From positions 1-32,681 of the forward strand of contig QCSL01000025.1 of the NCBI GenBank assembly GCA_003209165.1: DNA of 32,681 nucleotides. Direction: 5' to 3'. The translations under genes and the position numbers were made by a program. A model generated the notes under the pieces. That model saw only the letters and a program-made list of their open reading frames with translations. It made no database searches and was not told the origin of the DNA. Each line of letters starts with the position of its first letter. The stretch's first letter is position 1. The DNA is from Synechococcus sp. AG-670-B23 (GTDB lineage: Bacteria > Cyanobacteriota > Cyanobacteriia > PCC-6307 > Cyanobiaceae). This document shows, piece by piece, positions 1 through 32,681 of the stretch.

Positions 1-143
1 GCGTCGCTGAAAGGGTGAAAACTTCCAACCCCCCCGCTGAATTGAATGAATGGCATGGGTATGGCGGCAACGGTGCGAGGTACAGGTGCACGTCGGCACA
101 GTCGCAATAAGCCTTACGGTGGCGAGTCGGTTGCAGCATGAAA

Positions 144-188
144 GGGAGAAGCGGGCGAGGGAACCCGCTGCATGCATCTACATCTCCC
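144..188. repeat. Nested hairpin repeat, copy 1
   Basis: Outer stem GGGAGA (144-149) with TCTCCC (183-188), inner stem GCGGG (151-155) with CCCGC (164-168). The same nested architecture and much of the same sequence recur at 2368-2408. No T-run follows, so it is not a simple terminator. Function unknown. Confidence 0.5.
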
Positions 189-275
189 AAAGCACTCGCA
201 GAGCTGCTCGGGCCAGCCGAACCACCACAGCAAATCTGAGAAGACCTGGCCATGTAGTAATACTTATAAATTGAT

Positions 276-346
276 ATAGCGGTTAAGGAAGTAAGGCTGC
301 TTTCAGTGCATCTGTTTGGGGTGGGCTGAGGGGCCCGCCTCTTTTT
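276..346 (+). ncRNA. Candidate small RNA
   Basis: An AT-rich promoter-like stretch with TATAAA near 260-270 is followed about 50 bases later by a strong intrinsic terminator at 320-346. No ORF of plausible quality lies between them. This is inference from promoter plus terminator only; the 5' end is approximate. Confidence 0.25.
320..346 (+). terminator. Rho-independent terminator
   Basis: Stem GGTGGGC (320-326) and GCCCGCC (333-339), one G-U pair, loop of six, then TCTTTTT. The 12-mer GGCTGAGGGGCC within it is repeated at 2587-2598, also shortly before a T5 run. Confidence 0.55.
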
Positions 347-480
347 ATGTGAATGTCTCGTCAGCACCGGTTGTAGTTGGTCGGGTGACCGCGGAATCCT
401 TTCTGGTCAGAATCCCTGAAAGCACTCAGCCGATCAAACAGACAGCGGGTTTCACCTGGATTGACGTAGAGCCAGCCAAG

Positions 481-750
481 ACAAGGGTGAGAAAGCTCAT
501 CCGGCTGCTCCTGGAGACCTGGAGCAACGTCATCAAGATCAGCCGGGTGTTTGGTATCAGTTCCTAGGAGGTGGCGTTCATTAACCAGGCCACCAACGAC
601 GACGGCAAACCCTGCTCCGTGTCACCAAGGTCAAGCCCCGCAACACCCGCGGCGGGGTCAAGGAAGAGACTTTTCCACGCTGGCTTGAGGCCATGGCTGT
701 CGACTCCATGCGCGAAGTGAAAGCAGGGCACACAGACCCACTGTCGTAGC
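481..750 (+). pseudogene. Decayed tyrosine integrase fragment (copy 1)
   Basis: Internal fragment of the same integrase family as the intact gene at 8599-9897, and closest to the fragment at 6128-6472, with which it can be aligned base by base over about 200 bp (for example the run encoding ETWSNVIKI versus ETWRNVIKI). It is broken: a TAG stands at 565-567 where the paralogue has TGG, and one base is missing near 612, after which the reading frame continues as LRVTKVKPRNTRGGVKEET up to a stop at 748-750. N- and C-terminal parts are absent. It marks an old integration event next to ssrA. No function is expected. Confidence 0.75.
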
Positions 751-913
751 TGCGCTCGAGCCTCCGCTCATCCAGAGATCGGGGATTGTTTTGTGAGAGC
801 CGAAGTACGGCCCTTAGCAATTTGAGGGGGCTCTGGTCAGTCTGTTCTTGCTGATCAGGGATGACAAAGATCTTCTGGCGACCCAATGTGAGTTCTCGTT
901 GAAGCTTTACTCG

Positions 914-1066
914 ATGTTGCGCATTGGAACTCTGTTGGTTATTGCCGCCACTGCTTTAAGTGGGTGCTCCATCGATATGGAAAAACTTATGGACTGCAAA
1001 GACGCAGAAGGCAACCCCTTGCCGGAATCGGTCTGTAGGAAGGGCTCACCCGAGAAAAGCGATTGA
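914..1066 (+). CDS. Small lipoprotein, 50 aa
   Basis: Start chosen at ATG 914 because it gives a clean lipoprotein signal: Met-Leu-Arg, a hydrophobic run of about 13 residues, then a lipobox LSGC with the lipidated cysteine near residue 17. The mature part is only about 33 residues, acidic at first (SIDMEKLMDCKDAEG) with two further cysteines that could pair. A longer in-frame start at 848 would bury the signal sequence and is less likely. No family recognised; such very short lipoproteins are common in marine Synechococcus islands. Its cargo role is unknown. Confidence 0.55.
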   Translation: MLRIGTLLVIAATALSGCSIDMEKLMDCKDAEGNPLPESVCRKGSPEKSD

Positions 1067-1211
1067 TCACCAGACCTTTAGCGCCACTCCCCTTGACGCC
1101 AAATCGTTGAGGTTCACTGACATGTTGATTCACAACCGGCTGAGGTCCTCACCTTGTGGATTCAGAAATCAGCTCCCCCCCGAAAGGAGGGTTTGTACTT
1201 GGGTTTTATCT

Positions 1212-1292
1212 ATGAAGTGGATACTGCTTTAGGTGCTTGTGGTGATTAGCGTCGGGATCCTGATGGGGACGACGGCGAAGCCGGTGCTGTGA
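1212..1292 (+). pseudogene. Tiny membrane peptide gene with a premature stop
   Basis: Reading from ATG 1212 gives MKWILL, a TAG at 1230-1232, then VLVVISVGILMGTTAKPVL and a TGA at 1290-1292, all in one frame. The two halves together make one hydrophobic signal or membrane segment, so a single base change (for example CAG to TAG) probably broke a 25-residue peptide. A short inverted repeat CCTGAA/TTCAGG follows directly at 1293-1315. Identification as a former gene is inference; no family name can be given. Confidence 0.4.
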
Positions 1293-1883
1293 CCTGAAAA
1301 AGGGGGTTCTTCAGGCCCGCCTCATCCGTCTTTTTTCTTCGGACATCACGCTGAAGGATCCGAAGCCCTGCGGGCCGAAAAGCTGCAGGCTCAGTAGGTG
1401 CGCTGTGGATAACGACGTAATTCCCATTATGAATGGGTTCTTCTGAGCCGAATAGATGTGGGTCGTCCGAGGGCGCTTTTTTTGCGTTGGTAGCTGAATT
1501 TTGTTGATTGCACACCTTGTTTTGCGATGGCGTCCGTCAACATGCGTCAAGCCAGTGCCTTGCACTAAGACAAATGCGATGCGCTCACCGTGTGAGCGAT
1601 CTACCGAAGTCCCCTGCTTTCTTCAGCCTGCCGCTCGTCGCAACGCTGGCGCGGATCATTTGGCCACTGCCATCGCCTCATCTGAAGAGAGCGCAACCCC
1701 TGACAGGGCTAATGCTGTCTTCGGAGTCCCCAAGACCTCCATCCAGTGGTAAGACGTGATCATTGGGCGCTGACAAGAAAACTGGCTTCTCTTCTGACCG
1801 GGAGAAGTCAGTTCAGCGTTATCTGAAGGACTGTTGACCTTGCCGTACGACGAGAGGTAGTACAGAAGTACTTGAGCGAAGCT
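1293..1883. other. Stretch without a supported gene
   Basis: Contains the inverted repeat CCTGAA (1293-1298)/TTCAGG (1310-1315) and a coding-like remnant on the plus strand ending GSEALRAEKLQAQ at a TAG (1395-1397). The longer open frames here have no protein-like composition or start signal. I see nothing else. Confidence 0.4.
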
Positions 1884-2129
1884 ATGTCGGTTGATGGTGC
1901 GAGCGGCCTCAAAGCGCCCAAGGCGGATGCGGTGTTCCTGCACGTCCAAGCAGGCATGTCCGTGATTATTGAAGAGGGCGGTGAATGGCGCATGGCCGAC
2001 GTGATCTGGGTCGATGGTGGGGCCAGAAACCCCAAGATCCCCACCCTCTTTCAAGTTGCAGACGTTGATACGGGGGTTATCAACTGGGTCAATGCCGACC
2101 TTGTGAACCACATCGTTCCAAGGGTCTAA
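1884..2129 (+). CDS. DUF3104-type small protein, 81 aa
   Basis: Start taken at ATG 1884; a TTG at 1872 is possible but adds only four residues. After a short variable N-terminus the protein runs FLHVQAGMSVIIEEGGEWRM, then a tryptophan-rich strand region ADVIWVDGGARNPKIPTLF and a closing segment DTGVINWVNADLVNHIVPRV. This order matches my memory of DUF3104, a family known almost only from marine Synechococcus and of unknown function. It has no signal peptide or membrane segment and is probably a small beta-rich cytosolic protein. It is intact although surrounded by decayed genes, which suggests selection or recent arrival. Confidence 0.75.
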   Translation: MSVDGASGLKAPKADAVFLHVQAGMSVIIEEGGEWRMADVIWVDGGARNPKIPTLFQVADVDTGVINWVNADLVNHIVPRV

Positions 2130-2195
2130 CGGACATCCGTACCTCTGCCACCTGTGCACGATTTTTAGGATCCACAAGTCTTTTTTCAGTCCTGA

Positions 2196-2357
2196 ATGGA
2201 TCAAGCCGAAATCGACAACTGGAAGACCATCGCCGAAAGCATGGAAGCCAAGAGCGACACAGAAAGCTGGTTTTACTGTCGCGCTCGCGCCATTGCCGAT
2301 GGCCAGCCAGACCCAATGCCCAACATGTCAGAACTCATGGGAAGGAGTGCTTCCTAA
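2196..2357 (+). CDS. Small hypothetical protein, 53 aa
   Basis: ATG 2196 to TAA 2357. The product begins MDQAEIDNWKTIAESMEA and continues through SWFYCRARAIADGQPDPMP, a soluble, mildly acidic, probably helical peptide. Composition and codon use are protein-like and no stop interrupts it. It starts 66 bases after the DUF3104 gene on the same strand, so the two may be cotranscribed. The nested-hairpin repeat copy 2 begins only 11 bases after its stop. I do not recognise a family and assign no function. Confidence 0.55.
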   Translation: MDQAEIDNWKTIAESMEAKSDTESWFYCRARAIADGQPDPMPNMSELMGRSAS

Positions 2358-2367
2358 CGAAATGAGT

Positions 2368-2408
2368 GGGAGATGCGGGCGAGATAACCCGCGAACATTC
2401 CGTCTCCC
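2368..2408. repeat. Nested hairpin repeat, copy 2
   Basis: Outer stem GGGAGA (2368-2373)/TCTCCC (2403-2408), inner stem GCGGG (2375-2379)/CCCGC (2388-2392) with loop CGAGATAA. Same layout as 144-188. Possible 3' UTR element of the gene at 2196-2357. A partial relative, GGCGAGATAAGCC, occurs near 3039. Confidence 0.5.
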
Positions 2409-2586
2409 AACGCGTTAGCTGTGGTGCTCGCACCATGTGAATAGTCACCTAGATCCGAACAGTCCCCACCAATGACCACTAAGGCTTAATACCTAATTTG
2501 TGTTCAAAGGGTTACACATGGGGACCTGCCACGCCAATGTCGAGGGGAAGGCTGTGGTGCCTTCATTGCGTCAAGCATGGGTGTAT

Positions 2587-2609
2587 GGCTGAGGGGCCTA
2601 CTCCTTTTT
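2587..2609 (+). terminator. Weak terminator-like repeat
   Basis: Second copy of the 12-mer GGCTGAGGGGCC (2587-2598) with TTTTT at 2605-2609. The stem is short (GGC/GCC). It lies 19 bases before the ATG at 2629. Confidence 0.3.
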
Positions 2610-2628
2610 CAACGCTGAGGTCACCTGA

Positions 2629-2802
2629 ATGGACTCCACTCAGAGACTTGTAGAAAAGCTCGTCGAGAGAAGGATCAAGAACACTGGAGAGTCTCAAGCG
2701 GCGGCCACCTCAAACGTGATGGCTGCTTTCGAGAAGCTCAAGAAAAACGAGACCCGAGGCTCATCAGACTTTGCACCCACCTCGCAGGGGGAGATTGGGT
2801 GA
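2629..2802 (+). CDS. Small hypothetical protein, 57 aa
   Basis: ATG 2629 to TGA 2802. The product begins MDSTQRLVEKLVERRIKN and carries a lysine- and glutamate-rich helical centre (VMAAFEKLKKNETRG). It is charged, has no hydrophobic segment, and is probably a small soluble helical protein. The start context CTGAATGGA is identical to that of the gene at 2196, hinting at shared origin of the upstream sequences. No family recognised. Open reading and composition support a real gene, but only moderately. Confidence 0.45.
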   Translation: MDSTQRLVEKLVERRIKNTGESQAAATSNVMAAFEKLKKNETRGSSDFAPTSQGEIG

Positions 2803-2835
2803 GCTTCTGGGGCAGGTTAAGGCCATCATTTAGTC

Positions 2836-3027
2836 ACGGCAAAGAAGTCCAAGAAGTAGAAGAAAGCGAAGGAGACCTGCTCCGTCCTGCTTTGGTAGAA
2901 GACGTACATCAAGCGGATCAGACAACGCTTTGGCTTTAGCAAGTACCAAGTGCTCTGGATCACTTTTGGCAAAGGCTTGCTGATCGGCTACGTCCTTGCA
3001 TTCCTGCTTCACAGTCTTCGGAGCTGA
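2836..3027 (+). pseudogene. Broken small membrane protein gene
   Basis: One frame from 2836 to a TGA at 3025-3027 reads as a lysine-rich N-terminus (AKKSKK), then KTYIKRIRQRFGFSKYQVLW and a membrane segment FGKGLLIGYVLAFLLHSL. Three lesions lie in that frame: the expected start codon is ACG at 2836, and TAG stops stand at 2857-2859 and 2896-2898. The frame is otherwise undisturbed, so decay by point mutation is likely and recent. If intact it would be a basic protein of about 63 residues with one C-terminal transmembrane helix. Family unknown. Confidence 0.5.
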
Positions 3028-3567
3028 TAGCGCCTAGGCGAGATAAGCCCAAGAGTTGCACCTAGTCATCAACCCCTAGTGGCCTGATCACAGCTTGGTC
3101 ATATTGGTGTATCAACTTAATGTCGGAGAGAAGAGCTCAGCCCCTGGGACGGAAACCACCAGGGGGCTTTCGTGCCGCAGCGGAGGGGAGGCTTACGGCT
3201 ATCTCCTTCTCCCTGACTACTGGCCCAGCTTGATGTACTGAGATTGAGAGCTAACCCCAAGGTATAAGTTAATCACGCCATTCCTGACGAGACTTAGTGT
3301 GAATTGCGTCAGGTATTGGAGGCTGAATTGATGGGTTTTTGGGATGATTTAAGCAGTACATAACCCTGTCAATGCAGGGGATTTGAGTGCGTAAGCTGCT
3401 TTAAGCTTGGTTTCTAGTTCATACGCACATTGAAAAGAAAGTCATCATGGAACACCCCTGACAGAGGTAAGTGAGCCGCAACACAGGTGCCACCAGCCGC
3501 ACCTGCCATTTTTTCTCTAGTAATGCTATTGGTCCAGATTGCATTGATTGAATTTCCCCTGCGGTAA
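3028..3567. other. Stretch without a supported gene
   Basis: Holds a terminator-like hairpin at 3139-3171, an isolated ten-codon ORF at about 3331 (MGFWDDLSST, possibly the severed start of a gene) and a small inverted repeat CCCTG/CAGGG near 3364-3380. Nothing else is supported. Confidence 0.4.
3139..3171 (+). terminator. Terminator-like hairpin
   Basis: AGCCCCTGG (3139-3147) pairs with CCAGGGGGCT (3159-3168) with one bulged G and an 11-base loop, followed by a short TTT. No gene directly upstream, so it may end a lost gene or a small RNA. Confidence 0.4.
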
Positions 3568-3945
3568 TCGCAAGCCCAGCTTCTTGGGCAATCGCAAGAG
3601 CCGCCAGACGGCACCATTGTGAAGTGGGATCTCAAGTCGCATTGGCAAGGGGGAACGCTTGAGCTTCCAGAAACCATTTATGGCAAGTACTTTGGTCAGT
3701 GGTTGCGACGTCAACCTCAGTCGAAGGCACTGCAGCAGAGGTACGAAGATAAAAGCGAGTATCTGAAGCTTTATCCCTTCCGTGACTCATTCAACGTTCG
3801 CTGCACCCGTAAGGGCATTAATGATGCGTGTGCCTAAGTTGTGAGGGCACGTTCCACGGAGGTTCACCGACTCGCTTACCGCACCAGCAATCAGGAAGAC
3901 ATCGATGCGTCCTTTACACGAGCGGAGGCGAGCTCATGGCTTCAA
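3568..3945 (+). pseudogene. Decayed integrase, C-terminal part (copy 2)
   Basis: The plus frame encodes YGKYFGQWLRRQP, then LYPFRDSFNVRC and, after a TAA at 3835-3837, VHRLAYRTSNQEDIDASFTRA. These line up with GKFLRRQP, KPYAFRDSFTHRC and VHRASYITTGVETMLDAFERA of the intact integrase at 8599-9897, including the box II arginine and the catalytic tyrosine region. The stop falls between box II and the tyrosine, and the part around the glycine-histidine motif is eroded. The N-terminal two thirds are missing. It may be the severed tail of copy 1 (481-750) or a separate event. Confidence 0.75.
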
Positions 3946-4162
3946 CCAGCTGAAGTTAGCAATAGAGATGGCGGGAAGTGCATCATCTTTCCTGCTGCCA
4001 GTCCGGCGAGAAGAGCGAATATCGCCAGCCATCCCAACGGGCTCTAACCGAGCAGTCGCTCTGTTGATTTGGTCAGAACAGGCAATCTATTGAGTCAACT
4101 ATCAGGAATAAGATTCAAATCCTTGTGATTATTATTTGATCATATGGAGTCATTAGGCCCTT

Positions 4163-4224
4163 AAGATTCATTAAGAATGCTTTTAATGCAAAGATGAATC
4201 TTGCTAGTTTCATAAATTATGAAA
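4163..4224. promoter_or_regulatory. Palindrome cluster upstream of the RTX protease gene
   Basis: Two perfect inverted repeats in the AT-rich leader: AAGATTCAT (4163-4171)/ATGAATCTT (4194-4202), and the near-continuous palindrome TTTCATAA-A-TTATGAAA (4208-4224), which ends 7 bases before the ATG. A further pair CATTAA (4169-4174)/TTAATG (4183-4188) lies inside the first. They could be operators or alternative RNA hairpins; no Shine-Dalgarno sequence is visible. Confidence 0.4.
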
Positions 4225-4231
4225 TTTAATT

Positions 4232-5326
4232 ATGTCTATTGATAGCGGATTAGTTACTAATTGGTCAACCAACCAAATAAATCAAGTCTTGAATTTTCAG
4301 GTTCAAGCTGATAATGAAACTGTTTATTGGAATATGCCCACCTACACGCCTCCTTCGGGCTACGAGGATTATAGGAATATAATTACAAGCACTATTGCAA
4401 GAATTGACGCGTTGATAGACCTAGATTTTGTATATACAAACGATTTCTCGCAATCAGTTCTTGATATTTATACAACGACAAGAAGTGCCGGAGATCCATT
4501 GGGCCTTTTCTCTCCAAGGATAACCTTTGCAAACATTAATAACTATATAGATCCATCAGAAACAAGCCAGTCAAATACAAATACTTTTGTGCACGAACTT
4601 GGGCATTATCTCGGGCTTGATGATATTGGCTATGATAATCGATATGATCAGGTCGATTCGCTAATGTCTTACAATACCTCGTCCCTTTTCCCAGGTGGCT
4701 ATAGGACATGGTATTCAGCCAATGATTTGGACCTTTTCTTTGATATTTGGGGCTTGGAGGATGATGAAAATTATAACGAAGTAGAGGGCGATTCTTCTGA
4801 TAACTCACTTATTGGATCACCTTCTACGCATGATTTTTTGGTTGCGTATGACGGAAACGACTTTCTTCGAGGAAAACTAGGAAAGGATAAATTGTTTGGT
4901 GGTGCCGGTAACGACGTGTTAAAAGCAGGAAACGGACGCGATGTGCTTACAGGAGGCGAAGGTAGCGATTCACTTTACGGCGGCTTTGGTCTTAATACTT
5001 TTGCAGAATCTCTTGATGGAGAAATAGATTCGCTATATATAAAGAGTGACCAATGGGCCAATAATTGGTTCTACGACAAAGCCGGGAATAGCCCAAACGG
5101 TGAGAAGGCTGATAAAATTGAAATACTTGATGCAATTGACAAAATTTATATTCAGGGCGTCGAGACAGGAACCCTTAGTTTTCAAAATGTGTCTCATTCT
5201 AGCAATTTGGGCGAGACTCTTGATGGAATTGGAATCTTCGCATCAGGCTATTTGGAGGCGGTTTATGTTGGTGGTAATTTGAGCATCGCTCAATTAAATT
5301 CGATGACCCAAGGGATACTGTATTGA
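4232..5326 (+). CDS. Secreted RTX zinc metalloprotease, 364 aa
   Basis: The N-terminal half is a metzincin-like peptidase: HELGHYLGLDD at residues 121-131 provides the zinc histidines 121 and 125 and catalytic Glu122, with Asp131 where serralysins have a third histidine (a snapalysin-like HExxHxxGxxD). A Met-turn SLMSY follows (Met145). Residues about 222-254 hold glycine/aspartate RTX calcium-binding nonapeptides (GGAGNDVL, GGEGSDSL). The C-terminal 110 residues are typical of proteins exported by type I secretion; there is no N-terminal signal peptide. Likely role is degradation of extracellular protein, but the substrate is unknown. No secretion genes lie nearby. The gene is markedly more AT-rich than its neighbours, which suggests horizontal transfer. 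Confidence 0.85.
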   Translation: MSIDSGLVTNWSTNQINQVLNFQVQADNETVYWNMPTYTPPSGYEDYRNIITSTIARIDALIDLDFVYTNDFSQSVLDIYTTTRSAGDPLGLFSPRITFANINNYIDPSETSQSNTNTFVHELGHYLGLDDIGYDNRYDQVDSLMSYNTSSLFPGGYRTWYSANDLDLFFDIWGLEDDENYNEVEGDSSDNSLIGSPSTHDFLVAYDGNDFLRGKLGKDKLFGGAGNDVLKAGNGRDVLTGGEGSDSLYGGFGLNTFAESLDGEIDSLYIKSDQWANNWFYDKAGNSPNGEKADKIEILDAIDKIYIQGVETGTLSFQNVSHSSNLGETLDGIGIFASGYLEAVYVGGNLSIAQLNSMTQGILY

Positions 5327-5415
5327 CCATGACAGCAGCTCCTGCCGGTCGATACCGCTCTAGTCGATGCCGTACTTGATCTGCGCCCACGCCTTCCTTA
5401 GCAGCCGGTACCCCT

Positions 5416-5580
5416 ATGATGTTGAAATTCAACCATGTTGATCTCATAAAAGCTGAGACAAAGAGTGTTGGGTTCACCGGCCAGGATCATTCCCTGAAGG
5501 TGATCGACTCGCACGGCAGTGGCTTCGGCGTTGGCTTTTGCCATGGCAATCAGGTTCCCTATACAACAGGTGGGCAATAA
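5416..5580 (+). CDS. Possible small protein, 54 aa
   Basis: ATG 5416 (a second ATG follows at once) to TAA 5580. The product reads MMLKFNHVDLIKAE and later SHGSGFGVGFCHGNQVPY, with a glycine/histidine-rich C-terminal half. No Shine-Dalgarno sequence, family or membrane segment is visible. It lies in a decayed region and may be a fragment of a longer gene. Kept with low confidence because the frame is uninterrupted and composition is plausible. Confidence 0.25.
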   Translation: MMLKFNHVDLIKAETKSVGFTGQDHSLKVIDSHGSGFGVGFCHGNQVPYTTGGQ

Positions 5581-5703
5581 GTTCGCGGTGGGTGAGCAGC
5601 AATATCCCGTCGAACAACGCCAAAACGTCTGTCAATGCGTCCGTGTATGGCCGGTGAGTGGAAGCAAGAACTCTTCAGACCTTCGCGATGTCGGCGGAGA
5701 TCA

Positions 5704-5994
5704 TTAATCCAGCAGCGCGGTGAGCTGAATAAGAAGTTCATCAGCGGCGGTCTGCTCCTCGAGCTTTAAACCGACGAGGTTCTGGATGTCGGCACCGATG
5801 GCATCCGAGCGGTATACCAGCTCCGCACAGTGCGCGGTGATCTGATCCCGGTAGCTCTGCTTCCGCATCAGACCCGGCAGCTCCTCCGACCACATCCAAG
5901 TGATGTAGTTCTGGCTGGGACCGATGCGGCTCTGGTCAGAGTCGCGATCCCGGAAGTTCAGAAAGTAATCCAGCGAGCGCGAATAGACGCGGGG
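5704..5994 (-). pseudogene. Broken relative of the 15109-15456 operon protein
   Basis: The minus frame is open from 5994 to the stop at 5704 and encodes DYFLNFRDRD, ITWMWSEELP and YRDQITAHCAEL before a helical tail ending LLIQLTALLD. The core YRDQITAHCAEL matches YRDQLTAHVAEL of the small protein encoded at 15109-15456 in the live element, and the spacing to the C-terminus is similar. A TAG precedes the open frame at 5995-5997 with no normal start codon after it before ATG 5895, so the 5' end is probably frameshifted or lost. It ties this decayed region to the same family of elements. Function unknown. Confidence 0.6.
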
Positions 5995-6127
5995 CTAAAG
6001 ACGAAGCCAGCTGAGCTGGGGGTGGCATTTGGCGACTCTCATGACCGGTACCCCTTCTGCCAAGAGGGCATCGCATGGCACACCTCACGGTTCAGCCACG
6101 CAGATAGCAAGCCGAAAGAAGGCTGTC

Positions 6128-6472
6128 CTGACCTACACAGAGGAGCTGGAGCTGATCCGAGTGCTCCCGGAGACCTGGCGCAACGTCATCAAGATCTGCC
6201 GGGTGTTTGGTGTCCGCTCCTGGGAGGTGGCGTTCATCTCTATTGCCACCAACGACGACGGCGAACCCCAGCTCCGCGTCACCAAGGGCAAGACGTACAA
6301 CACCAGCGGGGGAGTGAAAGAAGAAACCGATCCCCGCTGACTGGAGGCCGTGGCGGTCGACGGCACCACCTTTGACCTGGTGGCGGGATGGAATCAGCTC
6401 AAGCTGCCACCCACCGTTTCCGGAAAGACCCTCGGGGCCGTCCTGCGGCGTCTCCCAAGCCTCAATTGCGTT
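6128..6472 (+). pseudogene. Decayed integrase fragment (copy 3)
   Basis: Encodes ELELIRVLPETWRNVIKICR, VRSWEVAFISIATNDDGEP and LRVTKGKTYNTSGGVKEETD, then a TGA at 6338-6340 followed in the same frame by LEAVAVDGTTFDLVAGWNQL and LGAVLRRLP. Copy 1 has TGG at the position of this TGA, so it is a nonsense mutation. The fragment corresponds to residues from about 248 to 358 of the intact integrase (ELIQAIEQ to KFLRRQP). The N-terminal region and the catalytic C-terminus are missing; an unrelated minus-strand remnant abuts its 3' end. Confidence 0.75.
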
Positions 6473-6654
6473 GTGCCTGAGCATCCGGCGCCAAGTCATC
6501 TGCGCAGGCGGGCGGGGTGGAACGTAGTGATAAGTCCTGATGGCGACCCACTGCGCATGCACCGTCGCCGTGTCGGGCTTGAAGTGACAGAGCTTCTGCT
6601 ACTGCTGCTCGGAGTACAGCCACCCTTCAACGGATTTAGTCCAGGTGCTTAGCC
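6470..6654 (-). pseudogene. Gene remnant on the minus strand
   Basis: From 6654 down to about 6470 one frame encodes TWTKSVEGWLYSEQQ, a TAG at 6601-6599, then QKLCHFKPDTATVHAQWVAI and RTYHYVPPRPPAQMTWRRML. The aromatic-rich, protein-like text on both sides of the stop argues for a former gene rather than a chance ORF. Both ends are lost: a TAA bounds it upstream and the integrase fragment replaces it downstream. I do not recognise the family. Confidence 0.45.
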
Positions 6655-6754
6655 CGCAGCCTTAATGGCCGGTTTTCACCCTGTTTTGACCTGTAACAAG
6701 AGCTACAAAAGCTTGGGTTTTGTCTTAGACCTAAGTCAGATACAAGAAGGAAAG

Positions 6755-6856
6755 ATGCTGAACGAAATGATTCTCACCACGACACTTTGTTTGACCATTG
6801 TTGGAGCTATGGCTCTCTTCTATGGCGAGATGAAGCTGCTTAAAAACAGCCACTAG
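6755..6856 (+). CDS. Tiny single-helix membrane protein, 33 aa
   Basis: ATG 6755 is preceded by AGAAGGAAAG, a good Shine-Dalgarno sequence at proper spacing, which decides the start over the longer frame from 6665. The product MLNEMILTTTLCLTIVGAMA continues ALFYGEMKLLKNSH: one transmembrane helix of about 20 residues and a short basic tail. Peptides of this size often associate with photosynthetic or transport complexes in cyanobacteria, but nothing here indicates a partner. No family recognised. Confidence 0.45.
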   Translation: MLNEMILTTTLCLTIVGAMALFYGEMKLLKNSH

Positions 6857-7559
6857 TCCGTCAGCAATATCGATCCAGGCCAGCAACTCCTTGATGTTTG
6901 GCCCTGCCCTAGTGGCTAATGCAACCAGGCAGCACCCTCCAGGGCCTAACGGCTCCTGAGGGAGGGGGGCTACTGAGACCGCGAGAAGAACTTTGTCCTT
7001 CCCGAGCGATGCGATATCGGTGCTCACACGTTCGCTTTGTTACTTAGCTTCTCGGCGAACGCACCAACTTTCTTCGGAATTCCCTTCAACAGAACGGTGT
7101 CTCCCGCGATCGCTCACGCAGGAGACAGGGGTTCTGCCAACACTCGGATCGCTCTTCCGAGGTCGTCGCGTGTGGAAGAACTCCCCATTTCCGCGTCTAG
7201 CAAATATGGGGCCAAGCAGCCTGTCGCGCAACATCTATTTTGGTCATTTTTTGATTCCAAAAAATCTCCCGTGAAGTCCTGTGCATCTGGTATGAGACGG
7301 CATGGACCGCTGGACTCTCATCCGCCAGATCATTGTTGAGGACTGACTTCTTGAGAGGTCGGATGATGTAGGTCATCACCTCTAGTCAAACCTCGACTAC
7401 TCAGCCTTTGCTGGAAGAGACAGCTTGTAGATGTTCACTGCTACAAGAGCTACACCGAAGCTGCAGAAGAAGACAATCAGGTCTTGTGAAGAGATGGACA
7501 TAACGCCTAGCCGGCTTTGGTTATTAAGGAATATAACGAGATTGGTGTATGGTTGTCGC
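6857..7559. other. Stretch without a supported gene
   Basis: About 700 bases in which the open frames lack starts, ribosome sites or protein-like composition. It contains the perfect inverted repeat at 7246-7265 and a weaker one, CCCCAT/ATGGGG, near 7182-7211. Probably decayed element sequence. Confidence 0.4.
7246..7265. repeat. Perfect 8-bp inverted repeat
   Basis: ATTTTTTG (7246-7253), loop ATTC, CAAAAAAT (7258-7265). Operator-like or a weak hairpin; no gene starts close by. Confidence 0.35.
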
Positions 7560-7721
7560 ATGAGCCAATCCACGAGTGAGTTTCCTGTCTTTGGCGGTTG
7601 CGAGTCAGGCCAAAGGAAGCGCTACTTAAAATCATTGGAGCAAGACCTAGCATCAGAGCTTGGACCCGACTGGCGAGAAAAAATCGCCAACAGCTTTGAG
7701 GTTTATGTCTTAGTGGATTAG
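7560..7721 (+). CDS. Small hypothetical protein, 53 aa
   Basis: ATG 7560 to TAG 7721. The product starts MSQSTSEFPVFGGCESGQRK and continues RYLKSLEQDLASELGPDWRE, ending NSFEVYVLVD. It is soluble, charged and predicted helical, with protein-like composition. It faces the truncated integrase at 7734-8373, and the integrase similarity stops about 13 bases beyond this gene, so sequence carrying this ORF probably replaced the integrase 3' half. Family unknown. Confidence 0.4.
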   Translation: MSQSTSEFPVFGGCESGQRKRYLKSLEQDLASELGPDWREKIANSFEVYVLVD

Positions 7722-7733
7722 TGAGGCAAATGG

Positions 7734-8373
7734 TTCGGGGCTTGCTGCCCTTGCCGAGGAGGCGAACGTTTCCTCCCTCATCCAGCGGTTCGATGTCCTC
7801 CCACCGCAGACCGCACAGCTCTGAGACCCGACAGCCCAGCAAGTAGGAACCGCGGACCATGACGTAGTCCCGCGCTGCGATGGCGGAGCCTTTTACCTTC
7901 GCGGCACTGATAACCCCGAGAACTGATGTCAGATCAGACTCAGCCAGCGGTTTGGCCAGCTTTGGTGCCGACATTCCTGTTCTTCGGGGGATTGGGTTGC
8001 GCGGCACTCCTGTCACAGCTGATCTCGTAGGTTCCGACGCCCATCGGTAGAGGGCACTAACCGCGCTGATCCGCCGGTTGAAGGAGCGCGGCATCAGCTC
8101 GCTGGCCTCCACTTGTTCCCGCAGAAGGGACACCCAGTCCTGAACCAACGCAGGATCCAGCTCCCGCAAATGCAGGTGGGGATGGTTTTGATCGCGCCAG
8201 CGGGTGAAGTGCCGCAGCTCTCGGCGGTAGCCGTCCTTGGTCTCCTGCGAGCCGGTGCGGGAGCACTGCTCCAGGAATCGCTTCAGGAGGAGCTTGTCCC
8301 CCCAGAGCACGGCACCAGCCTGGGCGGCATCGAAGAGGCGGCTGACGTACGCCAGGGCCTCCGCCTTATCCAT
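7734..8373 (-). pseudogene. Truncated XerC-like tyrosine integrase
   Basis: About 213 codons of a phage-type tyrosine recombinase: a SAM-like N-terminal DNA-binding domain (residues about 25-110, with DGYRRELRHFTRWRD and FNRRISAVSALYRWA) and the first half of the catalytic domain, with the box I arginine in LLGCRVSELCGLRWEDI (Arg182) and the beta-hairpin lysine in LLGKGSKPRTI. The frame stays open to 7507 but similarity ends near residue 213, so the HxxR box, second histidine and catalytic tyrosine are gone. It reads away from the left att copy 84 bases upstream, the usual placement for an integrase, and belongs to an older element. It is a different subfamily from the integrase at 8599. Confidence 0.8.
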
Positions 8374-8395
8374 GCCCGAGAAAACGGGCGGAACG

Positions 8396-8436
8396 TTGGC
8401 AACAGTTTTGGCAACACCCCTATTTTTTGGTGTTGC
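8396..8436. repeat. Putative arm-type sites of the truncated integrase
   Basis: TTGGCAACA occurs twice in direct orientation (8396-8404, 8407-8415; 11-bp period), and GGCAACACC (8409-8417) is inverted as GGTGTTGCC (8428-8436). They lie between the truncated integrase and the att repeat, where integrase arm sites or an autoregulatory operator would be expected. Role inferred. Confidence 0.4.
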
Positions 8437-8456
8437 CGTAAGTGCCGAGTTGTCAG

Positions 8457-8498
8457 TGTTGAGGGGGTCTTCCAGCCCCCGTGAGTCAATTGGGTGAT
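8457..8498. other. Left attachment-site copy (att)
   Basis: This 42-bp sequence, plus-strand start GTTGAGGGGG and end GGGTGATA, matches 16312-16353 at 39 of 42 positions in direct orientation. The right copy is the 3' end of the ssrA coding piece. It includes a GGGGG/CCCCC hairpin. It bounds the integrated element on the left and also lies beside the older truncated integrase, so it may have served two elements in tandem. Confidence 0.85.
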
Positions 8499-8524
8499 AC
8501 GACTGTCCGCCGTCTAGTCGCAGA

Positions 8525-8534
8525 CTGGAGTCTC
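8525..8534. repeat. Terminal inverted 10-mer, left
   Basis: CTGGAGTCTC here is the exact inverse of GAGACTCCAG at 16291-16300. Both lie 12-27 bases inside the att repeats, so each end of the element carries the same word pointing inwards. Possible integrase or excisionase site. Confidence 0.4.
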
Positions 8535-8598
8535 AGAATCAGCCCAGTCATAGCAACGGAATCCGAGGGAATCTCAGGGAAAGTGGGTTGAAGCGAAG

Positions 8599-9897
8599 GT
8601 GATCCTGGGTCACAATTGGGGTCACAAAACGGGTCATTTGGCTGATTTCGGTCCTGGGTTCCAGAGCGCGGTGAAGTCGGCTTACCCCGGCTGGAGCGTT
8701 GTGCGTCACACCGCCACCAGCAAGATCCGGCTCCGTGTTCGAAGCGGTGAACGATGCGTCGGTGAGCAGGCCGTGCTGCCCCTCACCTGGGAGGCCCGCA
8801 ACGTGGCGGAGGCGATGCAGTGGATCGGTCGGATCTACAAGCTGGTCCACGCCGAAGAGCACAGCCTGAAGACCGCTCGCGATGCGGTGCTGGGCAAGAC
8901 CACCACCCACGTTGAGAAGAAGGACTGGAGCTGGGACCAGATCTGCGAGAAATACCGGAACCACCTCCAGACCAGGAAAAACAGAATCAAGGACACCACC
9001 TTCGAGGCGTCCTATGGCCGCTACTGGGAGGTGATGCTCAAGCTGCTCCGCAGCAACACACCACCGCGCACCGGCGCTCAGCTGCTGGATGCCGTGCTGT
9101 CAGCCCCCAGGGTCAGCAAGAAGCCCGGGAAGATGTTCGGCACCCCCCTGAAGACCTGGGGCGAGCAAGACGCCAGCCGGTTGGAGTGCAGCCTGGCGAT
9201 CAAGAACCTGCTGACCTACGCGGTGTCGATGGACTACCGCCCAGGGGTGTGGCTGATTCCAGAAGCCCTCTACGAAGACCTCCGCGGGGCAGAGGGTGCT
9301 GGCGGCAAAGAGAAGAGTGACCTGACCGACATCGAGATCCTGGAACTCATCCAGGCCATCGAGCAGCGCAGCCCAGGCTGGGCATCAGTGCTGCGCCTCT
9401 GCGCCACGTTCGGGCTGAGGCCGTGCGAGGCAGACAGGAACCGCCACCTGGAGGTGAGAACCAACAGCCGCGGCCAGGAGCAGCTCCACTGCAGCTATCA
9501 GAAGAAGGCTGGGAAACGCCTCACCCCGCAGCGTTGGCTGGTGCCCCTGCCATTCATCGACCACGGTGGCGAGAAGGTCTGGTGGGACGGCTGGCGGCAG
9601 CTGAACGATCTGCCGTGGCCCCCGGTTGAGCGGGTCGATGGTGCTGCACTCGGGAAGTTCCTGCGCCGACAACCGGAGTGGAAAGCCATGGTGGCTGAGA
9701 AGGCCAAACAGGGGCTCCAGCTCAAGCCCTACGCCTTCAGAGATTCATTCACCCACCGCTGCGCTCGCTTCGGGATCGCTGATGCAGACGCGGCTCTGGC
9801 GAGCGGCCATAGCGTAAAAGTTCACCGCGCTTCGTACATCACAACCGGCGTTGAAACGATGCTCGATGCGTTTGAACGTGCAGCAGGAAGGAATTGA
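8599..9897 (+). CDS. Tyrosine integrase of the ssrA-integrated element, up to 432 aa
   Basis: Site-specific recombinase expected to catalyse integration into the ssrA 3' end. It has an N-terminal arm-binding region, a core-binding region (about residues 110-215) and a catalytic domain. Box I arginine is Arg274 in ATFGLRPCEADR; box II reads KPYAFRDSFTHRC, giving Tyr378-x-x-Arg381 instead of the usual His-x-x-Arg; the second histidine is His404 in ASGHS and the nucleophile is probably Tyr413 in RASYITTG. The relatives at 481, 3568 and 6128 share this box II form. The start is uncertain: GTG 8599 overlaps the GGGTCAC array, and later starts (TTG 8638, GTG 8671) are possible. It begins 100 bases inside the left att copy and reads inwards. 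It appears intact. Confidence 0.85.
   Translation: MILGHNWGHKTGHLADFGPGFQSAVKSAYPGWSVVRHTATSKIRLRVRSGERCVGEQAVLPLTWEARNVAEAMQWIGRIYKLVHAEEHSLKTARDAVLGKTTTHVEKKDWSWDQICEKYRNHLQTRKNRIKDTTFEASYGRYWEVMLKLLRSNTPPRTGAQLLDAVLSAPRVSKKPGKMFGTPLKTWGEQDASRLECSLAIKNLLTYAVSMDYRPGVWLIPEALYEDLRGAEGAGGKEKSDLTDIEILELIQAIEQRSPGWASVLRLCATFGLRPCEADRNRHLEVRTNSRGQEQLHCSYQKKAGKRLTPQRWLVPLPFIDHGGEKVWWDGWRQLNDLPWPPVERVDGAALGKFLRRQPEWKAMVAEKAKQGLQLKPYAFRDSFTHRCARFGIADADAALASGHSVKVHRASYITTGVETMLDAFERAAGRN
8607..8636. repeat. 12-bp-period GGGTCAC array, left end
   Basis: GGGTCAC at 8607-8613 and 8619-8625 and GGGTCA at 8631-8636, exactly 12 bp apart. The same word with the same period occurs near the right end (16201-16261). 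Probably integrase arm-type sites or replication iterons; overlap with the integrase start suggests autoregulation. Role inferred. Confidence 0.6.
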
Positions 9898-10074
9898 ACG
9901 GAACTCGGGGGTAGACGGGAAGAATCTCCCCTGCTATGTATAAAACATCAATCGAGATGACACCCGGAAGAATCACTCTCCAAGCGATTCTGAAGGCACT
10001 CATTTCATAAGCCGGACTGCTGATTTCGATCGGCGGGTTGATGGGAGAGATACCAGACCACGCCCTTTAGCTAC

Positions 10075-10356
10075 ATGTCCCGCAAGGCCAACAAATACGC
10101 AACAGCAATCGATCGGAAAATCAATGGCCGGAGCATTCGCCTCCCCGCTGGCATTTCCGATTTCGAACGCTCTGGAGCGGATTTTGTGGCGAGCATCTTC
10201 GCCAGGGCTCATGCGGAAAACCCTGATGAGGATTGGCTTTCACAATGCCCTCCTCACATCAAGGCGGCAGCGAAGCAAAAGGGTATTACCTCCCGCCAAC
10301 ACCGTGAATTGGGTAGATACCGCGAGGATGAAAAAGATCCTCGGCATCAGCGATAA
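10075..10356 (+). CDS. Small hypothetical protein, 93 aa
   Basis: ATG 10075 to TGA 10356. It begins MSRKANKYATAIDRKINGRS and is basic and polar throughout, with RSGADFVASIFARAHAENPD in the middle; no membrane segment. A 177-base gap separates it from the integrase; that gap holds a TATAAAA-like box near 9939-9945, a possible promoter for the replication cluster. Its 3' end overlaps the start of the excisionase-like gene by 29 bases in another frame, suggesting coupled translation. Family not recognised; position between int and a HTH gene hints at a role in excision or regulation. Confidence 0.5.
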   Translation: MSRKANKYATAIDRKINGRSIRLPAGISDFERSGADFVASIFARAHAENPDEDWLSQCPPHIKAAAKQKGITSRQHRELGRYREDEKDPRHQR

Positions 10357-10540
10357 AACGCTGCTCAGCCTCAAGAATCACACCACAATGTTCCGCGAGG
10401 GGCACGACTGGCGACGCAAAGGCGTCTCAGCCCGCAGCCCTCTGCAGTGGAACGTTGCGTCCACAGAGCAAGCCTTCACCAACTGGAAGCGCCCTGCGGC
10501 CAGCACCGTGGAGACCTTCGAGCGCGTGGGGGTTAAGTGA
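10328..10540 (+). CDS. Excisionase-like / HTH DNA-binding protein, 70 aa
   Basis: Start chosen at ATG 10328 (GTG 10304 would add eight residues). The N-terminus MKKILGISDKTLLSLKNHT is a plausible winged-helix recognition segment, followed by FREGHDWRRKG and SPLQWNVASTEQAFTNWKRP, the layout of recombination directionality factors and MerR-type excisionases (helix-turn-helix, then a wing with a tryptophan in the specificity strand). It probably steers the integrase towards excision or represses the replication genes. The stop overlaps the next start as TGATG, so the two are translationally coupled. Assignment rests on pattern and position, not on a catalytic motif. Confidence 0.5.
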   Translation: MKKILGISDKTLLSLKNHTTMFREGHDWRRKGVSARSPLQWNVASTEQAFTNWKRPAASTVETFERVGVK

Positions 10541-10857
10541 TGACTAAGGACATCAAAATGGTCATCCACTGTGGTGACGAGAAACTCGAAATCCTGGGCC
10601 ACGATCTGCACCACAACCTGATCCTTAGTGCCATCCGTGACGCCTACAAGGCGAAAGGGAACCGCTGGGGAATGGCGCTCTTCCAGAAGCTATCGGCGCT
10701 CAACTCGCTGCATTACGCCTCTGTGGATGCCGCCTGCAGCGAGCACTACTTCGAGGAAGCAGTGACCAACGGGCTGGAGGAGATCAACGCTCCCAGGATC
10801 TACTACGAGCTGCAACCCGAGGAACTGCCTCAGCGCGCTCCTTATCAAAAGGGCTGA
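10540..10857 (+). CDS. Hypothetical protein, 105 aa
   Basis: ATG 10540 shares its A with the preceding stop (TGATG). The product opens MTKDIKMVIHCGDEKLEILG and contains LILSAIRDAYKAKGNRWGMA and a C-terminal EINAPRIYYELQPEELPQRA. It looks like a small alpha/beta cytosolic protein without metal or nucleotide motifs. Its stop lies 3 bases before the primase-polymerase start, so it is almost surely in the replication operon. It could be a regulator or accessory factor of the primase. No family recognised. Confidence 0.6.
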   Translation: MTKDIKMVIHCGDEKLEILGHDLHHNLILSAIRDAYKAKGNRWGMALFQKLSALNSLHYASVDAACSEHYFEEAVTNGLEEINAPRIYYELQPEELPQRAPYQKG

Positions 10858-10860
10858 CCC

Positions 10861-11994
10861 ATGAAAAAACCCGCCGGTGGCACGGCGGGTCTGGGCAGTG
10901 ATTTCGATGAATCAATCCTAGATCCGACCGCCGGGGAGCAACCGTCTCCCCAGTCACAGCCTGTTTTGGACCTAGACCAGCAGGCGATTCTCAACAAGCT
11001 GGACGCAGCATCCGAGTCCAACTTGGGACCGTCTCAAAAAACCGAGCCACATCCCAGTGGCTTCGGTGAGATGAGACAGGAAAACCGCCGCGTACCTGCA
11101 CCAGCAGCAGTAACGCCAGAGCTGTTGGCCCGGCTCGAACCCATCAGCAAGATCCACCGGCTTCTGCCAGTTGGTGGTGGCGATGAGTTCAAGGCACCGC
11201 TGGTCTCAGATTGGCCTAACCACCCAGGGGTGTCGATCCCCGACATCCTCAGGTTCAAGAGGCTCCGATCTATTGGCGTGGCCATGGATCACCTCGTCTG
11301 CATCGACGTTGATGGCATCACAGCGGTCGAGAGACTGCTGGCCCTGGGCCTCCTCGATCCTGAACTGATCAACACCTGGCGGATCGATCGTGACAACGAT
11401 CCCCACCGGTTCAAGTTGTTGTGGGAACCAACCCCAGATCAGCTCCGTCTGCTCCCGAAGCGGATCAGCGGCAAGGATCCGACTAAGCCCCCGGTGAAGG
11501 AGGGCAGGACTGTTCTGCAGAAAGGCGAAGCGGTGGAGCGGTTCGCTCTCCACACCGGTCGTCAGGTCGTCGTCATTGGCGACCACTACAGCGGCGGACA
11601 CTATTGCTGGCCCACTGGCGGCGGCCCAGAAGCACTGTCAGCACTGCCATCCCAGTGGTTCGACTACATCGTCGAACAGGAACGGGACTACCCCAAGCCA
11701 GCAGCAGGGGCACACCGCACCGTCAGCACACGACGGGATGACTGGAGAACGCTCCAGCACTGCCCGATTTGCGGGCGCAACTCAAACGTTGTTTGTCAGA
11801 TCCATACCGATGGCGAAACCATCCGATGCTTCAGAGGTTCAACCTTCTTCCCCCCTGATCTCCAACCCGGAGAGCTCACAGGGGACTGGCGATACAAGCG
11901 CGATCAGCACGTCGGCTGGGGCACCTTCGCCATCTTCCACAGAGCCAACCTCGGGTCTCCCCTCCAACGACTCAGGAGGCAGCACCGTGACTGA
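10861..11994 (+). CDS. Primase-polymerase-like replication protein, 377 aa
   Basis: Likely element-encoded primase of the archaeo-eukaryotic (PrimPol) fold. After a disordered, Gln/Pro-rich N-terminus of about 85 residues come WPNHPGVSIPDILRF, the metal-binding-like strand LVCIDVDG (Asp149, Asp151), PHRFKLLWEP near 181-190, and LHTGRQVVVIGDHYSGGHYC with the wall of glycines typical of the family. A zinc finger follows (Cys301-x-x-Cys304, Cys312, His315, Cys323). The order fits PF09250-like proteins found next to VapE helicases. A strong hairpin overlaps codons 3-10. The 3' end overlaps the helicase start by 8 bases. Polymerase activity is inferred; I cannot place every catalytic residue. Confidence 0.65.
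   Translation: MKKPAGGTAGLGSDFDESILDPTAGEQPSPQSQPVLDLDQQAILNKLDAASESNLGPSQKTEPHPSGFGEMRQENRRVPAPAAVTPELLARLEPISKIHRLLPVGGGDEFKAPLVSDWPNHPGVSIPDILRFKRLRSIGVAMDHLVCIDVDGITAVERLLALGLLDPELINTWRIDRDNDPHRFKLLWEPTPDQLRLLPKRISGKDPTKPPVKEGRTVLQKGEAVERFALHTGRQVVVIGDHYSGGHYCWPTGGGPEALSALPSQWFDYIVEQERDYPKPAAGAHRTVSTRRDDWRTLQHCPICGRNSNVVCQIHTDGETIRCFRGSTFFPPDLQPGELTGDWRYKRDQHVGWGTFAIFHRANLGSPLQRLRRQHRD
10864..10890 (-). terminator. Minus-strand terminator inside the primase start
   Basis: Perfect stem ACCCGCC (10869-10875)/GGCGGGT (10884-10890) with an 8-base loop; on the minus strand it is followed by five to six T (plus-strand A at 10864-10869). Intrinsic terminator for antisense transcription, overlapping codons 2-10 of the primase gene. 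Confidence 0.6.
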
Positions 11995-13426
11995 TCTCCT
12001 GCGTGTGGACTGGATGCCGGATGGCTGGTTCACCGACAAAGAAGGCAACGATCTCGGCACCGGTCTGGCGCCTGGGGACCTTTGCGTGCAGTTGAGGAAA
12101 GGGCTCGGAACACGATTGCGATGGAACGAACTCCTCCTTCAACCAGAGCTGAATGGGCAGCCAATCCCAGGGACAGCCTTGGAGCAGCTGTATGTCGCCT
12201 TATCGGAGCGGGGATGGCGGATCAGCCAAAAACCCGCGGAAGATGCTGTGCTCCGCGTCGCCCAAGAGAATCGATTTCACCCTGTCGTGGTGTACCTGGA
12301 GACCCTGGTCAAGGCTCCCGATCTAGACCCCATCGACCTGGATGAAATCGGCAGCTACTGGGGGGTCCAGGACGATCAGCTGTCGTGCCGGATGCTTCGA
12401 GTGATGCTGCTGGGAGCCGTTGCCCGCATCTACGACCCCGGCACCAAATTCGACACCATGGTGGTGTTCAAAGGTGAGCAGGGGAGAGGCAAATCAACCT
12501 CGCTCCGCAAGCTGTTTGGGCCGCAGTGGCTGGTCGATACCCAGCAGCCGAAGCACAAGGATCAGCTGCTCGTTCTGCACAGGTGCTGGTGCTACGAGGC
12601 GGCGGAGCTGGACTACATGACCAGCCGCAAGGAATCGGGGCTGATCAAGGGCCTGCTGAGTTCAGCGGTGGACACCTTCCTCGCACCCTATGGGCGCTTC
12701 CTTGAGGCCCATCCGCGCCGATCAATCATGGTCGGCACCTGCAACCGAGACGACTTCCTCAGGGATGCCACCGGCCACCGGCGCTTCCTCGTTATCGAGA
12801 CGGGCCAGATCGATTGTGACCGGATTGAGGCTGATCGCGACCGCATCTGGCGTGCTGCTGTTCGGGCCTATCAGGAGGGGGAGCCTGCGTTCCTGTCAGC
12901 AGAAGATCAGGAAGCCAGCAACCAGCGGAACAAGAGCTTCGAACTGGAGAACCCATTCGAGGCAAGCGTGGGGCACTGGCTCCGCTATGGCGTGATCCCA
13001 AATGATCAGTTCACCTTCGACGAGTGCCTGAAAGGGATCGACCGGTGCAACCTTCCCAACACCGATCGCCACCATGTCAAAGAGGCGTTGAAGGAGCACG
13101 GCTGCAAGCCGCCGAAACAGCAAGTCCGCCGCAACGGCGTGAAGGTCAGGCTGTGGACTCACTACCGAGCTGCCTCGGCTGCCTCACCCTCTGCGAGGGG
13201 GCATGAGGCGCCTCAATCAGCAGCGACAGCAAAGGGGCCGGGCGATTTGTCTCATGCCTCTCCTCCTTTTAGAGAAAGGAGTGAATTACAAGAAACAGGG
13301 GGGCATCAACAGTCCCTGCCGGGATGTGCGGAAAAGGGTGAGGCGGCGAGACAACAGCCCAAACCCCCTGTGGGATCTGGATTTGATGTGACCTCGGATG
13401 ACTTGGGATGTGAGGCAAGCTCATAA
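11987..13426 (+). CDS. VapE/VirE-type replicative helicase, 479 aa
   Basis: P-loop ATPase of the virulence-associated E family, commonly paired with primases in phage satellites and prophages. GTG 11987 is chosen because AGGAGG lies 7 bases upstream (11974-11979) and it overlaps the primase stop; the frame is open further back but without support. Walker A is GEQGRGKST (residues 163-171); a Walker B-like CYEAAELDYM follows near 202-211; the family signature GTCNRDDFLRDATGHRRFLV spans about 250-269 and carries the arginine finger and sensor residues. The last 90 residues are low-complexity Pro/Ser/Gln. With the primase it forms the replication module of the element. Appears intact. Confidence 0.85.
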   Translation: MTDLLRVDWMPDGWFTDKEGNDLGTGLAPGDLCVQLRKGLGTRLRWNELLLQPELNGQPIPGTALEQLYVALSERGWRISQKPAEDAVLRVAQENRFHPVVVYLETLVKAPDLDPIDLDEIGSYWGVQDDQLSCRMLRVMLLGAVARIYDPGTKFDTMVVFKGEQGRGKSTSLRKLFGPQWLVDTQQPKHKDQLLVLHRCWCYEAAELDYMTSRKESGLIKGLLSSAVDTFLAPYGRFLEAHPRRSIMVGTCNRDDFLRDATGHRRFLVIETGQIDCDRIEADRDRIWRAAVRAYQEGEPAFLSAEDQEASNQRNKSFELENPFEASVGHWLRYGVIPNDQFTFDECLKGIDRCNLPNTDRHHVKEALKEHGCKPPKQQVRRNGVKVRLWTHYRAASAASPSARGHEAPQSAATAKGPGDLSHASPPFRERSELQETGGHQQSLPGCAEKGEAARQQPKPPVGSGFDVTSDDLGCEASS

Positions 13427-13451
13427 TGAGAAAGCATTGGTCCCATCAACG

Positions 13452-13679
13452 ATGCAAGCCGTCAAAGCAATCCTGGCAGGAACAGTCTTAACTCTTACAA
13501 GCAGTGTTTCGGCACTCGCAAATCCTTACCTGCCTCAAAACAACCGATATGCGCCTCAACAAAACCGCTACTCTGAGTACCAAAATCCATACTCAAAATA
13601 TCAAAATCCTTACAGCGAGTATCAAAATAAATACAGCGATAAATACATTATGAAGTGCCAAGAGACTGGTGGCTGCTAA
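13452..13679 (+). CDS. Secreted Tyr/Asn/Gln heptad-repeat protein, 75 aa
   Basis: ATG 13452 gives a clear Sec signal peptide (MQAVKAILAGTVLTLTSSVS, cleavage after ALA). The mature 50 residues are built of about five 7-residue units of the form QNPYSKY or QNPYSEY, imperfect near both ends, closing with KCQETGGC (two cysteines). The repeats are also visible in the DNA as a 21-bp period. A longer start at 13398 would bury the signal. It begins 25 bases after the helicase gene. Likely exported and surface- or matrix-associated; tyrosine-rich repeats can aggregate or bind surfaces, but that is inference. It is cargo-like compared with the replication genes. Confidence 0.65.
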   Translation: MQAVKAILAGTVLTLTSSVSALANPYLPQNNRYAPQQNRYSEYQNPYSKYQNPYSEYQNKYSDKYIMKCQETGGC

Positions 13680-13924
13680 TTCAAGCGGCTCTCGGAACTA
13701 GTCACCGCCTTGAATGAACGTGCAACAAAGTTGCTCGTCTGTTCAATTTGACAATTTGCTCCGAGCTTCAGTCCTGCGTGCTTGCTGGAATGGCAGGTAC
13801 GCAGGACAGTCCATTCATCGTGGTGAGACCCAGCAACGGCAACGACTGGGATCCCAGCAATTGAGATGAGATCTGAGCCGGTTGAGACAGGTTTTTTCGT
13901 GTCCAGATCGGGTCCAGCGCCCAC
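13676..13924 (-). CDS. Possible small protein, 82 aa
   Basis: The minus frame from GTG 13924 to TAG 13676 encodes STGSDLISIAGIPVVAVAGS, HDEWTVLRTCHSSKHAGLKL and GANCQIEQTSNFVARSF. The composition is unusually protein-like for a non-coding frame and the upstream part of the same frame is not. It overlaps the stop of the heptad-repeat gene convergently by 4 bases. No Shine-Dalgarno sequence is obvious at the GTG, and the true start may be elsewhere or lost. It may be a real gene or a remnant; family unknown. Confidence 0.35.
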   Translation of the reverse strand: MGAGPDLDTKKPVSTGSDLISIAGIPVVAVAGSHHDEWTVLRTCHSSKHAGLKLGANCQIEQTSNFVARSFKAVTSSESRLN

Positions 13925-14095
13925 GGGTCTCAGCCCGGAATTGAGATCGCGATGGGACTGGCACAGCGGCCTTGCGTCCTTGGATAAGCCAGTAGAGCTT
14001 GGGAATGAGGTTTTTTTGGGTCTCGAGTAATATCCCCATTCTTGAAGCCTGACCAAAGCTGCAAGGTTTCACGTCTAGTTGTATTTCCAACCCTG

Positions 14096-14323
14096 ATGAA
14101 AACACTTCTCTTAATTGCTTCGCTGTTAGTTGTGCCTTCCGCGGTTGAAGCTCAAACAACCTGCTCCACCTACGGAGGTCAGACCTCCTGCTACGGAAGC
14201 GGTGGCTCCTCCTTCAACTCCAACACTTACGGCGGCCAGACCAACTACTACGGAACTGACAGCAACGGAAATTCCTACTCAGGTAGTTGTTCTTCTTACG
14301 GCGGACAAACGACCTGTTACTGA
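14096..14323 (+). CDS. Secreted YGGQT-repeat protein, 75 aa
   Basis: ATG 14096 opens a signal peptide MKTLLLIASLLVVPSAVEA, with cleavage expected after AEA-like VEA. The mature peptide is rich in Gly, Ser, Thr, Tyr and Cys and repeats STYGGQTSCY, NTYGGQTNYY and SSYGGQTTCY, with four to five cysteines flanking the repeats. A longer start at 14042 would bury the signal sequence. A strong terminator begins at its stop codon, so it is the last gene of its transcript. Proteins with C-x-x-YGGQT-x-C units occur repeatedly in marine Synechococcus to my knowledge, with unknown function; they are probably periplasmic or external. Confidence 0.7.
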   Translation: MKTLLLIASLLVVPSAVEAQTTCSTYGGQTSCYGSGGSSFNSNTYGGQTNYYGTDSNGNSYSGSCSSYGGQTTCY

Positions 14324-14343
14324 GCCTTCGGGCTCTTTTTTTT
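14322..14343 (+). terminator. Rho-independent terminator
   Basis: GAGCC (14322-14326), TTCG tetraloop, GGCTC (14331-14335), then eight T. It begins at the stop codon of the YGGQT protein and separates the rightward genes from the convergent minus-strand operon. Confidence 0.85.
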
Positions 14344-14345
14344 GC

Positions 14346-14702
14346 TTAGCGCCCGTAATAGCCACCCTTCGGCCTTCGGTTGTTCGCACCGATTCCCAGC
14401 AAGGCAGCCAACTCGCGGGTAGCGGCTACAGCTGACCCCAGCTGGTTCGTTTCCAACCCCTGCGCAGCGATTGTCTGCAGCTGGTGGATGAGGAGAGACG
14501 CCATCTCGGGGTTTTCGAGCCCCACCTTGTCCACATCGTCCCGCACTACTTTCCAGGCCCTGGCAGTGATCCTGCGGGCTGTACGACGACTGCACCCCTC
14601 TCTTTCGGCCACTTTCCCGACGACGGTGCTCGTGGAGTGACCCAACAGCAGGAGCTTCACCGCATAGTTGGTGCGCTCTCGGACTTGGTGCTTGGTGGTC
14701 AT
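14346..14702 (-). CDS. Small terminase subunit-like protein, 118 aa
   Basis: ATG 14702 has AGGAGG 5 bases upstream and overlaps the preceding stop as ATGA, which decides the start. Residues 11-50 form a helix-turn-helix with a resolvase-like recognition stretch (VAEREGCSRRTARRITARAW). The second half, MASLLIHQLQTIAAQGLETN followed by QLGSAVAATRELAALLGI, is the long helical pair seen in phage TerS proteins, which oligomerise, bind pac DNA and hand it to the large subunit. No large terminase, portal or capsid gene is in the element. A TerS-like gene on a small integrase element suggests redirection of a helper phage's packaging. It could instead be a plain HTH regulator. Confidence 0.5.
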   Translation of the reverse strand: MTTKHQVRERTNYAVKLLLLGHSTSTVVGKVAEREGCSRRTARRITARAWKVVRDDVDKVGLENPEMASLLIHQLQTIAAQGLETNQLGSAVAATRELAALLGIGANNRRPKGGYYGR

Positions 14703-14881
14703 GGTGCCTCCTGTGCCCGGGCCCACAGCCTGCAGGTTATGGGCAGTGTTTTCGCTGAGAACGTCTGCGGCGCAGCAGATCTGAGCCTGTCGGTTAAGTG
14801 GCAGGTTATAGGGTTCTTTTTCGCTGAGATCGACTGCAGCGCAATGGATTTACCCTGGCCGGTCATGGTGGGGCCCCTCAT
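14699..14881 (-). CDS. Small protein with a 23-residue internal repeat, 60 aa
   Basis: ATG 14881 overlaps the previous stop as ATGA, and its own stop overlaps the TerS-like start as ATGA, so it sits inside a coupled operon. The product contains two copies of a unit, ALQSISAKKNPITCHL and APQTFSAKTLPITCRL, 23 residues (69 bp) apart. It is basic with two cysteines and no membrane segment. ATG 14866 is an alternative start. The double role of this DNA as coding repeat and possible binding site just before the TerS-like gene is notable. Family unknown. Confidence 0.5.
   Translation of the reverse strand: MRGPTMTGQGKSIALQSISAKKNPITCHLTDRLRSAAPQTFSAKTLPITCRLWARAQEAP
14732..14849. repeat. Two direct 49-bp repeats, 69-bp period
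   Basis: Copies at 14732-14780 and 14801-14849 match at about 37 of 49 positions, with GCAGGTTAT and TTTTCGCTGAGA nearly invariant. They lie inside the small ORF and just upstream of the TerS-like gene. They could be a pac-like or operator site as well as coding repeats. Confidence 0.5.
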
Positions 14882-15084
14882 AGCAATCCAGCAGCAGTGA
14901 AGGCTTCGATCACTTCTGCTTCAGCAGCAGGATCGAGGTTCATATCAGCGATGGTGTCTTGAACGATGCGCCTGCTGATGGCGAACCATTCCTTGCGCGT
15001 TGCTGAGCGTGGCCAGACGTTTATTTCAAGGACTGGTGTTGATGACACGTGATCAAGGATTTTCGGCATCGGTAGTGGTTGCAT
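14878..15084 (-). CDS. Hypothetical protein, 68 aa
   Basis: ATG 15084 to a TGA at 14878 that overlaps the next start (ATGA). The product begins MQPLPMPKILDHVSSTPVLE and includes NVWPRSATRKEWFAISRRIV and an acidic helix PAAEAEVIEAFTAAGLL. It is a small soluble protein, fourth in the minus-strand operon and 24 bases after the preceding gene. No Shine-Dalgarno sequence is seen, so translation may depend on coupling. No family recognised. Confidence 0.55.
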   Translation of the reverse strand: MQPLPMPKILDHVSSTPVLEINVWPRSATRKEWFAISRRIVQDTIADMNLDPAAEAEVIEAFTAAGLL

Positions 15085-15108
15085 CTGGAAACGAGCTGAA
15101 GACCGGAG

Positions 15109-15456
15109 TTATGAGGTTTCCAGCAGATGCATCAGCCGATGCCTGAGATCCACAGCTGCATCTCTCTGATCGAGCAGGCCGCCGGACTGCCGTTCAATCT
15201 CCCGGCTGAGATTGGAGATCTGACGTTCCAGCTCTGCAACATGGGCGGTGAGCTGGTCTCTGTAGAAGGGTTGAGCGACAGCCTTGGGCAACCAGTTGAC
15301 CCAGGTCTCCTCGACGAAGCTCGCTGGCATACCGCTGGAGCCTGGATCAGCCTCCAGCGCATGATCGCGATGGGTTAGCTGCCGATCGAGAAGTCGTCTG
15401 CTGTCCTCTGGTTGGCAATGGAGCCAACCGAGAACAGGGTGCGGTCGAGCAAGCAT
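15109..15456 (-). CDS. Helical operon protein, 115 aa
   Basis: ATG 15456 shares a base with the upstream stop (TGATG). The first 40 residues are polar and basic; the second half is a long amphipathic helix, YRDQLTAHVAELERQISNLS through ERQSGGLLDQRDAAVDLRHR, probably a coiled coil. A broken relative is found at 5704-5994 in the older element, so the family travels with these elements and is not random cargo. The segment TWVNWLPKAVAQPFYRDQL is the best conserved. Presence beside a TerS-like gene fits a structural, packaging or interference role, but nothing in the sequence proves one. Confidence 0.6.
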   Translation of the reverse strand: MLARPHPVLGWLHCQPEDSRRLLDRQLTHRDHALEADPGSSGMPASFVEETWVNWLPKAVAQPFYRDQLTAHVAELERQISNLSREIERQSGGLLDQRDAAVDLRHRLMHLLETS

Positions 15457-15854
15457 CAGTAATACCTGCCAGTCATCGGGTTGATGCCACTGATGAGCTG
15501 CTTCTCACGGACCTTGGCAGCACGTTCGTTGGCCTCTCTGAGACGTTCTGTGCGCATCTCCAGGGCCTTGGCTGCCATGGCTCTGGCTTCCTTCTGCTCA
15601 TCAATGCGGTGCTTCACCGAGGCATCCAACCCGCAGTAGTGAGCCAGCGCAGCATCAGAACGTGAAATTAGGCTAGCCAGGGTGAGATTTTCTTGGATCG
15701 CCTTGAAGTTCACAGGCGTTCCGTACTTTCTGCTGGGTAGCAACCCTTTTGCGCCTGGGATCTGCTCAATCCTGGCCTCAAGACGCCGGGCGGAAGCCTC
15801 AGCATCAGATGCTTCCCGATAGAACTGATCAATGGCCTGATCTAGATCCATCAT
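15456..15854 (-). CDS. Coiled-coil operon protein, 132 aa
   Basis: ATG 15854 overlaps the preceding stop as ATGA; its own stop overlaps the next start as TGATG. The protein is almost entirely helical: DAEASARRLEARIEQIPGAK near the N-terminus, a middle with a histidine and cysteine (ALAHYCGLDASVKHRI), and an alanine/arginine/glutamate-rich helix (EQKEARAMAAKALEMRTERL) before the tail GINPMTGRYY. No catalytic motif or membrane segment. Such proteins are often scaffolds or oligomeric adaptors. Family unknown. Confidence 0.6.
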   Translation of the reverse strand: MMDLDQAIDQFYREASDAEASARRLEARIEQIPGAKGLLPSRKYGTPVNFKAIQENLTLASLISRSDAALAHYCGLDASVKHRIDEQKEARAMAAKALEMRTERLREANERAAKVREKQLISGINPMTGRYY

Positions 15855-16021
15855 TCGCTGACCTCAACTGCAGTACGACGGCTTTGGGGGTTGGACAGTG
15901 GGCAGCCCTGAGGGATTGAGGGACAATCATCATCGATTGATTGCTTCTCAAATGCAGCTTCTTGCTGCAACTCCGAAAGCACCAATTCAGCAAAGATCGG
16001 AAGACTCCGTTTAGGCATCAT
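15851..16021 (-). CDS. First gene of the minus-strand operon, 56 aa
   Basis: Too short for many gene callers. ATG 16021 (or ATG 16018) to TGA 15851, overlapping the next start as ATGA, which supports reality. The product begins MPKRSLPIFAELVLSELQQE after the first Met and continues FEKQSIDDDCPSIPQGCPLS: a short helix followed by a Pro/Cys-rich tail. The leader just upstream contains a two-hairpin element on the opposite strand at 16039-16106. As leader gene of a coupled operon it may set expression of everything down to the TerS-like gene. Family unknown. Confidence 0.5.
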   Translation of the reverse strand: MMPKRSLPIFAELVLSELQQEAAFEKQSIDDDCPSIPQGCPLSNPQSRRTAVEVSE

Positions 16022-16038
16022 TGAACTAAACTAAGAAC

Positions 16039-16106
16039 ACAGATCTTTCATCTGTCGGTGTCGGTGATCCTCATGGGGCGGCTTGATGCACCGCCCCTAT
16101 TTTATT
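16039..16106 (+). ncRNA. Candidate two-hairpin small RNA
   Basis: Hairpin one: ACAGAT (16039-16044), loop CTTTC, ATCTGT (16050-16055). Hairpin two: GGGGCGG (16075-16081), 9-base loop, CCGCCCC (16091-16097), followed by TATTTTATT, an intrinsic terminator on the plus strand. No plus-strand gene lies upstream within the preceding 1.6 kb. A weak TAAACT box sits at 16027-16032. It is divergent from the six-gene operon and might regulate it or the helper phage. Inference from structure only. Confidence 0.45.
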
Positions 16107-16200
16107 GCCACGGAATAACGAAAGAAAGGGATCTATCACAGTGGTTACCTGGCTTCTGCCAACTTCTCTAAGACTCCCCGCTCCTCACCAGCAGTCGTTT

Positions 16201-16261
16201 GTGACCCCGGATGGGTCACTTAGGCCGAAAACGACCAGCTTCGGGTCACACTAGAGGTCAC
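16201..16261. repeat. 12-bp-period GGGTCAC array, right end
   Basis: GTGACCC (16201-16207) and GGGTCAC (16213-16219) form an inverted pair; GGGTCAC (16243-16249) and AGGTCAC (16255-16261) are direct, 12 bp apart. Same word and period as 8607-8636 at the left end. They lie 51-111 bases inside the right att site, as integrase arm sites would. Confidence 0.6.
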
Positions 16262-16290
16262 AACGCCGAAGCCTCGGGAAGATCGCATCC

Positions 16291-16300
16291 GAGACTCCAG
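16291..16300. repeat. Terminal inverted 10-mer, right
   Basis: GAGACTCCAG, the exact inverse of CTGGAGTCTC at 8525-8534. It lies 11 bases inside the right att repeat. Confidence 0.4.
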
Positions 16301-16311
16301 CGTTTGCAATG

Positions 16312-16353
16312 GTTGAGGGGGCCTTCCAGCCCCCATGAGTCATTTGGGTGATA
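16312..16353. other. Right attachment-site copy within ssrA (att)
   Basis: 42 bp matching 8457-8498 at 39 positions, same orientation. It forms the 3' end of the ssrA coding piece, including the GGGGGC/GCCCCC hairpin (16317-16334), so integration regenerates this gene end. Three mismatches show that the two copies have diverged or come from different donors. Confidence 0.85.
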
Positions 16354-16590
16354 AGGCTGACTTCACCCCATCTCCGTTAAAGGTCAGGCAGCAACAGGGG
16401 CTGCTTGACGGGAGAAACGAACGATGTTGTTCGCAGTTACGGGTTTGCTCTCACCGAGCAGGCTTCAGTCACCCTCCTCATGCCCCGTCGAAACCATTGC
16501 AGCCCCGTGAGGGGGAATGGAGCTGAGCGGAATCGAACCGCTGTCCGAAACACTGGTGTGGATCACCTAGTCCGACGAAGCCGGACTCTG
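16317..16590 (-). ncRNA. ssrA: tmRNA, circularly permuted two-piece gene
   Basis: Transfer-messenger RNA rescues stalled ribosomes. Read on the minus strand, the acceptor piece comes first: T-arm GGACAGCGGTTCGATTCCGC and 3' strand CAGCTCC plus discriminator A (ending 16518). An 11-base intervening segment (16507-16517) follows, then the coding piece starts at 16506 with GGGGCTG, which pairs over 7 bp with the acceptor strand (one G-U). The tag frame (16384-16434) encodes ANNIVRFSRQAAPVAA and a stop, the known marine Synechococcus tag. Permuted genes processed to two pieces are known in this lineage. The outer ends are approximate. The 3' end carries the att site of the adjacent element. Confidence 0.93.
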
Positions 16591-16604
16591 TCATTCTGAC
16601 AGGA

Positions 16605-17771
16605 GTGGTGACCTGGAGCACAACGCCCTTGGGTCGAACAAACCGGCTATCCGCTGTTGCAGTAGTGCCACAAGGCCTAGAAGCAGCCGGCGGCGAAGAG
16701 CTCATCGCCCTCGGGGCCCATGCCGTGAAACCTGGCAGACGCGCCGTCAGCTTCGAAGCAGACATGGCCTGCCTCTACCGGCTGCACCTGCAGGCTCGAC
16801 TGCCCTTCCACCTGCTGCGGCAGGTGGCGCGCTTCCCCTGCCAGGGCCGGGAGGACCTCTACGAAGGGATCCGCCAAGCCCTCGACTGGGAACGCTGGCT
16901 GCATCCGTCGATGACATTCCGGGTGGATGTGACGGGAACGGCACCGGGGCTAAACCACAGCCATTTCACAGCGTTGCAGGTCAAAAACGCGCTTGTGGAT
17001 GCACAACGGGATCTCTGGGGGGAGCGTTCCTCCATCGATCTTGCAGACCCTGACCTCTCCCTGCACCTCCACCTCGGCCACGGGGAAGCACAGCTGAGCC
17101 TCGATGGCAGTGGTAGCAGTCTGCATCGCCGCGGCTACAGAGCAGCCATGGGAGCTGCACCGTTGAAGGAAAATCTGGCCGCCGGGCTGATTCGCCTGAC
17201 GGGATGGGATGGGAGCCAGCCCATTGTGGATCCCTGCTGTGGATCCGGAGTGCTCCTGATCGAAGCGGCCCTGACAGCATTACAGCAAGCGCCGGGCTTG
17301 AAGCACCACTTTGCACTCGAGAGCTGGGCCGATTTTCAGCCCGAGCTTTGGGATAAGGAAGTCAATCGCGCCCGGCAACGCCGCAGGGGAGACCTCACAC
17401 TTCCGCTACTCCTGGGGATCGAGGCAAATCCCACAATTGCCGATCAGGCCCGTGCCAACGTAGCCGCCGCCGGGCTGAGTGGAGTCATCCAGATCTGCAC
17501 CGGCCGCTTCAGCGATCAACCTCTTCCGGATGGGCCGGGAGTCTTGGTCTGCAATCCCCCATACGGCCAGAGGATCGGTGATGAAGCTGAACTCAAAGAG
17601 CTGTATCGAGAGCTCGGCAACTATGCGAAAACCAAAGCCCCTGGTTGGCGGCTTTGGTTGCTCAGCGGAAATCGGAACCTGACGGGTGCCCTGCGTCTCA
17701 AGGCTGAACAGCGGATCCCAGTGAGCAACGGTGGGATTGACTGCCGCTGGCTGCGCTACGAGATCCGCTGA
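16605..17771 (+). CDS. THUMP-domain RNA methyltransferase, RlmL/YpsC-like, up to 388 aa
   Basis: SAM-dependent methyltransferase expected to make N2-methylguanine in 23S rRNA. An N-terminal THUMP-like RNA-binding region (about residues 55-165) precedes the UPF0020 catalytic domain: the SAM loop VDPCCGSGVLLIEAA (from Asp209), an acidic strand LLLGIEANP, and the target-base motif NPPYG (Asn317-Tyr320). GTG 16605 lies almost on the divergent ssrA promoter region, and no good ribosome site supports it, so the start may be up to about 18 codons later, before AVAVVPQGLEAAG. Length and domain order are normal for the cyanobacterial family. Confidence 0.85.
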   Translation: MVTWSTTPLGRTNRLSAVAVVPQGLEAAGGEELIALGAHAVKPGRRAVSFEADMACLYRLHLQARLPFHLLRQVARFPCQGREDLYEGIRQALDWERWLHPSMTFRVDVTGTAPGLNHSHFTALQVKNALVDAQRDLWGERSSIDLADPDLSLHLHLGHGEAQLSLDGSGSSLHRRGYRAAMGAAPLKENLAAGLIRLTGWDGSQPIVDPCCGSGVLLIEAALTALQQAPGLKHHFALESWADFQPELWDKEVNRARQRRRGDLTLPLLLGIEANPTIADQARANVAAAGLSGVIQICTGRFSDQPLPDGPGVLVCNPPYGQRIGDEAELKELYRELGNYAKTKAPGWRLWLLSGNRNLTGALRLKAEQRIPVSNGGIDCRWLRYEIR

Positions 17772-18158
17772 TCAAACCCGTCCCATCACAGCGCGCACCG
17801 TTTTCATCAGTCCCTCCAGAGTCTGAGGCAGGAAAGGCCCCTTCAACACCTGCCCTCCGATCCGCAAACTGATGCCGGCCAGCACCAGATTGGCCACAGC
17901 AAGGGTCAACAGTGCGCGCATCCAATCCACCTCCCACTGGTCCTGAATCCAAAGCAGCAACGAAGCTTCCCCCGCCAGCAATGCGAGGAACATGGCGGTG
18001 CCGCCGATGGCGAGAAACAAGCCACCGCTGATAAGTCGGCGCTTTTCACGATCCACCTCCTGCAGTGCAATTCGCACATGCAGGTCCATCACGGACGCCG
18101 CCAGTGCCGTCACCCGCGCTGCCGCTCCAAATCCGCGGGGAGAGTTCTGATCGGCCAT
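17772..18158 (-). CDS. Holin-X/DUF1469-like membrane protein, 128 aa
   Basis: Resembles the Actinobacterial holin-X family (putative integral membrane proteins; no lytic role shown). An N-terminal amphipathic helix (VTALAASVMDLHVRIALQEV) is followed by two transmembrane segments, LISGGLFLAIGGTAMFLALL and ALLTLAVANLVLAGISLRIG, and a C-terminal tail. Its ATG overlaps the stop of the upstream gene (TGATG at 18158), so the pair is one operon. Such pairs recur in cyanobacteria and may act at the membrane in stress or cell-envelope functions. It ends next to the methyltransferase gene, convergently. Confidence 0.6.
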   Translation of the reverse strand: MADQNSPRGFGAAARVTALAASVMDLHVRIALQEVDREKRRLISGGLFLAIGGTAMFLALLAGEASLLLWIQDQWEVDWMRALLTLAVANLVLAGISLRIGGQVLKGPFLPQTLEGLMKTVRAVMGRV

Positions 18159-18580
18159 CAGGAACGCCGACCCCCACGAAGCATGCTGCCCAGCAGCAAG
18201 CCAACACCAAGGGCAACACCAACGGCCAGCAGTGGTCGCTGGCGCACAGGCGCCTCGATCTTCGGCCGCAGGGTGCTGTTCAACTCATCCAGCAGCTGCT
18301 CCAGTTGCTCTTCGAGGGGATCAAGGCTGTCGGCCCAGTCGCGGCTGCGATCACCGGCGCTATGGAGAAGCTCCTCCAGCTGCTCACGAACCCCTTGGGG
18401 GGTCAGACCCGTGTTCTGTTCAATCAAACGAACCAACTCATCCACACTGCCCCGGGTGGCCTCAAGGGTGTGCTCAGCAAGATCAGGCCAGCGCTCCTGA
18501 ATAGTCGGCAGCAGACTTTCGAACCGCTCTCGAAAGTGGTGCTCGAATCTGCCGTTGGACTGCTGCGATGGGGAGGCCAT
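18158..18580 (-). CDS. Helical membrane-anchored protein, DUF883/ElaB-like, 140 aa
   Basis: ATG 18580. Residues 1-110 are charged and helical, with a likely coiled coil around EQLEELLHSAGDRSRDWADS and LDPLEEQLEQLLDELNSTLR; the C-terminus is one membrane anchor PLLAVGVALGVGLLLGSML and a basic tip RGGRRS. This layout resembles ElaB/YgaM-type (DUF883) proteins, which in enterobacteria tie ribosomes or stress factors to the inner membrane; the similarity is structural and the function here is not shown. Cotranscribed with the holin-X-like gene by TGATG overlap. Confidence 0.55.
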   Translation of the reverse strand: MASPSQQSNGRFEHHFRERFESLLPTIQERWPDLAEHTLEATRGSVDELVRLIEQNTGLTPQGVREQLEELLHSAGDRSRDWADSLDPLEEQLEQLLDELNSTLRPKIEAPVRQRPLLAVGVALGVGLLLGSMLRGGRRS

Positions 18581-18639
18581 AAAGACCGTGGGCAGAAACC
18601 TTTAGAAGGGTAGGGAGACTGAAGGCGGAGGGAAAGTCT

Positions 18640-18996
18640 TTGCAGCGATACGCCCTCCTGCGTCACACCGGAGCACCGGACGACCCCTCTGGATGCCATT
18701 TCGATCTGCTGCTTGAGGATGGAGACAGCTGCCGAACCTGGCGGATGGCCACGGTGCCGCAACTCAACGGTCCAGTCCAACCGGCAGTTCCCTTGCCAGC
18801 GCATCGAAAAGTCTGGCTGGAACCCCGCAGTGCAGCCGTCTCGGGCAACCGTGGCTGGGCCGAACGGATCAATGCCGGCAAATACGGCGGCGTGCTCCCT
18901 AAAGCCATGGATGCAGACGTCACCCTGCAACTCAAAGGAGACCTTCAGGGCTGCCTGCGCATCACAGGTGGGTTCTGTTCTTTATCGGACCCTTGA
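18640..18996 (+). CDS. Small protein resembling the LigD 3'-phosphoesterase fold, 118 aa
   Basis: Start TTG 18640 has GGAGGGAAAG just upstream. The opening YALLRHTGAPDDPSGCHFDL with LLLEDGDSCRTWRM resembles the 3'-phosphoesterase domain of bacterial DNA ligase D (histidine, then H-x-D-x-x-L-E). The middle LPAHRKVWLEPRSAAVSGNR provides a second His/Arg cluster. The protein is a stand-alone version without ligase or polymerase domains. A role in trimming DNA 3' ends is a guess from the pattern. It precedes smc by 50 bases on the same strand and may share its transcript. Confidence 0.5.
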   Translation: MQRYALLRHTGAPDDPSGCHFDLLLEDGDSCRTWRMATVPQLNGPVQPAVPLPAHRKVWLEPRSAAVSGNRGWAERINAGKYGGVLPKAMDADVTLQLKGDLQGCLRITGGFCSLSDP

Positions 18997-19046
18997 GCTT
19001 TTCGTGGGTTCCGCTAGTTTCGGTTCGCTAACAGCCCTAGATCCTG

Positions 19047-22000
19047 TTGGTTCATATCAATCAGGTTGGGCTTACGCATTTCAAGTCGTTCGGCGGAGCG
19101 ATGACGATTCCTCTTGAGGAGGGATTCACCGTCGTGACCGGTCCCAATGGCTCCGGTAAGAGCAACATTCTTGATGGCGTTCTGTTCTGCTTGGGCCTGG
19201 CCACCAGTCGTGGCATGCGAGCTGACCGCCTGCCGGACCTGGTCAACAGCGGCATGCTGAAGGCCGGCAAGGCCGCTGAAACAACCGTCAGTGTTCGCTT
19301 CGATCTGAGCAACTGGACACCCGATGTCGCCGAGGAAGGCCTTGAGGTACCGGCAGAGGGCCCCTGGATTCAACCGGGACAAACGGAGTGGACGGTGACC
19401 CGCAAACTGCGGGTGATGCCAGGGGGCTCCTACAGCTCTAGCTACAGCGTCGACGGGGTGCCATGCAACCTGCAGCAGCTGCAGACCCAGCTGCGCCGGC
19501 TCCGTATTGATCCCGAGGGCAGCAACGTGGTGATGCAGGGTGACGTCACCCGCATCGTCTCGATGAGCAACCGCGACCGCCGCGGCCTGATCGATGAACT
19601 GGCCGGTGTTGCCCTCTTCGACACCCGGATCGAACAAACACGCCGCAAGCTCGATGACGTGCAGGAGCGCCAAGAGCGCTGCCGGATCATTGAGCAGGAA
19701 CTCCTGGCCAGCCGCCAACGGCTGGAGAAGGACTGCGCCAAGGCCAGGCAGTACCAGGAACTCAGGGAACGGCTGCAGCTGGGACGTCGCCAGGAAATGG
19801 TGCTGGCCTACGAGGCTGCCCAACAGGCCCTCAAGGATCTGGCCACACGCCAACAGGAACTGAAAGCCCAGGAACAGAGAGACGCCGCAGCCATTGCCAG
19901 CGGCCGGGAGCAGCTGAACAAGGCTGTTGCCGAATTGGACCTGCTGCAAGAGCAGGTGAAGGCCCTTGGGGAAGACCATCTGCTGGCAGTTCAGGCGGAA
20001 CTGGCTGGCCTCGACACCAGCAGCCGTGAACTGGAACGCCAAGCCAGCCTTCACCAGGATGAAGGCCAGAAACTGCAGGCGCAACGCCACGACCTCGCCA
20101 CCCGTCGCCAGCAGTGGCAGCTGCAATCAAGGGAGCTGGAACACGATCCCCATAAGGAGGCCCTGAGCGCCGCCGAAGACAATTGCAAAGCGGCTGAAGC
20201 GGCGGTGGAGATGTCGCGACGACGGCTAGCGGACGTAGCTGGTCGCTCCGGCGCCTGGGTCGAGGAACAGAAGCGCCGCAGTGGTCGCCGTCAGGAGTTG
20301 CAAGGCAGCATCGCTCCCCTGTTGGAGGAGCAGCAGCAGTTGCAGGAACGGCTGCGGCAGGAACGGGAACGCCTGGAGGAACTCACCCAGGAGCAGCAAC
20401 AGGACGGCGCCGACAGAGACGCCGTACAACAGCAGCTCGCAACCCTGGAGGAGACCTGGCAGACCCTGCTTCAAGCCATTGCCGACGGCAAACAGGAGCT
20501 CCAGCAGACCGCCGACTCCCTGGCCATCCAACAGCGCACCCGCAGCCGGCTTGAACAGGAGCAGACCCGTTTGGAACGGGAGATCGCGCGTCTGGAGAGC
20601 CGGCGCGATGCCCTGCAGGAAAGCCGCGGCACCGGGGCCCTGCGCCTGTTGTTGGAGGCCGGCCTCGATGGGATCCATGGCCCTGTGGCCCAGCTAGGGG
20701 AAGTGGAGGACCGCCATCGCCTGGCCCTTGAAGTGGCCGCTGGGGCTCGTCTCGGCCAGGTGGTGGTGGACGACGACAGCATCGCAGCCCGCGCCATTGA
20801 ACTGCTCAAGAGCCGCCGGGCTGGCCGGCTCACCTTCCTGCCCCTGAACAAGATCCGCGCACCTGGTGGAGGCGGATCAGTCGCCTTCGCCCGGGGGGCA
20901 CGCTCAGGTGGCGACAGCAGCGCTGGACTGATCGGCCGGGCCGTGGAACTGGTGCGGTTCGAGCCGATCTATGCCCAGGTGTTCGCTTACGTCTTCGGCG
21001 ACACCTTGGTGTTCTCCGACCTGGCCAGCGCCCGCCAACAGCTGGGACGCTCCAGGGCGGTAACCCTTGATGGGGAGCTATTGGAAAAGAGCGGCGCCAT
21101 GACCGGCGGCAGCTTCTCCCAGCGCAGCAGCAGCCTCAGCTTCGGCCGCAGCAGCGATCAGGACGAATCCGAACCCCTGCGGCGGCGCCTGTTGGAACTG
21201 GGGGAATCCCTGGTGACCTGCCGGCGGGAGGAGTCGAAACTGGCGCAACTGATCGAGCAGCAGAAACCGCAGCTGCGCGAACTGGAGAAGCAACAAGCGG
21301 CCCTGGTCGCCGAGCGCAATGCTGCCCGGCGCAACCATGGCCCCCTGCTCGAGCGCAGCCACCAACGGGCCGAACGGCTGAGCAAACTCCAGCAAGATCA
21401 GACCAACCAAGAGCAGCGGCTTGAAGCCATCAGCGCTGCACTTACCCCACTCACTACAGAGCTCCAGGCCTTGGATGATGCGGAGCGCAAGAGCGGCAAT
21501 AACGACGATGCCGCGGCCTGGGCCCAACTGCAGACAGAACAGGAAGCCGCCGACAAACGCTTGGAGACGGCCCGCGGCGAGCGTGACCAGCTGCTGAATG
21601 CCCGTCGCGAGCGGCAGCTAGCGATTGAACGCTTAGGAGATCAGGAGAAAGCCCTAGCCGCCGAAGAAGCCCGGTTGCAGGAAGCGGTGAAGGCCCTGGC
21701 CAGCGCCCATGGCGCCTGGCGTCAGCAGCAGACCGACCTGCAGGACAAGCGGATACAGCTCGAGCAGGAGCAGAGCGACCTGCAGGAGCGCTTCGGCAGT
21801 CAGCGCCGGGCTCGGGATGCTGCGGAAGCCGAGGTGGGCAGGCAGCGTCAGGCCCTGCAGCAGGCCGAGTGGAATCTTGAGCGTCTCAAGGAAGACCGCG
21901 AAGGATTGATCGAAGAGCAGCGCAGCGGTGCGGTGCGCCTGCAGGAGATGGAGCAAGCCCTGCCCGACCCACGACCGCAAATCCCGGAGGCACTCCGCCT

Positions 22001-22652
22001 GGCGGGCTTGGAGGCCTTACAGGCCGATCTGCAGGCAATCCAGCAACGCATGGAAGCGCTGGAGCCCGTGAACATGCTGGCGCTGGAAGAACTGGAGGCC
22101 CTGGAAGAGCGGCTCAATGAACTGAACGCGCGACTCGAGGTGCTCAACAGCGAGCGGGAGGAGCTGCTTCTGAGGATCGAAACCGTGGCCACTCTGCGCC
22201 AGGACGCCTTCATGGAAGCCTTCACCGCCGTGGATGGCCATTTCCGCGAGATCTTCGCCTCGCTCTCCGATGGTGATGGCCATCTGCAACTGGAGAACCA
22301 GGAGGAGCCGCTGGAGGGTGGCCTCACTCTGGTGGCACATCCCAAGGGCAAGACCGTGCGGCGCCTGGCCTCGATGTCGGGCGGGGAGAAATCACTCACG
22401 GCACTGAGCTTCCTGTTTGCCCTGCAGCGCTTCCGGCCGTCGCCCTTCTATGCCCTTGATGAAGTGGACAGCTTCCTTGATGGGGTCAATGTGGAGCGCC
22501 TAGCGGCCCTGATCGCCCGTCAGGCCGAGACAGCCCAGTTCATGGTGGTCAGCCACCGCCGCCCAATGATCGGCGCAGCCCAGCGCACCATTGGCGTGAC
22601 CCAGGCCCGCGGCGCTCACACCCAGGTTGTGGGTTTACCGGATGCCGCTTGA
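19047..22652 (+). CDS. smc: Chromosome segregation ATPase SMC, 1201 aa
   Basis: Core of the bacterial condensin-like complex that organises and separates sister chromosomes with ScpA and ScpB. The N-terminal head has Walker A GPNGSGKSN (residues 32-40); long coiled-coil arms rich in Glu, Gln and Arg flank a hinge near 520-680 (glycine-rich, with GALRLLLEAGLDGIHGPVAQ). The C-terminal head carries the signature SMSGGEKS (from 1109) and Walker B FYALDEVDSF with Asp1138 and Glu1139. Length is normal. Start TTG 19047 gives the expected opening VHINQVGLTHFKSFGG. The ScpA/B genes are not in the window. Confidence 0.95.
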   Translation: MVHINQVGLTHFKSFGGAMTIPLEEGFTVVTGPNGSGKSNILDGVLFCLGLATSRGMRADRLPDLVNSGMLKAGKAAETTVSVRFDLSNWTPDVAEEGLEVPAEGPWIQPGQTEWTVTRKLRVMPGGSYSSSYSVDGVPCNLQQLQTQLRRLRIDPEGSNVVMQGDVTRIVSMSNRDRRGLIDELAGVALFDTRIEQTRRKLDDVQERQERCRIIEQELLASRQRLEKDCAKARQYQELRERLQLGRRQEMVLAYEAAQQALKDLATRQQELKAQEQRDAAAIASGREQLNKAVAELDLLQEQVKALGEDHLLAVQAELAGLDTSSRELERQASLHQDEGQKLQAQRHDLATRRQQWQLQSRELEHDPHKEALSAAEDNCKAAEAAVEMSRRRLADVAGRSGAWVEEQKRRSGRRQELQGSIAPLLEEQQQLQERLRQERERLEELTQEQQQDGADRDAVQQQLATLEETWQTLLQAIADGKQELQQTADSLAIQQRTRSRLEQEQTRLEREIARLESRRDALQESRGTGALRLLLEAGLDGIHGPVAQLGEVEDRHRLALEVAAGARLGQVVVDDDSIAARAIELLKSRRAGRLTFLPLNKIRAPGGGGSVAFARGARSGGDSSAGLIGRAVELVRFEPIYAQVFAYVFGDTLVFSDLASARQQLGRSRAVTLDGELLEKSGAMTGGSFSQRSSSLSFGRSSDQDESEPLRRRLLELGESLVTCRREESKLAQLIEQQKPQLRELEKQQAALVAERNAARRNHGPLLERSHQRAERLSKLQQDQTNQEQRLEAISAALTPLTTELQALDDAERKSGNNDDAAAWAQLQTEQEAADKRLETARGERDQLLNARRERQLAIERLGDQEKALAAEEARLQEAVKALASAHGAWRQQQTDLQDKRIQLEQEQSDLQERFGSQRRARDAAEAEVGRQRQALQQAEWNLERLKEDREGLIEEQRSGAVRLQEMEQALPDPRPQIPEALRLAGLEALQADLQAIQQRMEALEPVNMLALEELEALEERLNELNARLEVLNSEREELLLRIETVATLRQDAFMEAFTAVDGHFREIFASLSDGDGHLQLENQEEPLEGGLTLVAHPKGKTVRRLASMSGGEKSLTALSFLFALQRFRPSPFYALDEVDSFLDGVNVERLAALIARQAETAQFMVVSHRRPMIGAAQRTIGVTQARGAHTQVVGLPDAA

Positions 22653-22724
22653 ACGAACGGAGTTTTCGCTGTGCAATCTGAACGTGACAGGCGGAACCCC
22701 TGCGCCACAATGGCTTGATTGTCC

Positions 22725-23792
22725 ATGGCCGAGGGCCCGCGCTTGACCCCGACCCCTACCCCAAACGACGCCATCACCACTGGCGTGCCCAGCGATCGCC
22801 TCTGGTTGCGCTCCGAACTGATGGGCACTCAGGTAATCACCCGTGACACCGGCCGCCGCCTGGGTGTAGTGGGAGAAGTGATCGTCGATATCGACCGCCG
22901 TGAAGTGGTGGCCGTGGGGCTGCGGGACAACCCACTGACCCGTTTTCTGCCCGGCCTGCCGCGCTGGATGCCGCTGGATCGGATCCGCCAGGTGGGCGAT
23001 GTGATCCTGGTGGATTCGGCCGACTCCCTGAGTGAGAACTTCAACCCAGAGCGCTACAGCCGGGTGATCAATTGCCAAGTAATCACCGAGTCGGGAGAGC
23101 AGCTGGGTCGGGTGCTGGGCTTCGCATTCGACATCGAAACTGGTGAGCTGACCACCCTGGTGATGGGAGCCCTTGGCGTGCCCCTACTGGGGGAAGGGGT
23201 GCTCAGCACCTGGGAAATGCCAGTGGAAGAAATCGTTAGCAGCGGCCCGGATCGGATCATTGTTTACGAAGGAGCGGAAGACAAGCTCAAACAGCTCAAC
23301 AGCGGCGTGCTGGAGAAACTGGGGGTCGGTGGCCCCAGCTGGGAAGAGCAAGAGCGAGAGCGCTACCGGGTCAACCTGGTGCCCGTGGAAAACCAGCTCA
23401 CCTCGGGACAACCGCAGGCGCAGGAGCAACGGCGTCTTCAGGCGTCAGAGGCCGAAAGGTTTGAAGCTGATGCTGAACTCGAGTACGTAGAGCTGGAAGA
23501 TCGGCGTCAGGAATCCATGCAGCAACGCCGCTACCTCGATGAGCCGCAGCGGTACGACGAGCGTCGCTACGAGGAGCCTCCCCGATACAAAGAACGACCG
23601 GCTGAGGGAGCACGGACCTACGACGAGCCCGCGCCATACGAGCAGGAGCCTGCTTACGAAGAGCAGCCACCCCGGCGGGCCATGCCGGCCTCCCGCCGAG
23701 CGGTTCAACAGTCCGGCGAACCCCTGGATGTGGAACCGATGGAGGACGCAACGCCCCCACGGCAAACCCAAGATCTCGACGACCCCTGGTAA
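22725..23792 (+). CDS. PRC-barrel domain protein, 355 aa
   Basis: Two PRC-barrel-like repeats: one around residues 24-95 (LRSELMGTQVITRDTGRRLG, then VVGEVIVDIDRREVVAVGLR) and one around 103-185 (VINCQVITESGEQLGRVLGF). PRC barrels mediate RNA or protein contacts, for example in RimM and photosynthetic reaction centre H. The C-terminal 120 residues are low-complexity Arg/Tyr/Glu/Pro, with repeated RRYDE-like units, and look disordered. ATG 22725 is chosen over TTG 22719. It follows smc by 72 bases on the same strand. The specific partner in cyanobacteria is not evident here. Confidence 0.8.
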   Translation: MAEGPRLTPTPTPNDAITTGVPSDRLWLRSELMGTQVITRDTGRRLGVVGEVIVDIDRREVVAVGLRDNPLTRFLPGLPRWMPLDRIRQVGDVILVDSADSLSENFNPERYSRVINCQVITESGEQLGRVLGFAFDIETGELTTLVMGALGVPLLGEGVLSTWEMPVEEIVSSGPDRIIVYEGAEDKLKQLNSGVLEKLGVGGPSWEEQERERYRVNLVPVENQLTSGQPQAQEQRRLQASEAERFEADAELEYVELEDRRQESMQQRRYLDEPQRYDERRYEEPPRYKERPAEGARTYDEPAPYEQEPAYEEQPPRRAMPASRRAVQQSGEPLDVEPMEDATPPRQTQDLDDPW

Positions 23793-23815
23793 AGGGCTAA
23801 AAGGACTGGAAGCGT

Positions 23816-24217
23816 TCAGGACGCCTTGAAGTCCAGGGATGCGCTGTTGACGCAGTAGCGCTGGCCTGTAGGAGCGGGGCCATCTGGGAACACATGCCCG
23901 AGGTGGGCATCGCAGCTGGCGCAGTTGATTTCAGTACGCACCATCCCGTGGGTCAGATCCTGTTTGGTGGTGATCGCATCAGAACTCACACTGTCCCAGA
24001 AGCTGGGCCAACCCGTCCCTGAGTCGAACTTGGTCGCAGAGCTGAACAGCGGCGCACCACAACAAACGCAGTGGTACATCCCGGTGGCTTTGTTGTTCCA
24101 GTAGGCTCCGGTGAAGGCACGTTCGGTACCGCCGCAGCGGGCCACCTTGAATTGTTCCGGCGTCAGGGATTGCTTCCACTTCTCGGCGCTGCGTTCGACC
24201 TGATTGGACTGGGTCAT
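23816..24217 (-). CDS. msrB: Peptide-methionine (R)-S-oxide reductase, 133 aa
   Basis: Repairs the R-epimer of methionine sulfoxide in proteins, using thioredoxin. The MsrB landmarks are all present: zinc cysteines Cys50-x-x-Cys53 (CVCC) and Cys99-x-x-Cys102 (CASC), the substrate-binding GTGWPSFW at 67-74, [10 protein letters not shown], and catalytic Cys122 in [12 protein letters not shown] 24217 is preferred; a TTG at 24232 adds five residues. Length is normal for the single-domain enzyme. It converges with the PRC-barrel gene, 23 bases apart, and probably protects against photo-oxidative stress. Confidence 0.95.
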
Positions 24218-24246
24218 GTTCGTAGTAACCAAACTGGGTATGAAGC

Positions 24247-25530
24247 CTAGGAAGCGTTGAGCTCACGGGGGAGCAACGCCCTCACCTCGGCCGCCAATGC
24301 GGCCACCGCTCCTTGTTCTCCCCGCAATGCCTGGAGATCCTGCCGCTGGCCCTCCAGCCGCTCTGGCGTGTTCAACCAATCGCACGCCTCCAGGGCGATC
24401 TCCTCGGGCGTGATCGCCCCCACCCGCTCCGGCACCACGGCGCGGCCCGCACTGATGTTCGGCCAGGCCATCAACCCATTGTTGCGCAGACGCCAGAGGG
24501 TCAGCAGGACTCCGATCAGACGCCGCAGACCCGGCAAACGCGCCAGCAACCCCAACCCGCCATCCCAGGCCTGCATCACCTCAAGGTGCTGGGTGGGAAC
24601 AATCACGATCATCGGCACCGCAAGGGCGCCGAGCTCGGCAGTGTTGGCACCGACCGTGGTCAGGGCCAGGACGCACTGGCTCAGGGGACCATGGGCCGGA
24701 TGCTGCTCCAGCAGGAGAATCCGCGTCCCCGCCGCCGTCACGATCTCCTTCACCAACTCACCCTGCTCTACCGAAGCAACGGAGGAGCTGTAACGAGCAG
24801 CAATCGGATTGGATCCACTAGCAAAGCGCAGCAACTCAGCAACGCTTGTAGTGGGAGCAAGCGGCAGCAGGAAGCGGCATTCGGGTTGCAAGAGAGCCAG
24901 ACGATCAGCGGTGTCGAGCAAAAACGGCATGCCCACGCTCAACTTGGCCGGCTTGGATCCCGGCAGCAGGGCCACCCACTGGCCCTCGGGTAGGGGGTCT
25001 TCCCGGCGGGCGAAGGACGACAGATCCGCCATCAGATCCCCCACCACACGGCATCGGGGCTGATAGCGGACCGGAAGCTGGCGCTGTACCGCCTCCGACA
25101 TGGCCGCGATCCGGTCGTTCCAGCCGGGCCAGCGCGCCACCCACTCGGCATAGGTGATGTGGCGGTAACCGAGACGGGCCGAGAGCAGAACGGTCCAGAA
25201 CTGGTCACCGCCCAGGAACACCACCACACCCCGCTGCGGCCAGGGACCGTAGCGCTGGGGGCGCAAAAGCAGCGACCAGAACCGCCGTGCTGGCACGATG
25301 CCCTCAAAAAGGCCCCAGGACTCCGCTGCCATCCGCTCTTGCCCTGTGGCATTAGGGCAGGGGACCAACACCAGATGCAAGGCCGCTGGTGCGCTCGGGG
25401 ACCGGGGACGTAGGCGGAGGCTGGCGTGCAGCCGTTCCGCCAGTGGTCTAACCCAGGTGGTCAGCTCACCGGGACCGTTTGAAACAAGAACAACAGCCGG
25501 TCCTGGTTTTGAAGCGCGTGGACTGGCCAA
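24247..25530 (-). CDS. LpxB-related glycosyltransferase-like protein, 427 aa
   Basis: Belongs to the cyanobacterial lipid-A-disaccharide-synthase-related family (GT-B fold). The N-terminal Rossmann half starts [20 protein letters not shown], with [20 protein letters not shown] in the middle; the sugar-nucleotide half has [20 protein letters not shown] and the typical [20 protein letters not shown] near the acceptor cleft. True LpxB motifs are only partly kept, so the substrate may differ from lipid A. An ATG-like frame to 25578 would overlap the tRNA-Leu gene; TTG 25530 is the first start clear of it. Expression may follow the tRNA promoter. Confidence 0.75.
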
Positions 25531-25540
25531 GGGAAAAAAT

Positions 25541-25621
25541 GCGGATGGCGAGACTTGAACTCGCAAGGCCGAAGCCACACGCCCCTCAAACGTGCGTGTC
25601 TACCAATTCCACCACATCCGC
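25541..25621 (-). tRNA. tRNA-Leu(GAG)
   Basis: Minus strand, 81 nt. It has a 7-bp acceptor stem (GCGGATG with CATCCGC), the leucine-type D region GGTGGAATTGGTAGACACGC, anticodon stem CACGT/GCGTG around loop TTGAGGG with anticodon GAG (25585-25587), a long class II variable arm and T-arm GCGAGTTCAAGTCTCGC. CCA is not encoded. No intron. It lies 10 bases upstream of the LpxB-related gene on the same strand. Confidence 0.95.
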
Positions 25622-25740
25622 GTGGTCGACTTCACCGCTCGGATGTTGTCGAGGACCGATCATACCGGGCTGGGTCTTTGCTTTCAGGTTCAACGGTCGG
25701 CGCTGATACGATCCGGCGTCAGGCCTAAACATGCTGCGGG

Positions 25741-27087
25741 ATGCCCATCGGCAAAGTGCTGATCGCCAACCGCGGCGAAATTGCCCTCCGGATCATTCGG
25801 AGCTGCCGAGAGCTCGGCATCGCCACCGTCGCGGTCTACAGCTCGGTGGACAAAGACGCGCTCCACGTCCAGCTCGCCGATGAAGCGGTCTGCGTGGGCG
25901 AAGCGCTGAGCAGCAAGAGTTACCTCAACATTCCCAACATCCTGGCGGCAGCCACATCCCGCGGAGCTGACGCAATCCACCCCGGTTACGGCTTCTTGGC
26001 CGAGAACGACAAGTTCGCCGAGATGTGCCGTGATCACGGCCTCACCTTCGTTGGGCCGTCCCCCCACGCGATTCGCTCGATGGGGGACAAGTCGACAGCC
26101 AAGTCGACCATGCAATCGGTGGGCGTTCCCACAGTCCCCGGCAGCGAAGGTCTCCTCAGCAGCACCACCCAGGCGGCTGCCCTGGCCGAGGAGATGGGCT
26201 ACCCCGTAATGATCAAGGCCACCGCCGGCGGCGGTGGTCGCGGCATGAGGCTCGTCCCGGACGCCAGTCAGCTGGAAAACCTCTACAAAGCAGCGCAGGG
26301 TGAAGCGGAAGCCGCCTTCGGCAACCCCGGCCTGTACATGGAGAAATTCATCGACCGCCCCCGCCACGTTGAAGTGCAGGTGCTGGCCGACCGTCACGGC
26401 AATGTGGTGCACCTTGGCGAACGAGACTGCTCGATTCAGCGCCGTCACCAGAAACTGCTGGAGGAGGCTCCCAGCCCGGCCCTGGATCCCGACTTGCGCC
26501 GACGCATGGGCGAAGCCGCTGTTGCTGCAGCCCGAAGCATTGATTACGAGGGCGCCGGAACCGTTGAGTTTTTGCTGGACCGTAGCGGTGGCTTCTATTT
26601 CATGGAGATGAACACCCGGATCCAGGTGGAACATCCAGTGACCGAAATGGTCACGGGTGTGGATCTGATCGCCGAACAGTTGCGCATTGCCGGTGGCGAA
26701 CCCATCAGCGTGAGCCAGGAGGAGATCCAGCTCACCGGCCACGCGATTGAATGTCGGATCAACGCCGAGGATGCCCGCCATAACTTCCGTCCCGCCCCCG
26801 GACGGATCACTGGATGGCTACCCCCAGGCGGGCCTGGCGTGCGCGTCGACAGCCATGTCTATACGGGCTACGACATCCCGCCCTTCTACGACTCCCTGAT
26901 TGGCAAGCTGATCGTTTGGGGGAATGACCGCGACCACGCGATGACCCGAATGAAGCGGGCCCTCAATGAGTGTGCTGTCACCGGAATTCCAACGACGGTG
27001 GAGTTCCATCTGGAGATGCTGGATCGGCCGGAATTCATCAACGGCGATGTGCACACCAAGTTCGTGGAACAAGAGATGCTCCCCTGA
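25741..27087 (+). CDS. accC: Biotin carboxylase subunit of acetyl-CoA carboxylase, 448 aa
   Basis: Carboxylates biotin on the carrier protein AccB using ATP and bicarbonate, the first step of fatty-acid synthesis. It is an ATP-grasp enzyme of normal length: N-terminal [32 protein letters not shown] at 79-89, the glycine loop GGGGRGM at 163-169, and the catalytic block [15 protein letters not shown] with Glu289, Asn291, Arg293 and Glu297. Start ATG 25741. It stands alone from accB and ends 2 bases from the convergent YggT gene. The divergent neighbour is the tRNA-Leu gene. Confidence 0.97.
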
Positions 27088-27089
27088 AC

Positions 27090-27452
27090 TCAGGCAGCGG
27101 CCTGTGCGTGGATCAGGATTTGAGAGAGCACCCCCTGCTGACCGACCAATAATTCACGTACGAGGCTGATCAATCCCACCCAGATCACCGGGGTGACATC
27201 AACCCCGCCGATCGGGGCAATCACGCGACGACTGACCGCCAGCACCGGCTCCGTCGGCCAAGCCACCACAGGCCAGGCACCCTGACTAAGGTCGACTTGG
27301 GGATACCAGGTGAGCACGATGCGCAGCAGGAACGCCAGGGTCCATGCCGCCAACAGCAGGCCGAGTAGCAGGTGGAGAACTGGCAGGGCCTGCAGCAGCA
27401 GCGGCGTCACAAAGCTCAAAGCAAATCGTCTTTCATCGTAGAAAGACGACAT
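27090..27452 (-). CDS. YggT/Ycf19-family membrane protein, 120 aa
   Basis: YggT family: two hydrophobic blocks, LLLGLLLAAWTLAFLLRIVL and VTPVIWVGLISLVRELLVG, separated by the family loop TWYPQVDLSQGAW and WPTEPVLAVSRRVIAPIGG. Plastid and cyanobacterial relatives (Ycf19, CCB3-type) affect thylakoid membrane proteins or cofactor attachment; bacterial ones have osmotic roles. ATG 27452 gives MSSFYDERRF before the first helix. It is divergent from psbX and shares a 46-base intergenic region with it, so both promoters overlap there. Confidence 0.85.
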   Translation of the reverse strand: MSSFYDERRFALSFVTPLLLQALPVLHLLLGLLLAAWTLAFLLRIVLTWYPQVDLSQGAWPVVAWPTEPVLAVSRRVIAPIGGVDVTPVIWVGLISLVRELLVGQQGVLSQILIHAQAAA

Positions 27453-27498
27453 CGCTTCTTAAGATCGTTGCGGCTTTGATGCTGAAAGCAGCAACCCC

Positions 27499-27621
27499 AT
27501 GACCCCCTCCCTCTCCAACTTTCTAAGCAGCCTCGTTTGGGGAGGTGTGATCGTCGTGATTCCTGCCTCGATTGCCCTGTTCCTGCTGAGCCAGACCGAC
27601 CAAGTCGACCGCAAGCTCTGA
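27499..27621 (+). CDS. psbX: Photosystem II protein PsbX, 40 aa
   Basis: Too short for many gene callers. ATG 27499 to TGA 27621 encodes MTPSLSNFLSSLVWGGVIVV followed by IPASIALFLLSQTDQVDRKL. One transmembrane helix with a short stromal tail, matching PsbX, a low-molecular-weight subunit near cytochrome b559 that influences plastoquinone exchange at QB. Length and sequence are typical for marine Synechococcus. Ycf66 follows 49 bases downstream, a conserved neighbour. Confidence 0.93.
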   Translation: MTPSLSNFLSSLVWGGVIVVIPASIALFLLSQTDQVDRKL

Positions 27622-27670
27622 TCTGCCCCTGGCGGCCCTCGTAGACTGATTCTTAAGCGGGAGCAGAGCT

Positions 27671-28588
27671 TTGGTTAACGCCAGTCTCAATTGGGCCAGC
27701 ATCGTCGGCATCGTTTTGGCCGTCGGCGGAGCTCTGCTCTATTTCATGCGGTCCTTCAAGCCTGCCCTAGCCAGGGACTACGACGTGTTCTTTGCAGCCA
27801 TCGGGCTGCTCTGCGGCGGCATCCTGTTCTTTCAAGGGTGGCGCCTCGACCCGATTCTTCAGTTCGGACAATTCCTGCTGGCGGGTACGACAGTGTTCTT
27901 CGCTTACGAAAGCGTGCGCCTGCGCGGCGTCGCCACCGAGCAGGCACGGCGCTCCGCCTATTTCGATGACGAACCTGCCCCGGTGCGGGGCGAAGACCCA
28001 GGGGGGCTGCAGGGGAGCTGGGATGACAGCGGCTTCGACCGTTTTGATGAGCCCCAGCCGGTGCGGCGGCGTTTCTCCGGCCGCGATGACGACTCTGAAG
28101 AGCGTCCCGAGGAGGAATTTTATCGACCGCGACGAGCCAGCCGTGCCGCCATTCCTGAAGAAGCTGCTAGCCGTCGCTCCACGGTACGCAACCAAGGAGA
28201 TTCCGGCTGGGAGCAAAACGACGAGCGCTCTCGCCGCATGGCTCGCTTCCGCGCCGGCGAAGCCCGGGATGAGCCACGTCCCGATTTTGGCGCCAGACGG
28301 ACAGATCGTGACGAACAACGCCGCGGCAGCCGCCCCATGGGGCGCCCTGAGCGTCCTGCTGGGGAACCTGCTCCTTCAGGAGCAGAAGATGCAGCCTTCG
28401 CCCCCAGCCGCAGTGCAGCACCTAGCAAGGGACGCCCCGGCGCCAAGACGAGTGCCGCGAGCGACTCCAGGCGTTCCACGGAACCGCCAGTCGCCTCAAA
28501 CCGGCCCAGCAGTAACCGCCAAACCCCCCGCAGCTCACGGCCGGCCTCTGGCAGGCCGCGGGACAACAGCTCCCGCTTCGACGACTGA
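27671..28588 (+). CDS. ycf66: Ycf66-family thylakoid-associated protein, 305 aa
   Basis: TTG 27671 opens VNASLNWASIVGIVLAVGGA, the conserved Ycf66 start. Three hydrophobic segments lie in the first 90 residues (the second VFFAAIGLLCGGILFFQGWR, the third FGQFLLAGTTVFFAYESVRL). The remaining 210 residues are Arg/Ser/Pro/Asp-rich, disordered and poorly conserved. Ycf66 is found in cyanobacteria and some plastids; its function is not settled, although linkage to psbX suggests a photosynthetic membrane role. A longer low-complexity tail than in freshwater relatives is usual in this genus. Confidence 0.88.
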   Translation: MVNASLNWASIVGIVLAVGGALLYFMRSFKPALARDYDVFFAAIGLLCGGILFFQGWRLDPILQFGQFLLAGTTVFFAYESVRLRGVATEQARRSAYFDDEPAPVRGEDPGGLQGSWDDSGFDRFDEPQPVRRRFSGRDDDSEERPEEEFYRPRRASRAAIPEEAASRRSTVRNQGDSGWEQNDERSRRMARFRAGEARDEPRPDFGARRTDRDEQRRGSRPMGRPERPAGEPAPSGAEDAAFAPSRSAAPSKGRPGAKTSAASDSRRSTEPPVASNRPSSNRQTPRSSRPASGRPRDNSSRFDD

Positions 28589-28593
28589 GTCGC

Positions 28594-29124
28594 TTGCCTC
28601 GCCCGCTTCTGATCCTGCTCGCCAGCCTGGCACTGGTGGGCTGCAACGGTCGCAGTGAACGGGCCGGTGGTGCCCTACTCGGCACCAGTCAGCAGGCACC
28701 AGCCCTAAGTGGAAGCGGTAAGTGGCTGGCGGTCGTCAGCGATCGCGGCGGGAGACCAACGGTGCAGATGCGCCGTCTCAGCGACGGATCGGTTGTGTCT
28801 GTTCCTCAGCTGAGCCGTCATCAGCCCCACAGCTCCCCCTCCCTGAGCTGGAATGGACGTTATCTGGCCGCGATCACCCAGCGGGGGCGCCGCAGACTCG
28901 CCGTGGTGACCGACCGCCTAAACGGACGGATGCACCCTCTGCCGCTGCCGGGGGGCAGGGACCCTGTGCAGCTCAGCCTGGCGCCCGATGCACAGCAAAT
29001 CGCACTGCAGGTGACGGATAAGGGCCGGTGGCGCGTGGAACTGCTGGATCTGAGTGATCTGCTCGAGCCAGACCGTCCACCGGGGCAGAGCCTCTCCACA
29101 CCGGCGCTGTCGTCAGAGCCATGA
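28594..29124 (+). CDS. TolB-like lipoprotein, 176 aa
   Basis: TTG 28594 starts a lipoprotein signal PRPLLILLASLALVGC with the lipidated cysteine near residue 17. The mature part has about three beta-propeller-like repeats of the TolB/WD40 type: GSGKWLAVVSDRGGRPTVQM, WNGRYLAAITQRGRRRLAVV and PDAQQIALQVTDKGRWRVEL. It is probably anchored in the outer or plasma membrane, facing the periplasm. Its stop overlaps the next gene (ATGA), which encodes a paralogue, so the two may work as a pair. The gene lies 5 bases after ycf66. Confidence 0.75.
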   Translation: MPRPLLILLASLALVGCNGRSERAGGALLGTSQQAPALSGSGKWLAVVSDRGGRPTVQMRRLSDGSVVSVPQLSRHQPHSSPSLSWNGRYLAAITQRGRRRLAVVTDRLNGRMHPLPLPGGRDPVQLSLAPDAQQIALQVTDKGRWRVELLDLSDLLEPDRPPGQSLSTPALSSEP

Positions 29125-29597
29125 TCCGCGTCGCTCTGCTCTGCAGCCTGGTGCTAGTGACCGGTTGCAGTAGCAACAGGCCCACCCCCCGACACGACCT
29201 CAACGGCCTGCTGCGCCAATCGGTGAACAGCAGGCGGGATCCTTCCCTTGGGGGACGTTGGTTTGCCAGCCTGGGCCAAAGCAATGGGAGGGAGCGGGTC
29301 GAACTGATCGACCTGCGTACCCGAAGCTCCATCCCGCTGCCGGGCCTCAACCGTGCCGACGCCCAACCGATCAGCGTCAGCGTCAGTGCCGATGGGCAGC
29401 GCTTGGCCGTTGTCCAGCAACGCGAAGACCGCACCGAACTGGTGCTCTACCGGCGCAACATCGGCGCAACACAACGGCTGCCCCTGGATCCACCAGGCGT
29501 GCCTCGTAGCGTCAGTCTTGACGGTGCTGGCCGACGTCTGGCGGTGCAGGTGAGCCGAAATGGGCGCTGGGATGTGGATCTGATCCGGTTGCCCTGA
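29121..29597 (+). CDS. TolB-like lipoprotein, paralogue, 158 aa
   Basis: ATG 29121 overlaps the previous stop by four bases. Signal MIRVALLCSLVLVTGC with lipobox VTGC, then the same repeat pattern as the upstream gene: GGRWFASLGQSNGRERVELI, SADGQRLAVVQQREDRTELV and GAGRRLAVQVSRNGRWDVDL. The shared architecture and the tandem position indicate duplication. With only half a propeller each, the two proteins could assemble into a larger propeller; that is inference. Converges on hli, directly adjacent (stop 29597, hli end 29598). Confidence 0.75.
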   Translation: MIRVALLCSLVLVTGCSSNRPTPRHDLNGLLRQSVNSRRDPSLGGRWFASLGQSNGRERVELIDLRTRSSIPLPGLNRADAQPISVSVSADGQRLAVVQQREDRTELVLYRRNIGATQRLPLDPPGVPRSVSLDGAGRRLAVQVSRNGRWDVDLIRLP

Positions 29598-29798
29598 TCA
29601 GGGCAACAGCCCCGCCCAGTGCAGAAACGTGTCGCCGCTGAGGACTTCGATCAACAGCACCGCCACAAAACCCACCATGGCGAAGCGGCCATTCACCCGC
29701 TCGGCATAGCCACTCCATCCGAAAGCAGGCACGTCGTTGGTGGTGGCGGACGTCGCCGGAACGGACGTGGTCTCAGGGGTCTCGCTGGTGGAGGTCAT
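29598..29798 (-). CDS. hli: High-light-inducible protein (HLIP), 66 aa
   Basis: Single-helix chlorophyll a/b-binding-like protein. The N-terminal third is Thr/Ser-rich; the signature lies at residues 33-44, ERVNGRFAMVGF, with Glu33, Asn36 and Arg38 as chlorophyll ligands and salt-bridge partners, followed by the membrane helix VAVLLIEVLSG. HLIPs bind pigments and protect photosystem assembly in strong light. It converges with the lipoprotein gene and lies 9 bases downstream of the ABC transporter gene on the same strand. Confidence 0.93.
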   Translation of the reverse strand: MTSTSETPETTSVPATSATTNDVPAFGWSGYAERVNGRFAMVGFVAVLLIEVLSGDTFLHWAGLLP

Positions 29799-29807
29799 CC
29801 GGCCGGT

Positions 29808-31784
29808 TCAGGAACCCCCGAAGTCATAGCTAGTCGCAGGGATCAGCCGCCAGTCGCGATCGCCGCTCAGCTCCAAAACCGTGTCATGGAAGTTCTTGAG
29901 GGTCGGCCGGTGGCCAACGCTGATGAACGCCACCTCCCGGTCACGCAGTAGTGAGTAGAGGCGGGATTCGGTCTCGACATCCAGAGCACTAGTGGCTTCA
30001 TCCAACACCACCACCTTGGGGGAATTCAGCAACAACCGCGCAAAGGCCAGCCGCTGCTGTTCACCCAGGGAAAGCAGCCGCGGCCAGTCCTGCTTGATGT
30101 CGAGGTCGGGGTAACGCTGCATCAATTTGCCCAACATCACCTGATCCAAAACAGCCCGCAGCTGTTCATCGCTGAAACGGGCCTGATCGAGGGGATAACA
30201 AAGCTGTTCGCGCAGGGATCCCAAGGCCATGTAGGGCTTCTGTGGAATGAACAGCAGCTCGCCCCGACCTGGGGAATAAACAGTTCCGGTCGGAGAGCCC
30301 CACAGGCCACTCACCACTCGCAGCAGTGAGGTCTTGCCACATCCGGAGGGACCCACCACCAGCAGGCCCTCGGCGCTGTCCAGTGAGAAACTGAGATCAC
30401 GCACCAACACGTTGTCGGTGCGCGGTGTCTTGACCGTCACCCCCTGCAGCGCCAGCTGGTCGGACGGCACAATCCGGGGCACGAAATCACTCCACTCATC
30501 CGGATCCAGGTTGGAGATGTTCGATTGGAAACCTTCCAGCCGGTTGATCGATGCCGAGAACCGAGCCAAGGCTTCGATGTTGTAGATGATGAAAAATAGT
30601 GATCCCTCAACCAGGTTGTAAGCAACGTTCGCCTGGGCGAAGCCGCCGTAATCCATCTCCCCGGCAAGAATCGGCGCCGCAAGGATCAGATAGGGGATGA
30701 AATTGCTGGCATAGATGCTTGAACGCTGCAGCACCCTCAGCAGCACCTCCCAGACAATCAACAGATTAAAGTTTTCAACAACGGTGGCTAGCCGACGCGT
30801 CACCTCCTTCGCTTCCTGCTGTTCTCCGGCATAGAAGGCGATGGATTCAGCGTTGTCTCTCACCCGCACAAGGCCATAGCGATAATCCGCTTCAAAACGC
30901 AACTGAAAGTTGTTCAATCGAACCAACTTGCGGCCGGCCACAATCATCAAGACTGAGATAGCAGCGGCATAGGCCAAAAGAGCAAAGGTCAGAGTCTCAC
31001 TAACCGAATAGAGGATGAGGATGTTGAGCGAAAAGGTGAGGATTGAATCAAAGATATTGAGGGTAAAACCAAGGGCTTGCGCCGTGAAATCGCGAACATC
31101 CTCTGAAATCCGCTGATCAGGGTTATCAACATTGGTGGCTGCTTCATCATTGGGATTGAGCACGTAATACGCACGATCCCGCAGGTAGTCGTCCACCAGA
31201 CTTAGCGACAACCATTCCCGCCAGAACAGCCCCAGTTTTTGGCTGAAATAAAACTGCAGGCTGCGAATCGGCAGCGCGACCGCAAAACAGGCGCCATAGA
31301 CCCAGAGATTGCGATACGAGGCATCGCCGTCCTTGGAGATCAACGCATTGGTGAGATCCCTGGCAATGAATGTGATACCGGCATTGATGCCGTTCACGCT
31401 CAACAGCATCAGGATGATGAGGCCGAGAAAAAGCCAAGGCAGCCAGCGGCGATGCCTGAGTTGGCCACGCACAGAGGCGAACACCACAGCCCCCAGCACA
31501 AACAGGGCACTGATGCCCGCCCCCCATCCACGGGACCAGAGCATGGCCAAGGAGGACTGGACTCCACCGAGGTATTGGCTGGTCAAGTCCGGCAGCAGCC
31601 ACGACAGGCCGTTTATCAACCCGGTGACAAGGAACAGAACGATCCCTGCCACACAGAACAGCAGGCTCACCAGCAGTCCGATGAACTGCCAACCGTTGTC
31701 TTCGGTGTAGGGGAAGAAGTAGGGCTGCGAAAGCCGACGCAGCTTGGCGGCCTGATTACGCAGGTTCTGAAGCTGGTGGGTCAT
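29808..31784 (-). CDS. ABC transporter, fused permease-ATPase of SbmA/BacA-YddA type, 658 aa
   Basis: Half-transporter of the ABC_membrane_2 family. The N-terminal part has about six membrane segments (for example LLVSLLFCVAGIVLFLVTGL and LFVLGAVVFASVRG) and the family loop DYLRDRAYYVLNPNDEAATN with NPDQRISEDVRDF. The ATPase domain has Walker A VGPSGCGKTSLLR near residue 477, signature LSLGEQQRLAFAR, Walker B VVVLDEATSALD and switch histidine in SVGHRPTL. Relatives take up peptides or vitamin-like molecules or serve as peroxisomal ABCD carriers; the substrate here is unknown. It probably works as a homodimer in the plasma or thylakoid membrane. Confidence 0.9.
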   Translation of the reverse strand: MTHQLQNLRNQAAKLRRLSQPYFFPYTEDNGWQFIGLLVSLLFCVAGIVLFLVTGLINGLSWLLPDLTSQYLGGVQSSLAMLWSRGWGAGISALFVLGAVVFASVRGQLRHRRWLPWLFLGLIILMLLSVNGINAGITFIARDLTNALISKDGDASYRNLWVYGACFAVALPIRSLQFYFSQKLGLFWREWLSLSLVDDYLRDRAYYVLNPNDEAATNVDNPDQRISEDVRDFTAQALGFTLNIFDSILTFSLNILILYSVSETLTFALLAYAAAISVLMIVAGRKLVRLNNFQLRFEADYRYGLVRVRDNAESIAFYAGEQQEAKEVTRRLATVVENFNLLIVWEVLLRVLQRSSIYASNFIPYLILAAPILAGEMDYGGFAQANVAYNLVEGSLFFIIYNIEALARFSASINRLEGFQSNISNLDPDEWSDFVPRIVPSDQLALQGVTVKTPRTDNVLVRDLSFSLDSAEGLLVVGPSGCGKTSLLRVVSGLWGSPTGTVYSPGRGELLFIPQKPYMALGSLREQLCYPLDQARFSDEQLRAVLDQVMLGKLMQRYPDLDIKQDWPRLLSLGEQQRLAFARLLLNSPKVVVLDEATSALDVETESRLYSLLRDREVAFISVGHRPTLKNFHDTVLELSGDRDWRLIPATSYDFGGS

Positions 31785-31839
31785 GCCACTGCTGAACTTT
31801 GTTCAGTCTGGCTGCCGCTGCGTCGCTTCGCCGCTGACA

Positions 31840-32181
31840 TCAACCGGGGGGCCACTCCAGCGGACGCCCACCAATCACGTGCACGTGGAGGTGAAACACC
31901 GTCTGGCCAGCACCGGCACCACTGTTGATCACCGTGCGGAAGTCGTCCAGACCCTCCTGTTTGGCCACGCGCGCAGCGATCAACAACAGATGGCCGAGCA
32001 GAGCCGCATCCTCTGCAGCACTGGAACGCAAACTCTCGATTGGCTTAAGGGGGATCACCAACACATGAACCGGAGCTTGGGGAGCAACATCACGAAAGGC
32101 CAGGCACTGCTCATCGCTGTAGACCTCGTCGCACGGGATCTCGCCACGAAGAATCTTCCCGAAGATCGTGTCGTCTGCCAT
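31840..32181 (-). CDS. HIT-family (HINT-like) nucleotide hydrolase, 113 aa
   Basis: ATG 32181 gives MADDTIFGKILRGEIPCDEV, the normal HINT start. The histidine triad is HLHVHVIGG with His97, His99 and His101; the middle strand AFRDVAPQAPVHVLVIPLKP is typical. Such enzymes hydrolyse adenosine phosphoramidates and related AMP conjugates. A longer frame to 32289 lacks support. It lies 55 bases upstream of the ABC transporter gene on the same strand and is divergent from the broken comM. Confidence 0.93.
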   Translation of the reverse strand: MADDTIFGKILRGEIPCDEVYSDEQCLAFRDVAPQAPVHVLVIPLKPIESLRSSAAEDAALLGHLLLIAARVAKQEGLDDFRTVINSGAGAGQTVFHLHVHVIGGRPLEWPPG

Positions 32182-32256
32182 GAGCCTTGAAAACGAAGGA
32201 ACAGCCGGACCGGTGTGACAGCAGGGGCATGAATCTCCTGTGTCACCTTTCTCAGA

Positions 32257-32681
32257 ATGCTGGCACGTTGTCTCAGTGCATCCCTGCAAGGCCTGGAGGC
32301 CTGACCGGTGGAGGTGGATCTTGCACCGGGTCTGCCGGGCGTCTAGCTGGTGGGTCTGCTGGACAAAGCCATTCAGGAATCACGGGAGCGGGTTCGTTCC
32401 GCCCTGCGCAACAGCGGCTTACGCGGCCCCCTGGTGCGCGTGGTGATCAACCTGGCGCCCGCCGATCTGCGCAAGGAAGGTCCCTCCTGTGACCTCCCCA
32501 TCGCCCTGTCCCCTTTGGTGGCCAGCGGGCAGCTCGCCCGCCCTCAGCTGGACGGCCTCTGGTGCGCAGGCGAGCTGGGGCTCGACGGCAGACTCAGGCC
32601 CTGTCGCGGGGTGATTGCCCTCGCCGAAAAGGCCCATCAGCAGAAGGCCCAGGACCTGGTGGTCCCTCCTGTGAATGCCCA
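32257..32681 (+). pseudogene. comM: comM/YifB Mg-chelatase-like gene, disrupted and cut by the window end
   Basis: ComM is a AAA+ helicase that promotes branch migration during natural transformation. One frame from ATG 32257 encodes MLARCLSASLQGLEA, then TGA (32302-32304), PVEVDLAPGLPGV, TAG (32344-32346), and LVGLLDKAIQESRERVRSAL and onward through NLAPADLRKEGP to the end of the window. The family normally reads without stops here (GLEARPVEV and GVQLVG from memory), so both look like C-to-T nonsense changes (CGA to TGA, CAG to TAG). Restart at GTG 32350 is possible but would lose the first conserved strands. Sequencing error is unlikely to give two in-frame stops and no frameshift. Confidence 0.8.

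Follow-up and report, generated by a model that had tools for sequence, protein, structure and literature searches.

Phage-inducible chromosomal islands (PICI/SaPI) carry an operon that ends in terS. Islands of another kind, the tycheposons of Prochlorococcus, were reportedly described by Hackl et al. in Cell in 2023. Genomes of marine picocyanobacteria contain integrase islands and few recognisable prophages, as far as the relevant portion of PMC2784084 goes. PICMI, satellites of Vibrionaceae, sit beside fis and have an int-alpA-prim core, with no terS homologue found according to the part of PMC10803314 that deals with them; VEIME, the virion-encapsidated elements also named there, have encapsidation as their defining feature. 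An 11-kb element with an integrase, seen in virus particles of the open ocean and tentatively placed in Crocosphaera, has been proposed to be a PICI in the section of PMC7174320 devoted to it.

Within a 32,681-nucleotide stretch of marine Synechococcus DNA (henceforth the window) we have delimited an integrative element of 7.9 kb (8458-16359) that invites comparison with all of these. Its modules are a tyrosine integrase, an excisionase-like helix-turn-helix (HTH) gene, a PrimPol, a VapE helicase and a minus-strand operon of six genes. It has its own integrase, exact boundaries and, at one border, a tRNA-type gene. With tycheposons it shares the tRNA-type target, the tyrosine recombinase, picocyanobacterial hosts, a suspected satellite nature and a size within the 4–200 kb described in parts of PMC10872708, PMC10803314 and PMC11389934. 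By description, it differs from them in its target, which is ssrA (several tRNA genes in its relatives), and in being compact, with a recurrent operon ending in a TerS-like gene and no large metabolic cargo. The resemblance to PICI/SaPI lies in the integrase, a replication module, the absence of structural genes and an operon whose last gene is here TerS-like, whereas replication here is assigned to PrimPol plus VapE, and in family scans (Pfam and PHROG) the operon proteins did not match known PICI morphogenesis or interference proteins. PICMI, as outlined in PMC10803314, are likewise small marine satellites with an integrase, an AlpA-type HTH and a primase, but that primase is of another Pfam type and, in the window, the target is of the ssrA/tRNA kind and the TerS-like gene is central. 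The likeness to VEIME is that of a marine integrative element devoid of structural genes, here known from genome sequence. The Crocosphaera-assigned element, likened by description rather than by gene comparison, is also cyanobacterial, compact and integrase-bearing, although it was seen in the virus fraction (PMC7174320, same section).

Boundaries, integration and replication genes

The element is bounded by imperfect 48-nt direct repeats (43 of 48 nt identical in a repeat search), an attL-like copy at 8458..8505 and an attR-like one at 16312..16359. Both represent the 3' end of a permuted ssrA gene, and the second lies at the 3' end of the tmRNA gene itself, the target, which is complete on the minus strand at 16293..16607 (ARAGORN; complete Rfam cyano_tmRNA match at 16318-16602, 321.7 bits). 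When the flanks were joined without the element, the main alignment spanned the join in all 11 distinct genomes of the genus tested, among them G003 (1172 columns, 84%) and G028 (1197 columns, 88%). These empty-site genomes had been chosen out of 34 for having flank matches that adjoin each other, and at least one further genome, G004, is of this kind. The limits originally predicted, 8457-16353, were correct to within 1 and 6 bases. Remnants of earlier elements were also observed in the left flank of the window.

The integrase (432 aa, 8599..9897, plus strand) has no match of its own in Pfam, PHROG or NCBIfam; in our element set, up to 11 of 148 ORFs have a match to PHROG integrase families. 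The residues R274, R381, H404 and Y413 do not vary in any of 25 sequences compared, one of which is that of the window, and the integrase that had been predicted is of the tyrosine type. The excisionase-like gene lies on the same strand inside the ORF 10124..10540. An iterated profile gathered 31 ORFs of this family in 25 loci, and HTH_17 was found in two of the six relatives scanned (5e-5 and 5e-4, below the Pfam cut-off), the other four giving no match. Since many relatives are only 78–90 aa long, the true start is probably within this ORF, and it has been placed no more closely because a 93-aa ORF overlaps in another frame (10075..10356, plus strand, no Pfam match). By eye only, this 93-aa ORF resembles the C9 gene at L004:9654-9983. 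A 106-aa ORF (10537..10857, plus strand) had no relatives among the loci compared with an iterated profile.

PrimPol (primase-polymerase; 10861..11994, plus strand) is 46–57% identical to stand-alone relatives and aligns at 33% to a fused relative of 664 aa that carries PF09250 (2.3e-10) together with VapE. The aspartates of its DxD motif (D149, D151) and the cysteines of its Cys4 motif (C301, C304, C312, C323) are invariant in 22 of 22 sequences, again counting the window's own. The VapE-type helicase (479 aa, 11987..13426, plus strand) matches PF05272 (3.4e-59) and a PHROG DNA helicase (1.1e-60), both on the longer ORF 11576-13426. As the two ORFs overlap in different frames, a frameshift was suspected. 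Against it, PrimPol of C9 stops at the equivalent position and VapE can start in frame from a GTG at 11987; we read them as neither fused nor frameshifted but as two coupled ORFs that overlap by 8 nt. The excisionase-like, PrimPol and VapE genes are present as predicted.

Two short plus-strand ORFs between the modules are added here to the earlier gene list. Both have by eye a signal-peptide-like start and may be cargo: 13398..13679 (likely Met at 13452), without relatives among the loci compared, and 14042..14323 (likely Met at 14096), with YGGQT repeats. The latter is present in 2 of 34 genomes of the genus, its own included, and in G024 a decayed relative of it adjoins a TerS remnant.

A minus-strand operon ending in a TerS-like gene

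The operon reads o56-o132-o115-o68-o60-TerS-like on the minus strand, with four of its five junctions overlapping, and all five small genes predicted upstream of the last one are there. The first, o56 (56 aa, 15851..16021), belongs to a family of 14 ORFs in 14 loci; a partial o56 copy was also noted on its own contig C34. Relatives of o132 (132 aa, 15456..15854) occur in 9 of 34 genomes of the genus; the protein is predicted to be nearly all-helical (AF2, pLDDT 79.9, two sequences), and the BFVD matches to its fold stayed at E 0.7 or worse. For o115 (115 aa, 15109..15456) there are 17 ORFs in 16 loci and a presence in 6 of 151 genomes, and for o68 (68 aa, 14878..15084) 11 ORFs in 10 loci, 41–79% identical; the C9 gene in the o68 position has no detectable likeness to o68. 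A clear relative of o60 (60 aa, 14699..14881), which contains two 23-aa repeats and shares an ATGA overlap with terS, was found only in L034, with a weak one in L035. Neither Pfam nor PHROG gave a match at E≤0.001 for o56, o68, o115 or o132, and PADLOC returned nothing for ten proteins, o115 and o132 being those from the operon, so that no defence cargo was recognised.

The 118-aa protein encoded at 14346..14702 (minus strand, GGAGG preceding its ATG) matched no known TerS family in Pfam, PHROGs, NCBIfam or a PDB profile search; the PHROG most often matched, by 11 of 25 family members, was phrog_34910, of unknown function. The relationship to TerS comes from a profile of the 25 picocyanobacterial members, which, when run against the 431 ORFs on three viral contigs, matched L196:9389-9841 at E 1.7e-14 (next best, 0.1) over about 108 residues. 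This gene, selected by sequence and not by neighbourhood, stands directly before the large-terminase gene (PHROG 2.3e-98) of an uncultured phage, followed by portal and head-morphogenesis genes; the best PHROG of its product is labelled RNase E (1.8e-7). The AF2 model of the window protein (HTH, long helix and helical hairpin) fits the TerS type, its first-ranked PDB match being the G20C small terminase at a non-significant E of 0.54. An unrelated fold, which would have refuted the satellite originally proposed, was not what the model gave. We therefore regard the protein as TerS-related, an identity that the homology and the predicted fold support and do not prove.

Just upstream of terS there is a 43-nt DNA repeat (14732..14774, minus strand) with a second copy, 79% identical, at 14801..14843 on the same strand. 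L034 has a repeat with this 69-nt spacing in the equivalent position, which makes two of the 10 regions examined, and the repeat sits inside a coding ORF. A search allowing up to 6 mismatches returned duplicate loci of the same two elements (L166 among them), the remaining matches, with 5–6 mismatches, being confined to L033 and L035/L022. We tentatively consider it a candidate TerS/pac recognition site.

Recurrence of the operon in picocyanobacterial islands

Relatives of the operon, whose absence would likewise have refuted the proposal, were sought in other ssrA and tRNA islands and found in both. The TerS-containing operon recurs in such islands in four or more genera of picocyanobacteria, an ssrA element in G020 and a tRNA-Ala element being examples of relatives. 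The o132-o115-TerS set is present in 7 of 14 repeat-bounded elements, whose replication genes are PrimPol and/or VapE, of ATPase type, or none that we could recognise. One such element, of 5.5 kb, has the integrase, the excisionase and the operon with no recognised replication gene, and another, of 4.7 kb, has the operon and a broken integrase. Seen from the side of replication, 12 of 29 PrimPol places, counting those of the window and of C9, have a TerS-like gene no more than 12 kb away. Where a mapped locus holds both, TerS comes after o132/o115 in the same orientation.

Some further elements of this group have a different protein instead, which in C9 and L111 matches the PHROG 'terminase small subunit' (8e-5 and 9e-5) and in L122 only at 0.08. 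The two TerS types have no detectable similarity to each other. A sample of 400 genomes from the family yielded the TerS-like gene in 103, spread over 22 of 59 genera; 11 of the 33 copies in the loci compared had no integrase, replication or tRNA neighbour within the distances tested.

These patterns raise the possibility, somewhat short of an even chance in our estimate, of a satellite family defined by its packaging operon (o56-o132-o115-o68-TerS) and not by its replication genes, the operon being freely paired with PrimPol-VapE or replication genes of other kinds, or occurring without any that are recognised. The TerS family and its partners would then be a hijacking toolkit that Pfam, PHROGs (as terminase), NCBIfam and PADLOC, as scanned, do not recognise, possibly with a repeat-type recognition site in the short gene beside terS.

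Mode of transfer and competing explanations

The element can insert and probably also copy itself. As predicted, the shell genes are absent: the window proteins gave no large terminase, portal, capsid or tail match in Pfam, PHROG or NCBIfam, and neither did 148 ORFs drawn from 12 elements (the window contributing 16) among the 25 of 39 PHROG families listed. Given insertion and a packaging operon without shell genes, the element most likely travels in the shells of an infecting virus. We hold it fairly probable that the interval is a phage satellite that encodes a TerS, resembles tycheposons and PICI in kind and has a packaging specificity of its own. The integration and replication modules and the TerS-related operon uphold the candidate satellite originally proposed, the lifestyle itself being what we infer from them. 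Searches of viral collections yielded no copy: short exact-pattern scans of viral contigs, limited in sensitivity, found no related satellite, TerS, o132 and PrimPol had no match beyond chance level in 50,697 phage records, and a plasmid collection gave no match. Cyanophage P-SS2 and the phage contig L135, which has a distant PrimPol, were considered as helpers; the TerS of neither is matched by the TerS profile and hence no helper was identified. Hot spring virus BHS1 was the top BFVD match.

The lack of a packaged copy or helper in the viral-contig scans is what one would also expect of an element that moves without phages, whether by chance or by excision and the uptake of DNA that is free or held in vesicles, with the TerS-like protein acting as an HTH regulator of the operon. 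Weak PHROG matches to a 'late transcriptional activator' do occur in the family, in 5 of 25 members at E≤0.1 and reaching 0.002 at best, as do weak Pfam matches of the HTH_23/HTH_36 type. Such a regulator would, however, hardly be expected to be homologous over about 108 residues to a phage gene that occupies the TerS position, to keep its place after o132/o115 on one strand, or to be replaced in some elements by a TerS that PHROG recognises, and we judge this explanation unlikely.

Two further explanations seem to us very improbable. Integrase, excisionase, replication and terminase-like genes are all prophage genes, and the remnants in the left flank might suggest that the interval is a prophage remnant stripped of head and tail genes; decay of this kind fits poorly with intact reading frames, a clean empty site and a compact plan that recurs between repeats at different tRNA genes in several genera, nor were large terminase, portal or capsid genes seen among the PHROG families listed. 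Equally remote is a satellite that uses helper packaging non-specifically, its operon serving mainly anti-phage interference or defence and its TerS being a decoy that poisons helper packaging. A TerS homologue could indeed be a dominant competitor, and the five partner proteins have no known function, but the empty PADLOC result for ten proteins, o115 and o132 of the operon among them, speaks against defence and a decoy leaves unexplained why one element group has two mutually dissimilar TerS types.

For the TerS-encoding satellite that we favour, the following course can be envisaged. Infection by a tailed helper phage would switch on the excisionase-like gene, and Int/Xis would excise the element, which PrimPol and VapE may then copy into multimers. 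Expression of the operon would follow, its TerS replacing or competing with the helper small terminase on the helper large terminase and recognising satellite DNA, possibly through the 69-nt-spaced repeats, so that helper capsids would be loaded with it; o132 and o115 might be partners in this, with the terminase or capsid of the helper as their target.

If this is true, these islands are transferred by transduction, probably at some cost to helper-phage yield. A conserved operon ending in a terminase-like gene, repeated in at least four genera, would offer a concrete route, packaging by helper phages, for the movement of islands between cells, and since the TerS-like gene is common in the family, the effect could be wide, though not every copy lies in a recognisable element.

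An integrative element at the 3′ end of ssrA

The element was originally placed at 8457-16353, and a repeat search agrees with this, finding a 48-nt direct repeat (43/48 identical) at 8458-8505 and 16312-16359, the right copy of which forms the 3′ end of ssrA, a permuted gene that is complete and lies on the minus strand. The target gene is intact at the island, and a matching empty site exists. When the window flanks 7719-8505 and 16360-16760 were joined and compared with 14 loci, three of which duplicate a genome already represented, the main alignment spanned the join in each of the 11 distinct genomes, at 71–88% identity over 766–1197 columns, taking in only part of the left flank in eight of them. 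Because these 11 of 34 genomes were chosen for having adjoining matches to both flanks, and at least one further genome (G004) was outside the test, the figure is evidence for the existence of the empty site and says nothing of its frequency.

The element holds a complete set of integration and replication genes, as predicted from the sequence. Its integrase had no Pfam, PHROG or NCBIfam match of its own; R274, R381, H404 and Y413, residues expected of a tyrosine recombinase, are invariant in an alignment of 25 sequences including that of the window. The excisionase-like gene encodes a member of a short HTH protein family, in which two of the six members scanned gave a weak HTH_17 match. Several relatives have PrimPol (10861-11994 in the window) as an ORF of its own, and others have it within long ORFs; in the window its end overlaps by 8 nt with VapE, which starts at GTG 11987. 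A fused relative of 664 aa in locus L032, 33% identical to the window PrimPol, matched both Pfam Prim-Pol (2.3e-10) and VapE (1.8e-48).

Facing these genes is a minus-strand operon of six genes, o56-o132-o115-o68-o60-terS, the small proteins being named by their length in amino acids. It does end, as had been proposed, in the TerS-like gene (14346-14702, 118 aa), whose ATG at 14702 is preceded by GGAGG. Junctions are tight, with 4-nt overlaps at o56/o132, o68/o60 and o60/TerS, a 1-nt overlap at o132/o115 and a 24-nt gap at o115/o68; o132 is predicted to be nearly all-helical. Two 43-nt repeats with 69-nt spacing lie immediately upstream of terS, and the same spacing is found at the same place in locus L034. 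They are tentatively a candidate recognition site, and a coding origin is equally likely, because the repeats also encode o60. The operon of SaPIs also ends in terS, a likeness in plan, and no Pfam or PHROG family match links the proteins of the two operons.

The left flank (1-8457) holds decayed earlier elements. Two integrase remnants, each with one stop, lie at 3670-3927 and 6107-6484; of the o115 remnants, that at 5707-6039 has one stop and another is at 373-492. Directly outside the left repeat, 7507-8373 encodes a XerC-like tyrosine recombinase, whose C-terminal part looks broken, since only 215 of its 288 aa match the relative beside ssrA in L032. At least part of this gene adjoins ssrA in all 11 joined-flank genomes, and it may itself derive from an old element. 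A Cyano-2 RNA (Rfam RF01702; 6965-7167, minus strand) also lies beside the island, and an AT-richer part of the flank has a 364-aa ORF (4232-5326) resembling by eye a secreted metalloprotease with calcium-binding repeats.

The TerS-like protein

Profile searches of the TerS-like protein against Pfam, PHROG, NCBIfam and PDB gave no match to known terminase families. Three lines nevertheless support its identification as a small terminase, in keeping with the original prediction: a phage homologue, the predicted fold, and the presence in related elements of a different protein, two copies of which match terminase small subunits. A profile of 25 family members matched an ORF (9389-9841) in the uncultured phage contig IMGVR_UViG_3300035211_000086 (L196) with an E-value of 1.7e-14 over about 108 residues; the next best of the 431 ORFs that three viral contigs hold reached 0.1. 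This ORF directly precedes the large-terminase gene (PHROG 2.3e-98), which it overlaps if the earliest start is used, and portal and head-morphogenesis genes follow. L196 had been retrieved on sequence similarity alone and is the single source of a phage homologue, another viral scan giving it again.

The structure check proposed with the prediction was partly favorable. The AlphaFold model, built from three sequences (mean pLDDT 75.9, pTM 0.48), combines an HTH with a long helix and a helical hairpin; the first-ranked PDB match was the phage G20C small terminase, at a non-significant E of 0.54. In BFVD, three matches were better than E 0.001, 'putative DNA-binding protein' being the sole informative name, and five of the 50 matches listed were named terminase small subunit (E 0.12–0.44). 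Elements of the same group in L107, L111, L122 and C9 (another contig of the window's own genome, locus L004) carry a different protein in place of the TerS-like one, which matched PHROG 'terminase small subunit' at 8e-5 (C9) and 9e-5 (L111), the L122 copy reaching only 0.08 and the L107 copy being scanned only as part of an ORF set. On the contrary side, five of 25 members of the TerS-like family weakly match a PHROG late transcriptional activator at E<=0.1, the best at 0.002, and the best PHROG of the L196 protein is labelled RNase E (1.8e-7).

Relatives of the element and their gene content

Relatives of the operon in other ssrA or tRNA islands, which the prediction required, were found. 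Locus maps of several genomes share a plan in which integrase, excisionase and PrimPol and/or VapE occupy one side and TerS, o115 and o132 face them, e.g. at tRNA-Ala in L098 (genus g9) and L114 (genus g17), at ssrA in L032, and in C9; in L126 (genus g45) the contig that bears the operon is short. TerS-like genes were present in 103 of 400 genomes (22/59 genera), PrimPol in 42 of 251 (17/59 genera), o132 in 9/34 genus genomes and o115 in 6/151 genomes sampled from the family. A named genome collection gave one related locus, in an uncultured Synechococcus MAG.

Of 27 loci tested, 19 have a second direct copy (at least 24 nt) of the 3′ end of the tRNA or tmRNA gene, and 14 of these 19 (leaving out L035, L103, L113, L115 and L121) were taken as bounded elements, of 4.7–12.8 kb. 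Ten carry the TerS-like gene, two the other TerS type and two neither; o132, o115 and TerS occur together in seven, and PrimPol and/or VapE in nine. L106 has a topoisomerase-like gene with a partner RepA-like by eye, L038 an AAA ATPase as replication-type gene, and L028, L030 and L129 lack a recognised replication gene. The L030 integrase is in broken pieces, and in L129 none was recognised. Cargo resembling metabolic genes was seen in L097, L106, L030 and L129 (gluconolactonase-like, RraA/cytidylyltransferase-like, methyltransferase and TPR-methyltransferase). C9 (L004 1-20000) is a dense pile of related elements, with two vapE sets, three integrases, both TerS types, a topoisomerase/RepA-like pair, a short XerC-like ORF (by eye) and a second operon copy in which terS is preceded by a pilin-like gene (by eye).

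Around 33 TerS-like genes in the 31 loci retrieved for TerS, an integrase or excisionase relative lay within 12 kb in 16, a replication gene within 12 kb in 11 and a tRNA or tmRNA gene within 3 kb in 10; 11 had none of the three, some on short contigs. Conversely, at least 12 of 29 PrimPol places (the first 30 of 53 entries, less one covering the latter half of a gene already in the count), window and C9 included, had a TerS-like gene within 12 kb, versus about 0.6 expected by chance on our own estimate; 12 is a lower bound, drawn from the TerS-like matches listed.

Phage sequences and a possible mode of action

The reported lack of large terminase, portal and capsid genes was also seen in a wider set of elements: among the 25 PHROG families listed, out of 39 matched, for 148 ORFs of 12 elements, neither these nor tail genes occur. 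The 148 ORFs are what remained of about 183 once the 25 in L101 and L128 were set aside, together with 10 short ORFs from L107 and L111; each of the other 14 families was matched by one ORF. The content was instead integrases, helicases, primases, one topoisomerase, terminase small subunit (2) and cargo.

The phage searches count against a satellite. Among 50,697 phage records there was no match to TerS, to one relative, to o132, to PrimPol or to the protein of L196, and another relative gave chance-level matches only. The suggested search of cyanophage DNA was likewise negative: scans of viral contigs with short exact patterns, which miss moderately distant relatives, returned no related satellite, only the L196 phage and, with distant PrimPol, L135 and L134. 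L135 (44,997 bp, high-GC) is a phage with terminase and portal, in which an 891-aa protein (9908-12583), matching residues 104-272 of the window PrimPol at 42% identity, is encoded just before its TerS and large terminase; L134 (6.6 kb) has a near-copy of that protein. Gene exchange between phages and satellites is a possible explanation. As helper candidates, the TerS of cyanophage P-SS2 and of L135 did not match the TerS-like profile.

Satellites and tycheposons of marine bacteria have already been published (PMC10803314, PMC11389934, PMC10872708), and an 11-kb integrase-bearing element, tentatively from Crocosphaera, has been found in virus particles (PMC7174320). Among the titles and abstract openings listed for the satellite and tycheposon literature, a set that did not include the tycheposon paper of Hackl et al. 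2023, none describes the operon, which may nevertheless have been described before.

What is observed is an island that leaves its target gene ssrA intact and has a matching empty site; it carries the full integration and replication gene set and a conserved operon that includes a gene related to TerS. We infer, as the most likely course, that a helper phage would trigger excision of the element, which PrimPol and VapE would then replicate, and that TerS would direct the loading of satellite DNA by the large terminase of the helper, with o132 and o115 as putative partners.
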